Source of the DNA: a bacterium SCSIO 12696
GTDB taxonomy: Bacteria; Pseudomonadota; Gammaproteobacteria; Pseudomonadales; Porticoccaceae
Length of the DNA stretch: 64,000 bases
Direction: 5' to 3'
Assembly: GCA_024397955.1 (NCBI GenBank)
Contig: CP073744.1
Span: 1,984,001 to 2,048,000 of the forward strand
This document shows, piece by piece, positions 1-64,000 of this stretch (position 1 is its first letter; each line of letters begins with the position of its first letter). The position numbers were made by a program, and so were the translations under genes. The notes beneath the pieces are model-generated. The model did no database searches and was not told the DNA's origin. It worked only from the letters and a program-made list of their open reading frames with translations.

Positions 1-4
1 AACC

Positions 5-40
5 AAAAACGCCGGCAATCCACGCTGAATTGCTGGCGTT
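5..40 (-). terminator. Rho-independent terminator of the minus-strand membrane protein gene
   Basis: Arms 8-19 and 29-40 form a 12-bp stem with one G:U pair around a 9-nt loop. Read on the minus strand the stem runs into five T residues. It lies about 50 nt past the stop codon of the gene at 89-472. Confidence 0.65.
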
Positions 41-88
41 TTCCAGTTTTAGGGCTTCTTTATGCTTCCGAAAGGCCTTTTCTGCCGT

Positions 89-472
89 TTAGCTGCGAAC
101 CACCTCGGGTTCGATAGCGGTTCGCGGTGTCCCAGAGAGCATTATGACCGCGATCACCCCCACCCCCATTACCAGGCTGTAGATGCGGGAAAACTCATCG
201 CCGTTATGAGTAAAGGCGACCACAATAAACGCGGCGCTGGCGACGGAATCCAGCAGCAGATGCGCCCGATAGGAAAAAAGTCCTTTCCAGGACAGCTTGT
301 AGTCGGTCATCAAGCTGTAAGCAATCAAGCCTATACCTGCGATCACCGAAAACCAGTGTACAAAGACGGAGTGCTGCTGCATTGACAACGCAAATGGCAG
401 CAAAATCAAGGCCGAGGCGGCCGCATAATCCAGCACACCGTGGAGTGTTGGGGTTATAAATCGGACAGTCAT
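89..472 (-). CDS. Small multi-pass membrane protein of unknown function
   Basis: This is a 127-residue protein with about four hydrophobic helices (roughly residues 10-28, 35-53, 68-86 and 92-110) separated by short polar loops, with a polar C-terminus. It resembles the SPW-repeat/DoxX-sized bacterial membrane proteins, but I cannot assign a family firmly and no catalytic motif is visible. I chose ATG at 472 because GGAG lies 6 nt upstream; a TTG at 484 is also in frame but overlaps that site. It is divergent from the MarR-family gene at 599, and the shared 115-bp gap holds an inverted repeat (489-513), so it is probably a target of that regulator. Confidence 0.7.
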   Translation of the reverse strand: MTVRFITPTLHGVLDYAAASALILLPFALSMQQHSVFVHWFSVIAGIGLIAYSLMTDYKLSWKGLFSYRAHLLLDSVASAAFIVVAFTHNGDEFSRIYSLVMGVGVIAVIMLSGTPRTAIEPEVVRS

Positions 473-488
473 TGGTCGCTCCAAATTA

Positions 489-513
489 ATTTAGTTTTTA
501 ATCGAAACTAAAT
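489..513. promoter_or_regulatory. Inverted repeat, probable MarR operator
   Basis: ATTTAGTTT (489-497) and AAACTAAAT (505-513) are perfect 9-bp arms separated by 7 nt. The repeat lies between the divergent membrane-protein gene and the MarR gene, the usual place for a MarR-type autoregulatory operator. Binding is inferred. Confidence 0.55.
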
Positions 514-598
514 ATATATTTCTCAACAATTCCAGTCAAGACTTTTGTTTTGAATGGGAACAATTTATGCTGTCTGAAATTTCAGAGCCCACTCAACC

Positions 599-1153
599 AT
601 GACCCAAAAAAACAACATCATTGATTATCTGGAATCCCTGTTCGCCATTCTTCGTTATGAGCAGCGCGACATCTCCAATGCCCACGGATTGCAGCATGTG
701 CATATTCAGATCATTACCTACCTAGGCCGCTGTAACCGCTACAGCGACACCCATCAAGTACTCTGTGATTACCTGGGGTTAACCAAAGGCACGTTGTCTA
801 CATCTGTCGGCTTGCTGGTTAAAAAGGGGCTTTTGGAAAAGTTGTCGGACCCTGCGGATGGTCGCAAGGTGCACTTACGCCTCACTCGAACAGGTGCCAG
901 CATTTACAAACAACTGCGCAGCAGTTGGGCCAAATTGCTGCAACCTGTGGAGTCACCTGCCACTGTAGACTCATCCCTGAACGGCCTGCTTCGAGCCATA
1001 CAAACAACCAACGACAATCACGCCTTTGGCATTTGCCATAGCTGCAAGCATTTGTGTCGCGCCGGTAAACAGTTTTCTTGCGGGCTCACTGACGAGCCAT
1101 TACAAATCCGCGAAACCGAGCAAATCTGCGTCTTTCACGCTCACCCAGACTAA
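599..1153 (+). CDS. MarR-family transcriptional regulator with Cys-rich C-terminal tail
   Basis: This 184-residue protein carries a MarR-type winged helix: the recognition region near residues 55-80 (YLGLTKGTLSTSVGLLVKKG) is followed by the wing DPADGRKVHLRLT (residues 84-96). MarR proteins bind DNA as dimers and release it on ligand binding or oxidation. The C-terminus is unusual: after the dimerisation helices it has Cys146, Cys149, Cys153, Cys161 and Cys177 plus His180 and His182, which could bind a metal or an Fe-S cluster or act as a redox switch. The gene is divergent from the small membrane protein at 89-472 with a palindrome between them. The ribosome binding site is weak. Confidence 0.85.
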   Translation: MTQKNNIIDYLESLFAILRYEQRDISNAHGLQHVHIQIITYLGRCNRYSDTHQVLCDYLGLTKGTLSTSVGLLVKKGLLEKLSDPADGRKVHLRLTRTGASIYKQLRSSWAKLLQPVESPATVDSSLNGLLRAIQTTNDNHAFGICHSCKHLCRAGKQFSCGLTDEPLQIRETEQICVFHAHPD

Positions 1154-1170
1154 ATTCAGACCTTTCATTC

Positions 1171-1202
1171 AGATCTATATCAAATTTTTTTGATATAGAT
1201 CT
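1171..1202. promoter_or_regulatory. Perfect 14-bp inverted repeat, probable SahR operator
   Basis: AGATCTATATCAAA (1171-1184) and TTTGATATAGATCT (1189-1202) are perfect arms with a TTTT spacer, 24 nt before the ATG at 1227. The position directly before an ArsR-type regulator gene suggests autoregulation. It could also fold as a hairpin in RNA and act as a terminator for the MarR gene, because a T run falls in the loop, but no T tract follows the stem. No second copy was seen before metK. Confidence 0.6.
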
Positions 1203-1226
1203 GATCTTTTGTTAGCATGCCTCGCC

Positions 1227-2204
1227 ATGAGCAATAGCCCTGCGCCTGAAACAGACACGCTGGCCGCGCTGTTAAAAGCCGGGGGAGACCCATTGAGGCT
1301 GGAAATTTTGCGGGTCTTGCGGCGCGATTCTTACGGAGTTCTGGAGCTGTGTCGAATCTTGGACTTGCGCCAGTCGGCACTCAGTTACCAGCTCAAAGTA
1401 CTGGCCAAAGCGGGCCTGGTAACCACTCGCAAAGAAGGCAACACCGTGTTTTACCGCCGCGCACCGGTGTCAGGCACACTGAGTCCGTTATTACAGGAGC
1501 TGTTTGCCGCCGCCGACAGGTTGCCATTGAGGCCACCCTTGCGACAGGGCATAGCCAATGTGCAGGCAGATCGTGTCGCGGCATCGCGAGACTTTTTCCA
1601 GCGCAATGCCCGACGGTTTCGCAAATACCAGGACTTGATTGCCAGCTTTAAGGATTATGGTGAGGCCGTCACCGATCTTCTAGGGCACATTGTGCCACCA
1701 TCGGCGGCCAACGCACTGGAAGTAGGGCCTGGAGAAGGAGAGTTGCTACCTAACCTGAGCAAGCGTTTTGAGCGGGTTATCGCGTTGGATTTATCCACGG
1801 AAATGTTGCAAAAATCCCGGGAGCTGGCCAGTAAACAAGCACTTGCCAACATCGGTTTTTTTCACGGTGACACAACGGCAGCGATAGCAGAAGGCATCAA
1901 GGCAGATTGCATCACCATCAATATGGTGCTGCATCACACCCCATCGCCCGCCGAAGTTTTTACTGACCTTGGCCAACTGCTAAATCCCGGTGGTGCCCTG
2001 TTAGTGACCGATCTGTGCCATCACGACCAGGCTTGGGCACGGGAATCCTGCGGCGACCAATGGCTGGGATTTGAACCGGAAGATTTAACCGACTGGGCCA
2101 GGCAAGCGGGACTGAGCGAAGGGCACAGCGAATATCTGGCACTTAAAAATGGCTTTAACGTGCAATTGAGGCACTTTGTAAATGATGATGCCACTGGCAA
2201 CTGA
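1227..2204 (+). CDS. sahR: ArsR-type regulator fused to a SAM-methyltransferase-fold domain (SahR-like)
   Basis: The protein has 325 residues. Residues 1-90 form an ArsR winged helix (recognition region LDLRQSALSYQLKVLAKAGL, then a wing with NTVFYRR). From about residue 140 there is a class I methyltransferase fold with motif I LEVGPGEGELLPNLS and an acidic strand IALDLS. In SahR proteins, known regulators of S-adenosylhomocysteine recycling in proteobacteria, this second domain is thought to sense SAH rather than methylate. Here metK, ahcY and metF follow directly on the same strand, which is strong support. I chose ATG 1227 over an in-frame TTG at 1209. A 14-bp inverted repeat precedes the gene. 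Confidence 0.88.
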   Translation: MSNSPAPETDTLAALLKAGGDPLRLEILRVLRRDSYGVLELCRILDLRQSALSYQLKVLAKAGLVTTRKEGNTVFYRRAPVSGTLSPLLQELFAAADRLPLRPPLRQGIANVQADRVAASRDFFQRNARRFRKYQDLIASFKDYGEAVTDLLGHIVPPSAANALEVGPGEGELLPNLSKRFERVIALDLSTEMLQKSRELASKQALANIGFFHGDTTAAIAEGIKADCITINMVLHHTPSPAEVFTDLGQLLNPGGALLVTDLCHHDQAWARESCGDQWLGFEPEDLTDWARQAGLSEGHSEYLALKNGFNVQLRHFVNDDATGN

Positions 2205-2277
2205 TCACTGGCACAACACCATGCTCGCTTAAATGAGCAGTGAGTACACCATTAACCTAAGCAGTTGAGACGAAAAT

Positions 2278-3435
2278 ATGAGCAATTACACCGTATTTAC
2301 TTCGGAATCTGTGTCCGAAGGCCACCCCGACAAAATGGCGGATCAGATTTCCGACGCCATTCTCGACGCCATGCTGCAAGACGATCCGGAATCCCGAGTG
2401 GCGGTAGAAACCATGGTCAAAACCGGCATGGCAGTGGTTGCCGGTGAAGTGCGCACCTCCACCTATGTGGACCTGGAAGAAGTCGTTCGTCAGGTAATTC
2501 TCGACATCGGCTACGACTCCAGCGATGTCGGTTTTGACGGTGCCAGCTGCGCGGTGCTCAACGCCATCGGTAAACAGTCCCACGATATCGCCATAGGTGT
2601 CGACGAAGGCGATGATAAAGACCAAGGGGCCGGTGATCAGGGCCTGATGTTTGGCTACGCCACCACCGAAACCGACGCGCTGATGCCCGCGCCAATCTAC
2701 TACTCCCACCGTTTGGTAGAGCGTCAGGCCTACCTGCGCAAACAAGGTGTTCTGCCCTGGCTGCGCCCAGACGCCAAAAGCCAGGTGACCATGCGTTACG
2801 ACGCCAGTGGCAAACCCTGTGCCGTAGACGCCGTGGTGCTGTCCACCCAGCACAATCCGGATGTATCCCAGGCCGACATTCGCGAAGCAGTGATGGAAGA
2901 AATCATCAAACACTGCCTGCCCGAGGATCTGCTGCACGCCGACACCAAATACCACATCAATCCCACCGGTCAATTTATTATCGGTGGCCCAGTGGGCGAC
3001 TGTGGCCTTACCGGACGTAAAATTATTGTCGACACCTACGGCGGTATGGCTCGCCACGGCGGTGGTGCCTTCTCCGGCAAAGACCCGTCTAAGGTGGATC
3101 GTTCTGCCGCTTACGCCGGCCGCTACGTGGCCAAAAATATTGTTGCTGCCGGCCTCGCTGAGCGCTGCGAAATCCAGGTGTCCTACGCCATCGGTGTGGC
3201 TGAGCCCACCTCCATCAGCATTAACACCTTCGGCACCAACAAACTGCCGGAAGAACATATCGAAGCATTGGTACGAGACCACTTCGACCTGCGCCCCAAA
3301 GGCATTGTCGATATGCTCGACCTGAAGCGCCCCATTTACCGACCCACAGCGGCTTACGGCCACTTTGGGCGGGACGAAGCTGAGTTCACTTGGGAACACA
3401 CCGATAAAGCCGAGGCCCTGAAAGCCGCGCTGTAA
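2278..3435 (+). CDS. metK: S-adenosylmethionine synthetase
   Basis: MetK (385 residues, the normal length) makes SAM from methionine and ATP in the cytoplasm. The N-terminus [22 protein letters not shown] holds the substrate-binding and metal-binding residues. The ATP-binding hexapeptide region [12 protein letters not shown] (residues 117-128) and the phosphate loop [19 protein letters not shown] (residues 261-279) are intact. It lies 73 nt after sahR and 59 nt before ahcY, so it probably belongs to the SahR-controlled methyl-cycle group. No obvious SahR palindrome lies directly in front of it. Confidence 0.98.
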
Positions 3436-3446
3436 TTTATTTTGGC

Positions 3447-3486
3447 CGCACGTTAGAGAGATAACGTGCGCCCTCTAACCAAGAGG
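3447..3486 (+). promoter_or_regulatory. ahcY leader with two mutually exclusive RNA structures
   Basis: A perfect 9-bp hairpin (3447-3455 with 3462-3470, loop GAGAGA) is followed by CCTCT (3472-3476), which can pair with the ribosome binding site AGAGG (3482-3486). CTCTAAC (3473-3479) can instead pair with GTTAGAG (3452-3458) in the first hairpin. These alternatives could hide or expose the ahcY ribosome binding site. It does not look like the known SAH riboswitch. The regulatory role is inferred. Confidence 0.4.
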
Positions 3487-3494
3487 TATTGATT

Positions 3495-4868
3495 ATGAAC
3501 ACTGCAGTAACTATCACCGACTACAAAGTCGCCGATATCACCCTCGCCGACTGGGGCAACAAAGAAATTGCGATCGCCGAAACTGAGATGCCAGCGCTCA
3601 TGGCATTGCGCGCCAAGTACGCGGGGCAACAGCCGCTGGAAGGGGCAAAGATTCTGGGTTGTATTCATATGACCATCCAGACCGCCGTGCTGATCCAAAC
3701 GCTGGAAGCTCTGGGTGCGGAGGTGCGCTGGACATCGTGCAATATTTTCTCTACCCAGGATCACGCTGCGGCGGCCATCGCCGCCAACGGCACCCCGGTG
3801 TTTGCCTGGAAAGGCGAAACCGAGGAAGAGTACGACTGGTGCCTGGAACAACAGATCCTCAAAGACGGCCAGCCCTGGGATGCCAATATGGTATTGGACG
3901 ACGGTGGTGACCTCACCGCCATGCTGCACGAAAAGTACCCACAAGTACTGGATAACGTGCACGGCATTACTGAAGAGACCACCACCGGGGTACACCGTCT
4001 GTACGACATGCTGGCTAATGGCGAATTGAAAGTGCCCGCCATCAATGTCAACGACTCAGTGACCAAATCCAAGAACGACAACAAGTACGGTTGCCGCCAC
4101 AGCCTGAATGACGCCATCAAGCGCGGTACCGACCACCTGCTGGCGGGTAAAAAAGCGCTGGTTATCGGCTACGGTGATGTGGGCAAGGGCTCTGCGCAAT
4201 CTCTGGTTCAGGAAGGCATGATCGTCAAGGTTGCCGAGATTGACCCTATCTGCGCTATGCAGGCCTGCATGGACGGTTTTGAAGTGGTTTCCCCGTTTGT
4301 GGGCGGCGACCAAAGCAGTGGCGTTGACACCCAGTTGCTCGGCAATACCGACCTGGTGGTGACCACCACCGGTAACGTGAACGTGTGCAACGCCGCCATG
4401 CTGGCCGCCCTGAAAAGCGGTTGTGTCGTATCCAACATCGGCCACTTCGACAATGAAATCGATACCGCCTTTATGCGCGATAACTACGAGTGGGACGAAG
4501 TGAAACCTCAGGTACACAAAATCTACCGCGACCGCGCCAGCAATGATCACCTGATCCTGCTGTCCGAAGGCCGCCTGGTCAACCTGGGCAATGCCACCGG
4601 CCACCCATCGCGCATTATGGATGGCTCCTTCGCCAACCAAGTGCTGGCGCAAATGCACCTGTGGGAACTGAAATACGCACACCAAAGTGATGAACGCAAA
4701 GCGGAGCTGTTGAAGGTGGAAGTACTGCCGAAAAAGCTGGACGAGGAAGTGGCGTCAGATATGGTGGCCGGCTTTGGCGGTGTGATAACCAAAATGACCG
4801 ACACCCAGGCTGAGTACATTGGGGTGCCTGTTGAAGGCCCCTACAAGCCAGAAGCGTATCGTTACTAA
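3495..4868 (+). CDS. ahcY: Adenosylhomocysteinase (S-adenosylhomocysteine hydrolase)
   Basis: AhcY (457 residues) splits S-adenosylhomocysteine into adenosine and homocysteine, removing the inhibitor of methyltransferases. Visible family features are [20 protein letters not shown] substrate residues (read here as [17 protein letters not shown]), the [16 protein letters not shown] block with the catalytic Lys/Asp/Asn, and the NAD-binding glycine motif [10 protein letters not shown]. The C-terminus ends YKPEAYRY, the family's usual ending that reaches the neighbouring NAD site. ATG 3495 is chosen because AGAGG lies 8 nt upstream; the longer frame starts at TTG 3489. It sits between metK and metF. 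Confidence 0.98.
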
Positions 4869-4888
4869 ACCGTTATCTGTTTGAGGTT

Positions 4889-4938
4889 CGATGCTGGACG
4901 CAAGCGCCGTATCTGCATGCGCCTGACGTTTAGCATTG
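4889..4938 (+). other. Imperfect hairpin in the ahcY-metF gap
   Basis: Arms 4889-4900 and 4927-4938 pair over 12 positions with three G:U pairs, and an inner GCGC/GCGC stem (4904-4907 with 4919-4922) caps it. It ends 31 nt before the metF start. It could be an attenuating leader, a processing site or chance. It lacks a T tract, so it is not a standard terminator. Confidence 0.3.
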
Positions 4939-4969
4939 AGCTTTAAGCAACAGACTTCAGTGATAAAAA

Positions 4970-5809
4970 ATGACCACCGAAAATATAAAAATCAGTTTCG
5001 AATTCTTCCCACCGAAAACACCGGAGGGCCGAGAGAAGCTAAAAACCGTTCGCGCTGAACTGAACAAACTCGGCCCCGATTACTTTTCCTGCACCTACGG
5101 GGCTGGCGGCTCCACTCGCGATAACACCAAGGGCGTGGTGCTGGAAATGCGCGAGGAAGGCTACGACATCGCCCCGCACTTGTCTTTTGGTGCCGACAGC
5201 GAGGAAACCATCCACGCCCTGTTGAGCGATTACAAAAATGCTGGCGTCAATCGCCTGGTGGCCCTGCGCGGCGATTTGCCTTCCGGTATGGGCGCACCTT
5301 CGGTGGTGTATGCGTCGGAGCTAGTAGCTTTTGCCCGCAAACACTTTGGCGACCACTTTAAAATTGCGGTGGCCTGCTACCCGGAAACTCACCCTCAAGC
5401 CCCCAGCTACAGCAAAGACATTGAATACCTGAAACAGAAATTCGATGCGGGCGCCAACACTGGCATCACCCAGTACTTTTACCACGCTGACGCCTATTTC
5501 TACTTTGCGGAAGAGTGCGATAAGGCAGGTATTCACCAACCGATTTACCCCGGGATTATGCCCATCACCAACTACCAGAATCTGGTGCGCTTTTCCGACG
5601 CCTGCGGCGCCGATATCCCCCGTTGGATTCGCAAAGGGCTGGAAAACTGCGGTGAAGACAAAGAGGCCATTCGCGCCTTTGGCCTGGACGTAGTCACCAG
5701 CTTGTGTGAACAGCTTATTGATGGCGGTATTCCCGGCTTTCACTTCTACACCATGAATCAGGTAGAACCAACGCGGCAGATTATTGAAAACCTGGGCTTG
5801 ATCGAATAG
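4970..5809 (+). CDS. metF: 5,10-methylenetetrahydrofolate reductase
   Basis: MetF (279 residues) is the FAD enzyme that reduces methylene-THF to methyl-THF, the methyl donor for methionine synthase. The opening SFEFFPPKTPEG carries the catalytic Glu of the family; VALRGDLP (residues 97-104) and the substrate-side GANTGITQYFYHADAYF (residues 162-178) are intact, and GIMPITN follows. It closes the sahR-metK-ahcY-metF set, so SAM use, SAH removal and methyl regeneration lie together. The ribosome binding site is weak and a hairpin lies just upstream. Confidence 0.96.
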   Translation: MTTENIKISFEFFPPKTPEGREKLKTVRAELNKLGPDYFSCTYGAGGSTRDNTKGVVLEMREEGYDIAPHLSFGADSEETIHALLSDYKNAGVNRLVALRGDLPSGMGAPSVVYASELVAFARKHFGDHFKIAVACYPETHPQAPSYSKDIEYLKQKFDAGANTGITQYFYHADAYFYFAEECDKAGIHQPIYPGIMPITNYQNLVRFSDACGADIPRWIRKGLENCGEDKEAIRAFGLDVVTSLCEQLIDGGIPGFHFYTMNQVEPTRQIIENLGLIE

Positions 5810-5855
5810 CGACTACCTAGGGGCTGTAAACCCGCCCTTACAAGGTTTCCCTATT

Positions 5856-5884
5856 CCCGTCGTTGCGAGCAGCGCAACGACGGG
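5856..5884. repeat. REP-like palindrome (CGTCGTTGCG type)
   Basis: CCCGTCGTTGCG (5856-5867) and CGCAACGACGGG (5873-5884) are perfect arms around AGCAG. It is intergenic, between metF and the AhpD-like gene, and related in sequence to elements at 50185-50230 and 8030-8057. Confidence 0.7.
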
Positions 5885-5927
5885 GCAATCTCCTCGCAAT
5901 AGCCCAGTTTAGTTTCGAGGACGCCCT

Positions 5928-6521
5928 ATGGCCCATATGCAACCCCTGTCTGCGGATACCCACCCAGGACTGGCAGACGACTTTCAGATATTCGTAGAGA
6001 TTCTCGGCTTTGTACCCAACAGCCTGCTGACCATGCAACGCAGCCCAGATATGGTGAAGGGTTTTGGCGTACTTACCAAAGCAGTAATGAATCCGGAAGG
6101 TGGCGTAGACTTGGGCTTTATGCGCATGCTGGCGCACTTTTGCAGCCGCGCCGCCGGTTGCCAATACTGTGAGGCACACTCTCTGGTAGCCGCGCAAATT
6201 CACGGTATTGCTCAGGAAAAAATTGATGCCTTGTGGGACTACCAAACCAGCGAACACTACTCCGACGCAGAGCGAGTGGCATTGGATTTTGCCCTGGCCG
6301 CAGGCTCGGTGCCCAATACTGTGGATCAAGCCTTGATGGACCGCATGAAAGCGCATTGGAGCGAAAAACAGATTGTGCACATCTTGGGAGCCATCAGTCT
6401 GTACGGCTTTCTCAACCGCTGGAATGACAGCATGGCCACCGATTTGGAAGAATCCCCAAAAGCCATGGGCGAACGAGTATTGCGCTCAGGCGGCTGGGAC
6501 GGTGGTAAACACGTTAAATAA
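5928..6521 (+). CDS. AhpD-like / carboxymuconolactone decarboxylase-family protein
   Basis: This is a 197-residue protein of the AhpD-like fold. The redox centre CQYCEAH (residues 84-90) has the CxxC plus downstream His of alkylhydroperoxidase-type members, which act as thiol-dependent peroxide reductases or protein-disulfide relays. Its length and the N-terminal extension resemble the peroxidase-related proteins of this family rather than true carboxymuconolactone decarboxylase. It stands alone, about 120 nt after metF and separated from it by a REP-like palindrome, so shared transcription is not evident. The physiological substrate is unknown. Confidence 0.85.
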   Translation: MAHMQPLSADTHPGLADDFQIFVEILGFVPNSLLTMQRSPDMVKGFGVLTKAVMNPEGGVDLGFMRMLAHFCSRAAGCQYCEAHSLVAAQIHGIAQEKIDALWDYQTSEHYSDAERVALDFALAAGSVPNTVDQALMDRMKAHWSEKQIVHILGAISLYGFLNRWNDSMATDLEESPKAMGERVLRSGGWDGGKHVK

Positions 6522-6609
6522 ACGTAAAAACGCTTTACTGGTTTGCCCTTCACTGTACCTTGTGGTTAAAACATACTCCGCAGAATCAACACACTTTTAG
6601 GGCAGCCAT

Positions 6610-7275
6610 ATGAACTTCAAAGGATTACTTGATCAGGTGATGAGCTCTGGTGCCGATGTGGCACACCAGGCCAAAAGCCACGTAGGTCAAAACTCATCGG
6701 GCGGCGGCCTATCGGATATGACCAAAGGAGTCATTGGTGGGGCCGTGGGCGGCAGCTTGTTAGCAATGCTGGCGGGCAATAAAAAAGCTCGCAAAATGGG
6801 TATGAAGGTCGCCAAAATTGGCGGCGCTGCAGCGCTTGGCGCCTTCGCTTACAAAGTCTATAACGACTATCAAGCCAACCAAAGCTCTCAAACCCGTATT
6901 CCAGCCCAGGCCTCCACTGCGCCAGCACAAACAGAGCAGCACTCAATGGTGGTACTCAAAGCCATGATTGCCGCCGCCAAAGCCGATGGCCACGTAGACG
7001 ACAATGAAAGTGCTCGCATCCATGACGCAGTGCAAGCGGCTGGTGCCTCTGGCGAGGTGACGGCTTTTGTCCAACAAGAGCTCGATAAACCCCTAGACCC
7101 CAGTGAGATTGCCAGAGCGGTCAGCGGCCCTGAAGAAGCCAGCGAGGTGTACCTGGCCTCACTGTTAATAGTGGATGAGCAAAATTTTATGGAAAAAGCA
7201 TACCTCAAAGAACTGGCAAGCCAGCTCGCACTGCCCCCTGAATTGGTGTCTCGGCTTGAGGCACAAGTGGCTTAA
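6610..7275 (+). CDS. YebE-like DUF533 / TerB-fold protein
   Basis: A 221-residue protein. A glycine- and alanine-rich hydrophobic stretch (GGAVGGSLLAMLAG and then IGGAAALGAFAYKVY, about residues 41-80) looks like membrane-associated helices. After a Gln/Ala/Pro-rich linker a helical domain (about residues 110-221) contains KAMIAAAKADGHVDDNE, the acidic metal-binding-like turn of the TerB/DUF533 family. Escherichia coli YebE is the known relative, whose function is not settled. It is 22 nt upstream of rsmE and may be cotranscribed with it. Confidence 0.82.
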   Translation: MNFKGLLDQVMSSGADVAHQAKSHVGQNSSGGGLSDMTKGVIGGAVGGSLLAMLAGNKKARKMGMKVAKIGGAAALGAFAYKVYNDYQANQSSQTRIPAQASTAPAQTEQHSMVVLKAMIAAAKADGHVDDNESARIHDAVQAAGASGEVTAFVQQELDKPLDPSEIARAVSGPEEASEVYLASLLIVDEQNFMEKAYLKELASQLALPPELVSRLEAQVA

Positions 7276-7296
7276 CCAGTCACTGATTACGTCATA

Positions 7297-8025
7297 ATGC
7301 GTATTAGCCGTATATATATCGATCAACCCCTGAGTGCCGGGGAAGAGGTTTTACTCAACCCGGAAGCTGCCCGCCATCTGGTGACGGTGTTACGGGCCAA
7401 GGTCGGTGCCGAACTGGTGCTGTTCAATGGTCGCGGTGGGGAATACCGGGCAACGTTGACTGAAGCCGCCAGCAAAAAAACTGTCGTGCGAGTTGAGTCA
7501 TTTGACGATGTTGACCGCTGTTCCCCATTGCCCATTCATCTGGGCATTGGCTTATCTCGGGGTGACCGCTTTGATTGGGTGATTCAGAAATCCACAGAGC
7601 TAGGGATTTCAGAAATTACCCCACTCTACACCGAACGCTGCGAAGTGAAGCTCAAAGGTGATCGCACTGAAAAGAAACTGCGCCACTGGCAACAAGTCGC
7701 CATCAGCGCCTGCGAACAGTGTCAGCAAAATCGGGTGCCTGTGATTCACCCTCCGATCACGTTGCAACGGTGGCTGGCAGACACCGAGGCAACGCAAAAG
7801 TTTGTGCTCCACCATCGCAGCGAAAAAGCCTTGCGGGATTACAGTGATACACCCCGCTCCGTTGCCCTCGCCATTGGCCCGGAAGGTGGATTATCGGAAT
7901 TCGAAATTCAAACTTGCCACGATAGCGGCTTCCAGAATTTGACCTTAGGCCCAAGGGTTTTGCGCACGGAAACCGCACCGCTGGCGGCAATCAGTTTGTT
8001 GCAATTTCAGTGGGGAGATTTTTAA
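7297..8025 (+). CDS. rsmE: 16S rRNA m3U1498 methyltransferase
   Basis: RsmE (242 residues) methylates N3 of U1498 in 16S rRNA using SAM. It has an N-terminal PUA-like RNA-binding part (residues 1-70, with HLVTVLRAKVG) and a C-terminal SPOUT knot domain whose signature is seen as KSTELGISEITP, IGPEGGLSEFE and LGPRVLRTETAPLAAI, the last two forming the trefoil-knot SAM site. Length is typical. It ends just before a REP-like palindrome (8030-8057) that may terminate both it and the convergent barrel gene. Confidence 0.96.
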   Translation: MRISRIYIDQPLSAGEEVLLNPEAARHLVTVLRAKVGAELVLFNGRGGEYRATLTEAASKKTVVRVESFDDVDRCSPLPIHLGIGLSRGDRFDWVIQKSTELGISEITPLYTERCEVKLKGDRTEKKLRHWQQVAISACEQCQQNRVPVIHPPITLQRWLADTEATQKFVLHHRSEKALRDYSDTPRSVALAIGPEGGLSEFEIQTCHDSGFQNLTLGPRVLRTETAPLAAISLLQFQWGDF

Positions 8026-8029
8026 AGCC

Positions 8030-8057
8030 CGTCATTCCCGCGAAGGCGGGAATGACG
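8030..8057. repeat. REP-like palindrome (CGTCATTCCCGC type), possible bidirectional terminator
   Basis: CGTCATTCCCGC (8030-8041) and GCGGGAATGACG (8046-8057) are perfect 12-bp arms around GAAG. It sits in the 37-bp gap between two convergent genes. Confidence 0.7.
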
Positions 8058-8062
8058 CCACC

Positions 8063-9268
8063 TTACAAGTGATAAGAAACCGACAACTGAATATAGTCGT
8101 CCCGCTCCACAAAAAACGCACTCTCCCCCGGCTCAGAACCGGTTAAAAAACGCGCTCGCAATTCAGCGGTAATATGTTGGCCAATGCGGGTTTCCGCCTC
8201 GATATTGTAAAACTGCTCGCCGCTGTGACGGTCCACTGACACGCCCGCCAGCAAAGCGGTATCTTGAGTATCGTTCAGTGACCAGCGCATTCCTGCAAAC
8301 AGGTCGTCATCCGCCAAAGTAAACGGTGCCAGTTCATTGCGGCCATCGTATTGGTACTCCAACAGCACGCCAATATCCGTGCTGGATTCTGCCACCTGAT
8401 AGAAGGTGTATTCAAAGCCAGCCACGGTGGCAAAAAAGTTGTCGATACGGCTTTTCTGGTAAATGCCTTCAAACTTCAGCAACCAGGCTTCCCAGGTGTA
8501 TTGCAGATCAACACCGAGCTGATCGATTTGATCGTAATTGGGTATCAGCCACTCTCCGCTGCTGTCGAGCAACAAACGCGCTTCCCGATTAGTGCCACGA
8601 AAATAGGAGGCGCCGAAATCCCAATCACCGAAGTAATGGGAATAGCGCAGGGCGATATCCTGATGCCACTGGCCAGCGGCAGATTCGTAATCAGCGCGAT
8701 CATTATCTACCGGCAGCGGGGTGCGCAAGCGGCCATCGCTACCCGGGAAAGTGCGTTCGCGAAAATAAGGCAGCCAATACAAACTGACAGCGCCCCAGTC
8801 CGTTTGTGTGCTGGCAGTAATCATAGGCTGACCCAGTTTGTCTTCCTGATCGATGTCTTCCACCAGGTCGGTCTGGTTAATAATATCCACCAGGTGGCGA
8901 GATTCAGCGACGCCCCAGAATACTTTATCGACACCAGTGGTAATTTCCCATTTATCGCCTATGTAGCGCCAGTAGGCTTCGCGCAAGTCGAAGTGCGAAC
9001 GCTCGCTGTCTTCAGCGTCGTAGCGCAGAAACGGAACCAGGGCAAACTGGTTTTTTCGATCATCACTTTTATAACGAAATTCCGGCTGCAACATCAGCGA
9101 CAAGCCCAAACCGCGCTGTTGGTTATCGACGCGGACATCCTGGATAAACCAGCGGCTTTCCAGACCAACCTCAATAGACGCATTCCAGTTATCCGCCTGC
9201 GTTGCTATTGAGGCAAAAACCAAAGGAGCCGTGAGCAGTTTTTTCAAAATAATGTCTCGCAATGACAA
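8063..9268 (-). CDS. Outer-membrane beta-barrel protein of the RND/LolA-like operon
   Basis: The 401-residue product starts with a signal peptide (cleavage likely after TQA, near residue 25). The rest is alternating amphipathic strands rich in Tyr, Trp, Arg and Asp, ending in LSVSYHL, an outer-membrane barrel type C-terminus. It resembles the DUF1302-like or alginate-export-like porins but I cannot fix the family. It is the last gene of a minus-strand operon, 14 nt after the LolA-like protein, behind an RND exporter. This suggests an envelope route moving a lipid-like or hydrophobic substrate between inner and outer membranes. Confidence 0.78.
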   Translation of the reverse strand: MSLRDIILKKLLTAPLVFASIATQADNWNASIEVGLESRWFIQDVRVDNQQRGLGLSLMLQPEFRYKSDDRKNQFALVPFLRYDAEDSERSHFDLREAYWRYIGDKWEITTGVDKVFWGVAESRHLVDIINQTDLVEDIDQEDKLGQPMITASTQTDWGAVSLYWLPYFRERTFPGSDGRLRTPLPVDNDRADYESAAGQWHQDIALRYSHYFGDWDFGASYFRGTNREARLLLDSSGEWLIPNYDQIDQLGVDLQYTWEAWLLKFEGIYQKSRIDNFFATVAGFEYTFYQVAESSTDIGVLLEYQYDGRNELAPFTLADDDLFAGMRWSLNDTQDTALLAGVSVDRHSGEQFYNIEAETRIGQHITAELRARFLTGSEPGESAFFVERDDYIQLSVSYHL

Positions 9269-9282
9269 AAATTTATTAGTTT

Positions 9283-10080
9283 TTAGCGCAACCGGTTCAA
9301 TACACCCTTGGTAAAGTCTTTATCCGTCAATCCGGTTTTGAATTGGTAATCCGAATACAGCAGATCGGTGCTTTTTCCGGTTTTGTGGTTCACCATAACC
9401 ATTTTTTGAGTACGCCAGATGTTACCTTCGTAGAGTTTGTAATTTTCTAGCGTCAGGGTCTTTAACTTGTCGCCACGGCGATCGTAAAATTCTACCTGAC
9501 GCACTTGAAAGTCTTTTTGGTCAGTCCAGGATACCTGCTTTTTATATCCGGACTTTTTGTAAGCCGGATAGCGCTCCACCACATCACAAGTCAAATCAGT
9601 GTCTTGTGGACACGGCTCTTCCCGCAAAAATTTGTAGGTAAATTTATTCAGTTCCTGAGCGGTAAAATCTTCAAAGGCAAATTCACTGCCTACAAATGGG
9701 CCGGATTTATTGGCGGAGGAAATTCGCTTGGTACGTTTTAGAGCGGGCAAAAACAACCACTGATTATCCGGCTTGAGAATTTGCGCGTGGGACAGCAACG
9801 CTGTGCCCTCTACATCAGCCGGGGTATAAAATAAAATCAGGCTTTTGTCGCCCACATTTTCATCCGCCAGTTCCAGAGTTTTGGTGAGCAGGGTGCGGCG
9901 GGTTTCGGTACCGGCGGCGTTGCGCAACACCATAGTCAGTTCTACTTCGCTGCTTTCAAAACCGCGATCAGAACGATCGGAACGGGCAGCGATGTCGAAG
10001 CCTTTTTGTTGCAGATCATCTGCTTGGATTTGCACCGCAACTGAAAACAGAGTGGCGGCAAAAATTATTAATTTTTTCAT
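9283..10080 (-). CDS. Periplasmic outer membrane lipoprotein-sorting (LolA-like) protein
   Basis: A 265-residue exported protein (signal peptide about residues 1-20, ending QIQA). It shows the family pattern of LolA-like proteins found beside RND exporters: repeated Arg/Glu-rich beta strands, LILFYTPADVEGTALL, WLFLPALKRTKRI and a region with ENYKLYEGNIWRTQKMVMVNHKTGKST. Its half-barrel fold could carry a hydrophobic molecule across the periplasm. It lies between the RND exporter gene and the barrel gene on the same strand, so the three probably work together. The substrate is unknown. Confidence 0.87.
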   Translation of the reverse strand: MKKLIIFAATLFSVAVQIQADDLQQKGFDIAARSDRSDRGFESSEVELTMVLRNAAGTETRRTLLTKTLELADENVGDKSLILFYTPADVEGTALLSHAQILKPDNQWLFLPALKRTKRISSANKSGPFVGSEFAFEDFTAQELNKFTYKFLREEPCPQDTDLTCDVVERYPAYKKSGYKKQVSWTDQKDFQVRQVEFYDRRGDKLKTLTLENYKLYEGNIWRTQKMVMVNHKTGKSTDLLYSDYQFKTGLTDKDFTKGVLNRLR

Positions 10081-10118
10081 TTAAAAATTCCTTTGAAATA
10101 CTGAAACTTAAAAAGAAT

Positions 10119-10142
10119 CGTCATTCCTGCGCGGAGATGACG
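10119..10142. repeat. Degenerate REP-like palindrome
   Basis: CGTCAT (10119-10124) and ATGACG (10137-10142) frame a mismatched CCTGCGCGGAG core. It sits between the RND exporter and LolA-like genes and looks like a decayed copy of the element at 8030. Confidence 0.5.
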
Positions 10143-10149
10143 GTGTTTT

Positions 10150-12492
10150 TCAAGACAGCGCCTGTTTGGCAACTGGCTCCGCCAATTTTTTCTTATGCCC
10201 CAACATCAACAACGCTGGCAGCATCAAGAAATCAAACACTAGGGCAGAGACAATCGTAATGGCGGTCAACAATCCCATCTGGAAGTTGATCAGGAAACTG
10301 GAATACATCAGCACACCAAAGCCGATCACTAAAATAACGGTGGTGGCCAGAATAGCGACGCCTACGGTTTGGAAGGCGTAGCGAATGGCGTCGGGAATTT
10401 CCAAACCTTTCTCCCGGCGAGCGCGTAAGTACTTGGATAAAAAGTGCACGGTGTCGTCCACCACAATGCCCATAGACGTGGCGGTAATCGTAGCGGCTGC
10501 CATACCCACTTTGCCCACCAAAAGTGCCCAGATACCAAAGGTCATCATAATTGGTACCGTGTTAGGAATCAGGCTGAGAGCGCCGAGGCGAAAGCTGCGC
10601 AAAGCAAACATCAAAATAATGCCGATGGCAAAAATCGCCACGGTATTGCCTTTAAACATACTCTCGATATTGCGCTGGGAAATGTAGGAAAACATGACCG
10701 TGGCGCTGGTGGGTTTGGCCTGCATGTGTGTCGGTAGGTTATCCCCCATCCAGGCTTTGCTGCGATCCAAAAAGGCGCGTATTTCGATGGTCGACATATC
10801 TTTTAACGCGGCAGTAACGCGAGTAGCGGATTTGTCCACATTGATGCGATCGTTCAAATCCAAACCGTAGGGCAACGACATTTCGTACAATAGCAAGTAC
10901 TGGGCCGCCAGTTCGCGATTGTCGGGAATGCGGTGCCAATCCGGGTCATCGCTGTGCAGGTTTTTATTGAGGCGTTTGACAATATCAGTGTAGCTGTACA
11001 CGTGGTTCACTTCCGGCTGCGCGGCCAGCCAGTCGGTCAGCTGCTCCAGATTTTTCAGGTAATCGGGATCACTGATGCCACCGGCTTCACCCGATTCCAC
11101 CGACAGCTCCACCACGTAGGGGCCATTCAAATGAGCATTGGCAAAATCCGCGTCGTTGCGAAACTCCACACGCTCATCAAAGTACTTCACAAATTCGTCA
11201 TTGAGCTGGATGGTGGGAATCATCGCCACCAGTATCAAGGTGGTGGAACCCATAATCAGCAGTATCGTCTTGTAACGTTCCGTAACCCAGTCCGCCAGGC
11301 GGGTAATACGCTGGTTCAGTTTGTTGTTACTGCCACCGTCACGCCGCTTGATCGGCAGCAAGCTCACCACCGCAGGCAATAACGTCAGCGACAACAACCA
11401 GGCTGCGGTAATGCCCATAGCGGTGATGTTGCCCAGGTGCCAAAACGGCGGCGTGTCCGAAAAATTCAACGACAGGAAACCCACCACCGTAGTCAGGCTG
11501 GTAATGGTCACCGGCATCAGGTTAATGCGAATGCTCTCTTTAAGAGCAGAAATCTTATCGCGGCCTTCACTCATGGCGGCAAACATACTCACCAATATAT
11601 GAACACTATCGGCGATCGCCAGGGTGAGAATAATGGTGGGTGCGGTTACGGAAATGGGGGTCAGCTTGATGCCTGTAAACCCGGCCAAGCCCATGGCCAC
11701 CACAGAGGAACACAAGATCACCACCAAAGTGGCGATCATGGCGCTGAACGAGCGCAACACCAGCACCATGGCGACCAGCAAAATCAGATACATCAGTGGC
11801 GTCAGGGTAGCCGCGTCGTTGCGGCCGGTCTCCCCAAAGGCGTTGTTGAGCATGGTAACACCGGACAGGGCGATGGTGAGGTCGAGGAATTCGGCGCGGA
11901 ATTGATCCGCAATGTCGCGAGCCACAACCACCGCCTCCGGCACTTCCTGAATATTTTCGCCAGAAAATTGCAGAGTAGCGCTGATGCCGGCGGTACCAGC
12001 GTCTTCCGAAATCAGGTTATGCAGCAATAACGGCTCGGCCAGAGCCACCTGCTTTTTGACGACCAACTCTTCGGGAGCAAGCTCCAGGCCACCACTGATC
12101 AGGTCCTCAACGATCAGATCGTCATCTTCTGACCAGGTGTACTGGAAGTTGGTGAGTGAATCCACCCGAATCACATAGGGAATCTGCCAGGCCAGTTCGG
12201 TGAGACGCTCCATGGCGTCGGCCAGCTGTGGGGAAAACACTTCTCCATCCGCGGGCTTGAGCACAAACACGATGTTGTCGTTTTTGGTGTAGGTGTCCTG
12301 AAAGGACTCAAAGGCCACCAGCTCCGGATTTTCGTCACTGAAAAAGATGCGATAGTTGGTGGAAAATTCCAGCTTGCCCAGGCCACTACCAATGGCCACG
12401 ACACCGGCAATGGCAGCAACAATCACCAGCCAGCGGTAGCGGATCATGGCGTTGGCAAGCCCCAGGGCAAATCGATCGGCAAAAGTCCCCAT
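10150..12492 (-). CDS. RND-superfamily (MMPL/HpnN-like) exporter
   Basis: A 780-residue inner-membrane protein with two repeated halves, each one helix, a large periplasmic loop and about five further helices. The first half shows LTPISVTAPTIILTLAIADSVHILVSM, the second TATSMGIVVDDTVHFLSKYLRARR; the Asp residues in these helices are the expected proton-relay residues of the family. Such proteins export lipids, hopanoids or other hydrophobic compounds. It is the first gene of the three-gene operon, and a palindrome matching the one before the divergent TetR gene lies 29 nt upstream of its start. Confidence 0.92.
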   Translation of the reverse strand: MGTFADRFALGLANAMIRYRWLVIVAAIAGVVAIGSGLGKLEFSTNYRIFFSDENPELVAFESFQDTYTKNDNIVFVLKPADGEVFSPQLADAMERLTELAWQIPYVIRVDSLTNFQYTWSEDDDLIVEDLISGGLELAPEELVVKKQVALAEPLLLHNLISEDAGTAGISATLQFSGENIQEVPEAVVVARDIADQFRAEFLDLTIALSGVTMLNNAFGETGRNDAATLTPLMYLILLVAMVLVLRSFSAMIATLVVILCSSVVAMGLAGFTGIKLTPISVTAPTIILTLAIADSVHILVSMFAAMSEGRDKISALKESIRINLMPVTITSLTTVVGFLSLNFSDTPPFWHLGNITAMGITAAWLLSLTLLPAVVSLLPIKRRDGGSNNKLNQRITRLADWVTERYKTILLIMGSTTLILVAMIPTIQLNDEFVKYFDERVEFRNDADFANAHLNGPYVVELSVESGEAGGISDPDYLKNLEQLTDWLAAQPEVNHVYSYTDIVKRLNKNLHSDDPDWHRIPDNRELAAQYLLLYEMSLPYGLDLNDRINVDKSATRVTAALKDMSTIEIRAFLDRSKAWMGDNLPTHMQAKPTSATVMFSYISQRNIESMFKGNTVAIFAIGIILMFALRSFRLGALSLIPNTVPIMMTFGIWALLVGKVGMAAATITATSMGIVVDDTVHFLSKYLRARREKGLEIPDAIRYAFQTVGVAILATTVILVIGFGVLMYSSFLINFQMGLLTAITIVSALVFDFLMLPALLMLGHKKKLAEPVAKQALS

Positions 12493-12520
12493 TGGAATAT
12501 CCCCTCTTAAACGCTCTTTT

Positions 12521-12536
12521 CAGAACTGTCGTTCTG
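12521..12536. promoter_or_regulatory. Probable TetR operator before the RND operon
   Basis: CAGAACTGTCGTTCTG has 6-bp perfect arms. Its outer CAGAA...TTCTG is identical to that of the palindrome at 13164-13179 before the TetR gene. It lies 29 nt upstream of the exporter ATG. Confidence 0.6.
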
Positions 12537-12563
12537 ATTTTGGGCAAAAAAATTTATGCGTAC

Positions 12564-13148
12564 TTAATCGTTAATAGCCGCCAGCGCCACTTTCAAAAAC
12601 GGCTGCATGCGGGCCTCACCAAAGCCGGAGCGAACCATCATTGCCATGGCCATTTGCACCCCAAGCAAGTAACTGGCGTACTCATCCAGATCCATGGTTT
12701 CTGCCAAGTCACCATTGGCCTGGGCATTGCGCAATGCATTAACGAAGACTTGTCTCAGCCCTTCAAACATGGCATCCAGCTGCTCACCAATACCTGCATC
12801 GCTGCTGGCCAAATCAACCGCCGTATTGCACATAAAACAGCCCATATGGGCTTCAGACGTTTTGGCATGGGCGAGCAAACGAGCATAATACGCGCGCAAT
12901 TCGTTCAAACCCGCCTCTGGGTTGCCCAATTCCTGAATCAAATCCTGAGAAAATTTTTGGTGGAAATGCTGCAGCGCCTTGATAAAAAATTCGCGCTTGT
13001 TGCCAAACTCCCCGTATATACCATAGCGGCTGATACCGGTGTGCTTAACAAGGTCATCCATCGACGTATCGGCATAGCCCTTCTCCCAAAAAAGGAGAAC
13101 GGCTTTCTCAATAACGTCAGCTGGATCAAATTCGCGGGTTCTGGCCAT
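12564..13148 (-). CDS. TetR-family transcriptional regulator
   Basis: A 194-residue protein. Residues 1-50 hold the TetR helix-turn-helix (ADVIEKAVLLFWEKGYADTSMDDLVKHTGISRYGIYGEFGNKREFF), followed by a helical ligand domain with a GCFMCN segment. That segment and the overall layout match the AcrR/NemR-like TetR_C type regulators. The start at 13148 is preferred to 13175 because the latter would put the coding region inside the palindrome at 13164-13179. It runs on the same strand as the RND operon, 72 nt upstream of it, and a matching palindrome lies before each, so it likely represses itself and the operon. Confidence 0.88.
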   Translation of the reverse strand: MARTREFDPADVIEKAVLLFWEKGYADTSMDDLVKHTGISRYGIYGEFGNKREFFIKALQHFHQKFSQDLIQELGNPEAGLNELRAYYARLLAHAKTSEAHMGCFMCNTAVDLASSDAGIGEQLDAMFEGLRQVFVNALRNAQANGDLAETMDLDEYASYLLGVQMAMAMMVRSGFGEARMQPFLKVALAAIND

Positions 13149-13163
13149 AGAACCGAACTGTAG

Positions 13164-13179
13164 CAGAATGATCATTCTG
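13164..13179. promoter_or_regulatory. Probable TetR autoregulatory operator
   Basis: CAGAATGATCATTCTG is a perfect 16-bp palindrome 16 nt upstream of the TetR start at 13148. It shares its CAGAA/TTCTG ends with 12521-12536. Confidence 0.62.
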
Positions 13180-13268
13180 TTATCAATGCTTTTATTTGTT
13201 ACTCTTGCCGGTTACTGGGTAAACTGGCGAATTACGCTCCCAATAATTGCTGTACTTGAGATGAAAAT

Positions 13269-13793
13269 ATGGATTGGTTGAGTATTTTCAACGAAAATCG
13301 CACCGAACTGCTTCATTATTTGCAAGGCCGCTTAAAAAGCGACGCAGATGCTCAAGATGTTTTACAGGAAATCTACCTGCGCACTTCTCGACTGAAAGCC
13401 AAGGACGTTAACAATCCCAAAGCGTACATCTACAAAATAGCCAACAACCTGGCCATTGATTACCAGCGCTCAAACAGTAGTTATTCTCGCCTCAAGCAAA
13501 ATCTCGAGCAATCGCACACCGATGCGGATACAGCTACCGAGCCAGCGCCTGATCGCGCTTATGAAGCACAACAGCGGCTGAGTGTACTAAAAGAGGCGAT
13601 TGATTCCCTGCCCACAAAATGCCGTCGAGCCTTTATCTTGCACCGGTTTGGCCGCAAAAAGGTGGCTGAAATCGCAAAAGAACTCGGCGTTGGCAAAAAC
13701 TCTGTGGAAAAGTACATAATCCGGGCCATGCGCGAGTGCAGTGCCGCTATTGACCGCTACGAAGCGGCCAGTCGTCGGGTCGACGACAAATAA
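13269..13793 (+). CDS. FecI-type ECF sigma factor
   Basis: A 174-residue sigma-70-family protein with only regions 2 and 4. Region 2 covers residues 10-75 (SDADAQDVLQEIYLRTSRL, then NPKAYIYKIANNLAIDYQRS, which melts and reads the -10). Region 4 covers about residues 105-160 (LPTKCRRAFILHRFGRKKVAEIAKELGVGKNSVEKYIIRAM, the helix-turn-helix for the -35). FecI-type factors are activated by a TonB receptor through FecR. The fecR-like gene starts 44 nt later and an STN-bearing receptor follows. Its likely targets are the four AGGTTTTT-N11/12-CGTCY sites downstream. Confidence 0.93.
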   Translation: MDWLSIFNENRTELLHYLQGRLKSDADAQDVLQEIYLRTSRLKAKDVNNPKAYIYKIANNLAIDYQRSNSSYSRLKQNLEQSHTDADTATEPAPDRAYEAQQRLSVLKEAIDSLPTKCRRAFILHRFGRKKVAEIAKELGVGKNSVEKYIIRAMRECSAAIDRYEAASRRVDDK

Positions 13794-13837
13794 AATTCAG
13801 GCAAAGTGAACACCAAACGTCTTTACAGAAGACACCA

Positions 13838-14848
13838 ATGAGTGATTTTGAAATGGATAACTCCAACTCCGACAGCAAGCTTTTTGATATCGCCATGCAA
13901 TGGCGCTTGCGGCTGGATAGTGAGCCCGAAAACCGTACTGTTAAGCAAAAATTCAATCGCTGGATAGAAGCCTCTGAGCTGCACCGCCAGGCCTACGAAA
14001 AAACCAACTGCGTGTGGGACGAATTGGCACCTCTGGAAAATGCCATGCTGAGCAGCTTGGAAGTCGACAAACCCGTTCAACCTTGGTGGAAACAATCATT
14101 TTTTATGCGCACAGTGGCACCAGCGGCACTTGCTTGTGGTTTGCTGGTTGCTCTAACACTGGCCCTGTTTCCTCAGCAGCAGAATGAACCACAGTCACTG
14201 CACTACAGCGCTGCGACAGGAGATCAATATGAAGTACAACTGGCCGACGGCAGCACCGTTCACCTAAACGCGCAATCCTCGATCCTGATAACGATTGCGG
14301 ACAAAAAGCGTCATGTGACCCTGGAGCAAGGTGAAGTATTTTTCGACATCGCCCACGACAGCGAACGGCCGTTTACTGTAGAAGCAGGAACCCTGAAAGT
14401 AACGGTATTGGGTACGGCATTCAATATTTACAAAAGCGCCAACCGAATTGATGTGACAACACTGGAAGGTCTGGTAAGCGTGGCAACAGAGTCGACCGAA
14501 CAAGGTGAACCACTGCGCCCTGGTGAACAGGCTTCAACTACTTCCGGCACTAACGGTGCGATAGATATCCGCAAAGTAGATACTGCAAAAATCACCGCTT
14601 GGCGGAATAACATGCTGGTTTTTGAAAATACACCTATTTCACAATTTATTGCCGATATAAATCGCTACCTGCCCTCAGCACTGACGGTTGACCCATCGCT
14701 GGACGAACAGCGTATTAGTGGCGCCATTAACGTGGCCGACGCCGACGGGATCCTTGACAATCTGGAACTGACCTTTAAGGTAAAAACCATTATTAATAAT
14801 GATGGCCAACTGACGCTGATCCCCGCCGACTATAAACCGGTGGAGTAA
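13838..14848 (+). CDS. FecR-type anti-sigma / transmembrane signal protein
   Basis: A 336-residue protein with the three-part FecR layout. The N-terminal cytoplasmic DUF4880-like part (residues 10-55, with AMQWRLRLDSEPENRTVKQKFNRWIEASELHRQAYEK) holds the sigma factor. One membrane helix follows at about residues 88-110. The periplasmic FecR domain spans about 120-215 (QYEVQLADGSTVHLNAQSSI, GEVFFDIAHDSERPFTVEAG, VLGTAFNIY), and a C-terminal secretin/STN-like domain (about 255-330) contacts the receptor. It lies between the sigma factor and the signalling receptor, completing the transmembrane relay. Confidence 0.94.
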   Translation: MSDFEMDNSNSDSKLFDIAMQWRLRLDSEPENRTVKQKFNRWIEASELHRQAYEKTNCVWDELAPLENAMLSSLEVDKPVQPWWKQSFFMRTVAPAALACGLLVALTLALFPQQQNEPQSLHYSAATGDQYEVQLADGSTVHLNAQSSILITIADKKRHVTLEQGEVFFDIAHDSERPFTVEAGTLKVTVLGTAFNIYKSANRIDVTTLEGLVSVATESTEQGEPLRPGEQASTTSGTNGAIDIRKVDTAKITAWRNNMLVFENTPISQFIADINRYLPSALTVDPSLDEQRISGAINVADADGILDNLELTFKVKTIINNDGQLTLIPADYKPVE

Positions 14849-14897
14849 GCCAGATATTCAGTTATCAAGCTAAAGCTGTTAAATAAAAGTGGTATCA

Positions 14898-17800
14898 ATG
14901 AATGCAGCGCCGAACATGCTGTTTTCAGGGAAAGTTATTTTCGCTGCCCGAATTCTGGCGGCAAGCATAGCTTTTGCTCATCAGCCTGTATTGGCTGCAA
15001 AACCAACCATTACTTTACCCCCTATAGAACTAGATATTCCGGCTCAATCTCTGCAAAGCGCTCTTATCCAGCTAGCCATTCAGTCTCAGTCCTCAATTAT
15101 CGCCCCAACTAATCTGGTAGATGGGAAAACCACTCAGGCGATTAAAGGCCGCTATCAATTGGAGCAGGCTCTACGGCAGATACTCGGTGATAATAACCTG
15201 CGCTATCGATTCTCTGAGGATCGACGTAGCGTATCTATTATTGCCGCGCCCAAGAAAGCCACACCAGAACCGCCACCGAATCAACCGGAGGCGCCTCGCC
15301 AACAAATTTTTGAGCAGCTGGTGACCGTGGGATCAAGGTTGCCACGTAGCCGAATCGGTCATCCGTTGAACTCAATAACACCGGTATCCAGCATTCATTT
15401 TGATAATACTGCCGCCAATGGCACCGTCTCCATAACAGACACTATTCGAGATCTGACCATTAACAATGGCTCGGCATTTATCAATGAACAAAATAACCTG
15501 GCCGGCACAGTGCAATTTAATATACGCGGCATTGGCTTTGCTTCGACCCTCGCCCTCATTAACGGTCGCCGCAGTGGAAAATCCGGGCTATCTGACAACG
15601 GAGGTGCGTTCTTTTTTGACATCAGCCATATTCCACTCAACATGATTAGCCGTATCGATGTGCAGAAAGACGGAGCCTCTGCCATTTACGGCTCAGAAGC
15701 TGTCGGTGGGGTAGTTAACATTGTCACCCGCAAAGGCTTTTCGGGGCTGGAGCTGTCTGGCAGCTATACCGACGCCTCCAATGAAAGTGGCAATGTAAGC
15801 CTTGCCCTAGGTGATTGGGAAGACGAAAGTGGCTACAACCTCTACATCAATTATTTCCGCCAAAATCGTAATAACCGTACAGACTTTCCTTGGCTAACAG
15901 AACGGCTGAGCCATACTGACGATCTACAGAATACCGTACTTGCATCAGCAGCGGGATCACCGGGCACCTATCGCCAGGCCACCTTTAACACAGATACTGG
16001 ACTGGCCAGCGAAGTAGCCAGTGAGCTCGCATTTCCAGACCCAGATTGCATTGAGGCCGGAGGGGTACTGCGTAACTCTAACTGCCTGCATATTTTTGCT
16101 GACCAAAACTCCGTTCTTCACGAAAAGCGTCAACTGCAAATCTTTGCCGAAGCAAATTACCAATTAAATGATGCCACTCTGATATTCACAGAGGTGGGCT
16201 TTAACAACGGCAGAATCAACCGTACTCGAGGGCCAGGTAATTTTAATAATGGACTGGTTGCCGACAGTGGTCGTATTTTTATACCCAGCGATCATCCATT
16301 TAATTTTTTTACAGCAGGCAGTCAACCTGGAGAGCTGATATATATCGATCCGTCGCAATGGGACAACGCCATTCATAACGCCGTTGATTTAAGCTGCCAA
16401 TGCCGCGTTCTCGGCAACGAGTTTAATGGTGTCAATTCGCCGGAAGACCGAATATCAGACAACGATTTTGCAAGAGCCCTCATCGGCATTGAATATGAAT
16501 TGGGGGATAGCATCAGTTTTAGTGCGAGCTACCTATATTCGAGTTCTCAATGGGATCTATCAACACCTTTTAATTACTCTGCACCCGTGGTTAACCAACT
16601 AATTCTCAATGGCCGCTTTAATCCCTTTGGCACTCGTATCGCCAGTCCTGAGCTTATCTCACCAAAAGACAACATCAGCCGGGCTGGTTTAAGTGACGAT
16701 GTATTTGAGGTACTTAGAGAGCGTGACAATACCTCAACACGCCAGGATCAACAGGTTGTGGATATCTCTATTACTGGCGAGGCATTTAGCCTGCCTGCAG
16801 GAACTGCTGGCTTTGCGCTCGGCACTCAACTGCGGCGAGAAGATTTTACGTTACTTAATGACCCCAAACGCCTTAACGGCACCGGAGGGCTACGAGGCAC
16901 ACTCAACAATATTTCCGGCCAGCAAAGATCATGGGCTTATTTCGCAGAGCTCATGATACCGGCAGCGTCTACTTTGGACATACAACTCGCCTTGAGAGGT
17001 GAAAATTACAACCTGGAGTCGGCTAGCGACATTGGGCCCAAGGTAGCCATGCGTTGGGAGGCACAACCCTGGTTAGCCTTACGAGGTTCGTTTAGCCGCT
17101 CTTTCCAAGCGCCTTCATTGAGGCAAATCAGCGAAGCGAGATCTGCGTCTATTATCAATGATCCCGCCAGGCCCAACCCGGTGACAGGTGAACTGGAATG
17201 CACAGATTCCAGCCGTGGGGGCAATACATCCAGTCGCACTGTCGGCGATCCTGACCTGAACTCACAGCTGGCCCGAAACTTGAGCTTTGGGGCCGTCTTT
17301 ACGCCAACAGACGAATCTCACATAGTGTTGGATTACTGGCAAATTGATTATCGAGACTTAATTGTTCAAGACGAAGGTGCATCGCAAATTGTCACCAACG
17401 ATTGTTTGGACGACGGCATTCCCAACGACCCGCGCATTGAGCGGTCTGCGGGTGGCAACATCCTTCTGGTTACCTCAAACTTCATTAATTCCGGAGAGCT
17501 ACTAGCCAGCGGTTTCGACATTTCTGCGCGCCATACCGCCACTTTATCTGGAGGAGAATTGGAACTGGGATTGGAAGCATCTCTCGTGGATGAATTTCTT
17601 TTTGATCCAGCTAACGGCGATCCTATCGTCAATGGTGCGGGCAGTAGAAACTCACTGAACCGATTCAGTTCTGTGCCTGAATTACGAGCTAATGCCAGTC
17701 TTCACTGGCACAGTGATTACATTTATTCCAGTGCCACACTGCGCTATATCTCAGACTACGAAAACGACCAAGACAACAACTCTCGAATACCCTCTTTTGT

Positions 17801-17990
17801 CACTCTCGACCTGCAATTCGGTGTGCAAATACCCAGTGAATTTGGTGACAGCCAGATTACATTGGGTATCAATAATGTTGCTGATCGCGACCCACCTTCT
17901 CTAGGCATTAACCAGCGTCCTGGCTACGACCCTGCCGTTCACGATATACGTGGCCGGCAGCTGCTGGTTGCCTTCAAACATAAATTCTGA
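14898..17990 (+). CDS. TonB-dependent receptor with STN signalling domain
   Basis: A 1030-residue outer-membrane receptor. After the signal peptide (cleavage near VLA, residue 33) comes an STN domain (about residues 36-110: LDIPAQSLQSALIQLAIQSQ, then AIKGRYQLEQALRQILG and a beta strand). A short linker leads to the plug (about 140-270, with NIRGIGFASTLALINGRR and DGASAIYGSEAVGGVVNIVTRKGF) and the 22-strand barrel ending in LLVAFKHKF. STN receptors signal to FecR when they bind ligand. Upstream are the sigma and anti-sigma genes. The next gene is a paralogue without the STN domain. ATG 14898 is preferred to GTG 14889. The ligand is unknown. Confidence 0.94.
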   Translation: MNAAPNMLFSGKVIFAARILAASIAFAHQPVLAAKPTITLPPIELDIPAQSLQSALIQLAIQSQSSIIAPTNLVDGKTTQAIKGRYQLEQALRQILGDNNLRYRFSEDRRSVSIIAAPKKATPEPPPNQPEAPRQQIFEQLVTVGSRLPRSRIGHPLNSITPVSSIHFDNTAANGTVSITDTIRDLTINNGSAFINEQNNLAGTVQFNIRGIGFASTLALINGRRSGKSGLSDNGGAFFFDISHIPLNMISRIDVQKDGASAIYGSEAVGGVVNIVTRKGFSGLELSGSYTDASNESGNVSLALGDWEDESGYNLYINYFRQNRNNRTDFPWLTERLSHTDDLQNTVLASAAGSPGTYRQATFNTDTGLASEVASELAFPDPDCIEAGGVLRNSNCLHIFADQNSVLHEKRQLQIFAEANYQLNDATLIFTEVGFNNGRINRTRGPGNFNNGLVADSGRIFIPSDHPFNFFTAGSQPGELIYIDPSQWDNAIHNAVDLSCQCRVLGNEFNGVNSPEDRISDNDFARALIGIEYELGDSISFSASYLYSSSQWDLSTPFNYSAPVVNQLILNGRFNPFGTRIASPELISPKDNISRAGLSDDVFEVLRERDNTSTRQDQQVVDISITGEAFSLPAGTAGFALGTQLRREDFTLLNDPKRLNGTGGLRGTLNNISGQQRSWAYFAELMIPAASTLDIQLALRGENYNLESASDIGPKVAMRWEAQPWLALRGSFSRSFQAPSLRQISEARSASIINDPARPNPVTGELECTDSSRGGNTSSRTVGDPDLNSQLARNLSFGAVFTPTDESHIVLDYWQIDYRDLIVQDEGASQIVTNDCLDDGIPNDPRIERSAGGNILLVTSNFINSGELLASGFDISARHTATLSGGELELGLEASLVDEFLFDPANGDPIVNGAGSRNSLNRFSSVPELRANASLHWHSDYIYSSATLRYISDYENDQDNNSRIPSFVTLDLQFGVQIPSEFGDSQITLGINNVADRDPPSLGINQRPGYDPAVHDIRGRQLLVAFKHKF

Positions 17991-18055
17991 AAACCCCAAT
18001 CAATAAAAATCTTTATTGGTCATCTCAAAAAATTTATTAATTAAAAAATATTTTC

Positions 18056-18080
18056 AGGTTTTTTTAATTTGAGAACGTCC
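18056..18080 (+). promoter_or_regulatory. Probable ECF promoter of the second TonB receptor gene
   Basis: AGGTTTTT (18056-18063), 12 nt, then CGTCC (18076-18080), preceded by TTTTC and followed by TT. The same arrangement is found at 21156, 29459 and 32777. The motif is 167 nt before the ATG at 18247. Assigning it to the FecI-type factor at 13269 is inference. Confidence 0.6.
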
Positions 18081-18246
18081 TTCAGGTGCCAGTCAGAAAA
18101 ACTGTCGGCATAGGGGGAGTGGCGAAACAAATAAAACCGAGTGAGCTAAAAAAAGTTGCATTGGAATTTGGCGAACTCAACGCTTGGTTTTGCAAGCGCT
18201 ATCGCTACTGTTAATGACTAAAAAATTATTATATGGGGTCAACAGT

Positions 18247-21063
18247 ATGTCTAAATCAACACCAACGTATTTTCCACGAAAAGCTATTGCAGCGGCAGTC
18301 GGCAGTATAGTCTGTCTAACAGCCGGCCAAATCTTCGCTGAAGAAAGTGCCAAATCAGACGCGGTGCAGGAAGAAGTCGTTGTTACCGGGTCTCACATCA
18401 AACGCAGTAATTTGGAGGGCAGCGCGCCAGTACAAGTACTGGACCGCGCAACTATTTCTGCCGCTGGCGCAGCAACCGTTCAAGATCTGGTTATCGACCT
18501 GCCTGTGAACACCGGCACCATTATTAACGACGAACAAAGCAGTTTGGCGGGCACTACCCAGTTCAACTTGCGCGGTCTGGGCCTGGGCTCAACACTTACC
18601 CTGATCAATGGTCGTCGCGCCGGTAAATCCGCCGTTGCTGACGGCGGTGGTAACTTTTTCTTCGACATCAACCAGCTACCATTGGCGATGATTGACCGCA
18701 TCGATGTGCAAACCGATGGTGCATCGGCTATTTACGGTTCTGAAGCGGTTGCCGGTGTTGTTAACGTAGTTACCCGCAAAGGTTTTGAAGGCTTTGAGCT
18801 TTCCGCAAATTACGAAAACGCCACCAACTCTTCTGGCTCCTTGAACCTTGCCGGTGGTGCTTGGGGGGACAACGGCGGTTTTAATATTTACGCCACTTAC
18901 TACACACAGACTCGCAACAACCGCACTGACTTTGACTGGTTGCGTGAGCGTACTCTGCATGTTGGCGACCTTCAGGATACAGCACTGTCGTCAGCAAACG
19001 GGGCACCAGGCACGTATTTCCGCACAGAAGTTAACCCAGAGACTGGCGGAGTTCGCCAAGTTAGCGGAGCAGATGCTTTTCCTGACCCAGATTGTGTGGC
19101 AGCCGGAGGCATTTTACGTGGCAGTACTTGCCGCCATATTTTTGCCGACCAAAATGGCGTGATCCATGATTCAGATCGCTTCCAGGTATTCGCTGAATAC
19201 GAATACAACATTACCGAAACAATGAAAGCCTTTGGCGAATTCAGCGCCTCTAATAATGAAGTAGGCCGCACTCGCGGACCAGGCAACTACAGCAATGGTT
19301 TGATCGAAAGCAGTGGCCGCATCTTTATTCCCGGCGACCATCCCTTTAACTTCTTTATCGAAGACCCCGACAACCCAGAAGCTCTAATTTATATCGGCCC
19401 CGAAGACTGGGATAACAGTATCCACACAGGTGCTGATATATCTGGACGCGCACGTATTCTTGGCAACGAATTTAACGGCCGTAACTCCCCCGCTGACCGA
19501 CGCAGTGATATTCAAAACTTTCGCGCATTACAAGGTTTTTCAGTAGATATAGGGGAAAGCTGGAATGTAGAAGCCAGCTATATGGCGGCCCGTGCACTCT
19601 GGGATCTAACAACCAGCCTTGATTATGCTGCGCCAGTGGTAAACCAGCTGCTGATTGACGGGGAATTTAACCCATTCGGCACGCGGGTTGCCAATCCTAC
19701 ATTGGTATCGCCAAAAGATGGTGTCAGCGTAGCTGGCTTATCCGATGAGGTATTTGCGCAACTACTGGTACCTCAGACACAGTTTGCCCAACACGATCAA
19801 TTCGTAATTGATGTGGTTGCTGCCGGCGAAATTATGGACCTACCTGCAGGTTCGGTAGGTCTTGCCGTGGGCTGGCAGCGCCGCGATGAGCAATTCGACT
19901 TTACACCCAGTGCACTGCGCGGCGCAGGCCTGGGCGGCCTCAGTGGTAGAGTCTTCCCTCGTTCTGGTGAGCTGGATGTGGATGCGTACTTTGCAGAAGT
20001 AGCTATCCCTGTACTGGATAACGTGGAGCTGCAATTGGCTTTGCGCTACGAAGATTACGGATTTACTGACACGACCGACCCGAAAGTTGCCGCACGCTGG
20101 GATATCAATGACTACATTGCTCTGCGTGGCTCCTTTGGTAGCTCTTTCCAGTCGCCAACCGTATTGCAAACCAGTGAAGCTCGCGGTGCAGCCATCTTAG
20201 ATGACCCTGTAGGTGTAGACCCCGTAACAGGAGTACTGAGTTGCGGAGCAGAAGGCCAGGCAGGTAATACAGCGACACGTACGGTAGGTAGTGATGACTT
20301 GAGTCCACAAAGCGCTGATAACTATAACTTTGGGTTGATCATCAGGCCTACCGATGACCTGTCCATTGGGCTTGATTACTGGTCCTATGACTACACCAAT
20401 TTGATTTCATCAGACGAAGGGCCACAGGCGATCGTTCTAAATGACTGTTTAGACGATGGGATCCCCAATGATCCAAGGGTTCAGCGCACCGGTGGTGGCA
20501 ACATCATTTTGGTGACATCAAACTTTATTAACACTGCCAGCGTTGAAACCGATGGTGTTGACCTGAATGTGCGCTACGACATCGACACCGATGACTTGGG
20601 AAGCTTTGCCCTCGGCTTTAATATGAGCTACATCAACTCCTTCGATTTCCGCACCACTCCGACTTCTGAAGTAGAAGATGCCGTTGGCTCACGGAACTTC
20701 CTCAACCAGTTCCCATCCACACCTCAAACCCGGGGCAATATCACTATGGCCTGGAATCGGGACAACCTGTTCGGCAATGCAGCAGTACGCTATGTGGACA
20801 GCTACCTGAACGATCGCAATGACTTTACAATTGACTCGTTCACCACGCTAGATCTGCAATTTGGTGGAGAGTTCGGCCTTCTGGATGACGAAAGAACCAC
20901 CACCATCACTGCAGGCATCAAGAACGTTTTTGATGAAGACCCTCCCGCAATCGGCTTTAACGAGACTACCGGACAAGCTTCCGCAGGCAGACCCGGTTAT
21001 GACCCTGAAGTCGCCAATATTCGTGGGCGAATCGTTTATCTGGAACTAAAACAAAGGTTCTAA
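18247..21063 (+). CDS. TonB-dependent receptor, paralogue lacking the STN domain
   Basis: A 938-residue outer-membrane receptor. A signal peptide (to about residue 31, ending IFAEE) is followed directly by a TonB-box-like stretch VQEEVVVTGSHIKRSN and the plug (NLRGLGLGSTLTLINGRR, DGASAIYGSEAVAGVVNVVTRKGF). Plug and barrel are clearly homologous to the preceding receptor, including RNNRTDF, FADQN, SGRIFIPGDHPFNFF and RILGNEFNGRNSP. So the pair is one signalling and one transport receptor, probably for the same or a related ligand. The start at 18247 follows GGGG by 9 nt. A strong terminator lies just after the stop and an ECF-like promoter lies upstream. Confidence 0.94.
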   Translation: MSKSTPTYFPRKAIAAAVGSIVCLTAGQIFAEESAKSDAVQEEVVVTGSHIKRSNLEGSAPVQVLDRATISAAGAATVQDLVIDLPVNTGTIINDEQSSLAGTTQFNLRGLGLGSTLTLINGRRAGKSAVADGGGNFFFDINQLPLAMIDRIDVQTDGASAIYGSEAVAGVVNVVTRKGFEGFELSANYENATNSSGSLNLAGGAWGDNGGFNIYATYYTQTRNNRTDFDWLRERTLHVGDLQDTALSSANGAPGTYFRTEVNPETGGVRQVSGADAFPDPDCVAAGGILRGSTCRHIFADQNGVIHDSDRFQVFAEYEYNITETMKAFGEFSASNNEVGRTRGPGNYSNGLIESSGRIFIPGDHPFNFFIEDPDNPEALIYIGPEDWDNSIHTGADISGRARILGNEFNGRNSPADRRSDIQNFRALQGFSVDIGESWNVEASYMAARALWDLTTSLDYAAPVVNQLLIDGEFNPFGTRVANPTLVSPKDGVSVAGLSDEVFAQLLVPQTQFAQHDQFVIDVVAAGEIMDLPAGSVGLAVGWQRRDEQFDFTPSALRGAGLGGLSGRVFPRSGELDVDAYFAEVAIPVLDNVELQLALRYEDYGFTDTTDPKVAARWDINDYIALRGSFGSSFQSPTVLQTSEARGAAILDDPVGVDPVTGVLSCGAEGQAGNTATRTVGSDDLSPQSADNYNFGLIIRPTDDLSIGLDYWSYDYTNLISSDEGPQAIVLNDCLDDGIPNDPRVQRTGGGNIILVTSNFINTASVETDGVDLNVRYDIDTDDLGSFALGFNMSYINSFDFRTTPTSEVEDAVGSRNFLNQFPSTPQTRGNITMAWNRDNLFGNAAVRYVDSYLNDRNDFTIDSFTTLDLQFGGEFGLLDDERTTTITAGIKNVFDEDPPAIGFNETTGQASAGRPGYDPEVANIRGRIVYLELKQRF

Positions 21064-21073
21064 AACCACCACA

Positions 21074-21116
21074 AAAAATACGGCCATCAAAACAAATTTG
21101 ATGGCCGTATTTTTTT
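21074..21116 (+). terminator. Rho-independent terminator after the second TonB receptor gene
   Basis: Arms 21076-21091 and 21097-21112 pair perfectly (core ACGGCCATCAAA with TTTGATGGCCGT) and run into T residues to 21116. Confidence 0.92.
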
Positions 21117-21155
21117 ATTGACATACTGGACCTCGATAAAAAGGCAAAGCTTTTC

Positions 21156-21180
21156 AGGTTTTTCAGGCTCACTTCCGTCC
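21156..21180 (+). promoter_or_regulatory. Probable ECF promoter of the beta-propeller gene cluster
   Basis: AGGTTTTT (21156-21163), 12 nt, CGTCC (21176-21180). The flanks TTTTC before and TT after match the site at 18056 exactly, and the spacing is identical. It lies after a terminator and 147 nt before the ATG at 21327, so it likely starts a new unit. Confidence 0.6.
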
Positions 21181-21326
21181 TTATTTTTAGCAACAAGACC
21201 ATAAGCACCGTCCTCCTGAAAGTAAGGCAAGAATATGCTTTTTACTATTCTGCCAGGTGCTATAAGCTAAAATTTTGCTACTCGGCTTTATTTCAACCTG
21301 TCACCCAAACTCTATCGGCGAATTTC

Positions 21327-23687
21327 ATGAAAATAGTCATTCCTTTGCTTGCTCTGTTTGCTTTGTGCACTACACCCGGCTTGGCCGCCGAAAAAACCTA
21401 CCTGATCGACGGCAACGATCGCGACGGCACCCGCCGCATTACCCCTCTGGATGACGGCGGCTTTGTGCTGACCGGCTGGACCAATGGTAATGCCGACAAA
21501 AAAGACGGTGAAGGCTGGCTGGTGCGAGTGGATAAAAAAGGCAAAATTCGCTGGCAGCAACGCTTCCCCAACCAACTGACTACTGGGCGTGGCTCTCAAG
21601 CCTCCGGGCATGCTGTAGACAGTGACGGTACTATTATTATGGCGTTGGAGGAATACCGCAGCAAAGGCCCTTACCGGCCCGATGGCTCCAACGGCCGCGG
21701 CACCTTAATGCGCTTCTCCGCCGACGGCAAATTGCTGCACAAAAAAGTCATGGGCAGCTCCGGTATTAACGTACTCGACATTATCAAACCCGTGGGCGAC
21801 GGCACTTATCTGATCGCCGGTGAAACCACCTCCCCCATTCAAAAAGGCTACGACGGCTGGATTTTTAAAACCGACGCCGACTTTAATGTGATTTGGGACA
21901 CCAAGGTCGGCGGCTTTGGCGCCGAGCGCTTTAACGATGTGCTGTTTACCGACGATGGCGGTTTTCTGGCGGCCGGGCGCACCACCACCGATGAAGGTGG
22001 CTTCCGCGCCTGGATCGTCAAGCTGGACAGCAACGGCAAAGTACAGTGGCAAAAGCGCTACCGGGAGGACCAGTACGAGAACACCATTCGTGAGATTCTG
22101 CCGGTCAAGGACGGCGGTTGGGTGTTTACCGGCTTCACCAAAAACCACCCCAGTGATCCGGACACTCGCAACGCCTGGATAGCGCGCATAGACACCCAGG
22201 GTGAATTGCTGTGGGACAAAGCCATTGGCGGCGCCGGCTCCGACGTCACCTATGTAATGACACAGACCAACGACGGCACTTATCTGGCAGCGGGCTCCAC
22301 CCAAAACCAGACGGGCGGCACCCGCGACGCCTACGTGATCGCCTTTGATGCCTCAGGCAAAGTGCTCTGGGAGCGCACCTTTGGCAAGCCGGAAACCAAC
22401 GAAGTGATTCGCGGCATTACCCCCTATAAAAAATCAGGCTTTGTGCTGTCGGGCAACTATCAGGATCCGCGCACTGGCCAGCAGGACTCCATGCTGATTA
22501 AAGTCGACAAGGTAAAAACCAAAGCGAAAAAAGCCGCCGCTCCCAAAGCGGATAACACCTTTTTGATCGGCGCGGAAGGCCGCGATGGTGTACGCCGCAA
22601 TACGCCTCTGGACGACGGCGGTTTTGTGCTGTCTGGCTGGACCGAAGCCGGTGCTTCTCGCAAAGAGGGTAAAGCCTGGATTGTGCGCATCGATAAAAAA
22701 GGCAAGATTGTCTGGAAGAATGTTCACCCCAACGAGCTGGGCAATAACCGCGGCTCTCATATGGGTGCACATACGCTGGATGTTGACGGCAACCTGGTTT
22801 ATAACCTGGAAGAGTTCCGTTCCAAGAACGGCAAACCACCGGGTATCACTGGCCGCTCAACCCTGCATCGGGCTACCCTCGACGGCAAAATTCTGCACAA
22901 GAAAATCATGGGTGGCGCGGGCACCGATATCATCGACATTATGATCCCACAGGGAGATGGCACCATCGTAATGGGCGGCGAGACCACCTCGCCGGATGGC
23001 AAGTCTTACAGCGGCTGGATTTTCAAAGTCGACAAAGACTTCAATGTAATCTGGGACCGCAAACTGGGCGGCCTGGGTTACGAGCGTTTTAATGGCCTGA
23101 TTCAAACCGCTGACGGCGGCTTTCTGGCCGTGGGCCGCACCTCCGGCCGCCTGGGGCGCTACCGCGGCAAACTGTGGCGTCTGGATGCCGAGGGCAATGT
23201 GATCTGGGAACAGCGCTACCGGGAAGATGAATACTACGCCAGCTCCTTCCGCGAGGGCATTGAGCTCGATGACGGCAGCTTTATCTTTAACGGCTGGGTC
23301 TTTAACGAAGAATCCAACAGCGAAGACCCACGCAATATGATTATTGGCCGGGTTACCGCTGGCGGCACTCTGATGTGGGCGAAAACTCTGGGCGGCCCCG
23401 GTGACGACATCTCCTTCGGTCTGATCCAGACTGATGACGGTACTATTCTGGCGGCGGGTCAGGAGCAATCCAGCATCCGTGACAACGCCGATGCCTGGGT
23501 GGTGGCGTTTGATAAAAATGGCGATATCCTCTGGCAGAAACGCCACGGCTACAAAGATACCCACGATGTGATTCGCGGCCTGACCGCTTATAAGAAAAAC
23601 GGCTATATGCTGACAGGCAATGCGGAAAACAAGAAAACCGGTGAGCACGACGCACTGCTGGTAGTCGTGGAAGACATCAATAAGTAA
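21327..23687 (+). CDS. Exported beta-propeller-like repeat protein with internal duplication
   Basis: A 786-residue protein with a signal peptide (cleavage after GLA, residue 20) and no membrane helix. Residues 21-395 and 410-786 are two copies of the same domain. Each holds about six blades of the form DDGGFVLTGWT...WLVRVDKKGKIRWQQRF, the pattern of blade repeats with a buried aromatic. The copies are joined by a Lys/Ala-rich linker (VKTKAKKAAAPKADN). No enzyme motif is seen. Such secreted propellers usually bind polymers or proteins. It heads a tight cluster with an FGE-fold protein and an SMP-30 protein behind an ECF-like promoter. Function is not assigned. Confidence 0.85.
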   Translation: MKIVIPLLALFALCTTPGLAAEKTYLIDGNDRDGTRRITPLDDGGFVLTGWTNGNADKKDGEGWLVRVDKKGKIRWQQRFPNQLTTGRGSQASGHAVDSDGTIIMALEEYRSKGPYRPDGSNGRGTLMRFSADGKLLHKKVMGSSGINVLDIIKPVGDGTYLIAGETTSPIQKGYDGWIFKTDADFNVIWDTKVGGFGAERFNDVLFTDDGGFLAAGRTTTDEGGFRAWIVKLDSNGKVQWQKRYREDQYENTIREILPVKDGGWVFTGFTKNHPSDPDTRNAWIARIDTQGELLWDKAIGGAGSDVTYVMTQTNDGTYLAAGSTQNQTGGTRDAYVIAFDASGKVLWERTFGKPETNEVIRGITPYKKSGFVLSGNYQDPRTGQQDSMLIKVDKVKTKAKKAAAPKADNTFLIGAEGRDGVRRNTPLDDGGFVLSGWTEAGASRKEGKAWIVRIDKKGKIVWKNVHPNELGNNRGSHMGAHTLDVDGNLVYNLEEFRSKNGKPPGITGRSTLHRATLDGKILHKKIMGGAGTDIIDIMIPQGDGTIVMGGETTSPDGKSYSGWIFKVDKDFNVIWDRKLGGLGYERFNGLIQTADGGFLAVGRTSGRLGRYRGKLWRLDAEGNVIWEQRYREDEYYASSFREGIELDDGSFIFNGWVFNEESNSEDPRNMIIGRVTAGGTLMWAKTLGGPGDDISFGLIQTDDGTILAAGQEQSSIRDNADAWVVAFDKNGDILWQKRHGYKDTHDVIRGLTAYKKNGYMLTGNAENKKTGEHDALLVVVEDINK

Positions 23688-23706
23688 AACGCCAGAGAAC
23701 AGGACA

Positions 23707-24636
23707 ATGGCAGCAGGCAAGCAGACAACAACACTTGCCTCGCTGCTTTGCCTGCTGTCTTGTATTTCACCACTGTGGGCATCGGATAACCTGAGCGGAG
23801 AAATGATCGTCATCCCCGGTGGCTCTTTCACAATGGGCGACCTGGCAGGCACAGGGAATGCCGATGAACGCCCTCTTCGCCAAATCAGTATTCAGCCCTT
23901 TGCCCTGGCCAAGCACGAAGTCACCATCGCGCAGTTCAAGCACTTTGCAAAAACCAGTAATTACCGTTCCACAGCTGAACAGTGCCAAGTGTTCCATTTT
24001 GCGCCACAGCCCACCTGGAGCTGGAACAAGCAAACAGACTGGCAAAGCGTGAGCTTTGATAGCTGGCAGCAACCGGATAACCACCCGGTAGTATGCGTCA
24101 GCTTTAGTGATGTGATGGCCTATATCCAATGGCTCAACCAAAAAGGCGACGGCGGATTTCGCTTGCCCACAGAAGCCGAGTGGGAATACGCCGCTCGTGC
24201 AGGCAGCCAAAACCCACATTTCTACAGGGACGTAAAAAATCAATGCGACTTTGCCAATGGCGCCGACGCCACACAGTTGCCAGAGGGGGCAACCTGGAAA
24301 GAAGCGGTTGAGTGCACGGATGGTCATATCTTCACCGCACCGGTCGGTAGTTTTACCGCCAACCAGTTTGGTTTGCACGATATGCTGGGCAACGTTTGGG
24401 AGTGGGTGGCGGACTGTTATACCGATAGCTATCAAAACCTGCCTCTGGATGGCTCCGCTCAAGACAGGCCGAATTGCCAGACACGGGTACGACGGGGTGG
24501 CGGCTGGTATGAGCCGCCATATTGGCTGCGCACCGCCAATCGGGCTCCAGCCGATATTGACAAAGCCACCGCTCGCCTGGGGTTTCGGCTTGCACGAGAC
24601 TTACCAACGCAACACAAAGCAATAGCAAATAAATGA
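23707..24636 (+). CDS. Exported FGE-sulfatase-fold (SUMF1/EgtB/PvdO-type) protein
   Basis: A 309-residue protein with a signal peptide (to about residue 26, WASDN). The fold is shown by MIVIPGGSFTMGD (33-45), LAKHEVTIAQFKHFA (67-81), FRLPTEAEWEYAARAG (151-166), GLHDMLGNVWEWVADCY (222-238) and RRGGGWYEPPYWLRTANR (262-279). In true formylglycine-generating enzymes the RGG segment is followed by two copper-binding Cys residues; neither is present here, so sulfatase activation is unlikely. No sulfatase gene is in the window either. It lies 20 nt after the propeller gene and overlaps the next gene by ATGA, so the three are an operon. Confidence 0.88.
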   Translation: MAAGKQTTTLASLLCLLSCISPLWASDNLSGEMIVIPGGSFTMGDLAGTGNADERPLRQISIQPFALAKHEVTIAQFKHFAKTSNYRSTAEQCQVFHFAPQPTWSWNKQTDWQSVSFDSWQQPDNHPVVCVSFSDVMAYIQWLNQKGDGGFRLPTEAEWEYAARAGSQNPHFYRDVKNQCDFANGADATQLPEGATWKEAVECTDGHIFTAPVGSFTANQFGLHDMLGNVWEWVADCYTDSYQNLPLDGSAQDRPNCQTRVRRGGGWYEPPYWLRTANRAPADIDKATARLGFRLARDLPTQHKAIANK

Positions 24637-25544
24637 ATAGACTCTTGGGAAAAACGCTGCTACTCGCCACCTTATTGTGGGCTACCAGCCCTGCTGTACA
24701 GGCGGGAGAGTCTCTTGTTGCCGAAGGCGCACTGCCTGAACGGCTGGCCATGGGTTTCAGTTTTACCGAGGGGCCATCCGTAGACCGGTTCGGCAATATC
24801 TATTTTTCCGATATCCCCAATAGTCGCATTTACAAGTGGTCTGTGGAGGAAAAGCGCCTGTCTCTTTTTCACCCCAACACCCATCAGGTGAACGGCACCT
24901 GGTTTGGTCACGATGGCCGCTTGTATGCCTGCCAGTGGGGCAAAACCCGTATCGTTGCCTTTGGGCTCGATGGATCAGAAGATGTGATTGCGGATCAACA
25001 CGCTGGCAAGCCCTTTAACCGCCCCAACGACTTGTGGATGGACCCGAAAGGCGGCATCTACTTTACCGACCCCAATTCCCGCGATACCAAGCCCCTGTCT
25101 CAAGACGGCGAGCACGTGTTTTACATCACCCCGGATCGCAGCCGGGTGATCAAAGCCGCCGATGGTTTCAAACGCCCCAATGGCATTATCGGCACCCGGG
25201 ATGGTAAAACCCTTTACATCGCCGACCGGGGAGCCAAACAAACCTGGCGCTACCGCATTCAGCCCGACGGCCGCCTTACGGATAAAACCTTCCACGCTGC
25301 GGTGGGTTCCGACGGCATGACTCTGGATGAGCACGGCAACCTCTACACCACCACCGACGCGGTTTATGTATACGCGCCAGATGGCCGCCTGCTTGAGCGC
25401 ATCGCCATCACCCCGGAAAAGCCCCGCAATGTGGTGTTTGGCGATGTGGATAGCAAAACCCTGTTTATCACCGCCGGCACCCGTTTTCTGGCACTAAAGA
25501 TGAACGTGGCGGGCATGTACGGGCCTCATACCAATGACCATTAA
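24633..25544 (+). CDS. Exported SMP-30/gluconolactonase-like hydrolase
   Basis: A 303-residue six-bladed propeller of the SMP-30/gluconolactonase/LRE family. The signal peptide ends VQAGES (about residue 23). The calcium-site residues appear as FTEGPSVDRFGNIYFSDI (the early Glu), FNRPNDLWMDPKGGIYFTDP (Asn and Asp) and the later GSDGMTLDEHGNLY. Members hydrolyse lactones or other esters. Its start codon overlaps the FGE-fold stop (ATGA), so translation is probably coupled. A structured element lies right after the stop (25551-25606). The substrate is not known. Confidence 0.92.
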   Translation: MNRLLGKTLLLATLLWATSPAVQAGESLVAEGALPERLAMGFSFTEGPSVDRFGNIYFSDIPNSRIYKWSVEEKRLSLFHPNTHQVNGTWFGHDGRLYACQWGKTRIVAFGLDGSEDVIADQHAGKPFNRPNDLWMDPKGGIYFTDPNSRDTKPLSQDGEHVFYITPDRSRVIKAADGFKRPNGIIGTRDGKTLYIADRGAKQTWRYRIQPDGRLTDKTFHAAVGSDGMTLDEHGNLYTTTDAVYVYAPDGRLLERIAITPEKPRNVVFGDVDSKTLFITAGTRFLALKMNVAGMYGPHTNDH

Positions 25545-25550
25545 TCGATG

Positions 25551-25606
25551 TCAGCTCTGCCAACAAGGCGCCGCAGCGCTTGCGGCCTTTGCTACGCCGG
25601 AGCTGA
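25551..25606 (+). other. Nested inverted repeats after the SMP-30 gene
   Basis: TCAGCTC (25551-25557) pairs with GAGCTGA (25600-25606). Inside is a second stem, AAGGC-GCCGCA with TGCGG-CCTT (about 25565-25589). It may terminate the operon, but no T tract follows. A separate 14-bp palindrome, TTCGCTGCAGCGAA (25667-25680), lies downstream. Confidence 0.4.
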
Positions 25607-25730
25607 ATGCAATAGAGGCCGCTCCACCATGAAACTAATTTTTTCTCGTTTAAGGGGTCATAACCCTTCGCTGCAGCGAACAGCGTAAAACAACAAATTA
25701 CTGACTACTCATCAACAAGAGATTCACTGA

Positions 25731-26156
25731 ATGAAAGCCTTGACCATTATGTTACTGCGAATTTCCACCGGACTGCTGCTGGTTGTTTGGGGGGTGTACA
25801 AGCTCATTACGCCCGATAAAGCCATCAGCATATCCAACCGCTACTATTCCGGCATGATTAGTGCCGAAAGTATCCAGATGTGGTTGGGACTGGCGGAAGT
25901 GGTTCTGGGGCTTATGGTGTGCCTGGGTTTGTTGCGCCGCTTCACCTACCCACTGCAGTCCATTGTACTGTTTTTCGGTGCAGCGCTGATTTGGCAGCAC
26001 CTCCTCGACCCCCTGGGACTTTGGCTGGTAGAACCGGAAAATCGCAAAATACTGTTTTTCCCATCGCTTTGCGTATTCTTTGCCACTCTGGTTCCCCTGG
26101 TTTTCAAAGGGGACGATCGCCTGGCTCTGGATCACAAATTTGGTTTGAAACTCTAG
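25731..26156 (+). CDS. DoxX-like membrane protein
   Basis: A 141-residue protein with four predicted membrane helices (about residues 5-23, 48-66, 73-92 and 108-124). The first helix and the loop LLRISTGLLLVVWGVYKLITPDK match DoxX-family proteins, small inner-membrane proteins of mostly unclear role, often in redox or sulfur settings. It has its own 187-nt upstream gap and is followed 93 nt later by the D-aminoacylase-like gene. It may be carried along by the cluster rather than be functionally part of it. Confidence 0.75.
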   Translation: MKALTIMLLRISTGLLLVVWGVYKLITPDKAISISNRYYSGMISAESIQMWLGLAEVVLGLMVCLGLLRRFTYPLQSIVLFFGAALIWQHLLDPLGLWLVEPENRKILFFPSLCVFFATLVPLVFKGDDRLALDHKFGLKL

Positions 26157-26249
26157 TGCCTTCTACACAACATTTTTCAACACAATGACGGTGAATAGTT
26201 GGCAAGTTATTCATGCCAGCTTATAAGAACTGTTATTCATAGAGTCGAA

Positions 26250-27833
26250 ATGATGAAAAAAACCATTACCCTCCTATTAAGCTGCTTGCTAATCAGCGCC
26301 TGCTCTCAGGAAAGCCAGACGCCAACGCTTCTGGAAGTAGACACACTGATCGTCAACGGGCTGGTGTATTCCGGTGATATTGCTGACCCTCAAACCCTGG
26401 CAGTGGGTATTACCGATGACACCATTGTGTTCGTTGGCGACACAACCAGTCAGGCCGTTATTGCTCAACAAACCATTGATGCCGACGGAATGATGGTATT
26501 GCCAGGATTTATCGACCCACACACCCACTCTGCCGGCGACCTGAAAAGCACCGACAGAAACGCCAATCTTAACTACCTGACTCAAGGTGTGACCACGGTT
26601 TTTAACGGCAATGATGGGGGCGGCAGCGCTGATATTGCAGCGCAATTCGGCCTTATGGAAAAACAGGGAATCGGCACCAATGTAGCGCTGTTTGTGGGTC
26701 ATGGCGATATCCGCGAACAAGTGATGGGGCGAGATAACCGCGATCCCACACCGGAAGAGATGGAAAGCATGAAAGCCCTGGTTGACAGCGCTATGGACGA
26801 GGGTGCATTGGGTTTATCGACCGGGCTGTTTTACGTGCCCGACACCTATTCCACAACCGCAGAAGTGGTGGAACTTGCCAAAGTAGCTGCCGCTAAAGGC
26901 GGTATTTACGAAAGCCATATTCGCGATGAAAGCAACTACAACATTGGCGTTAAAGCCGCTATTGCAGAGCTATTGCAGATTGGCCGCGAAGCGAAGATTC
27001 CGGTTCATATCGCCCACATCAAAGCGCTGGGAGTTGATGTCTGGGGCCAAAGCGCTGACATTATCAAGATGGTCGAAGAAGCCCAACAGAATGGGCAGGC
27101 AGTTACTGCAGACCAATACCCATGGCGCGCATCCGGCACCGGATTGCACAAGGCAACTGTACCAAGCTGGGCTTTGGCCGGTAGCGAAGCAGAAATCCAA
27201 GCTCGCTTTAAAAACCCTGAATTGATGCCTGAAATACGCGCGGCGATGACGGAAAACATACGCCGGCGGGGCGGGCCCGATTCATTACTTATCGTGACCG
27301 CGCTGGATGAAGCATTGCTGGGTAAAACAATCGCCGACCTATCCAAACAGTGGAGCTTGGACCCAGTGGATACCGTACTGAAAGTATTGGCGCTGGGCGT
27401 GAATAACGGTGGTGCTCGGGTGGCTTCGTTTAATATGAGCCCTGACGATATCGCAAATTTTATGGTGCAACCCTGGGTAATGACCTCATCGGACGGCACT
27501 AACGGCCACCCCCGCAAGTACGCCAGCTTTCCCACTAAATACCGTCACTACGTATTGGAAAAGTCTTTAATGGACGTTCCCACTTTTGTGCACCGCAGCT
27601 CGGCTCAAGTGGCAGAAACCTTTGGCATTAAAAATCGGGGTTACATCAAGCCTGGCTATTTTGCCGATATTTCAATTATTGACAGCGAACAATTTAAACC
27701 GGCTGCAACTTTTCGGGAATGGAATCAATTAACCCCTGGAGTTATCCATCAATGGGTTAATGGCGTTCAGGTTATCAACAATGGCGAGTATACCGGCGCC
27801 CTGCCCGGGCGTGGCCTGCGCAAAGGCCTATAG
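26250..27833 (+). CDS. N-acyl-D-amino-acid deacylase-like amidohydrolase, lipoprotein
   Basis: A 527-residue enzyme of the D-aminoacylase/amidohydrolase family. The N-terminus MMKKTITLLLSCLLISAC is a lipoprotein signal with the modified Cys at residue 18, so it is membrane-anchored in the periplasm. Metal-site pieces are GFIDPHTHSAGDL (HxH), a Cys-free active site with HIRDESNYN, and HIAHIKALG. Family members release D-amino acids or split related amides and hydantoin-like rings. ATG 26250 is chosen because the longer reading frame would bury the signal sequence. It lies among M20, creatininase and TonB receptor genes. Confidence 0.9.
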   Translation: MMKKTITLLLSCLLISACSQESQTPTLLEVDTLIVNGLVYSGDIADPQTLAVGITDDTIVFVGDTTSQAVIAQQTIDADGMMVLPGFIDPHTHSAGDLKSTDRNANLNYLTQGVTTVFNGNDGGGSADIAAQFGLMEKQGIGTNVALFVGHGDIREQVMGRDNRDPTPEEMESMKALVDSAMDEGALGLSTGLFYVPDTYSTTAEVVELAKVAAAKGGIYESHIRDESNYNIGVKAAIAELLQIGREAKIPVHIAHIKALGVDVWGQSADIIKMVEEAQQNGQAVTADQYPWRASGTGLHKATVPSWALAGSEAEIQARFKNPELMPEIRAAMTENIRRRGGPDSLLIVTALDEALLGKTIADLSKQWSLDPVDTVLKVLALGVNNGGARVASFNMSPDDIANFMVQPWVMTSSDGTNGHPRKYASFPTKYRHYVLEKSLMDVPTFVHRSSAQVAETFGIKNRGYIKPGYFADISIIDSEQFKPAATFREWNQLTPGVIHQWVNGVQVINNGEYTGALPGRGLRKGL

Positions 27834-27906
27834 AGGAAAATTGATCGAGAGCAGAACGTTGGTTATTTGCTAAGTATTGTGTTCAAAAAAAACGGAGGGA
27901 AAAACG

Positions 27907-29343
27907 ATGAGACATCGCTGGTTTTTACTAAGCTCACTATGGCTGTTTGCTTTAAGCCACACCTCAGCTGTCGCTGACGATGGCACCGACGAGTTGCTGA
28001 CCTGGATGGATAGCCGCTATGAACAAACTGCCCATGCAGCGCGCTCTATCTGGGAATTCGCCGAGCTTGGCTACCTGGAAGACAAAAGCTCGGCTCTGTT
28101 GCAGGGCCAATTGCGTGACGCCGGCTTTGCTATCGAACGAGGAGTCGCCGGCATTCCCACATCCTTTATCGCCAGTTACGGCAGCAAAGGCCCCATAATT
28201 GCCATCCTGGCAGAGTTCGATGCTCTGCCGGGTTTAAACCAGGATTCTGTGGCCCATCGCAGTTTGATTGAAGGCAAACATGCGGCCCATGGCTGCGGTC
28301 ATAACCTGTTTGGCGCAGGCTCCGTGAGCGCAGCCATCGCCGTAAAACGTTGGCTGGAAAGCACCGGGCGCCCCGGTGTGATTCGCCTTTACGGCACACC
28401 GGCAGAGGAAGGCGGTAGTGGCAAAGTGTATATGGTGCGCGAGGGACTATTTGAGGATGTGGATTTTGCCATTCACTGGCACCCCGGTAGCAGCAACAAC
28501 GCCGATGCGCGCAGCTCGCTGGCCAACCGCTCTGCCAAGTTCCGTTTTCACGGTCGCTCAGCCCACGCTTCGGGCTCGCCACACAAAGCCCGGTCTGCCT
28601 TGGACGGTGTTGAAGCTTTTAATCATATGGTGAACCTGATGCGTGAGCACGTGCCTCAGGAAACCCGCATTCATTACGTAATTACCAAAGGGGGTTTAGC
28701 GCCCAACGTCGTGCCGGACTTCGCCGAAGTTTTTTATTACGTACGTCACCCGGAATCTGAGACATTGAAACAATTGTGGACACGGGTTGAGGCCGCCGCT
28801 CAAGGCGCAGCTCAGGGTACTGGGACTCAAGTGGAATGGGAGATTATCCACGGCAACCATCCGTTGCTTCCGGTTGAAGCACTATCCAAAGCCGCACACA
28901 AACACCTGACCCGAGTAGGAGGCATAACCTACGATAAAGAGGAGCGCCAGTTTGCTGAGCAAATTTACGCCACTCTGGACAGCCCAAGGCTGGCACTGGG
29001 CAGTGAACAGGAAATACAACCCTACCAATTGAAACGTGGTGGCGGCTCTACCGATGTTGGCGATGTCAGTATGGTGGTGCCCACTGTACGCCTGTCTACC
29101 GCTACTTACGTTCCCGGTACATCGTCCCACAGCTGGCAATCCGCTGCTGCTGCGGGCATGTCTATTGGCTTTAAAGGAGCACACAATGCCGCCAAGGCAA
29201 TGACATTAACAGCCATTGAGCTCTATCAGAACCAAGCATTGCGAACAGCGGCGCGTAACGAATTTGATGAACGCCGCGGCCCTAACTTCAAGTATGAGGC
29301 CCTGCTAGGAGATCGCGAACCGCCTTTGGACTATCGAAAATAA
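27907..29343 (+). CDS. Exported M20-family amidohydrolase (AbgB-like)
   Basis: A 478-residue M20D-type metalloenzyme with a signal peptide (to about residue 24, SAVADD). Metal and catalytic motifs are AEFDALPGL, HGCGHNLFGAGS, PAEEGGSGKVYM and FAIHWHPGS; the insertion NRSAKFRFHGRSAHASGSPHKARSALDGVEAFNHM is the dimerisation domain. AbgB-type relatives cut the amide of p-aminobenzoyl-glutamate, and other members cut N-acyl amino acids or indole-3-acetyl-amino acids. GGAGGG lies 7 nt before ATG 27907. It is 73 nt after the deacylase gene, likely in one unit. Being exported is unusual for AbgB-like enzymes. Confidence 0.9.
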   Translation: MRHRWFLLSSLWLFALSHTSAVADDGTDELLTWMDSRYEQTAHAARSIWEFAELGYLEDKSSALLQGQLRDAGFAIERGVAGIPTSFIASYGSKGPIIAILAEFDALPGLNQDSVAHRSLIEGKHAAHGCGHNLFGAGSVSAAIAVKRWLESTGRPGVIRLYGTPAEEGGSGKVYMVREGLFEDVDFAIHWHPGSSNNADARSSLANRSAKFRFHGRSAHASGSPHKARSALDGVEAFNHMVNLMREHVPQETRIHYVITKGGLAPNVVPDFAEVFYYVRHPESETLKQLWTRVEAAAQGAAQGTGTQVEWEIIHGNHPLLPVEALSKAAHKHLTRVGGITYDKEERQFAEQIYATLDSPRLALGSEQEIQPYQLKRGGGSTDVGDVSMVVPTVRLSTATYVPGTSSHSWQSAAAAGMSIGFKGAHNAAKAMTLTAIELYQNQALRTAARNEFDERRGPNFKYEALLGDREPPLDYRK

Positions 29344-29353
29344 TTCCCACCAC

Positions 29354-29384
29354 GTAGGGTCTCTCTGCCTAATAGAGGCCCTAC
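29354..29384 (+). terminator. Hairpin, probable terminator after the M20 gene
   Basis: GTAGGGTCTCT (29354-29364) pairs with AGAGGCCCTAC (29374-29384) with one mismatch; TTTC follows. The stop codon is 8 nt upstream. Confidence 0.65.
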
Positions 29385-29458
29385 TTTCAGCTCCATTTCA
29401 CTCCCACCATAGCCACCTCTTATACCCAGCCTAAAAAATTGAATAAATCTTATTGTTA

Positions 29459-29483
29459 AGGTTTTTTTACACTCTATTCGTCT
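29459..29483 (+). promoter_or_regulatory. Probable ECF promoter of the third TonB receptor gene
   Basis: AGGTTTTT (29459-29466), 12 nt, CGTCT (29479-29483), preceded by GTTA as at 32773. It lies 95 nt before the ATG at 29578. Confidence 0.58.
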
Positions 29484-29577
29484 GGTTTATGGATGCCTTA
29501 ATTGCTTGGCACGTTAACCAGCTGCCAATTTATTGGTATTCGTAGTTCTAATAAGTAAATTCACAACGAGGTGGGAT

Positions 29578-32500
29578 ATGTTCAAGAAGCAAAAGCTTTC
29601 TGTAGCCATTGCAGTAGCAGGGAGCAGCTTGCTGCTGTCAAATACAGCAATAGCCGAAGAAAACGAAGAAGCAGTCGTTGACGAGGAAATCGTCGCTGTC
29701 GGCACACAAATTAAGGGCGCGAATATTGAAGGTACGCTGCCTGTTACTGTACTCAGCGCGGAGCAATTAGACAGCTCCGGTATTGCAACCGGTGAAGAGC
29801 TACTGCGTTCGATCCCTCAAATTGGTTCTATCGGCTTCGGTAACTCAAGGGCCGGTTCCGTGGGTGTGAACACCGCTCGCGGTGATGTGTCTTCTTTTAA
29901 CCTGCGCAGTATTGGTGAAGGCAACACCCTGGTGCTGATCAATGGCCGCCGTATGGTGTTACACCCAATTTCACAAACCAGCCGTTTCGACTCCGGCATT
30001 CCTATTGTTTCATCGAACGCTAACACGTTGCCTGTGGCCGCACTTGAGCGTGTTGAAGTACTTCGCGATGGTGCTGGTGCCTTGTATGGCGCAGACGCGG
30101 TTGCCGGTGTGATTAACTACCAGGTTAAAGACGATTACGAAGGCTCAGAGGTTACCATTCGTTACGGCGCTGAAGATGGCACTGGTCGACAGGATATTAC
30201 CTTAAGCGGCGCTGCAGGTTTTTCATTCAATGACGGCAGAACAAACCTTGTTTTATCCGGCAGCTATGCCGATAGAACTGGCGTAAATTCCGGCGAATAC
30301 GACTTCACTCGTGACCAGGACTTGCGCTCAAGAGCCCCTGAAGGCTTTGCTACAACTGCCTTTGACAATCGTACCGGCAGTGAAGCTCATGCCAATGTGG
30401 TGTTTGGTGGCGGAGTAGGACGCTTTCACTTGCGTCCTACCAACTTAATTGGCGACGATGGCGTCAGCATTGTTGAAGACTCGAGCGAATGTGGCGGTCG
30501 CGGCCTGGCACCAGGCTCTACCATTTTTACCGGCCCCGGCAGCCAAAGCCTATGTCTGGATGGCGGAGGCCAAAACCGCGCCCTGCGCACTAACCGTAAT
30601 GAAAACCGTACACTGGTTCCAGACGTCAAACGCTTTAATGTTTTCGCCAAGCTGACTCATGAACTGGAAAGCGGTGCCGAGCTATACGGTGAGTTCTCTT
30701 ACTACGATTCCGAAGCACGGCGTGAGCGTGAGCAAGGTGGCCCCCTGTCTACCGGTGAAGTATTTGTTTCAGCGGACTACTTTTTCAATCCCTTTGGCCC
30801 CACCACATTGGCTGACGGCAGTGTAAACCCCAACCGTATTCCAGGGTTGGATACTTCCATTGTTCCCGAAGCAGGTGTTGGCTTTCAGCTGGATACCATT
30901 CAACTGTCTGACGTAGGCAACCGCAGAGCTGAAGTAAATGGCGAAAGCTACCGTTTCCTGGCGGGTATTACCGGTGACTGGGGCAACTGGAACTACGACA
31001 CCGCTGTTCTTTACAGTGAAGCGGACGTAAACGATACCACCAGCAATCGTGTTGATACTACACTGTTCCAGGCCCAGCTGAATAACACACCCGGAGCGTA
31101 CAATATTTTCTCTGGGCTGAACCCAGCAGACGCAGGCAGCTTAGTCGACCTGACGCCTAATCCACAAAGCGCGATTGACCCATTCCTTACCAGTGTAACC
31201 CGTGAAGCCAAGACTACTTTGAGCTTGGTGGATTTCCGTTTATCCAACCCATCTGTGTTTTCATTGCCTGCCGGCGATGCAGCACTGGGCCTTGGTGTTG
31301 AGTATCGGGAAGAGGATCTTGTTGAGGACAACTCGGCCAACCTGGACGGTTCAGCACCTTTCGTCGACACACTGGGGCCCAATGGCACTGTAATCAACCC
31401 TTCTAATGTTATTGGCAGTAGCCAGCGTTTGGATTTCGCCGGTGAGCGCGATGTGTTTTCCGCTTACGCAGAGCTGATTTTGCCCATTGCCAGAGACCTT
31501 CCTGGCGCAAACAGCATTGATGTACAGCTGGCGGCGCGATACGAAGATTTCAGTGATTTTGGCAATATTACAACACCAAAAATTGCAATTTCCTGGTATC
31601 CGGTTGAATGGCTGCAATTCCGAGCTGCGTTCTCAGAGGGCTTCCGAGCACCGAACCTGGTACAAACCAACAACCCACAGAGCACCGTTTCTACTTCGAC
31701 GGAAGACTTTGCACTGGGTGAACTACTGGGCACCGGTGACCTGTCCGACAGCGGTTTGGACGCCACAACCACCGTTGAGGTGCGTGGTGGTAACCCCAAT
31801 CTGGAAGCAGAAGACAGTGAAAATACCAGCTTTGGTTTCGTACTGACGCCTCTCGAAGGCCTCACAGTTACCGTAGATTACTGGGAAATCGAAACTGACG
31901 GTACCGTAGGTAGCTTTAACGACGAGAACCAATCTCGCCTGGATGCATTGCTGCGCCGCTCTGGAGGTTCTAACCCCAATGTAATTCGCGCAGCACCTTC
32001 TGCAGAAAACCCAATCGGTGAAATTCAACAGGTTAACAGTATCTTTGAAAACCTGAATACACGCTCAGTGTCGGGTATTGACTTCAGTGCATTCTATAAT
32101 TTCGATACTTCAATCGGGAGCTTTGATCTGCAGCTGAATGTTGCTCAATTGGATGAATTTAGCCAAGAGCCAGGCGGCCAAGCTGGCCTGTTGTTGGCAG
32201 CAGGTGCTACTCCAGAATCTGTTGGTGTTGAAGACAGGGTCGGTCTTGAAGGCTTCCCGGAATACCGACTCACCGGTACTGTAACCTGGAACAGCAATGA
32301 CGATCTGTGGGGCGCATCACTGTTTCTACGTCATATTGACAGTGTGATTGACCCCAATATCGTCGTCGATGATGTACCTTTTGAAATTGACTCGTACACG
32401 ACTGCCAACCTCTCTTTGGTAAGGCGCGATATTTTTGGTGAAAACAGCTCGCTGCGTCTGTCTGTTAACAACATAACGGATGAAGAACCACCACTTGCCG

Positions 32501-32589
32501 ACCAAGCCTTTGGCTTTGATGCAGAAATGCATTCAAGCCGTGGACGCTATGTGGCTCTTACCTTTAAGAGATCGTTTGGCGCCAATTAA
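29578..32589 (+). CDS. TonB-dependent receptor (third, distinct subtype)
   Basis: A 1003-residue outer-membrane receptor with a signal peptide (to about residue 26, AIAEEN) and a short N-terminus without STN domain. TonB-box-like VDEEIVAVGTQIKGANIEG is followed by the plug (FNLRSIGEGNTLVLINGRRM, DGAGALYGADAVAGVINYQVK) and a long barrel ending YVALTFKRSFGAN. It belongs to a different subgroup from the two receptors at 14898 and 18247 (ASI/NTLP and ATGEELLRSIPQIG segments). AGGTGGG gives a good ribosome binding site at 8 nt. It lies next to hydrolases and the creatininase pair and shares the ECF-like promoter motif. Confidence 0.95.
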   Translation: MFKKQKLSVAIAVAGSSLLLSNTAIAEENEEAVVDEEIVAVGTQIKGANIEGTLPVTVLSAEQLDSSGIATGEELLRSIPQIGSIGFGNSRAGSVGVNTARGDVSSFNLRSIGEGNTLVLINGRRMVLHPISQTSRFDSGIPIVSSNANTLPVAALERVEVLRDGAGALYGADAVAGVINYQVKDDYEGSEVTIRYGAEDGTGRQDITLSGAAGFSFNDGRTNLVLSGSYADRTGVNSGEYDFTRDQDLRSRAPEGFATTAFDNRTGSEAHANVVFGGGVGRFHLRPTNLIGDDGVSIVEDSSECGGRGLAPGSTIFTGPGSQSLCLDGGGQNRALRTNRNENRTLVPDVKRFNVFAKLTHELESGAELYGEFSYYDSEARREREQGGPLSTGEVFVSADYFFNPFGPTTLADGSVNPNRIPGLDTSIVPEAGVGFQLDTIQLSDVGNRRAEVNGESYRFLAGITGDWGNWNYDTAVLYSEADVNDTTSNRVDTTLFQAQLNNTPGAYNIFSGLNPADAGSLVDLTPNPQSAIDPFLTSVTREAKTTLSLVDFRLSNPSVFSLPAGDAALGLGVEYREEDLVEDNSANLDGSAPFVDTLGPNGTVINPSNVIGSSQRLDFAGERDVFSAYAELILPIARDLPGANSIDVQLAARYEDFSDFGNITTPKIAISWYPVEWLQFRAAFSEGFRAPNLVQTNNPQSTVSTSTEDFALGELLGTGDLSDSGLDATTTVEVRGGNPNLEAEDSENTSFGFVLTPLEGLTVTVDYWEIETDGTVGSFNDENQSRLDALLRRSGGSNPNVIRAAPSAENPIGEIQQVNSIFENLNTRSVSGIDFSAFYNFDTSIGSFDLQLNVAQLDEFSQEPGGQAGLLLAAGATPESVGVEDRVGLEGFPEYRLTGTVTWNSNDDLWGASLFLRHIDSVIDPNIVVDDVPFEIDSYTTANLSLVRRDIFGENSSLRLSVNNITDEEPPLADQAFGFDAEMHSSRGRYVALTFKRSFGAN

Positions 32590-32776
32590 TTTGGTCACAT
32601 AACCTGTGTTGATGCCGGTCGGGATTTGTTAAAACTGTTGAAAGCAGAAAAGCTGAAATACGCTATCTGAATGAACATTTTTTTCAAATTCTGATTCGGC
32701 TGACACACAAAACTAAGTTCCAATTGCTCTATCCCTCGCAGTAACCAAAAAAATTAGAAACCATCAAAAGACGTTA

Positions 32777-32800
32777 AGGTTTTTCCATCCAAACACGTCT
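32777..32800 (+). promoter_or_regulatory. Probable ECF promoter of the creatininase-like gene pair
   Basis: AGGTTTTT (32777-32784), 11 nt, CGTCT (32796-32800), preceded by GTTA. The spacing is one nucleotide shorter than in the three other sites. It lies about 200 nt before the ATG at 33001. Confidence 0.5.
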
Positions 32801-32830
32801 TATCTATAGCCGTAGATGATATGGCTGTCT

Positions 32831-32880
32831 AAGAGCATCGGGAAGGCGTTCCCCCTCGGTACCCCTTCTCGGCTGCTCTT
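32831..32880 (+). other. Imperfect long hairpin in the creatininase leader
   Basis: AAGAGCA (32831-32837) pairs with TGCTCTT (32874-32880), and CGGGAAGG pairs with CCTTCTCG across a small internal loop. It is followed by CTCTTTG. It lies between the ECF-like motif and the gene, so it would be in the transcript leader if that promoter is real. Alternatively it terminates the receptor gene. Confidence 0.35.
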
Positions 32881-33000
32881 CTCTTTGTAATCGTTTACGC
32901 ACCAACTTTATTTGAACCACTCTCGAGCTGTTCAAATATTGAATGTCAATATTGGCAATTTACGCGTTATGTCTTGCTCACTATTTATTAAGGGCTTTTG

Positions 33001-33861
33001 ATGAAAATTTTTCGCCGGTTCCTTTTATGCCTTTGCTACAGCCTACTTTTTTCAAGCCAGGTTGTGGCTGCCGACCTGAGTACCGAAGAAATTTGGGCTT
33101 TAGAGCGCCCTATCCCAGCACACGACACGGTTGTTATGGAAGACATGACCTGGATGGAAGTGCGAGACGCCATAAAATCTGGCAAAACAACGGTGATTAT
33201 TCCCACCGGTGGTGTAGAGCAAAAGGGGCCATACAGTGTTATTGGCCGCCACAATCTCTCCCTAAAAGTAACTACGCAAAAAATTGCCAAAAAATTGGGT
33301 AATGCCCTGGTGGCGCCAGTAGTACCTTTTGTTCCCCAAGGCTCTATTGACCCACCCAGTCGGCACATGCGCTACCCGGGCACCATCAGTGTCAGCGAAG
33401 AAAATTTTGTTAACTTGCTGGTAGATATTGCCAACAGCCTGCGCATGCACCGCTTTGAAAATATTATTCTGCTCGGCGACAACGGTGGCAACCGAAAAGG
33501 ACTCGAAAGAGCTGAGAAAATTCTCACAGAGCAGTGGCAAAACAAGTCTGCTCGGGTACATTATATTCGTGAGTTTTACGATAACCCACGATGGAAGGCT
33601 TGGCTAAAAAGCCGCGGGATTATCGAAGTTTCAGAAGGCCTACATGATGGCTTTCGCGCCAGCTCAGTTATGCTTTTGATCGATCCAATGGCAGCACGCA
33701 TGCCACAGCGTATTGCCGCCGATAAATTTTCCATCAATGGTGTGAGCTTGTTACCAGTTGACAGAACCATCAAGATTGCCAAAGAGTTTGTGGATTACCG
33801 TACGGATATTACTGTAGCGGCGATCCGCAGAGAAACTTCATCGACAGACGAAACCCAGTAA
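33001..33861 (+). CDS. Exported creatininase-fold protein (first of a pair)
   Basis: A 286-residue protein with a signal peptide (cleavage near VVAAD, residue 24). It shows the creatininase-family framework: IIPTGGVEQKGP (67-77), HN (84-85), RYPGTIS (124-130), ILLGDNGGN (156-164). Creatininase relatives hydrolyse cyclic or short amides, including MftE which trims a peptide. In the classical enzyme the metals are held by Glu34, His36, Asp45, His120 and Glu122. Here Glu is kept (73) but the next ligand is Lys75, Asp45 becomes His84 at identical spacing, and His120 becomes Asn161. Activity is therefore uncertain. ATG 33001 replaces an in-frame TTG. Confidence 0.85.
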   Translation: MKIFRRFLLCLCYSLLFSSQVVAADLSTEEIWALERPIPAHDTVVMEDMTWMEVRDAIKSGKTTVIIPTGGVEQKGPYSVIGRHNLSLKVTTQKIAKKLGNALVAPVVPFVPQGSIDPPSRHMRYPGTISVSEENFVNLLVDIANSLRMHRFENIILLGDNGGNRKGLERAEKILTEQWQNKSARVHYIREFYDNPRWKAWLKSRGIIEVSEGLHDGFRASSVMLLIDPMAARMPQRIAADKFSINGVSLLPVDRTIKIAKEFVDYRTDITVAAIRRETSSTDETQ

Positions 33862-33876
33862 AAGAGGCACCTGACT

Positions 33877-34719
33877 ATGAATCGAAAAATCGCTATGTTC
33901 GCAGCGCTGTTTTTTTCGTCAACACTCTACGCCGCAGGTGCTGGCCACACGTTGACAGAGACCCATAAGCAACAGCGTACGGTAGATGCCTACGACACCG
34001 TATTTATTGAAGAAATGACTTGGGTGGAAGTACGCGACGCCATCGCCGAGGGCAAAACCACCGCCATTATCGCGACTGGCGGCGTGGAACAAAACGGTCC
34101 CTTTTTAGCCACTGGCAAGCACAACGTCATTTTGAAAGAAACCACCAATCGCATTGCTCGGCAGCTCGGCAATGCGCTGGTTGCCCCCATCGTGCCCTTT
34201 GTTCCTGAAGGTAACCACGACCCTGTGAGTGGCCACATGCGCTACTCAGGCACGATCAGCCTTAGTCTGGCAACCTATAAGAAATTATTGGAAGAAATTG
34301 CGCTCAGCCTGAAAATTCATGGCTTCGAAAATATTGTGTTCATCGGCGACAGTGGTGGTAACCAAACCGGGATGCAAGAGCTTACTGCCGAGCTAAATCA
34401 GCAATGGAAAAAGGAGAAAACTCAGGTTCACTATATTGCGGAATACTACGACAACCCCCGCTGGTCGAACTGGTTAGAAGCACGCAATATCGTGGAAGAA
34501 AAAGACGGCATTCATCACGATTTTCGTCACACCGCCTTGATGATGCTGGTAGACCCAATGAGTGTGCGCATGCCACAGCGCGTAAACAGCGGTGATTTCT
34601 CAGTGAATGGGGTCAGCCTGCTGCCATTAGAACGCACCTTGAAACTCGCCAACGAGCTCACAGATTACCAAGTGAATATCACTGTCGAGGCAATTAAAAA
34701 CAGCATCGACAAACAATAA
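33877..34719 (+). CDS. Exported creatininase-fold protein (second of a pair)
   Basis: A 280-residue paralogue of the preceding gene, 15 nt downstream, with its own signal peptide (to about residue 21). Shared landmarks are GGVEQNGP (68-75), KHN (81-83), RYSGTIS, FIGDSGGN, EYYDNPRW and the ending of SVNGVSLLPLERTLKLA. The metal positions are again altered: Glu71 is kept, the His becomes Asn73 and the Asp becomes His82. The HHDFRH cluster near residue 210 (HDGFRA in the paralogue) could supply other ligands. A gene duplication with both copies kept suggests two related substrates or a heteromer. Confidence 0.85.
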   Translation: MNRKIAMFAALFFSSTLYAAGAGHTLTETHKQQRTVDAYDTVFIEEMTWVEVRDAIAEGKTTAIIATGGVEQNGPFLATGKHNVILKETTNRIARQLGNALVAPIVPFVPEGNHDPVSGHMRYSGTISLSLATYKKLLEEIALSLKIHGFENIVFIGDSGGNQTGMQELTAELNQQWKKEKTQVHYIAEYYDNPRWSNWLEARNIVEEKDGIHHDFRHTALMMLVDPMSVRMPQRVNSGDFSVNGVSLLPLERTLKLANELTDYQVNITVEAIKNSIDKQ

Positions 34720-34727
34720 TTGCCCTA

Positions 34728-35489
34728 CTACCGCTGACTTACCTCAGGGTTATCCAATTGCTGCCAGCGGTTATAGCGAATCATCTGTTGCAACTCCGCC
34801 GTGTACTCGGTGCCACGTGCGGAGTACTCCACCAAACCTGCGGCCAGCGCTTCACCCTGCGGTGGAGATTGCCGGGCGCGAATATCGCGCAATTGGCGGT
34901 AGCCCGGGTGGGAATTTAAGGTTCGCATATAGGCCTGTACCGAGCCGGCAATGGATGTGAAGCTGGCGACTTCGTAAGTAGCGCCCTCTGGCCGATGTAA
35001 GGGCACCACCCCACAACCGGGGTTAAAACACCACAGGCCAAACAAGTTATTCCCCTCCCGGGCAAAACGGGACGTGCCCCAGGCACTTTCATTGGCACCC
35101 TGGGCCAGAGCCAAAGAGGGAGGCAGTTTATCGACCTTACTTAACAGCTCTTGCCAAGTGCCTTTATCATCCAAAGAAAAGCCTTTTACCCGATAATCGC
35201 CCGCCAGTTTTTGCAGCCATCGCTGTTCAGACGCAGAGAATGTTTGAGACTTGCGAAACAGGCATTGCAGCGCTTTTCTCTGTGCACCAATACGATTATT
35301 TTCTGCTTCCACTAACGGCAGCAAATAACCCACAAATGCCTGTTTGCGTTCTGTACCAGCAGGTAAACTTCGAAAGTCTGGAGTAGAAGATTGAGTCTGC
35401 GTGTGGCTATCGTCTAACGGCAAAGAAGGCAGGCATAGTGCGCTTGAAGGCCTAAGTAACAGAGCGCTAACGATGATAGACAACGGCAA
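34728..35489 (-). CDS. Bax-like glucosaminidase-domain protein
   Basis: A 253-residue product whose last 130 residues are a glucosaminidase-type lysozyme-fold domain: PPSLALAQGANESAWGTSRFAREGNNLFGLWCF holds the catalytic Glu, followed by YMRTLNSHPGYRQLR. Such proteins cut peptidoglycan glycan strands; the Bax relative is of unclear role. The TTG start at 35489 gives a hydrophobic N-terminus without positive charge. The frame stays open upstream to a stop at 35550-35552, and an ATT at 35537-35535 with AAGGA 8 nt before it would add IRLFTLPQFVR, giving a normal signal peptide. The true start is unresolved. It is convergent with the creatininase pair. Confidence 0.8.
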   Translation of the reverse strand: MPLSIIVSALLLRPSSALCLPSLPLDDSHTQTQSSTPDFRSLPAGTERKQAFVGYLLPLVEAENNRIGAQRKALQCLFRKSQTFSASEQRWLQKLAGDYRVKGFSLDDKGTWQELLSKVDKLPPSLALAQGANESAWGTSRFAREGNNLFGLWCFNPGCGVVPLHRPEGATYEVASFTSIAGSVQAYMRTLNSHPGYRQLRDIRARQSPPQGEALAAGLVEYSARGTEYTAELQQMIRYNRWQQLDNPEVSQR

Positions 35490-35598
35490 AAATAGCGGAG
35501 CTAGACGAACGAATTGGGGTAGAGTAAATAAGCGAATGGCACAAATTCCTTACTTTTTATATTTATGCGCCCTATTTACCCTCTACTAGAAGAAAAAA

Positions 35599-35967
35599 TC
35601 AAGATTCGCGGTTACGCTTTAGATACTCACACTTCTGTAGCAGTGATTCTATTTCTGCCACACCATCAGAATTTAAGTACAACTGACCGTCGATATCCTC
35701 TGAAATGTAACCTGACCCTTCATGCCACACTTCGTCACAGCGTTCACGAATAGTATTGAGCTGACGATCACGAAGAGGGGTAGACAAAAAATCTTCCCAC
35801 CAGTATGCATCAATCTTCCCAGAAACCATACGCAGTAAAACCTTCTCTACTTCCTCTACAGTGGTATCTGCACCGCCGCGAAATAAACGCGCAAGCAACG
35901 CAAATGGCGCCAACAAAGGTAGGAACAGAAAAGTCAGTGCGTTTTTAATAGAGTGATTAGCATGCAT
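35599..35967 (-). CDS. Small hypothetical protein with one N-terminal hydrophobic segment
   Basis: A 122-residue protein with one hydrophobic stretch (about residues 12-27, TFLFLPLLAPFALLARLF), probably a signal anchor. A soluble part of about 90 residues follows, rich in charged residues (VEEVEKVLLRMVSGKIDAYWWEDFLSTPL). No family is recognised. ATG 35967 is chosen; a TTG at 35976 has its ribosome binding site too close. It is divergent from aroE and 110 nt upstream of the Bax-like gene on the same strand. Confidence 0.65.
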   Translation of the reverse strand: MHANHSIKNALTFLFLPLLAPFALLARLFRGGADTTVEEVEKVLLRMVSGKIDAYWWEDFLSTPLRDRQLNTIRERCDEVWHEGSGYISEDIDGQLYLNSDGVAEIESLLQKCEYLKRNRES

Positions 35968-36070
35968 CTTATTCAAAGCCTAGAAGGGTGTGGGAGCAAT
36001 AGCAACTTTGCACTCAAAAAAAACTGCAGTTACCAGTACACTTCGACCACTAACGTTGAATGAGTTCATT

Positions 36071-36889
36071 ATGACCGATCAATACGCTGTTTTTGGTAAT
36101 CCTATTGGCCATAGTAAGTCACCGCTGATCCATCAGGCCTTTGCCAAACAGACTAACCAGCCCATCAACTACAACGCTCAGCTGGTGGCCCAAGACGGGT
36201 TTGAGGCGGCGGCCGATGATTTTTTTGCCACTGGGGGGCATGGCCTTAATATCACTGTGCCGTTCAAACAACAGGCGTTTGAATACGCCAATACGCTCAG
36301 CGAGCGGGCAAAGTGCGCTGGAGCCGTAAACACCCTGGCACGGCAAGAGGATGGCTCCGTACTGGGTGATAACACCGACGGCATTGGTATGGTGACGGAT
36401 ATTACCGCCAACCTGGGCTGGCAGATCAACGCCAAACGGGTATTACTACTGGGCGCCGGCGGGGCGGTACGTGGGGTGTTACAGCCATTACTGCAGCAGC
36501 AACCTACCTCCATCACTATTGCCAACCGTACCGTCGACAAAGCCCGCCAGCTCGCGGCTGAATTTAGCGGCTTGGGCTCCGTCAGTGGGTGTGGCTTTGA
36601 AGAATTAAATGGGCAGGCATTCGACCTGATTATTAACGGCACCAGCGCCAGTATTTCCGGCCAATTACCCCCACTTTCCAAAGAGTTGCTGGCACCAGGC
36701 TGTGGCTGTTACGACATGATGTACGGCAACGAGCCCACGGTTTTTATGAAGTGGGCAACCACTAATGGCGCAGCTAACGTGGCCGATGGTTTGGGGATGT
36801 TGGTGGAGCAGGCTGCAGAGTCCTTTGCCCTATGGAGAGGCGTGCGCCCAGGTACCGAAGAAGTCATCAATCAGTTGAGGGGTCAATAA
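36071..36889 (+). CDS. aroE: Shikimate 5-dehydrogenase
   Basis: AroE (272 residues) reduces 3-dehydroshikimate with NADPH in the aromatic amino acid pathway. Substrate-binding GNPIGHSKSPLIHQAFA (residues 8-24), catalytic LNITVPFKQQAF with its Lys (65-76), NTDGIGM (99-105) and the NADPH motif LLGAGGAVRG (126-135) with downstream NRT are intact. The longer frame from 35990 has no ribosome binding site and would add 27 residues. It is monocistronic by appearance, and the opposing yheV gene overlaps its 3' end by 23 bp. Confidence 0.97.
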   Translation: MTDQYAVFGNPIGHSKSPLIHQAFAKQTNQPINYNAQLVAQDGFEAAADDFFATGGHGLNITVPFKQQAFEYANTLSERAKCAGAVNTLARQEDGSVLGDNTDGIGMVTDITANLGWQINAKRVLLLGAGGAVRGVLQPLLQQQPTSITIANRTVDKARQLAAEFSGLGSVSGCGFEELNGQAFDLIINGTSASISGQLPPLSKELLAPGCGCYDMMYGNEPTVFMKWATTNGAANVADGLGMLVEQAAESFALWRGVRPGTEEVINQLRGQ

Positions 36890-37121
36890 GACGAACCACC
36901 TGGGTTTCTCGCTGCTTTTCTTCGGCAGTTCGATTTACCCGGGTATCCAGCTCGCGAGGAGGTGCCTGAAGGCGCAACTGCTCTTTAAAACCACAGCTTA
37001 CGCATTCGCGGAAATTGTCATCGCCTTCTTTGTAGGCAACCACCTTATCCATCTCACCGCAACGGGGGCACACTGCCCCGGCAATAAACCGGGGCTTGGT
37101 TTTTTCAGGGGCGTTCGACAT
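36867..37121 (-). CDS. yheV: YheV-family zinc-ribbon protein
   Basis: An 84-residue protein with a four-Cys zinc-ribbon: CPRC (residues 18-21) and CVSC (residues 40-43), separated by a basic/acidic hairpin. It matches the YheV (DUF2387) metal-binding family, which has no settled function; the remainder is charged and probably disordered. Its 3' end overlaps the convergent aroE end. ATG at 37121. Confidence 0.9.
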   Translation of the reverse strand: MSNAPEKTKPRFIAGAVCPRCGEMDKVVAYKEGDDNFRECVSCGFKEQLRLQAPPRELDTRVNRTAEEKQRETQVVRLIDPSTD

Positions 37122-37166
37122 AAAAGGCTACAGGGCTAAATAGCCGTCGATTATAACCCGCTATTA

Positions 37167-38660
37167 TCACAGCGGGCGATAAACCTGCCCGGAATAATCC
37201 GCAGGACGAATATTTTCAAAGCGCCTGACCACACGACCCTTGGCAGTAAGCTCGGTGACTTCTACAGTTACCGGTGACATCTTTGCCAAACCAAAATGCA
37301 ACGGCGTATTGCTCTGCGAGCAGTAACCACTGCCGGTATCGACCATACGGGTAGCCAATACTTTGCCACTGGCACTGTCGTAAAGGCGCACTTCGGTACC
37401 CGGTTTGGCAAACTGGCCCTGTTGATCTCGCAGAGAAACTCTGAGCGAATGCCCTGCCCGCTTTTTAGGAAGCTGGTTGCGATAAAGCTGATGGGTTCCG
37501 CGCTTATGGTTGCTCGCCAGGGCAAGGTCCAGATCACCGTCGCCATCAAAGTCGCCCCAACGTATGCCGTGGTCGGCATCGCGACGGCGAATCAAGGCGC
37601 TTTTATCCGCGGGTAATACATCCACAAAGCCATTGCCAGTATTGCGGTACAGGTAATCCTGTTCGGCGAATACCCCACTGAGATAAGCGTTAACGTACAG
37701 ATCGATGCGGCCATCGTTATCGTAGTCGCCCCAGTCCACACCAACCCCGTGAAAATCCCCATCCAGGCCCTGGCTGGCAGCCACTTCTACAAATTTGCCG
37801 GCACCCTCGTTGCGATACAGCAGGTTGTTGGCGTAGGTGGCCACAAACACATCCAAATCACCGTCGTTGTCGTAGTCAGCGACACCTACACCGGTGCTGC
37901 CCACATTCAACGGGCGGCGTGGGCGATCCATATTCAGCGAGGCGGCAATATCGGTAAACCGGCCGTTATCGTTACGGTAGAAACCGTCCCGGTCGCCACT
38001 TTGGTTGGCCAGGAACAAATCCAGGTCACCGTCTTTGTCCATATCAAACCAGGCGGCTCCCACACTGCGCCGAGGGTCCAACAAGCCCACGGCTTTGCTG
38101 ACATCGGTAAAGCGTCCGTTGTCGTTACGGTACAAGCGATTGGCCCGGTCGCGCATGCAAATATAGATATCCAGGTCACCGTCGTTGTCGTAATCGATCC
38201 AACTGCTTTGCCGGGTGGTGCCAATCAGGTCCAGGCCAACATCTGCGGCAACATCGGTAAAACCACTGCCATTGCCATCGTTCCGATACAGGCGGTTGCG
38301 CGTCTGAGTATCGCGACCATAGCCCACGTACAAATCGAGGTGGCCGTCTGCATTGTAATCACCCCATGCAAGCACCCGGGCATCATCAATATCCTGGTGC
38401 CAACCTACCTTTTCAGCCACATCGGTAAATTTGCCGCCGCTGTTTTGATACAAGCGATTGGGGCGGTTTTTAAAGGTGACGGCCAAATCCAGATCACCGT
38501 CGTTGTCGTAATCTGCCCAGGCCACAGACTGAGCACCCGGTGCAGCAAACAAATCCGCCTGAACCGCCTCAAAGTCCGGTGTTGCGGAGCCGGCATAAGC
38601 CAACCCAATAACACTGTTCAGCAGCAGGCCTGACGCTATATGTCTTTTTGAGTAACGCAT
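37167..38660 (-). CDS. Exported VCBS/FG-GAP repeat protein with UnbV/ASPIC domain
   Basis: A 497-residue secreted protein (signal peptide to about residue 22). Residues 35-390 contain about seven FG-GAP/VCBS repeats with the calcium-loop form DYDNDGDLDL, the seven-bladed integrin-like propeller. The C-terminal about 100 residues (SLRVSLRDQQGQFAKPGTEVRLY, SGYCSQSNTPLHFGLAK) match the ASPIC/UnbV domain of CRTAC1-type proteins. The start codon directly follows the stop of the gamma-glutamyltransferase gene, so translation is likely coupled. Its role is unknown; it may present or bind a surface ligand. Confidence 0.9.
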   Translation of the reverse strand: MRYSKRHIASGLLLNSVIGLAYAGSATPDFEAVQADLFAAPGAQSVAWADYDNDGDLDLAVTFKNRPNRLYQNSGGKFTDVAEKVGWHQDIDDARVLAWGDYNADGHLDLYVGYGRDTQTRNRLYRNDGNGSGFTDVAADVGLDLIGTTRQSSWIDYDNDGDLDIYICMRDRANRLYRNDNGRFTDVSKAVGLLDPRRSVGAAWFDMDKDGDLDLFLANQSGDRDGFYRNDNGRFTDIAASLNMDRPRRPLNVGSTGVGVADYDNDGDLDVFVATYANNLLYRNEGAGKFVEVAASQGLDGDFHGVGVDWGDYDNDGRIDLYVNAYLSGVFAEQDYLYRNTGNGFVDVLPADKSALIRRRDADHGIRWGDFDGDGDLDLALASNHKRGTHQLYRNQLPKKRAGHSLRVSLRDQQGQFAKPGTEVRLYDSASGKVLATRMVDTGSGYCSQSNTPLHFGLAKMSPVTVEVTELTAKGRVVRRFENIRPADYSGQVYRPL

Positions 38661-40412
38661 TTACTTCACCCCCACGGTTTCTGCGCCGGGTCTGCGAGTG
38701 TCTGAGTACCCAAAAAATAACCCGTCGCGATAAAGGATACTTTGCAAACTGCCCATGGTTTTACTGGCTTTCACCGGGTGGCCCATGGCTGTTAGTTTTT
38801 CGACAGTATCCGGACTGATGCCAGGTTCCAGGCTCAGGGTATCCGGCGACCACTGATGGTGAATGCGCGGCGCGTGGGTGGCATCCGCCAGGTTCATCTC
38901 AAATTCCAAGACATTCAGAATCAACTGCATTACCGTGGAAATAATTTTGCTGCCACCGGGGCTACCGGTAAGTAAAAGCGGCTTGCCATCGCGTATCACA
39001 ATGGCCGGCGTCATTGAACTCACCGGGCGGCGGCCGGGGCGAATCAGGTTGTCTTCGCTGCCCTTGAGGCCGAAGGCGTCGGGGATGTCCGGGCTCAGGG
39101 TAAAGTTGCCCAGATTGTTATTCATAATGATGCCGGTACCTTCGGCGACAACACCGGAACCAAAAGAAAACATCAAGGTATAGGTGTTGGACACCGCGTT
39201 GCCGTCTTTATCCATCACCGAATAGTGAGTGGTTTCGTCGCTTTCATAAGGAGTCAAGTTGCCAGGTGCAATGTCGCTGGAGGGGCGAGCGCGCTGCAAC
39301 GAGATGCCCTTAGCCAGGTCTGCCGCATAAGCTTTGCTGGTAAGCGCGGCAGTGGGAATATCCACATAGTCCGGATCACCCAGGTATTTGCTGCGATCCG
39401 CGTAGGCCAGCTTCATGGCCTCGGCCATTACGTGGTAAGCGGCAGCGCTGTTCTGGCCCATGGCCTTGAGATCAAAGTTCTCCAGAATATTGAGCATCTG
39501 TACAACATGGGTACCGCCAGAACTGGGAGCGGGCATGGCATGAACAGTAGCATCACCAAAGGTGCCGCTCACCGGTTTGCGCTCTGCCACCCGGTAGCTG
39601 GCCAAATCGTCCATGGTAATCAAGCCATTGTTAGCCGCCATATCCGCGACCATGCGCTTGCCAATGGCCCCCTGATAAAACGCCTTGGCGCCCTTTTTCG
39701 ACAGCTGCTCCAACGACCAGCCCAAATCTTTTTGGCGCAGGATATCGCCAGCCTGGTAGCTGCTGCCGTCGGGTTTGATAAATATCTTGCGGGTGGATGG
39801 GTGACTGGACAGCACTTTGTGCTTGGTGCGCAGAATGCTGGCCAGGTCGTCGGTAACAACAAAGCCCTGTTTGGCAAGCTTAATGGCCGGGGCGGTAACT
39901 TGCTTCCAGCTCATGGTGCCGTATTTTTTCAGAATCCACTCAAAGCCAGCCACCGTGCCCGGCACCGCCGAGGAGCGGTAGCTAAAGTGATAGTCTTCGC
40001 GGGAAACTTTGACTTTGTTGCCGTTCTCATCAATCTCGAAAAACATATCCGAGTGCGCTGCGGCCGGCGCCGTCTCCCGGTAGTCCAGAGCAAAGGTGCG
40101 ATTTTCTTCGGCGACGTGTACCAGCATAAAACCACCACCGCCGAGATTACCTGCCCTGGGCAGGGTGACCGCCAGCGCCAGGCCAACGGCCACAGCTGCA
40201 TCAATGGCGTTGCCGCCATCCCGTAAAATTTGCGCACCCACCTGACTGGCCAAACTGTTTTGACTGGACACCATGCCGCCACGGCCGATAACCGGGTGGT
40301 GGCGAGTGGTGTAATCCACAATAGCGGGCTGGTGTTTGGCCTCTGCAAACACCAGCGATGGCACAGCCAGCAGCAACGACAGTGCCGTTGCAACAATGCG
40401 CTTACAAAACAT
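38661..40412 (-). CDS. ggt: Gamma-glutamyltransferase
   Basis: A 583-residue exported enzyme (signal peptide to about residue 24). It hydrolyses or transfers the gamma-glutamyl group of glutathione and similar peptides. Autoprocessing makes a small subunit beginning at the catalytic Thr394 of DETTHYS (residues 392-398), seen with the preceding large subunit and its DYRETAP motif (110-116). The oxyanion GSGGS-like loop appears as TGSPGGSKI, and R at the gamma-glutamyl site falls in YRETAP. It is upstream of and adjoining the VCBS protein gene. Periplasmic GGT recycles glutathione-derived amino acids. Confidence 0.96.
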   Translation of the reverse strand: MFCKRIVATALSLLLAVPSLVFAEAKHQPAIVDYTTRHHPVIGRGGMVSSQNSLASQVGAQILRDGGNAIDAAVAVGLALAVTLPRAGNLGGGGFMLVHVAEENRTFALDYRETAPAAAHSDMFFEIDENGNKVKVSREDYHFSYRSSAVPGTVAGFEWILKKYGTMSWKQVTAPAIKLAKQGFVVTDDLASILRTKHKVLSSHPSTRKIFIKPDGSSYQAGDILRQKDLGWSLEQLSKKGAKAFYQGAIGKRMVADMAANNGLITMDDLASYRVAERKPVSGTFGDATVHAMPAPSSGGTHVVQMLNILENFDLKAMGQNSAAAYHVMAEAMKLAYADRSKYLGDPDYVDIPTAALTSKAYAADLAKGISLQRARPSSDIAPGNLTPYESDETTHYSVMDKDGNAVSNTYTLMFSFGSGVVAEGTGIIMNNNLGNFTLSPDIPDAFGLKGSEDNLIRPGRRPVSSMTPAIVIRDGKPLLLTGSPGGSKIISTVMQLILNVLEFEMNLADATHAPRIHHQWSPDTLSLEPGISPDTVEKLTAMGHPVKASKTMGSLQSILYRDGLFFGYSDTRRPGAETVGVK

Positions 40413-40477
40413 ATTACCTACCTCTTTTCTAATGATTTTTTCGAAGCTCTTGCTCGACCACGTTTTTCAAATAGGGA

Positions 40478-41908
40478 TCAACCCACCAGCAATTTGGGCA
40501 CCAACAGATAGCTCAGTACGCTGATGACCACAATGCCAGCTATATTCACCCAAACCCCCGCCCTGGCCATCTGCGGAATACTGACTCGGTCGGTAGCGAA
40601 TACGATGGCATTGGGTGCCGTCGCCACTGGCAACATAAAGGCGCAACTGGCCGCCAGTGCCATGGGGGCCGCCAACAACATGGGATCGAGCCCGGCAACT
40701 GCGGCGATACTGCCCATTACTGGCAACAAGGTGGCGGTGGTGGCGGTGTTACTGGTGAGCTCGGTAAGGAAGATCACCAAGGTCACCAAAGCAAAAATTA
40801 AAATCAGCATGTGGAAGGTCGTCAGCGCGGCCAGGGCATCCCCCAACCACTCGGCCAGCCCGGTGGCACTGACCATACTGGCCAGGCTGAGGCCGCCGCC
40901 GAACAGCAGCAATACGCCCCATGGAATCTGGGCGGCGGTATTCCAGTCCAGCAGGCGGGTACCTTTCTCATTGGCGCAGCCGGAGGGAACCATAAACATG
41001 GCGATGGCACCGGCAATGGCAATAATGACATCACTGAGGCCATCCAAACCGGGCAGCTTTTGCAGCAGCGGGCGCGTCACCCAGGCCAGCGCGACACAGA
41101 TAAACACAATCGCAGTACGGGTTTCTGGCACCGTTATCTTGCCCATTCCGGCCAGCTCATCACGTACCACATCGCCCACGTTGTCGTTGTGCTGGATATC
41201 GAATTTGAAGGCCAACCGGGTCAGCAGCCACCAAGCCAGCGGCACCAGTACCAACACCACCGGCACCCCCAGCAACATCCATTGCAGGAAGCCGATTTCC
41301 ACGTTGTAGGTTTCCGACATATAGGCCGCCACCATCGCATTGGGTGGCGTACCCACCAAGGTGCCAAGGCCACCAATACTGGCCGAATAAGCAATGCCCA
41401 AAATCAGGCAGATAGTGAAGTTATCTTCTTTCTTATCGCCACCGATCAGCACCGAAGCCATAGACAGGGCAATAGGGATCATCATGATGGTAGTGGCGGT
41501 ATTACTGATCCACATGGATAGAAATGCGCTAATGCCCATAAAGCCACCAATAATGGCGTAGGGGTGGTTGCCCACCTGACGCAAGATGGTCAGTGCCAAG
41601 CGGCGGTGTAGGTTCCAGCGCTGTAGGGCGGTGGCGATAATAAAGCCCCCCATCAACAGATAAATAACCGGGTGAGCATAAGGGGCTGTCGCCCCCTTCA
41701 AACTGACCAACCCCAACATAGGGAACAATACAATCGGCACCAGTGAAGTCATGGGCACCGGGATCGCCTCTGTGGCCCACCAACAAGCCATCAACAGCCC
41801 CACACCAGCGGTTACCCAGGCACTGTCGCTCATACCCTCTGGAGGCGGCGTCAATAAGGTCAGTAACAGCAGGCCAATACCCAAAGAAAAACCAATAATT
41901 CGTGCCAT
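40478..41908 (-). CDS. DASS-family (SLC13) sodium/dicarboxylate or anion symporter
   Basis: A 476-residue inner-membrane protein with about 11-12 helices. The two SNT motifs of the DASS family are ISNTATTIMMIPIALSM (about residues 133-149) and LTSNTATTATLLPVMGSI (about 382-398), which bind sodium and substrate. GTLVGTPPNAMV is the third landmark. Members import succinate, citrate, sulfate or similar anions. It is 65 nt upstream of ggt on the same strand, possibly transcribed together, though the substrates are not obviously linked. The exact ligand cannot be read from sequence. Confidence 0.93.
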   Translation of the reverse strand: MARIIGFSLGIGLLLLTLLTPPPEGMSDSAWVTAGVGLLMACWWATEAIPVPMTSLVPIVLFPMLGLVSLKGATAPYAHPVIYLLMGGFIIATALQRWNLHRRLALTILRQVGNHPYAIIGGFMGISAFLSMWISNTATTIMMIPIALSMASVLIGGDKKEDNFTICLILGIAYSASIGGLGTLVGTPPNAMVAAYMSETYNVEIGFLQWMLLGVPVVLVLVPLAWWLLTRLAFKFDIQHNDNVGDVVRDELAGMGKITVPETRTAIVFICVALAWVTRPLLQKLPGLDGLSDVIIAIAGAIAMFMVPSGCANEKGTRLLDWNTAAQIPWGVLLLFGGGLSLASMVSATGLAEWLGDALAALTTFHMLILIFALVTLVIFLTELTSNTATTATLLPVMGSIAAVAGLDPMLLAAPMALAASCAFMLPVATAPNAIVFATDRVSIPQMARAGVWVNIAGIVVISVLSYLLVPKLLVG

Positions 41909-42059
41909 AAGGCCTACCCTTTTATTTTTTGTCTATGTGGATAACGTTTTTAACCGCTTTACACCTTAAATAATCGCGGCAGATTTTCACAGCGCCGGCC
42001 AATTGAATACTCCCAAGGACTTTGAAATACTGCGTTTGCCCAATCAACAGGACAATATC

Positions 42060-42596
42060 ATGAACCCACTGCGCCCCTACCTGAATCATCGCCCACAGCT
42101 GGGCGATCGAGTGTACATCGACCCGGCCTGCACGGTGATTGGGGATGTGTTTCTCGGTGATGATTGTTCCGTATGGCCCGCCGCGGTGATTCGTGGCGAT
42201 ATGCATCGCATCCGTATTGGCCAACGCTGCAGCATTCAAGATGGCGCGGTGTTGCACATTACCCACGCCAGTGACTTTAACCCGGACGGCTGGCCGCTCA
42301 CCCTGGGTGACGAAGTCACCGTTGGCCACCAAGCCGTACTTCACGGTTGCACTGTGGGCAGCCGGGTACTGATCGGGGTGGGCGCCATCGTGATGGACGG
42401 CGCGCTGGTACCGGATGAAACCATCGTCGGTGCAGGCTGTATGGTGCCACCGGGTAAACAATTGGAGAGCGGCTACGTTTATGTGGGCAATCCGGTAAAA
42501 CAGCTGCGTCCGTTGAGTGATAAAGAACGGGCCTTTTTCACCTACACCGCGGGCAATTACGTCAAACTCAAAGACGAATACCTGACCGCGGTATAG
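42060..42596 (+). CDS. Gamma-carbonic anhydrase-like left-handed beta-helix protein
   Basis: A 178-residue hexapeptide-repeat protein of the gamma-carbonic anhydrase family (YrdA/CaiE-like). Repeats of the form IGDVFLGDDCSVWPAAVIRGD run through residues 20-120, and metal-binding His residues appear as HITHASD and VGHQAVLHGC. Family members use Zn or Fe for CO2 hydration or have lost activity. ATG 42060 is favoured; the frame also extends to 42003 without a ribosome binding site. It heads a small plus-strand group with a short secreted protein and YceI. Confidence 0.88.
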   Translation: MNPLRPYLNHRPQLGDRVYIDPACTVIGDVFLGDDCSVWPAAVIRGDMHRIRIGQRCSIQDGAVLHITHASDFNPDGWPLTLGDEVTVGHQAVLHGCTVGSRVLIGVGAIVMDGALVPDETIVGAGCMVPPGKQLESGYVYVGNPVKQLRPLSDKERAFFTYTAGNYVKLKDEYLTAV

Positions 42597-42648
42597 GCAA
42601 CCGCAAACAAAGGGATAAATTCAGTCAATTTCTTTTCAGGGAGGAAAA

Positions 42649-42867
42649 ATGAAACAATTCATCACGCTGTTGATGCTGCTTTGCGTCACTTGCTGTTCTG
42701 CCCAGGCCGACAAGGGTTCGGCTTCGAAGCAACAGTGCCGCACATGGCTGCAACAACTGGACAAAGTTAACGACGAGCTGCGAGCCGGTTACAAAACCAA
42801 ACGTGGCAACAAATTACGCAAACGCCGCCGGGCACTGCAATCCAAACTGCACCGCCAGTGCCACTGA
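42649..42867 (+). CDS. Short exported basic protein, unknown
   Basis: A 72-residue protein with a signal peptide (to about residue 20, CSAQA) and a very basic C-terminal half (KTKRGNKLRKRRRALQSKLHRQCH, with 12 Lys/Arg). Its ribosome binding site GGGAGG is strong. It is 52 nt after the carbonic anhydrase gene and 21 nt before YceI, so it may be cotranscribed with them. No family is recognised. Confidence 0.6.
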   Translation: MKQFITLLMLLCVTCCSAQADKGSASKQQCRTWLQQLDKVNDELRAGYKTKRGNKLRKRRRALQSKLHRQCH

Positions 42868-42888
42868 TTCCATACTGAGGACCTGTTC

Positions 42889-43470
42889 ATGAAGTACCTG
42901 CACACTGCCATCGCCGCACTACTGCTGATAAGTGCCAATCTTGCCAATGCCGGGTGGACACTGAGCAATGAACTCTCCAGCGTCACCCTGGTGACCACCA
43001 AAGCCACTCATATCGCAGAAGTGCACCACTTTAAACAGCTATCAGGCTCGGTATCCCCGGGAAAGGCAAAGGTCGTGATCGACCTGGCCAGCATTCACAC
43101 CAACATCGACATTCGCGACCAGCGCATGCGGGAAATGCTGTTTAATACCGCCACTTTTGCCAGCGCTACCATCAAAGCCAACGTGGATACCCAAGCCCTT
43201 GCCAGCCTCAAGGTGGGTGAACAATTGACACAAAACCTCACTGGCAGCCTCAGCTTACATGGTAAAACTCAAGATCTGGATTTGGGCCCCGTCAGCATTG
43301 TCCGCCTGACTGAAGGTCGGCTACTGGTGAACAATCAGCGACCCATTCTGGTGAATGCAGGTTCCTTTGATCTGGCAGCAGGGGTCGAAAAGCTACGCAC
43401 GGTTGCCGGATTGCCCAGCATCAGCAATGCGGTGCCGGTAAGCTTCCATCTGATCTTTGAAAAGAAATAA
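42889..43470 (+). CDS. YceI-family exported protein
   Basis: A 193-residue protein with signal peptide (to about residue 22, NAGWT) and the YceI lipocalin-like barrel. The pattern ...VVIDLASIHTNIDIRDQRMREMLFNTATFASATI... is the family signature. YceI proteins bind polyisoprenoid-like lipids and are implicated in acid or osmotic stress. It is preceded by a strong ribosome binding site and by the short basic protein. Confidence 0.92.
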   Translation: MKYLHTAIAALLLISANLANAGWTLSNELSSVTLVTTKATHIAEVHHFKQLSGSVSPGKAKVVIDLASIHTNIDIRDQRMREMLFNTATFASATIKANVDTQALASLKVGEQLTQNLTGSLSLHGKTQDLDLGPVSIVRLTEGRLLVNNQRPILVNAGSFDLAAGVEKLRTVAGLPSISNAVPVSFHLIFEKK

Positions 43471-43484
43471 CGTCTCAGGATTCC

Positions 43485-44141
43485 TCAGGCCCTGCCACCC
43501 AGCATCAAACTAATTGACAAGCTGTCGGTCAGGCAGGGCCAGCGAATCAGTTCCCGGTCTATATCTCGCTGACGGCAGCGATCCACAAAGCTGGTAAGGC
43601 CGGACGTTTCACTCTCCCCCTGTTGAAGCCGGTTAACCGCCTTTTCCACGACACCGTCTAGGTGATTGGCAAACTGCTCACCGAGCAGCTGATGCACAAT
43701 CAAATTAGAGCGAGTCATATCCATTGGTACCAGGGGCGCACCTAAGTGCGTCATATAACGGTCGTTGACTTCTTCGATCAGGCGGTGCGCCAGATAGGCC
43801 TCCGCCATCATTCCCATCAGACCGTCAGATATTTCCAGCCACTGACTTATTAGCTCGGGTGGGGACAGAAAAAAGTCACAGGCCGCTCCCATAACTGGCT
43901 CGATAGAACGCTCAATGCCGGCTTGCCTGGAGATATCCCCTGCGGCTTCAACAAACTCAGGCACATGCTCAATATAACGAATCACAAAGTTGAGCAAGGC
44001 AGGCACCGAGTTATCTACGGGCAACTGAATTGCCCGATGCAATTCGCCAACACGACTTTGCAGAAACTGCGATAGTCGGCCAGTTTCCACATCTTGCTCT
44101 CTGGCAACCCGAATAGCCTGCCGCAATCGGTCGATACTCAT
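43485..44141 (-). CDS. Conserved-type hypothetical cytoplasmic protein
   Basis: A 218-residue soluble protein without signal peptide or membrane helix, largely helical, with acidic and Leu-rich segments such as RLRQAIRVAREQDVETGRLSQFLQSRVGELHRAI. I do not recognise a family or catalytic motif. It sits between yceI (convergent, 14 nt apart) and the MATE gene, on the same strand as the latter. It may be a lineage-restricted protein. Confidence 0.72.
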   Translation of the reverse strand: MSIDRLRQAIRVAREQDVETGRLSQFLQSRVGELHRAIQLPVDNSVPALLNFVIRYIEHVPEFVEAAGDISRQAGIERSIEPVMGAACDFFLSPPELISQWLEISDGLMGMMAEAYLAHRLIEEVNDRYMTHLGAPLVPMDMTRSNLIVHQLLGEQFANHLDGVVEKAVNRLQQGESETSGLTSFVDRCRQRDIDRELIRWPCLTDSLSISLMLGGRA

Positions 44142-44239
44142 ACTGTTAAGCTAGACAATAGCGACCACAAACACCAAACCAGAAGTTCATTGAACGTGAC
44201 TGACACGGCTTACCAAGGTCGTAACTATTGTGTGGCGCG

Positions 44240-45601
44240 CTATGGGGTTTTGTGCAGGTGACGAAAAAGAAACCAACCCTGCTGTGATAACCGCCAAAAA
44301 GCCAGCCCCATAAACAAGCTGCGCGCGCCCATAAATACACAAAACGACAACCACAAACCGGTATTGCCCCAGGGTAACGTCAGCCACCAGCCGCCCAAAA
44401 ATAACACCAGGGCGGCAAACATGGTGTTGCGCATTTCCCGGGTACGGCCCGCACCTAAAAACACGCCATCCAGGGTGTAGCAAACCGTTGCAAGCAGCGG
44501 CACTGCCACCAACCAAGCGTAATAAGTGTTGGCCAAGGTGGCGACTTCTGGCAGGTCGGTAAACACGCTCACAATGGCACCTTGGAAAACCCCATATAAC
44601 CCGCTGGCCACAGCGGCAATAGTGACACCCCAGACTCCGCAGGCTCGACAAACACCATAAAAACGCTGCAGCTTGCGTGCACCAACCGCCTGGCCGGACA
44701 AGGACTCTGCCGCATGGGCAAAGCCATCCAGCCCATAGGACACCAGCAATACCAGCTGAATCAAAATCGCATTAGCGGCGACAACCTCACTGCCAAGGCG
44801 AGCCCCCTGAGCGGTAAAAAACGTAAACACAAACACCGCGCAGGCGGTGCGCAAAAACAAATCCCGGTTTACGACCAGCAAGCGCCTGTAACTGTGAAGC
44901 TGCAATAGTTGGCGGGGAGCCACATAACCACTGAGGTGGGCCAGCTGGTGGCGAACAAATAACAGCGCAACCGCCAATCCCAGATATTCCGCCAACAACG
45001 ATGCCCAGGCCGCACCGGCGCTGTTCATCTGAAAACCCACAATAAACAAAAAGTCGAGGCCAATATTGGCGCCGTTAACCACCACCATAATGACCAGAGT
45101 TTGGCGCGCTCGCTGTAAACCCAACAGCCATCCAATGGCGGCGTAGCTGCATAATGTCGCCGGTGCCGCCCAGATGCGAATTTGGCAATACTCAAGAGCA
45201 ATCCCGTAAATTTCGTCGCTGGGGCCCAGCAGCCACAGAATCAGCTGCAAAAGAGGCGCCTGGACAACAATCAACAGTGCACCCAAAGCAAAGGCCAACA
45301 CCAGGGATTGCCACAACAACTCTCGACAACGCTGCTGGCTCCCCTGCCCCCAAGCCCTGGCCACCAAACCGGTAGTGCCCATGCGCAGAAACGACAACAA
45401 CCACAAAACCAGAGTGAGCGCGCTGGCCCCTATTGCCACAGCACTGAGGTAACGGGCGCTGTCCAGGTGACCCAAAATGGCCGTGTCCACGACCCCCAGC
45501 AGCGGCCCACTGGCTCCGGCAATAATCATCGGCCAGGCAATCGCAATCACTCGGCGATGGATGGCGCGCTGATAACGTTGGCGAAGGCAGGAAGCAGACA
45601 T
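44240..45601 (-). CDS. MATE-family efflux transporter (DinF-like)
   Basis: A 453-residue protein with twelve membrane helices in two homologous halves, starting IAWPMIIAGASGPLLGVVDTAILGHL and repeated as ATVCYTLDGVFLGAGRTREMR. This is the MATE family, sodium- or proton-driven exporters of drugs and metabolites; the DinF branch fits the first helix. The longer frame up to 45820 is a weakly coding extension of 73 residues. ATG 45601 has no clear Shine-Dalgarno sequence, so the start is uncertain. It is divergent from the cytochrome oxidase operon. Confidence 0.9.
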   Translation of the reverse strand: MSASCLRQRYQRAIHRRVIAIAWPMIIAGASGPLLGVVDTAILGHLDSARYLSAVAIGASALTLVLWLLSFLRMGTTGLVARAWGQGSQQRCRELLWQSLVLAFALGALLIVVQAPLLQLILWLLGPSDEIYGIALEYCQIRIWAAPATLCSYAAIGWLLGLQRARQTLVIMVVVNGANIGLDFLFIVGFQMNSAGAAWASLLAEYLGLAVALLFVRHQLAHLSGYVAPRQLLQLHSYRRLLVVNRDLFLRTACAVFVFTFFTAQGARLGSEVVAANAILIQLVLLVSYGLDGFAHAAESLSGQAVGARKLQRFYGVCRACGVWGVTIAAVASGLYGVFQGAIVSVFTDLPEVATLANTYYAWLVAVPLLATVCYTLDGVFLGAGRTREMRNTMFAALVLFLGGWWLTLPWGNTGLWLSFCVFMGARSLFMGLAFWRLSQQGWFLFRHLHKTP

Positions 45602-45688
45602 ATCAAGGTGGGGGGTTAAGCGGGCGAGGGATTGTAGCGGAAAGTCGGCGAAAACACCTTGTAAAAGCCGATTCTCACCAAAAATCAG

Positions 45689-45718
45689 TTGACTTATACG
45701 TACCAAGTTTTTGATACT
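45689..45718 (+). promoter_or_regulatory. Sigma-70-like promoter before the cytochrome oxidase operon
   Basis: TTGACT (45689-45694), 18 nt, GATACT (45713-45718). It lies 172 nt before the coxB start with no gene between. The long A-rich leader has no clear structure. Prediction only. Confidence 0.4.
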
Positions 45719-45889
45719 CGACCCCTGTTTACTCAGGGCTATCAGAATGCCCTTGTGTGAGCAATACATAAAAAGAAGTACAGGGTGCACCAACACAAGA
45801 CACCCGATATAAAAAAACAAAAAAGACAGTAAAGAACAAAAAAGATAGCGCCTCGCCGCGCTGAAAGTTCTACAACAGGAGAACGGGTA

Positions 45890-47041
45890 ATGTTCGCACG
45901 AGCTAAACAGCTAACAATGCTGTTGCTGGGCTCTGCGTGTCTTTGGGGGGGCAGTGCCCTTGCCGCGGACAGCGCAGGCCGATCGGATGAAAACATGCCG
46001 ATTGGTGTCACCCCGGTAAGCCAGACGGTTTACGACATTCATATGCTGATGTTCTGGATCTGCGTCGCCATTGGGGTACTCACCTTTGGCGCCTTGATCT
46101 TCAGCCTGATCAAATACCGCAAATCCAAAGGCGCTGTGGCCGCCAATTTCCACGAAAGCACCAAAGTGGAAATCGCCTGGACCGTTATTCCTTTTATTAT
46201 CCTTATTGGCATGGCATGGCCGGCCACCACCGCACTGATCGAAGTGTACGACAGCGATGAAGCGGAACTGGACATCAAAGTGACCGGCTCCCAGTGGAAA
46301 TGGCGCTACGACTACATCGGTGAAGATGTTGGCTTCCTGAGCATTCTTTCCACCCCACGAGACCAGATTGAAAACAAAACCGCCAAAGGCGAATTCTACC
46401 TGCAAGAAGTGGATGAGCCGCTGGTATTGCCAGTGGGCAAAAAAGTCCGCTTCCTGGTCACCGCCTCTGACGTTATTCACTCCTGGTGGGTGCCGGACCT
46501 GGCGGTAAAACGCGACGCTATACCCGGCTTTACCCACGAAAGCTGGGCCTATATCGAAAAAGCAGGCACTTATCGTGGCTACTGCGCCGAACTGTGCGGC
46601 AAAGACCACGCGTTTATGCCCATCGTGGTAAAAGCCGTACCCGAGGCGGAGTACAACGACTGGCTGGCTCAGAAAAAACAAGAAGCGGCGGAATTGCGCG
46701 CCCTCACCAGCAAAGTCTTTACCCTGGATGAGCTGATGGCTCGCGGCAAAGACGTATACAGCAAGAACTGTGCAGCCTGCCACCTGGAAAATGGCGAAGG
46801 GGTTCAAGGCGCCTTCCCTGCCCTCAAAGGCAGTCCAATGGCAATTGAAGCGGATCAGCTCACCGCCCACATCGACATCGTGGTCAACGGCAAGTCCGGC
46901 ACCGCCATGCAAGCCTTTGGCGGCAATATTTCCGATGTGGATTTGGCGGCAGTGATTACCTACGAGCGCAACGCCTGGGGCAACAACACTGGCGAAATTG
47001 TGCAGCCCGTTGACGTTTACAACCACCGCAAAGGCGAATAG
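45890..47041 (+). CDS. coxB: Cytochrome c oxidase subunit II with C-terminal cytochrome c
   Basis: A 383-residue subunit. Signal peptide, two membrane helices (about residues 50-70 and 92-112), and a periplasmic cupredoxin domain with the CuA ligands CAELCGKDHAFM (Cys232, Cys236, His240, Met243). Then comes a fused cytochrome c with CAACH (Cys294, Cys297, His298). It takes electrons from cytochrome c and passes them to heme a in subunit I. It is the first gene of the operon coxB-coxA-ctaG-coxC, after AACAGGAGAA. The fused cytochrome is common in proteobacterial caa3-type oxidases. Confidence 0.97.
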   Translation: MFARAKQLTMLLLGSACLWGGSALAADSAGRSDENMPIGVTPVSQTVYDIHMLMFWICVAIGVLTFGALIFSLIKYRKSKGAVAANFHESTKVEIAWTVIPFIILIGMAWPATTALIEVYDSDEAELDIKVTGSQWKWRYDYIGEDVGFLSILSTPRDQIENKTAKGEFYLQEVDEPLVLPVGKKVRFLVTASDVIHSWWVPDLAVKRDAIPGFTHESWAYIEKAGTYRGYCAELCGKDHAFMPIVVKAVPEAEYNDWLAQKKQEAAELRALTSKVFTLDELMARGKDVYSKNCAACHLENGEGVQGAFPALKGSPMAIEADQLTAHIDIVVNGKSGTAMQAFGGNISDVDLAAVITYERNAWGNNTGEIVQPVDVYNHRKGE

Positions 47042-47052
47042 GAGAAAAGATC

Positions 47053-48609
47053 ATGGCACATGGTCCTGCTAAAGGTATTCGCCGCTGGCTGTATACCACC
47101 AACCACAAAGACATCGGTTCCCTCTACCTCTGGTTCAGTTTCGCCATGTTTATCCTCGGCGGCGCGTTCGCCATGATAATCCGCGCCGAGCTGTTCCAGC
47201 CGGGCATGCAATTGGTGGAGCCGGAATTTTTTAACCAGATGACCACCATGCACGGCCTGGTGATGGTGTTCGGCGCCATCATGCCCGCCTTTGTGGGTCT
47301 GGCCAACTGGATGATCCCGATGATGATCGGCGCGCCGGATATGGCGCTACCGCGGATGAACAACCTGTCATTTTGGTTATTGCCACCAGCGTTTTTGATG
47401 CTGGCGGCTACCCTCTTTACTGAAGGCGGCGCACCGCAAGCGGGCTGGACGTTCTACGCACCCCTGTCCACCACCTACGCCAATCCCCTGACTGCGACCA
47501 TCTTTATTTTCGCGGTGCACACCATGGGCGCGTCGTCGATCATGGGGTCTATCAACATCATCGCCACTATCCTCAATATGCGCGCACCGGGCATGAGCTA
47601 TATGAAAATGCCCCTGTTCGTATGGACCTGGCTGATCACTGCCTTCCTACTGGTGGCAGTAATGCCGGTACTGGCAGGCGCGGTGACCATGATGCTGATG
47701 GACATTCACGGCGGCACCAGCTTCTTTGATGCGGCCGGCGGCGGTGACCCGGTACTGTTCCAACACGTGTTCTGGTTCTTCGGTCACCCGGAGGTGTACA
47801 TCATCATCTTGCCAGCGTTTGGCGTGATTTCGCAGATTATCCCCACCTTTTCGCGCAAGCCGCTGTTCGGTTACTCCTCTATGGTGTACGCCACCGCGTC
47901 CATTGCGCTGCTGTCGTTTATCGTCTGGGCGCACCACATGTTTACCGTGGGTATGCCGCTGGCCGGTGAGCTGTTCTTTATGTACGCCACCATGCTGATT
48001 GCGGTGCCCACTGGGGTGAAGGTGTTCAACTGGATCGCCACCATGTTCAAAGGCTCCATTACCTTTGAAACGCCGATGCTGTTCTCGCTGGCGTTTCTGG
48101 TGCTGTTCACCATCGGCGGTTTTACCGGGGTGATGCTGTCCATCGCCCCGGCGGACTTCCAGTATCACGACAGCTATTTCGTGGTGGCCCACTTCCACTA
48201 CGTGATGGTTGCCGGTGCGGTGTTCAGTATGTCGGCGGCGGTGTACTACTGGCTGCCCAAGTGGACCGGCCGCATGTACAGCGAACCGCTGGCTCAGGTG
48301 CACTTCTGGACCTCGTTTATCGGCTTCAACCTGACCTTCTTCCCACAGCACTTTGTGGGCCTGGCGGGTATGCCGCGACGCTACTCGGACTACGCCCTGC
48401 AATTTGCCGATTACAACATGATCTCCAGCTGTGGTGCCTTCCTTTACGGCATCTCCCAGATCCTGTTCCTGGTGATTATTATTCTGACCATCAAGGGCGG
48501 CAAGAAAACCACTGCCGACAAAACTTGGGAAGGGGCTGAAGGTCTGGAGTGGACAGTACCGTCACCGGCGCCTTATCACACCTTTTCAACCCCCCCAACA
48601 GTGAAATAA
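47053..48609 (+). CDS. coxA: Cytochrome c oxidase subunit I
   Basis: A 518-residue heme-copper oxidase catalytic subunit with 12 helices. The six heme and CuB histidines are in the expected order: HGLVMV region for heme a, WFFGHPEVYI (CuB His with the cross-linked Tyr), HHMFTVG, and HFHYVMVAG near the end. The GHPEVYI stretch is complete and the K-channel Lys region precedes it, so it pumps protons as an A-type oxidase. It starts 11 nt after coxB. It reduces oxygen to water using electrons from subunit II. Confidence 0.98.
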   Translation: MAHGPAKGIRRWLYTTNHKDIGSLYLWFSFAMFILGGAFAMIIRAELFQPGMQLVEPEFFNQMTTMHGLVMVFGAIMPAFVGLANWMIPMMIGAPDMALPRMNNLSFWLLPPAFLMLAATLFTEGGAPQAGWTFYAPLSTTYANPLTATIFIFAVHTMGASSIMGSINIIATILNMRAPGMSYMKMPLFVWTWLITAFLLVAVMPVLAGAVTMMLMDIHGGTSFFDAAGGGDPVLFQHVFWFFGHPEVYIIILPAFGVISQIIPTFSRKPLFGYSSMVYATASIALLSFIVWAHHMFTVGMPLAGELFFMYATMLIAVPTGVKVFNWIATMFKGSITFETPMLFSLAFLVLFTIGGFTGVMLSIAPADFQYHDSYFVVAHFHYVMVAGAVFSMSAAVYYWLPKWTGRMYSEPLAQVHFWTSFIGFNLTFFPQHFVGLAGMPRRYSDYALQFADYNMISSCGAFLYGISQILFLVIIILTIKGGKKTTADKTWEGAEGLEWTVPSPAPYHTFSTPPTVK

Positions 48610-48613
48610 AGCC

Positions 48614-49213
48614 ATGACCGAACACTCCACGGCAACCGACATTCACAAAGCAGGCAGCGCCAACCGGCGCATTGTGCTGTGGGCGTTGGCCATTGTCGTG
48701 GGCATGGGCTGCTTTTCGTTCGCCCTGGTGCCGCTGTACAACGTGTTCTGCGATATCACCGGCCTCAACGCCAAAATCGAAGAATCCTCCTATGAGGCCG
48801 TACCGGCTGCGGTGGACACCAGCCGCACCGTCAAAGTGCAGTTTCTGGCCACCAACAACGAGAGCATGCCTTGGCAATTCGGCCCCGCCCTTGAACAGGT
48901 GCGGGTTCACCCTGGCGAACAAACCACCATTGAATTCGTTGCCAACAACACCACTGGAAACGACATGGTGGCCCAGGCGGTACCCAGCGTAGTGCCCTTC
49001 AAGGCGGTGGATTACTTCCACAAAATGGAATGCTTCTGCTTTGAGCGTCAGCCGCTTAAAGCGGGGGAGTCGGCCAAGTTACCGATGGTATTTACCATCG
49101 ACCCGGAACTCCCCAAACAGATTCACACCATCACCCTCTCCTATACTTTGTTTGACGTTACCGAAATGGATGCCAAGGCATCCAGCGGCACCATCGACTG
49201 GGGCAAAGGGTAA
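48614..49213 (+). CDS. ctaG: Cytochrome c oxidase assembly protein CtaG/Cox11
   Basis: A 199-residue protein with one N-terminal membrane helix (about residues 19-40) and a periplasmic immunoglobulin-like domain. The copper-binding CFCFERQ motif (residues 138-144) matches Cox11, which delivers copper to CuB of subunit I. It begins 4 nt after coxA stops and is 32 nt before coxC, the usual order. Confidence 0.97.
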   Translation: MTEHSTATDIHKAGSANRRIVLWALAIVVGMGCFSFALVPLYNVFCDITGLNAKIEESSYEAVPAAVDTSRTVKVQFLATNNESMPWQFGPALEQVRVHPGEQTTIEFVANNTTGNDMVAQAVPSVVPFKAVDYFHKMECFCFERQPLKAGESAKLPMVFTIDPELPKQIHTITLSYTLFDVTEMDAKASSGTIDWGKG

Positions 49214-49245
49214 GTGAGGGACGATGAACATCGCGGAGAAAAATA

Positions 49246-50175
49246 ATGTCTAGCGAAATCGCACAAGATGGCAATAACCAAGAGCATGGCGCAGCCAGCG
49301 AACATGAAAATTATTACGTGCCCGCTTCCAGCCGCCTGCCCATCCTCACGGCTCTGGGCCTCGGGGTTACCCTGTTTGGCGCCTCTCACTGGCTGGTGGG
49401 TTCAACTGTACTCGGTTTTACCGGGCAACAGATTTTTATCGTCGGCTGCCTGTTTTTTGCGGGCGTTATGGCCAGCTGGTGGAATACCGTTATCCAGGAA
49501 AACCTAGCCGGCCTGCCCAGCGACCAGCTGAAACGCTCCTACGTGTGGGGGATGGGCTGGTTTATCTTCTCCGAAGTGATGTTCTTCTTCATCTTCTTCT
49601 TCGCCCTGGCTTACGTGCGTATCTATTCCCTGGACTGGCTCGCCGCTGACCCGGAATGGGCGGGGTTTAACGCCGAATGGCCACTGATGACCACGCCAGA
49701 TCAGGCGGCGAATGGCGACGACGCAAAATTCAAAGGGCCAGACGCCATTATCGACCCATGGCACCTGCCGCTGCTCAACACCATCATCCTGATTGCTTCC
49801 AGTTTTACCGTGCATATTGCCCATAACGCCATCAAAGCGGGCAAGCGCAACGCCTTTAACCTGTGGCTGGGTATTACTGTGATCTTGGGCGGCACCTTCT
49901 TGTACTTCCAAGTCGTGGAATATATCGAGGCCTATCAGGACTTGGGTTTGACTCTGGAATCCGGCATCTACGGCACCACCTTCTTTATGCTCACCGGTTT
50001 CCACGGTGCCCACGTCACCATGGGTACCATTATGCTGTTGATTCAGCTGCTGCGTTCCGTGTTTGGTAACCACTTCAAAAAGGACGATCACTTTGGTTTT
50101 GAAGCGGCCTCATGGTACTGGCACTTTGTAGACGTGGTGTGGATCTGCCTGTTCATCTTTGTGTACATCTTGTAA
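49246..50175 (+). CDS. coxC: Cytochrome c oxidase subunit III
   Basis: A 309-residue subunit with seven helices, including ILTALGLGVTLFGASHW, the conserved FFFIFFFALAYVR segment, HIAHNAIKAG and HFVDVVWICLFIFVYIL at the end. Subunit III stabilises the catalytic core and shields the proton path. A segment of about 30 residues after the third helix (DDAKFKGPDAIIDPWHLPLLN) is a Pseudomonas-like insertion. It is the last gene before the convergent DUF2909 gene, with a REP-like palindrome in between. Confidence 0.97.
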   Translation: MSSEIAQDGNNQEHGAASEHENYYVPASSRLPILTALGLGVTLFGASHWLVGSTVLGFTGQQIFIVGCLFFAGVMASWWNTVIQENLAGLPSDQLKRSYVWGMGWFIFSEVMFFFIFFFALAYVRIYSLDWLAADPEWAGFNAEWPLMTTPDQAANGDDAKFKGPDAIIDPWHLPLLNTIILIASSFTVHIAHNAIKAGKRNAFNLWLGITVILGGTFLYFQVVEYIEAYQDLGLTLESGIYGTTFFMLTGFHGAHVTMGTIMLLIQLLRSVFGNHFKKDDHFGFEAASWYWHFVDVVWICLFIFVYIL

Positions 50176-50184
50176 TTGAAAGCC

Positions 50185-50230
50185 CGTCATTGCGGGGAGC
50201 ATTGTTTAAACAAAGCTACTCGCAATGACG
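50185..50230. repeat. REP-like palindrome between convergent genes
   Basis: CGTCATTGCG (50185-50194) and CGCAATGACG (50221-50230) are perfect outer arms. An inner GTTTAAAC palindrome and a GGGGAGC/GCTACTC pair fold between them. It lies between the coxC stop and the DUF2909 stop and may act as a terminator. Confidence 0.7.
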
Positions 50231-50232
50231 AA

Positions 50233-50451
50233 TCAGTACCTGCCATGCCAGGGGGCCTGCAAACTCAGCTCCCCGGTATGCACCCCGTACACAATGGCGG
50301 TAACCAGCAAGGCTGCCAAGCCGATTCGGATACCCAGCGCATAGAGCGTGCGCTTGCGGCTTCCCAGATCTTTGAACAGAAATACCAGGCCACTAGTAAG
50401 GCTAACCACCATGGCTATTAGCAGTAGAACAATAACAATCTTGAGCCACAT
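50233..50451 (-). CDS. Twin-transmembrane protein of the DUF2909 family
   Basis: A 72-residue protein with two membrane helices (residues 3-27 and 40-60) joined by a basic loop KDLGSRKRT. DUF2909 proteins are often found in the cytochrome oxidase cluster, opposite coxC, in Pseudomonas relatives. Their function is not known. Convergent with coxC and divergent from SURF1. Confidence 0.88.
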   Translation of the reverse strand: MWLKIVIVLLLIAMVVSLTSGLVFLFKDLGSRKRTLYALGIRIGLAALLVTAIVYGVHTGELSLQAPWHGRY

Positions 50452-50510
50452 ACTTGTTTTTATCCGTTTTTATCGTTGTTAATCGCCGGGAATAATCGCA
50501 CTTCACCCCA

Positions 50511-51239
50511 ATGCTGTCGAATCCGAATAAAAACAACCGCCACTTCGCCCCAAACTGGAAAATCCTGCTACTGGCCGCCCTGCTGCTGCCGGTACTCCTG
50601 TCCCTGGGCAACTGGCAGCTGAAGCGCGCCGACGAGAAGCGCGCCATACTCGCACAACTGCAACAGCGCGCCGCCCTGCCCCCTGCCCCCATCGAACAAC
50701 TGATGGGCACTGAACAGTTTCGCTACCGGGCCACCACTGTCACAGGCCGCTACGACAACCAGCGTCATTTTTTGCTCGACAACCGGGTACGCCAAGGGCA
50801 ACCGGGCTACGAAGTGATTACCCCGCTGCAAACTCCCGAAGGCAACTGGCTACTGATCAATCGCGGCTGGATAAAAGCACCGCGCCTACGCAGCCAGTTG
50901 CCCGAAATATCCACACCCGATACCACTGTCATGATAACGGCCAGCCTGTACGCACCACTGGACAAAGCCAGCAGCCTTTATGGCGCCGCAGAGGGGTGGC
51001 CCAAAGTCATACAAAACCTGAACTTCAGTGCCATGGCAAAAGACCTTGATGCTACCCTGCCCAGCTTGACCTTGCGGCTGCAAGCCAATCAGTCAGGAGC
51101 GCTGCAAACCGGGTGGCCTGTCATCACTGTGCAACCAGAGCGTCACACCGGCTACGCAGTGACCTGGTTTTCCATGGCAGTGGCACTTACCCTGCTGACG
51201 TTGATTACCTGTTTCCCCAAAAGAGCAACGAATGACTGA
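50511..51239 (+). CDS. SURF1-family oxidase assembly protein
   Basis: A 242-residue SURF1 protein: an N-terminal helix (residues 18-36), a periplasmic domain with GNWQLKRADEK and the heme-binding-type TGRYDNQRHFLLDNR / INRGWIKAPR stretches, and a second helix near the end (MAVALTLLTLIT). SURF1 supports heme a insertion into subunit I. Its end overlaps the next gene by 8 bp. It is the first of the second oxidase half-operon. Confidence 0.95.
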   Translation: MLSNPNKNNRHFAPNWKILLLAALLLPVLLSLGNWQLKRADEKRAILAQLQQRAALPPAPIEQLMGTEQFRYRATTVTGRYDNQRHFLLDNRVRQGQPGYEVITPLQTPEGNWLLINRGWIKAPRLRSQLPEISTPDTTVMITASLYAPLDKASSLYGAAEGWPKVIQNLNFSAMAKDLDATLPSLTLRLQANQSGALQTGWPVITVQPERHTGYAVTWFSMAVALTLLTLITCFPKRATND

Positions 51240-51834
51240 ACCAATGCCCAAGACAAACCGTAAAGCCGTACTGCAAGGCAGCCTGGTTATCGGCCTGCCG
51301 CTGCTGGCTATGGCATTAGCCTATCTGTTCTTTCCCGCCAACTCGGAACAGCAAAAAGAACTGCTCAGCTGGCTGGGCACAACCAACCACGGCACCCTGA
51401 TCGAGCCGCGGCAATCGATCAAAGGCGAGGTTTTTACGGCAGCTTCTGGCGAAACCTGGCAAGTAGGCGAAAACAGCAAATGGAAACTACTGGTGGCCGC
51501 CAACGGCCCTTGTGACGAACTCTGCCAGCAAGCCCTGTACCTGACCCGGCAGATACATACCTTGATCCCCAAACGCAAAAACCGCCTGGAAAGGGCCTAC
51601 ATCAGCGATCAGCCCGCCAGTGATTCCTTGCTGCAGCTGCTGCAAGAAGCCCACGCCGGTATGCCCGCACTGCTTGATAACGGCGCATTTAAAGCCCGGG
51701 TGGCAAAAACCAACGCCCCGCAAAACTGCCAGGGTTGCTATTACCTGGTAGCTCCCAATGGCGAACTGGTGTTGTTTTACACCCCTGAAAACGAATACAA
51801 AAAAGTGATTAAAGACCTCAAGGTACTGCTGTGA
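51232..51834 (+). CDS. Membrane-anchored thioredoxin-like oxidase-cluster protein
   Basis: A 200-residue protein with one N-terminal helix (about 13-33) and a periplasmic domain. CDELCQQA (about residues 93-100) is a CxxxC motif with the spacing seen in Sco proteins, and QNCQGCYYLV adds another CxxC. Related proteins stand at the same place in Pseudomonas oxidase clusters. A copper or thiol relay role is inferred. It overlaps SURF1 upstream and ctaA downstream, so translation is coupled. Confidence 0.78.
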   Translation: MTEPMPKTNRKAVLQGSLVIGLPLLAMALAYLFFPANSEQQKELLSWLGTTNHGTLIEPRQSIKGEVFTAASGETWQVGENSKWKLLVAANGPCDELCQQALYLTRQIHTLIPKRKNRLERAYISDQPASDSLLQLLQEAHAGMPALLDNGAFKARVAKTNAPQNCQGCYYLVAPNGELVLFYTPENEYKKVIKDLKVLL

Positions 51835-52874
51835 GCCCATCTTCAAACCGCCCTTTAGCTGCCCTGCCTGGCCGCAAGTTGGTTGTTGCCGCTGTGCTGC
51901 TGGCGGTGGTAGTGGTGGTGCTGGGAGCCTTTACTCGGCTGGTGGACGCAGGCCTGGGCTGCCCGGACTGGCCCGGCTGCTACGGCCACCTGCTGTGGCC
52001 AGACACCCCGGAAGAAATTCGCATCGCTGAACAGCGCTTCAACGAAACCGTGGAACACGATAAAACCTGGCCAGAAATGGTGCATCGTTACTTTGCCACT
52101 ACCCTGGGGGCGGTCATTGTCGCGCTCACTATCGTGGCTTTCCGTGCCCGCAAACAATACCCTGACTACCCGGTGAAACACTGTATTGGGCTATTGGCAC
52201 TGGTGATTCTACAGGGCGCTTTCGGTGCCTGGACGGTAACACTTAAACTATGGCCACAGGTAGTAACCGCTCACTTACTGGGTGGCTTTTCAGTGCTCGC
52301 CCTGCTCTGGCTGCTGTACTTGAGGCTGGGCAATAATGCGCCCGCAGCGCCTGACCGTAAAACCGATCGCTTTCGCGCTTGGGCCATTGGCGGCCTGGTG
52401 GTGGTGTTTATTCAAATTGCACTGGGGGGTTGGACCAGCTCCAATTACGCCGCCATTGCCTGTATCAATTTCCCCACCTGCCACGGCCATTGGCTGCCAC
52501 CACTGGACATGGCTGAAGCCTTTGATATCACCCAGGATATTGGCCCCAATTACCTTGGCGGCACCATGGACAATGACGCCCGGGTAACCATCCACTTCGT
52601 ACACCGGGTAGGTGCCCTGGTAGTCACTTTGTACCTGCTGGGGCTGTGCGCGGCCCTGCTAAAAGCGGGCAGTGCCAGCCTGCGCCCTTACGCCATCGCG
52701 GTACTGGCGGCGCTGGTGATTCAAGTGACACTGGGTATCAGCAATGTGATATATATTATTCCACTGCCGGGGGCGGTGGCCCACAACGCCGGGGGCGCAT
52801 TACTATTGCTGACCCTGGTCACCCTACTCCACCAGCTCTATCGCTACCGACAGCAACCTGAGGGCACCCAATGA
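51831..52874 (+). CDS. ctaA: Heme A synthase CtaA/Cox15
   Basis: A 347-residue protein with eight helices that oxidises heme O to heme A. Heme-binding His residues lie in HDKTWPEMVHRYFA, VVTAHLLGGFSVLA, CHGHWLPPLDM and HFVHRVGALVVTLY. It starts with GTG at 51831, overlapping the previous stop (GTGA), and overlaps ctaB by ATGA. The start of helix 1 and the GCPDWPGCYG loop fit the family. Confidence 0.95.
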   Translation: MSPSSNRPLAALPGRKLVVAAVLLAVVVVVLGAFTRLVDAGLGCPDWPGCYGHLLWPDTPEEIRIAEQRFNETVEHDKTWPEMVHRYFATTLGAVIVALTIVAFRARKQYPDYPVKHCIGLLALVILQGAFGAWTVTLKLWPQVVTAHLLGGFSVLALLWLLYLRLGNNAPAAPDRKTDRFRAWAIGGLVVVFIQIALGGWTSSNYAAIACINFPTCHGHWLPPLDMAEAFDITQDIGPNYLGGTMDNDARVTIHFVHRVGALVVTLYLLGLCAALLKAGSASLRPYAIAVLAALVIQVTLGISNVIYIIPLPGAVAHNAGGALLLLTLVTLLHQLYRYRQQPEGTQ

Positions 52875-53788
52875 GTGATGTATCCACCGAAATCCATCAG
52901 GCGGGCTGGCGGGATTATCTGGAGCTGACCAAACCCAGGGTGGTCGCACTGATGATTCTGACTTCGGTCATCGGCATGCTGCTGGCGGTACCCAATGGCC
53001 TGCCCGCTCTGGATGTACTGATTATGGGCAATCTGGGTATCGCCCTCTGTGCCGGTGCTGCCGCTGCAGTCAATCACGTAGTGGACCGCCATGTGGACAC
53101 CAAGATGATCCGCACCTTTAACCGCCCGGTGGCGGTGGGCCGCGTGGGCCCAAGCCAGGCAATACTGTTCGCCACTCTCACCGCGGCTCTGGGTATGGCC
53201 ATTTTGATGTTGTTTACCAATCAACTCACTGCCTGGCTCACTCTGGCCTCGCTGATGGGCTACGCCATTATCTACACCATGTTTTTGAAGCGGGCCACAC
53301 CACAGAACATCGTGATTGGTGGCCTCGCTGGTGCCGCCCCTCCCCTGCTTGGCTGGACAGCGGTGACCAATGACGTGGGCGGCCACGGGCTATTGCTGGT
53401 ACTGATCATTTTCGCCTGGACACCACCACACTTTTGGGCGCTGGCGGTACACCGCAAAGCGGATTACGCCAAGGCGGGCATCCCCATGTTGCCGGTCACC
53501 CATGGGGAGGCCTACACCAAGCTGCATATTCTGCTCTATACCTTGATCCTGCTGGCAGTAACCCTGCTGCCCTATGTCACCGGCATGTTTGGCTGGCTCT
53601 ACCTGCTGGGCACTCTGGCGCTGGATGTTGGCTTCCTGTACTGGGCAATGGTGATGATGCGCGGCAAAAAAGCCGACGCCGGTATGGCCACCTTCAAGTA
53701 CTCCATTGTTTACCTGATGGCGCTGTTTGTACTGATGTTGTTGGACCACTACCTGATTCCAGCCCGAGTTGGGCTGGGTGGCCTGTAA
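52871..53788 (+). CDS. ctaB: Heme O synthase (protoheme IX farnesyltransferase)
   Basis: A 305-residue UbiA-family prenyltransferase with nine helices. It adds the farnesyl group to heme B. The prenyl-diphosphate/Mg motif NxxxDxxxD is seen as NHVVDRHVDTKM (about residues 63-74), and the second Asp-rich region appears as HRKADYAKAGIPMLPV. Its start overlaps ctaA (ATGA). Together the two make heme A for the oxidase encoded upstream. Confidence 0.95.
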   Translation: MSDVSTEIHQAGWRDYLELTKPRVVALMILTSVIGMLLAVPNGLPALDVLIMGNLGIALCAGAAAAVNHVVDRHVDTKMIRTFNRPVAVGRVGPSQAILFATLTAALGMAILMLFTNQLTAWLTLASLMGYAIIYTMFLKRATPQNIVIGGLAGAAPPLLGWTAVTNDVGGHGLLLVLIIFAWTPPHFWALAVHRKADYAKAGIPMLPVTHGEAYTKLHILLYTLILLAVTLLPYVTGMFGWLYLLGTLALDVGFLYWAMVMMRGKKADAGMATFKYSIVYLMALFVLMLLDHYLIPARVGLGGL

Positions 53789-53834
53789 AATAGCCGACCG
53801 CTGTATTGAGCGAAGTAATTTCCGGGAGCCATTG

Positions 53835-54506
53835 ATGACTGATAACGCCAAAAAACGCAAAGACAACATTCGCCTGACCGTGATTGGGGTACTGCTGTTT
53901 GCCTTTGCCGGAGTTGGCCTGTTTTACAACAAAATCTCCACGCCACGGGTTTTATCGGAAAAAGAATTGCGCAATAACGGCGCGATCATCTTTGAAAAGC
54001 CAAGGATTTTCGGAGAAATTTCACTGGTTGACCATAACGGCCAGCCATTCACCAGCGAGCGCCTAAAGGGCAAATGGAGCATTCTGCTGTTCGGTTTTAC
54101 CTTCTGCCCGGATATTTGCCCCACTGGCTTGTCGGAGCTGAACAAGATGGTCGAGCCGTTGACCGAAGATGAGAAAGCCGACCTGCAAATCATCATGGTC
54201 AGCGTCGATCCAGAACGGGACACTCCGGAAGCATTAAAGCAATACGTGCCCTACTTCAATGACCGCTTTACCGGCGTTACCGGCAACCCCCACTTTATTC
54301 GCAAACTGGCCGCAGAGCTGAATGTTGCCTACACCAAGGTCCCTTTGGAGAGCGACAACGCCGAATCCGACTACACCGTGGATCACAGTGCCCAATTGGT
54401 ACTGGTAAACCCTTACGGCCACTATCACGGATTTTTTCGCTACCCGCAAAACCCCACGGAGATGCGCCTGACTTGGCGCTCTATCCGCTATACGTTTAAG
54501 GGGTAG
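53835..54506 (+). CDS. SCO1/SenC-family copper chaperone
   Basis: A 223-residue protein with an N-terminal membrane helix and a thioredoxin-fold periplasmic domain. The copper-binding site is TFCPDICP (CxxxC) with the later His in VDHSAQLVLV. It delivers copper to CuA of subunit II. ATG 53835 is 7 nt after GGGAG; the longer frame to 53769 overlaps ctaB and lacks a ribosome binding site. It is the last gene of the oxidase assembly operon, and directly after its stop begins the GGGCTTC repeat. Confidence 0.95.
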   Translation: MTDNAKKRKDNIRLTVIGVLLFAFAGVGLFYNKISTPRVLSEKELRNNGAIIFEKPRIFGEISLVDHNGQPFTSERLKGKWSILLFGFTFCPDICPTGLSELNKMVEPLTEDEKADLQIIMVSVDPERDTPEALKQYVPYFNDRFTGVTGNPHFIRKLAAELNVAYTKVPLESDNAESDYTVDHSAQLVLVNPYGHYHGFFRYPQNPTEMRLTWRSIRYTFKG

Positions 54507-54511
54507 TTGAG

Positions 54512-54637
54512 GGGCTTCGGGCTTCGGGCTTCGGGCTTCGGGCTTCGGGCTTCGGGCTTCGGGCTTCGGGCTTCGGGCTTCGGGCTTCGGGCTTCGGGCT
54601 TCGGGCTTCGGGCTTCGGGCTTCGGGCTTCGGGCTTC
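54512..54637. repeat. 18 perfect tandem copies of the heptamer GGGCTTC
   Basis: The block begins 6 nt after the sco stop at 54506 and runs 126 nt without a mismatch. The minus-strand reading SPKPEAR is an artefact of the repeat. A seven-base unit is typical of slippage-prone simple repeats. It may vary in copy number and could affect mRNA end or folding. Confidence 0.95.
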
Positions 54638-54654
54638 GCAGTATCTTAATTGAT

Positions 54655-54727
54655 GTCACCCTGAGCGTAGCGAAGGGTCCCTTACTTGGTACTCACCACT
54701 TAGATCCTTCGCTACGCTCAGGATGAC
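54655..54727. repeat. REP-like inverted repeat next to the heptamer tract
   Basis: Arms 54655-54679 and 54703-54727 are complementary (core CTGAGCGTAGCGAAGG with CCTTCGCTACGCTCAG) with an interior 23-nt loop. It lies between the end of sco and the convergent LuxR gene and may terminate both. Confidence 0.72.
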
Positions 54728-54774
54728 AAATTAGCTCCATCTGCCCGCTGCTCGAAGCTAGCGGCCCGCAGCCG

Positions 54775-55437
54775 TTATAAATTATCCCGCGCCCAATTAC
54801 TGGCTTCGAGGCGGTTTTTAACGCCAATTTTCTTGAAGATATTGTACAAATGGCTCTTGATGGTGTGCTCGCTGACAAACAGCTCACCGGCAATAGCGGC
54901 ATTGGTTTTACCGTCGAGAATATGTTGCAGAATCTGCCATTCCCGACGGGTCAGGCTAGCTGAAGAAGTGTCACTGCTGGGAATTCGGCGATTGCACTCC
55001 ACAAAGCCATGAAGCAGGCGACGCGGTAACCAGTACTCCCCACGCAAAATGGTAGCGATGCCTTCCAGCAGCTTGGCATGGCCAGTGCTGTTGTAAAAAA
55101 TACCATTCACTCGAGGCCACTGCATCAGGCCTTCGTGAGCACTGAATGCGGTGGCATTGAGTAGCGCCACATAAGGAGCTGGCAGCCAGTCCTGAGAGCC
55201 TTTTATGGCCTGCGCGGACTGCTCAGGTGTCAGCACGGCACAATCCAACAACAAACAACCGCCGCGAGCCAATTGACCAGGCTCCACCAACTTGCAGTGA
55301 ATCCCCAACTGCTCTTCGAGTTTTTCAAGTAATAAGCTGTTTTGCAGGCTGGCGACATCAGACACCAGCACCAGGTCAGCCTCAGTTGCTACTTCTTTAT
55401 TAGAAGGCTGAAATAATTCTTGATGAGTTTTTTCCAT
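54775..55437 (-). CDS. CsgD/VpsT-like LuxR-family regulator
   Basis: A 220-residue protein with an N-terminal receiver-like domain (residues 15-120, without clear phosphorylation Asp pattern) and a C-terminal LuxR helix-turn-helix (LTRREWQILQHILDGKTNAAIAGELFVSEHTIKSHLYNIFKKIGVKNR, about 155-205). A WLPRR segment in the linker resembles the c-di-GMP-binding W-x-x-R site of VpsT; CsgD-like proteins control biofilm matrix and stress. GGGAGC lies 6 nt before ATG 55437. It stands alone between sco and znuB, on the minus strand. Its targets cannot be seen here. Confidence 0.85.
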   Translation of the reverse strand: MEKTHQELFQPSNKEVATEADLVLVSDVASLQNSLLLEKLEEQLGIHCKLVEPGQLARGGCLLLDCAVLTPEQSAQAIKGSQDWLPAPYVALLNATAFSAHEGLMQWPRVNGIFYNSTGHAKLLEGIATILRGEYWLPRRLLHGFVECNRRIPSSDTSSASLTRREWQILQHILDGKTNAAIAGELFVSEHTIKSHLYNIFKKIGVKNRLEASNWARDNL

Positions 55438-55569
55438 ATTTGCTCCCAGCGGCCGCTGAAAAATCAGCCGCTTATGCTCCATCCCCATAGGTTTCGAGCA
55501 TAAGCAGGTCAGCCTTTAGTTGCAACAGGATTCAGACAGTACGACCTTTGGCGGGCAAAAAAATCAGTC

Positions 55570-56394
55570 TTAATAATGACTCACAGAGCGACCGGCTGGC
55601 AGGCGACACAGTAAGCTCAACAAAAACAAACCGGTTGCGCTGATAACCACAGAAGGGCCTGCCGGCGTGTCCCAGTACCACGCCATGGCCAAGCCAGACA
55701 CCACAGATAAAACACCGCACAACGCCGCCCCACAAGCCATTTGCTCCGGTGTGTGCGACAAGCGACGGGACGCCGCTGCGGGTATCACCAGCAATGCCGT
55801 CACCAGCAACGCCCCTACGACTTTCATGGCAATGGCGATGGTTAGTGCCACCAATAGCATTAATACGGTTCGCATGGCGGTCACCGGGATTCCGTCAACC
55901 CGAGCCAGGTCTTCATGGACGGTAACCGCCAGCAATGGCCGCCAAAACCACCAGAGTGTCGCCAGTACGATCAAGGCTACAGCCGCCATCATTCCCAAGT
56001 CTGCTTTGCTGACCGCCAACAGGTCGCCAAAAAGAAGGCTTTCCAGGTCCACCTGCACCTGGGGAACAAGTGCTATGGCGATCATCCCCAGCGCCAGGCC
56101 ACTGTGGGCCATAATGCCCAGTAGCGTATCTACCGCCAGTTGCCTCTGGCGCATCAGTGCCACCAACAACAGCGCCAATAACAAGCACACGATCATCACC
56201 GAAATGGTAGGAACGACTTGCAAAACCACACCCAAAACAGTGCCCAAAAGGGCCGAATGTGCAAGAGTATCGCCAAAATAAGCCATTTTCCGCCAGACAA
56301 TAAACGCCCCGAGAGGGCCGCTGGCAACAGCCACTGAGGTGCCCGCCAACAGTGCCAGCCACATAAACTCAGGCACTGTGCGGCCCTCCACCAT
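55570..56394 (-). CDS. znuB: Zinc ABC transporter permease ZnuB
   Basis: A 274-residue inner-membrane permease with 7-8 helices. SGPLGAFIVWRKMAYFGDTLAHSALLG is the family's signature, and the later LVIPAAASRRLSHT block is also conserved. ATG 56394 is chosen to match the family length and overlaps znuC by 26 bp; longer starts to 56520 are possible. Together with ZnuC and the binding protein ZnuA it imports zinc. Confidence 0.95.
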   Translation of the reverse strand: MVEGRTVPEFMWLALLAGTSVAVASGPLGAFIVWRKMAYFGDTLAHSALLGTVLGVVLQVVPTISVMIVCLLLALLLVALMRQRQLAVDTLLGIMAHSGLALGMIAIALVPQVQVDLESLLFGDLLAVSKADLGMMAAVALIVLATLWWFWRPLLAVTVHEDLARVDGIPVTAMRTVLMLLVALTIAIAMKVVGALLVTALLVIPAAASRRLSHTPEQMACGAALCGVLSVVSGLAMAWYWDTPAGPSVVISATGLFLLSLLCRLPAGRSVSHY

Positions 56395-57163
56395 CACCCT
56401 CTGGGCGATGCCCATGGTCGCAGACCACCTCACCACCCATCCCGTGGCTATGGTCGTGAACATGGTTATAAAAAGCCGTTTTTGCACCGAAAAGCTGCAA
56501 ATAGGCTGGATTTGATGCAATACTCTGCGGGGAACCGTGACAGCATACGTGTTTGTTCAAACACACCACTTCGTCGGTGGCAGCCATCACCAGATGCAAA
56601 TCGTGAGAAACCATAAGTACGCCGCAGCCCAATTCGTCCCGCAGCTGAACGATGAGTTGGTACAAAGCCTCCTGGCCGGCGATATCCACCCCTTGAACCG
56701 GCTCATCCAATACCAACAGGTTCGGCCTGGACAACAGCGCCCGGGCCAGAAGAACCCGCTGCATTTCACCACCGGACAGCCCCTGCACCGGACTGTTCAG
56801 TAAATGTTCCGCAGACACTCGGGATAGTGCTTGCACACAAAGGGTTTGTGCGGCTCCAGAGAGCCTGAGCAAGCGGCTGACACTCAATGGCATGGTACTG
56901 TCGATATGCAATTTCTGGGGCATATAGCCGATACGCAGACCTTTGGATCGTTGCACTTGCCCGGAAGAGGCCTTCAGCAAGCCCAACAAGACTTTGACCA
57001 GGGTTGTCTTTCCCGCTCCATTAGGGCCAATTAATGTAATTATTCGCCGCTTTTCAAGGCATAAGTCGACATTTTCGACGACGTTTTTCTTGCCGTATCG
57101 AACCCCTACCCCATTCAGATTTATCAGCACATCGTCGCTTTCAGTTACCGGCATTTCGGGCAA
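56369..57163 (-). CDS. znuC: Zinc ABC transporter ATPase ZnuC
   Basis: A 264-residue ATPase with Walker A GPNGAGKTT (about 46-54), signature LSGGEMQR (about 132-139), Walker B LLVLDEP (about 153-159) and the switch His in VSHDLHLV. A His-rich tail (HVHDHSHGMGG, then HGHRPEG) may help hold zinc at the cytoplasmic side. It overlaps zur by 19 bp at its 5' end and znuB at its 3' end, so translation is coupled. Confidence 0.96.
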   Translation of the reverse strand: MPEMPVTESDDVLINLNGVGVRYGKKNVVENVDLCLEKRRIITLIGPNGAGKTTLVKVLLGLLKASSGQVQRSKGLRIGYMPQKLHIDSTMPLSVSRLLRLSGAAQTLCVQALSRVSAEHLLNSPVQGLSGGEMQRVLLARALLSRPNLLVLDEPVQGVDIAGQEALYQLIVQLRDELGCGVLMVSHDLHLVMAATDEVVCLNKHVCCHGSPQSIASNPAYLQLFGAKTAFYNHVHDHSHGMGGEVVCDHGHRPEGDGGGPHSA

Positions 57164-57624
57164 ATTCCCATCAGTTCCAGGGACTGGGACTCAAGCTGAA
57201 AATTGGCATGCTGAGCTGCGGTGGTAATCGCATCACTGACGTTATCGGCACTGTATTCTGCCGCGGAACCGCAAATTCGGCAGATCAGAAACAGCTCTTT
57301 GTGGCTGCTGCCGGGGAAAGGGCAGCCAATGTAGGCATTCAAGGAGGCAATTCGATGAATCAGGCCCAACTCCAACAAAAAGTCCAGCGCTCGATACACC
57401 GTGGGAGGCATTACTCGCTTGCCGCGCTTTTCTGACAGCAAGTCCATAATTTTATAGGCGCCTAGCGGCTGGTGGCTTTGCCACAGCAGAGAAAGCACAT
57501 CTTTGCGGGCTTGCGTAAAACGAGCATTGTGCTGTTCACAGACAGCCGCCGCACGGACAAGCGCTGCACTGATGCAACGTTCGTGGTCATGGTCGTGATA
57601 GGCAAGTTTGGAGTTTGTTATCAT
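57145..57624 (-). CDS. zur: Zinc uptake regulator Zur (Fur family)
   Basis: A 159-residue Fur-family repressor. HTH (QARKDVLSLLWQSHQPLGAYKIMDLLSEKRGKRVMPPTVYRALDFLLELGLIH, residues 39-91), then a dimerisation domain with structural zinc Cys pairs CRICGS and CPKCR. The N-terminal HDHDHE is a His-rich start. It represses the zinc importer when zinc is sufficient. It precedes znuC and znuB in one operon, divergent from znuA, with palindromes in the shared gap. Confidence 0.95.
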   Translation of the reverse strand: MITNSKLAYHDHDHERCISAALVRAAAVCEQHNARFTQARKDVLSLLWQSHQPLGAYKIMDLLSEKRGKRVMPPTVYRALDFLLELGLIHRIASLNAYIGCPFPGSSHKELFLICRICGSAAEYSADNVSDAITTAAQHANFQLESQSLELMGICPKCR

Positions 57625-57684
57625 ATGATATCACCGAAAGATCACTTCCATTTTGAGCAAAATCGCTTCATTTGAAGGGTATTT

Positions 57685-57720
57685 GTTGAAACTGCAAAAT
57701 GTTATTATGTAACTTTCAAC
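57685..57720. promoter_or_regulatory. Probable Zur operator between zur and znuA
   Basis: GTTGAAA (57685-57691) and TTTCAAC (57714-57720) frame AATGTTATTATGTAACTTT, which resembles the published gammaproteobacterial Zur box of the TGTTATA-TATAACA type. A separate 12-bp palindrome, TATCATATGATA (57619-57630), covers the zur start codon. Confidence 0.5.
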
Positions 57721-57742
57721 ACCGTTGTAAAGAGACTTTTTA

Positions 57743-58648
57743 GTGACCCGGTACATTATCACTGTGTTGCTGGCTGTAGCCGCCAGTAACGTCTTGGCAA
57801 GCACCCCCAACAAGCCAACAATCATCGCCAGCATTAAGCCCCTGGCCCTGATCGCCCAAGATATTGCCGGTGACAACGCAGAGGTTTTACAGCTTATTCC
57901 CCCTGGTCGATCACCTCACACCTATACTCTGAAGGTATCGGACCGCCGCAAAATCCAGCGCGCGGATATTCTGCTTCATATTGGCAGCTCGATGGACGGT
58001 TTTGTGGGCAAGGTCGCCCATAAAGAGCAAGTGTTGATCAGTGCCGATCAATTACACGCTATCCAATGGCCAACAGGCGATATCGACCACGAGCACAACC
58101 ACCATCACACTCAGGGCGACCCCCATCTGTGGCTTAACCCAGGCAATGCATTGGCCATTGCCTACGAACTGGCCACTCAGCTTGCACTTGTGGATGCCGA
58201 CAACAGCAGTGAATACCGCAAGGCCGCCAGCCAGTTTGCCAAACAGATTTCCCGGTTCGAGCACCGCGCTGAGCACCAATTCGCAGGGTTACCCAAGCGC
58301 TCTTTTATTGTGCAGCACGATGCCTACCTGCATTTTGTCAATCGCTATCAATTACATCAGCTGGGATCATTGAGAACCACGTCCGGCGCAAAGGCTGGGG
58401 CCAAAACCATGCAACGGTTGCTCAAACAGGGAAGCGGGCAGGGCAGCGATATTGCTTGTGTGTTGATTGACCCCCAATTTGACACTCAGGTAGCCGACAT
58501 CTACAGCGCCACAACCGGTATAAAACAGGTTGTCCTGGATCCTTTGGGCAGTCAGGTAACAGCAAAACCCCAGCAGCTGGGATACCTGAGTTTTCTCGAT
58601 GGGTTCCTGGATGCTTTTCAGCGCTGCCTGACTGCTTCGATTTCATAG
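57743..58648 (+). CDS. znuA: Zinc ABC transporter substrate-binding protein ZnuA
   Basis: A 301-residue periplasmic protein (signal peptide to about residue 19, VLAST). The zinc ligands are His in PPGRSPHTYTLK, in DPHLWLNPG and in VQHDAYLHF, and the Asp near the end. The His-rich loop HEHNHHHTQG (residues 113-122) is the flexible zinc-capturing segment. It starts with GTG 57743 after AGAGAC. It is divergent from zur-znuC-znuB and feeds the same transporter. Confidence 0.96.
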   Translation: MTRYIITVLLAVAASNVLASTPNKPTIIASIKPLALIAQDIAGDNAEVLQLIPPGRSPHTYTLKVSDRRKIQRADILLHIGSSMDGFVGKVAHKEQVLISADQLHAIQWPTGDIDHEHNHHHTQGDPHLWLNPGNALAIAYELATQLALVDADNSSEYRKAASQFAKQISRFEHRAEHQFAGLPKRSFIVQHDAYLHFVNRYQLHQLGSLRTTSGAKAGAKTMQRLLKQGSGQGSDIACVLIDPQFDTQVADIYSATTGIKQVVLDPLGSQVTAKPQQLGYLSFLDGFLDAFQRCLTASIS

Positions 58649-58754
58649 GTTGAAGCTGTACGGGGGATAACAGACCCTGGGAAACCGAAGTTGGGCCTTT
58701 GTCGACTCCCTGATAAGCTTGCCGCTTTGCCATTCACAACCAGGCCTACGTTCT

Positions 58755-61496
58755 ATGTCTGACTCCTCCACCGCGCCTCTCGTCCTCGTAGACGGCTCTT
58801 CTTACCTCTACCGCGCCTTCCACGCCATGTACAAGGCAGACTTACGAACCTCAGCCGGTGCTCCGGTGGGCGCCGTGCGCGGGGTAACTGCCATGTTGCG
58901 TCGCCTGGTGAAGGATTACCCGGAGAGCTGCATTACCGTGGTGTTCGACGCCAAGGGCAAAACCTTTCGCGACGATATGTACCCAGAGTACAAAGCCCAG
59001 CGCCCGCCCATGCCCGACGATTTGCGCCCCCAGGTAGAGCCCATACACCACATCATTAAAGCCATGGGCATGCCATTGCTGGTGGTGGAGGGGGTAGAGG
59101 CGGACGATGTGATCGGCACGCTGGCGCATCAAGCCACAGAGCAGGGAATCGACGTGGTGGTGTCCACCGGCGACAAGGACATGGCCCAGTTGGTCAACCA
59201 GCACGTGACTTTGATCAACACCATGAAAGACCCGGTTGAGGTGATGGACATTGCCGGCGTTAAAAACAAGTTTGGTCTGCCGCCGGAGTTGATTATCGAT
59301 TACCTGGCACTGATGGGCGACAAGGTGGACAACATTCCCGGCGTGCCCGGTGTGGGCGAAAAAACCGCGTTGGCGTTGCTGCAAGGGCTGGGTGGCCTGG
59401 ACAGCATCTACGCGAACCTGGACAAGGTCTGTGAACTGGAATTTCGCGGCGCCAAAACCATGCATAAAAAGCTGGAAGACAACCGCGAACTGGCCTTTCT
59501 GTCTTACGAGCTGGCCACCATCAAGCTGGATGTGGCGTTGGAACAAGGGCCACAAGACCTGACCATGGAACCGGAGGATCGCGACCGGCTGCTGGCATTG
59601 TTTACCGAACTGGAATTCAAGACCTGGATCGCGGAGATAGAGGAGGGCAGCAGTGAGCACCCACTATCAGTCAAACCCAACAAGATAGAGACAAATTACA
59701 CAACCATTCTCACTGAAGAGGAATTGGATAGCTGGCTTGAGAAGCTTCAACAAGCTGGCCTGTTTGCCTTTGATACCGAGACCACCAGCCTGGATTATAT
59801 GCAGGCGGAACTGGTGGGTGTGTCGTTTGCGGTAACCGCTGGCGAAGCCGCTTACGTACCTTTCGGCCACGACTACCTGGGTGCCCCCGATCAGCTACCT
59901 CGCGATCGGGTGCTCGCCAAATTAAAACCGCTGCTGGAAGACCCAACGCTCGACAAGCTGGGCCAGAACCTCAAGTACGATATAAGCGTACTCGCCCGCT
60001 CCGGCATCCATATGCAGGGGGTGGCCTACGACACCATGCTGGAATCCTACGTGGCAGACTCCACCGCTGGCCGCCACGATATGGACAGCCTGGCAGAGCG
60101 CTACCTGAATCACAAATGCATCAAGTTTGAAGAAATCGCCGGCAAGGGGGCAAGGCAGCTCACCTTCAACCAGATTCCCCTGGAAGAGGCGGGCCCCTAC
60201 GCCGCCGAAGACGCCGATATCACTTTGCGCCTGCACCAGCAGCTGTGGCCCACGCTGGAAAAAGACGCCCCTTTGAAATCGGTTTTTGAAGAGATCGAGT
60301 TGCCCCTGGTGCCAGTGCTGTCGCGCATTGAGCGCAACGGCGCGCTACTGGACGCGGGCCTGCTCACCGAGCAGAGCCAACAGCTGGGCCAGCGCATTGC
60401 CGAACTGCAGGCACAGGCTTACGAGCTGGCGGGGGAGGAGTTTAATCTGGCATCCCCCAAGCAGCTGGGTACTATCCTGTTCGACAAGCTCGGCATCCCG
60501 GTACTGAAAAAAACCGCCAAAGGCGCCCCCTCCACCAAGGAGGAAGTACTACAGGAATTGGCGCTGGATTACCCGCTGCCCAAGCTGCTGCTGGAACACC
60601 GCAGCCTCAGCAAGTTGAAATCCACCTACACGGATAAACTGCCCACCATGGTGAATTCCGTAAGTGGGCGCTTACATACTTCCTACCACCAAGCTGTTAC
60701 GGCAACCGGACGGCTGTCGTCCTCAGACCCCAACTTGCAGAACATACCGGTGCGTACCGAAGAGGGCAGGCGCATTCGCCAGGCGTTTATTGCCCCAGAA
60801 GGCAGTGTGATCGTAGCCGCGGATTACTCCCAGATTGAACTGCGCATTATGGCCCATCTATCCGGTGACGAAGGCCTGCTGAAGGCGTTCGGTGACGGCC
60901 TGGATGTGCATACCGCCACTGCGGCCGAGGTGTTTGGTACGGCGCTGGATAAGGTCACCAGCGAGCAACGGCGCAGCGCCAAAGCCATCAACTTCGGGCT
61001 GATCTACGGTATGTCGGCGTTTGGCCTCGGTCGCCAGTTACATATCGGCCGCAACCAGGCCCAGGAATACATCGACCTGTACTTTGCCCGCTACCCCGGC
61101 GTACAGCGCTATATGGACGAAGCTCGCGCCACCGCCAGCGACAAAGGCTATGTAGAGACCCTATTTGGCCGCCGCTTACACGTACCGGAAATCAACGCCA
61201 GCAACGGCATGCGCCGCCAGGCAGCAGAGCGCGCCGCCATCAATGCGCCCATGCAGGGCACCGCGGCAGACATTATCAAACGGGCCATGATCGCGGTGGA
61301 TCGATGGCTTAGCGACGAGGGGCTGGCATCAAAAGTGATTATGCAGGTGCACGATGAACTGGTGCTTGAGGTGCCCACTTCTGAACTGGAGCAAATCACA
61401 TCAGGATTGAGCCAACAAATGGCCGGTGCTGCTCAACTGGCGGTGCCTCTGGTGGTGGACATTGGCAGCGGTGCCAACTGGGAGCAAGCTCATTAA
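58755..61496 (+). CDS. polA: DNA polymerase I
   Basis: A 913-residue three-domain enzyme. Residues 8-290 are the 5' nuclease ([14 protein letters not shown], then GDKDMAQLV and [10 protein letters not shown]). Residues 330-500 are the 3'-5' exonuclease with intact Asp340 and Glu342 in DTETTS, so proofreading is active. Residues 520-913 are the polymerase: motif [10 protein letters not shown], motif [15 protein letters not shown] and motif [10 protein letters not shown]. It fills gaps in repair and removes primers. ATG 58755 lies behind an ordinary gap; a Rho-independent terminator follows the stop. Confidence 0.98.
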
Positions 61497-61678
61497 CGCC
61501 CATTGAAAATGGCCCGTTAAAAAAGATCGGGAAAATTTGCCTGAGCCGTGAACTTTTGCTGACCCCGGGTGCTCTAAAAAGCCGTAATCAGCTTAGTAAG
61601 GGTTCCCCCTTTTACCCTCTCTGGCAAGATACATTTGGCAAAAGCAACGCTTGTTTCCCCCAAGCACAGCAACGCAAC

Positions 61679-61711
61679 CCCTGGCCACTCCCCTATGGCC
61701 AGGGTTTTTTT
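61679..61711 (+). terminator. Rho-independent terminator after polA
   Basis: CCCTGGCC (61679-61686) pairs perfectly with GGCCAGGG (61697-61704), followed by seven T residues (61705-61711). It lies 183 nt after the polA stop. Confidence 0.92.
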
Positions 61712-61718
61712 ATGCTTA

Positions 61719-62852
61719 TTATGGCTGGCTAAGCGCCACACAATTTCTACCAGAGTCCTTGGCCTGGTAGAGCGCTCGATCTGCTTCCTCCATCAGCTGC
61801 AAAGCATCGCATTCGTCACTGGGCGTACAGCAGCTGACACCAATACTAACGGTTATTGTGCTCGCACCGTCCAGCTGAATACCCGGTAAATTCACTTGGC
61901 GCACGGCCTGCAAGATATTCTCCGCCACTATTGCCGCACCATTGATATCGGTGTCCGGCAATAGCAACGCAAACTCCTCACCGCCAAAGCGACTGGCCAA
62001 GTCGCTGGGGCGCCGAAGCTGGCCAGCAATGGCAACCGCCACCTCTTTTAAGCAATTATCACCGGCACTGTGGCCAAAGCGATCATTGAAGCTTTTAAAG
62101 TGGTCAACATCCACCATAAGCAGTGATATGGCAGTTTGCTGGCGCTTGCTGCGGCCCCACTCGCGCTCCAATTGGTAGTCAAATGCCCGCCGGTTGGGTA
62201 CCCCGGTAAGTACATCCTGAGTAGCCAGTTGGGTTAACTTGCGATTCGCCTCCTGCAAATGCATTTTCACCTCTATGGCCTCGACCAAAGTGGCGTTGTA
62301 CCTGCGCGTGGTCATCAACACACAGGCAAAGAACACCACCATGATCAATAACATCATGCCGTATTCGCTATCATCGATGCTCAACAGCGCCCAGGCGCAA
62401 CTGAGGATCAGGGGGACGACAAAGCTCACAAACGCCGGGAAATACGCCCCCAGAGCCATCACTGCTCCCGCCACCACTCCCGGATAAACAATCCAGGTCA
62501 TAAACTGGTGAGGCAGTGGCCAGTCGCTGCTGTACATGGAAAGCAGCAGGCCCCACAAAAGGCCATTGACAAACACCATGACCAGAAAGCTGTTTATCCA
62601 CCCCTGCAGGCTGGCACTGTCTGGGTGCTGTGAAAATCGCCTGAGCCAAAGCAATCGAATAATAGCCAAAACAAGGTGTGCAGCCCCCCAAACCAGCAGT
62701 TGTTGGGCAGGGGCTACCTCCCACAGTGCGATGACCGTAAACAGCATCAAGCCTGCCGACGATACCACCGCCCCCGCTGCACTTCGATAGAGCAGGGATA
62801 CCTGCTCGCGAAGAACCGATTCGCGACAGTGGCTGGAAATAAGCTCTGACAT
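61719..62852 (-). CDS. Membrane diguanylate cyclase (GGDEF)
   Basis: A 377-residue protein. Residues 25-190 hold about six membrane helices that form an MASE-like sensory part. A coiled segment (VEAIEVKMHLQEANRKL) leads to the GGDEF domain (about 205-370) with catalytic GGEEF intact. RPSD lies five residues upstream of it, forming the c-di-GMP inhibitory I-site, so product feedback is likely. It makes c-di-GMP, which promotes biofilm. ATG 62852 is chosen; the longer frame to 62897 has no ribosome binding site. Confidence 0.95.
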   Translation of the reverse strand: MSELISSHCRESVLREQVSLLYRSAAGAVVSSAGLMLFTVIALWEVAPAQQLLVWGAAHLVLAIIRLLWLRRFSQHPDSASLQGWINSFLVMVFVNGLLWGLLLSMYSSDWPLPHQFMTWIVYPGVVAGAVMALGAYFPAFVSFVVPLILSCAWALLSIDDSEYGMMLLIMVVFFACVLMTTRRYNATLVEAIEVKMHLQEANRKLTQLATQDVLTGVPNRRAFDYQLEREWGRSKRQQTAISLLMVDVDHFKSFNDRFGHSAGDNCLKEVAVAIAGQLRRPSDLASRFGGEEFALLLPDTDINGAAIVAENILQAVRQVNLPGIQLDGASTITVSIGVSCCTPSDECDALQLMEEADRALYQAKDSGRNCVALSQP

Positions 62853-63124
62853 AGGCCATCCGGTGTGGTTATTGTTATAACGCGCAGGCACAACCAATAT
62901 GCATAAAAGCAGGCTATACCTTCATGCACAGCGACTATTAAAAGTTCGCAATCCCGCATGATATCTGGCGTTGCAGTAAGGTTGCGCCGAAAACTACAGC
63001 TCGTCAACCACAAGCCAAATCCAGCCCAAGGGTTAAAATCGCCCTTACGCTTTTCCATCCTTGCAGGTGCCCGAAACTGCGTATATAGTCCTTGGTCTTT
63101 TCGCAGTAAGGTAAGCTTCGCACT

Positions 63125-64000
63125 ATGTCGAACCACCCAAATGAACCCTCTACCAGCAACGATCAAGAGTCGCCCGCCAAAGAGCCGGCAGACGTTAAGG
63201 TTACCTGGCAGCCCACTGCTGCTGAAATGGGGTTTTTACAAACCTCTGATGTAGAGGCAAAAAACCGTGTGCACCTTGGCAACTGGACCGAGGGAGCACC
63301 TGTGCGCTGGAGTTTTCAGAACGCCTGTCAGATAGTCCCCAGTGCTGAAATCTACCGTGGCCCCGGTAAGCCGACCCCTTTCAAAGAGGCACCGGTCGAG
63401 CTCAATCAACTGGCTTTTACCACCTATTCAGAAGAAGAAATTACCATCGAGCAAATGCTCGCTCAGACCTATACCGACGGCCTTCTGGTGTTGCATCAAG
63501 GAAAGCTGGTCAATGAGCAATATTTCAACGGTCTTCAGCCCCACAGTAAGCACCTGCTGCAATCGGTCACCAAATCACTGGTGGGTACGTTGGCCTGCGT
63601 CCTGATGGAACAAAAGCAGCTGAACCCCGACAAGCTGGTAGAAGACTATGTACCCGAGCTGGGTCACTCCGGTTACGGCGATGCCACTGTGCGCCAGGTA
63701 CTGGACATGACCACCAGCATTCTCTATCAGGAGAATTACGGGGTGGTCAGTGAACTGACCATGCATGAGGCCTCCGCTGGCTGGCGACCACGCACTGGCC
63801 AGCTGGAAGGGCTGCCAGAATCCCAGGCGTTGTTCCTGCAATCCCTGCGCAAAGAGCCAGGTCACAAACACGGTGAGCGCTTTGCCTACATCTCCTGCAA
63901 CACCGATGTGTTGGGTTGGGTAATGGAGCGCGCTACCGGTGAGCGTTTGCCGAAGCTGTTCAGTGACTTGATTTGGTCACACTTGGGTGCCGAAGAAAAC
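63125..64000 (+). CDS. Serine hydrolase of the beta-lactamase/NylB type, cut by the window end
   Basis: The frame begins with ATG 63125 and stays open to the last base, so at least 292 residues are present and the end is missing. The catalytic motif SVTKS (SxxK) appears after LQ near residue 147, and FAYISCN near residue 260 is the Tyr-x-x-x-Asn-like second motif of class-C-type serine hydrolases. The first 60 residues are low in hydrophobicity, with no signal peptide, so it is probably cytoplasmic. It resembles 6-aminohexanoate-dimer hydrolase-like esterases. The substrate is unknown. Confidence 0.8.
   Translation, partial: MSNHPNEPSTSNDQESPAKEPADVKVTWQPTAAEMGFLQTSDVEAKNRVHLGNWTEGAPVRWSFQNACQIVPSAEIYRGPGKPTPFKEAPVELNQLAFTTYSEEEITIEQMLAQTYTDGLLVLHQGKLVNEQYFNGLQPHSKHLLQSVTKSLVGTLACVLMEQKQLNPDKLVEDYVPELGHSGYGDATVRQVLDMTTSILYQENYGVVSELTMHEASAGWRPRTGQLEGLPESQALFLQSLRKEPGHKHGERFAYISCNTDVLGWVMERATGERLPKLFSDLIWSHLGAEEN

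Follow-up and report, generated by a model that had tools for sequence, protein, structure and literature searches.

How could four transcription units of different kinds, lying directly downstream of genes for a FecI-type sigma factor, a FecR-like regulator and a TonB-dependent receptor with a signalling domain, be brought under common control? In the window analysed here, a stretch of 64,000 nucleotides from bacterium SCSIO 12696, a sequence-only reading had noted a motif, AGGTTTTT-N11/12-CGTCY, before each of the four units and had interpreted it as the ECF-sigma promoter of a local regulon. Our analysis supports this interpretation: with a probability of about 0.85, the motif is a promoter read by the FecI-type sigma factor encoded at 13269, in a ligand-induced regulon (Table 1).

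Table 1. Genes and putative promoter sites of the locus (window coordinates)
Feature	Position	Strand	Basis and remarks
FecI-type ECF sigma, 174 aa	13269..13793	+	Pfam Sigma70_r2 and Sigma70_r4_2; proposed reader of the motif
Candidate fifth site	13796..13822	+	TTCAGG-N16-CGTCT, 5' of fecR; CGTC to ATG 16 nt
FecR-like sigma regulator, 336 aa	13838..14848	+	Pfam, NCBIfam
TonB-dependent receptor 1, N-terminal STN signalling domain	14889..17990	+	Pfam
Promoter site 1 (putative)	18053..18080	+	TTCAGGTTTTT-N12-CGTCC, 5' of receptor 2
TonB-dependent receptor 2	18247..21063	+	Pfam; no STN domain found; 49% identical to receptor 1
Promoter site 2 (putative)	21153..21180	+	TTCAGGTTTTT-N12-CGTCC, 5' of propeller/hydrolase operon
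Presumed operon	21327..29343	+	ORFs, Pfam: propeller protein (PQQ_2), FGE-like, SMP-30/gluconolactonase-like, DoxX-like, amidohydrolase, M20 peptidase
Promoter site 3 (putative)	29456..29483	+	TTAAGGTTTTT-N12-CGTCT, 5' of receptor 3
TonB-dependent receptor 3	29578..32589	+	Pfam on longer frame from 29533; no STN domain found
Promoter site 4 (putative)	32774..32800	+	TTAAGGTTTTT-N11-CGTCT, 5' of creatininase pair
Two tandem creatininase-family proteins	33001..34719	+	Pfam
Weak candidate	41943..41966	-	AGGT-N16-CGTT (CGTT, not CGTC), 5' of symporter-GGT-FG-GAP gene run

The motif was found where it had been described, at positions 18056, 21156, 29459 and 32777, always on the + strand and with spacers of 12, 12, 12 and 11. 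The flanks agree with the earlier description as well (TTTTC before and TT after CGTCC at 18056 and 21156, GTTA before the motif at 29459 and 32777), and CGTC ends 167, 147, 95 and 201 nt ahead of the ATG. The consensus itself was amended, as the -35 element is better written TTMAGGTTTTT and the frame AGG-N16/17-CGTCY. All four sites have the two-part form of an ECF sigma promoter, a CGTC-like -10 element with a -35 element about 16 bp upstream. The frame of the propeller gene stays open upstream of its ATG, and the site at 21156 lies in this extension. PvdS-type iron-starvation promoters have the consensus TAAAT-N16/17-CGT; only the CGT agrees with the window sites, whose -35 is AGGTTTTT and not TAAAT.

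The motif is real, and its copies cluster at this locus and are almost exclusive to it. None of 100 dinucleotide shuffles of the window reached four matches (mean 0.02). As the motif had been picked by eye, all 6+4 dyads over 12 upstream regions were counted post hoc: the best dyad occurred in four regions, a count attained by this motif alone, in three registers, and 150 Markov resamplings gave a best dyad in two (78 runs) or three (72 runs). The 2.93 Mb genome holds seven matches (spacer 10-13) against two for the reversed pattern; four of the seven fall within this 14.7 kb, and equally tight clustering arose in 5 of 400,000 random placements of seven points. Many copies at unrelated genes, the observation that the sequence-only reading had set against itself, were not found genome-wide: the other three strict matches fall inside stop-to-stop frames (297, 160 and 257 aa), and two of these frames run antisense. 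Relaxing the pattern to AGGTTTT-N12/13-CGTY gave 12 genome matches, namely the four window sites and eight others; each of the eight is in a frame of at least 120 aa, though 21156, one of the four, is in an open frame too. A scan of the window for sites with exactly one mismatch found none. Looser forms are background, since AGGTTT-N12/15-CGTC yielded 20 matches against 30 for its control. Strict counts over 112 family genomes, among which the window genome is highest (7), were not taken as evidence because two genomes have as many as 7 matches to the reversed control. A sigma-70 scan of 17900-33100 gave six sites, against 12.4 in shuffles, with none at the four motif sites, and at gathering score no Rfam family was detected in 12500-43000 or in the congener sister loci L105 and L106.

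The presumed reader of these sites scores above the NCBIfam sigma70-ECF cut-off (TIGR02937) and has the ECF build, with regions 2 and 4 only; against the E. coli FecI equivalog it reaches 69.7 of 260 bits, below the cut-off. The protein encoded next to it, in the position expected of a FecR-type regulator in cell-surface signalling (CSS), matches Pfam FecR (76 bits), DUF4880 (31.4 bits) and, just under the cut-off, FecR_C (22.5), and stays below the cut-off for the E. coli FecR equivalog (107.6 of 385 bits). Judged by these scores, the two are the same kind of protein as E. coli FecI and FecR, not the same protein. Receptor 1 supplies the STN-bearing receptor typical of a CSS unit (32.4 bits, cut-off 28.4, residues 69-111). 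The weak match that had been placed before fecR is real (TTCAGG-N16-CGTCT from 13796) and less weak than claimed, fitting the merged consensus better; the odds that it is a fifth site are even. AGG-N16/17-CGTC was not found in the 300 nt upstream of receptor 1 or of the 13269 sigma gene, nor within 300 nt upstream of the DoxX, amidohydrolase or M20 genes of the presumed operon, and the minus-strand candidate at 41943 fails to match it.

A related promoter is conserved in the genus. A sister sigma-FecR-receptor unit with the same gene order is present in this genome (L085), about 28 kb from the window unit, and in two congeners (L105-L107). TTGAGG-N16-CGTCT precedes all five sister-unit receptors that follow the first one in the three genomes, and none of the three first receptors or three sigma genes. 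The receptor that comes after the first keeps its site, even though its identity between genomes is only 39-40%. Congener G095 has a similar site upstream of its sister fecR; no such site was found upstream of the sister fecR of this genome or of congener G096. In the stretches examined, sister sites differ from window sites in standing only at receptors, perhaps with fecR in G095, and in having TTGAGG without a T run. Across the 300 nt upstream of 25 genes, AGG-N16/17-CGTC occurred in 11 (the four window targets, the five sister receptors, fecR of the window and fecR of G095) and was absent from 14.

Could the repeat have arisen without a regulatory role? The T run inside the motif and the paralogy of receptors 1 and 2 (49%) might suggest coincidence, or a common origin of AT-rich upstream DNA. 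Against this speak the shuffle, dyad and clustering tests; in addition, the four upstream regions agree little outside the motif, the genes that follow are not all of one kind, and receptor 1 lacks the motif. We regard this explanation as negligible. Somewhat less remote, and still very improbable, is that the motif is not a promoter and instead binds a classical regulator common to the four units; a possible one is the TetR-type protein encoded at 12564, whose gene adjoins the sigma gene. Such a binding site would fit poorly with a motif that is non-palindromic, has halves varying in spacing by 1 and keeps a fixed orientation toward the genes; the sister set has only the two ends in common with it, and the TetR-sigma gap carries a different, perfect 16-bp palindrome.

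The sites could also be ECF promoters that another sigma factor, such as that of the sister unit L085, reads in place of the 13269 sigma or alongside it, the latter giving cross-talk. A core, TTNAGG-N16/17-CGTCY, is indeed common to both sets, and the sister unit is close by. However, the T run after AGG is present in 4/4 window sites and 0/5 sister sites, region 4 differs between the two sigma factors, and the window sites have a sigma unit of their own next to them. Moreover, the two congeners keep the sister unit, and the window motif is at background there (2 and 1 matches). We consider reading by another sigma factor, alone or together with the 13269 sigma, unlikely, though the least improbable of the three alternatives.

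Recognition by the 13269 sigma, the reading that we prefer, suggests the following scheme. TTMAGGTTTTT would serve as the -35 element and CGTCY as the -10 element. Receptor 1 would sense a ligand through its STN domain and, via FecR, free or activate the sigma factor, which would initiate transcription a few bases past CGTC at receptor 2, the propeller/hydrolase operon, receptor 3 and the creatininase pair; fecR may also be transcribed by it, as feedback. The outcome would be ligand-induced synthesis of extra receptors and hydrolases for one substrate, probably non-iron and peptide- or amide-like. On sequence grounds, the locus appears to be a CSS regulon with an unusual -35 element and a catabolic target set. 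Several observations count against this scheme. Measured from GG to CGTC, the window sites fall about 2 nt short of GGAAC-N16-CGTC promoters (PMC6767563), unless the -35 starts at TTM. The window leaders (95-201 nt) exceed the sister leaders (60-70 nt). Receptor 1 and the sigma gene have no site in the 300 nt ahead of them, and in the window no good site precedes the symporter/GGT genes, although these belong to the set with homologs in Endozoicomonas.

The same catabolic genes are present in Endozoicomonas sp. G2_1, which has nine homologous genes (48-77%), with no sigma or FecR gene in the 22.7 kb and AGG-N16/17-CGTC upstream of 0/13 genes there. The absence of the motif from a locus that has these genes and no sigma gene strengthens the case for a local regulon. 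Two AGGT-N15/16-CGTC matches in that locus (L046), at 21806 and 22677, lie outside the catabolic genes. These genes stand beside a two-component/sigma-54-type regulator. Sigma-54 sites were not above chance in L046 or in the window, and intergenic candidates in L046 reached ranks 58, 59 and 106 at best, so that sigma-54 control there is suggested by the neighbouring regulator genes only.

The signal is not a general mark of FecI systems, because it is absent from three more distant FecI units of this genome (L086-L088) and from L047-L049, where sigma and FecR genes adjoin the receptor. Another 18 receptor loci (L047-L064, 37-48% identity) and two further family loci (L092 and L093, 34%) were checked over the 500 nt upstream of the receptor match, or as much of this as the locus contained, and AGG-N16/17-CGTC was found at none of them. 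The merged consensus had two matches in the 654,318 strand-bases of the 19 loci L046-L064 (in L054 and L064), neither upstream of a receptor. Relatives of the 13269 sigma were found in 0/111 other family genomes (E 1e-30) and 0/368 other class genomes (1e-28), and scanning genome contigs with it as a single protein found none. A protein search (82 candidates) gave one relative, P0002 (70%), on a 10.7 kb contig, and a plasmid search gave nine records at 33-37% identity. With the propeller protein as probe, 0/389 other genomes of the order and 0/195 other relatives of G848 gave a match.

It is perhaps an even bet that two paralogous FecI circuits coexist in this genome, separated by their promoters (the T run after AGG) and a matching diverged region-4 helix, that the window circuit expanded from receptors to a catabolic set for a non-iron substrate, and that Endozoicomonas represents a natural swap of regulator class on the same genes. 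FecI-type sigma promoters can be hard to define, as for S. meliloti FecI, whose motif was not found in one study (PMC6180224). A testable consensus can be drawn from the four strong sites of this one locus together with the five sister sites, which come from three genomes. A related sigma pair with different -35 sequences is suited to asking how paralogous signalling circuits remain separate, and a catabolic gene set tied to a ligand-sensing receptor gives a handle for a substrate search.

Among known systems, E. coli FecI-FecR-FecA, as outlined in PMC9249621, has the same order of sigma, FecR and TonB receptor with signalling domain, and its ECF sigma, as presumed here, acts on receptor promoters. 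Unlike in that outline, the window sites precede further receptors and hydrolase operons, not the signalling receptor directly, and the targets look like a catabolic set, not an iron-related one. The proposed HasI -35, TTTACGGGTTT (G-G-G-T-T-T), resembles the window AGGTTT, and in HasI-HasS-HasR a separate sigma-dependent promoter serves the anti-sigma gene, as may hold for the window fecR; that system serves haem uptake, and the HasI passages of PMC9249621 describe no multi-operon regulon. According to PMC3426412, a spacer of 16 +/- 1 bp before CGTC is among the accepted forms of ECF promoters. The ECF41 promoters given there (TGTCACA-n16-CGTC) share the -10 and spacer with the window sites but have another -35; ECF41 sigma factors have a fused regulatory domain and no FecR. 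The order fecI, fecR and TonB receptor recurs in S. meliloti, where, in the section of PMC6180224 concerned, no promoter motif was identifiable upstream of fecR or the receptor, whereas the window has a clear multi-site motif.

The motif AGGTTTTT-N11/12-CGTCY, proposed in the sequence-only reading as a promoter element shared by four transcription units, has exactly four matches in the window, where 0.02 are expected. All four were confirmed at the places named and lie on the same strand, and the proposed distance of 95-200 nt to the start codons was borne out (Table); no site in the window carries exactly one mismatch to the motif. Because the motif had been chosen by eye, every 6+4 dyad was scored over 12 upstream regions and compared with 150 resampled sets; four regions were reached by the window motif alone, and the maximum in the resampled sets was three.

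Table: Motif sites and sigma unit of the window
Feature	Position	Strand	Placement	CGTC to ATG (nt)
Window site 1	18056	+	before receptor 2 (ATG 18247)	167
Window site 2	21156	+	before propeller protein (ATG 21327)	147
Window site 3	29459	+	before receptor 3 (ATG 29578)	95
Window site 4	32777	+	before first creatininase (ATG 33001)	201
ECF sigma	13269		upstream of the four units	
FecR protein	13838		upstream of the four units	
TonB receptor 1 with STN signalling domain	14889		upstream of the four units	

The motif is largely confined to this locus. The genome is a single 2.93 Mb contig, of which the window forms bases 1984001-2048000, and with a spacer of 10-13 it holds seven matches: the four window sites and three others, two of them antisense, which all fall within stop-to-stop frames of 297, 160 and 257 aa. 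Seven random points were as tight as observed in 5 of 400,000 trials. AGGTTTT-N12/13-CGTY has 12 genome matches against 5 for the reversed pattern, and all eight outside the four window sites fall within frames of at least 120 aa. This criterion is imperfect, since the propeller reading frame stays open upstream of its ATG and takes in window site 2 itself. The looser AGGTTT form is background (20 matches versus 30 for the control).

The best reading of the locus is ligand-induced cell-surface signalling, in which the STN receptor would act on FecR, FecR on the sigma, and the sigma on four, perhaps five, promoters. We infer recognition of the sites by the 13269 sigma, as well as the start sites and the substrate. 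This sigma scores over the ECF superfamily cut-off and far under that of E. coli FecI. Receptors 2 and 3 gave no STN match. Besides receptors, the four units encode propeller, FGE-like, SMP-30-like and DoxX-like proteins, an amidohydrolase, an M20 peptidase and two creatininases. The catabolic set probably extends to 41.9 kb, because the Endozoicomonas cluster contains homologues of a minus-strand run (37167-41908; FG-GAP/ASPIC, gamma-glutamyltranspeptidase, symporter); only a weak AGGT-N16-CGTT precedes this run. A perfect 16-bp palindrome, CAGAATGATCATTCTG (13164-13179), lies in the gap that separates the sigma gene from a TetR-type gene, whose start was read as 13148; it may serve as a TetR operator, through which sigma abundance could be set.

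A similar signal is conserved in a sister unit. The 13269 sigma has six further matches in its own genome, four at E 1e-11 or better; the nearest, 36% identical, lies about 28 kb upstream and opens a unit built in the same way, with FecR, a receptor with an STN match just under the cut-off and a receptor without STN. TTGAGGTGATACCGTTTTTGTTCGTCT stands before this last receptor, relatives of which (E 1e-100) occur in 4 of 111 other family genomes; the signal is present in the congeners G095 and G096 and absent in the two more distant genomes (receptor relative, 34%). Identities to the sister unit are 87% (sigma), 68% (FecR), 76% (receptor 1) and 40% (receptor 2) in G096, and 62%, 44% and 57% for the first three in G095, where three receptors, with no STN found, come after receptor 1. 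At E 1e-3, Pfam STN was matched by the first receptor of G095, whereas that of G096 gave no match. TTGAGG-N16-CGTCT precedes all five following receptors (1 + 1 + 3 in the three genomes), 60-70 nt from the ATG, and none lies within 300 nt before the three first receptors or the three sigma genes. TTTGAGG-N16/17-CGTCY has 9 matches in G095 versus 0 for the control: three in the receptor cluster, three identical copies elsewhere and three single. The identical copies, of TTTGAGGCGCTTCATCAAGGCGGCGTCC (contig C1, 1448470, 2653284 and 3000881), are probably a repeated or mobile element. The window genome has 1 match, the sister site (control 2), and G096 has 1 (control 1), distinct from its sister site, which reads GTTGAGG. 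In region 4 (residues 125-153), the 13269 sigma differs at one position from P0002, a 70% identical relative, and clearly from the sister sigmas, which would be in line with the differing bases after AGG.

Alignment gives TT(C/A)AGGTTTTT-N11/12-CGTC(C/T) for the window sites and TTGAGG-N16-CGTCT for the sister sites. Across eight stretches of the genus (334,014 strand-bases, including one 2 kb overlap twice), the merged TTNAGG-N16/17-CGTCY has 10 matches, namely, the nine source sites and one before the window fecR at 13796, where a weaker partial match had been noted. As this one further match equals chance expectation (~1.3 by arithmetic, under equal base use), the count gives the fecR site no support; its location in the short sigma-fecR gap does. 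Only 16 nt separate its CGTC from the ATG. G095 also has AGG-N16-CGTCT before fecR, preceded by ATG rather than TTG; no such site was found before fecR in the sister unit or G096, or in three other FecI units of this genome. For hasS, an anti-sigma gene, sigma-driven expression has been reported (PMC9249621). Judged from sequence, the odds that 13796 is a true fifth site are about even.

Endozoicomonas sp. G2_1 provides a natural control. Its catabolic locus encodes homologues of M20 (77%), symporter (70%), propeller (68%, two genes), receptor 2 (66%), both creatininases (64-65%), amidohydrolase (62%), FG-GAP protein (58%) and gamma-glutamyltranspeptidase (48%). At E 1e-8, its 22.7 kb contain no match to the sigma or FecR, and across the whole genome the best relative of the sigma reaches 26% identity. 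The receptor is immediately preceded by a histidine kinase and a sigma-54-type response regulator. The strict motif is absent from the locus, AGG-N16/17-CGTC occurs in the 300 nt upstream of none of its 13 genes, and sigma-54 promoters were sought there and could not be demonstrated. The absence of the motif would agree with sigma dependence and falls short of proof, as this is one genome. In the window the propeller is a single 786-aa chain (21327-23687); in Endozoicomonas it is divided between neighbouring genes of 406 and 450 aa (L046:12914-15489). Elsewhere, in one Sphingomonadales MAG (L051:3748-9652) and one Woeseiaceae MAG (L057:5642-10331), receptor-2-like genes (43%) have an M20 peptidase nearby that shares 63-65% identity with the window M20, which by gene content would make receptor and M20 peptidase a recurring pair. 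Downstream of another FecI-FecR-receptor unit of this genome (L086:3592-10791) lies a gamma-glutamyltranspeptidase that shares 52% identity with the window enzyme.

The consensus is not described in the titles and abstracts of the literature searched, by topic rather than by motif letters and with few subscription journals. Its CGTC is familiar: ECF41 promoters are reported with a CGTC -10, called comparable to many ECF promoters, and a spacer of 16 +/- 1 bp (PMC3426412), and a table of Streptomyces sigma-E promoters lists widespread CGTC with spacers of 16-17 bp (PMC6767563). Compared with the latter, the window sites are ~2 nt shorter counted from GG, unless the -35 starts at TTM. The locus is best read as a cell-surface signalling regulon whose -35 is unusual and whose targets are catabolic and apparently unrelated to iron.
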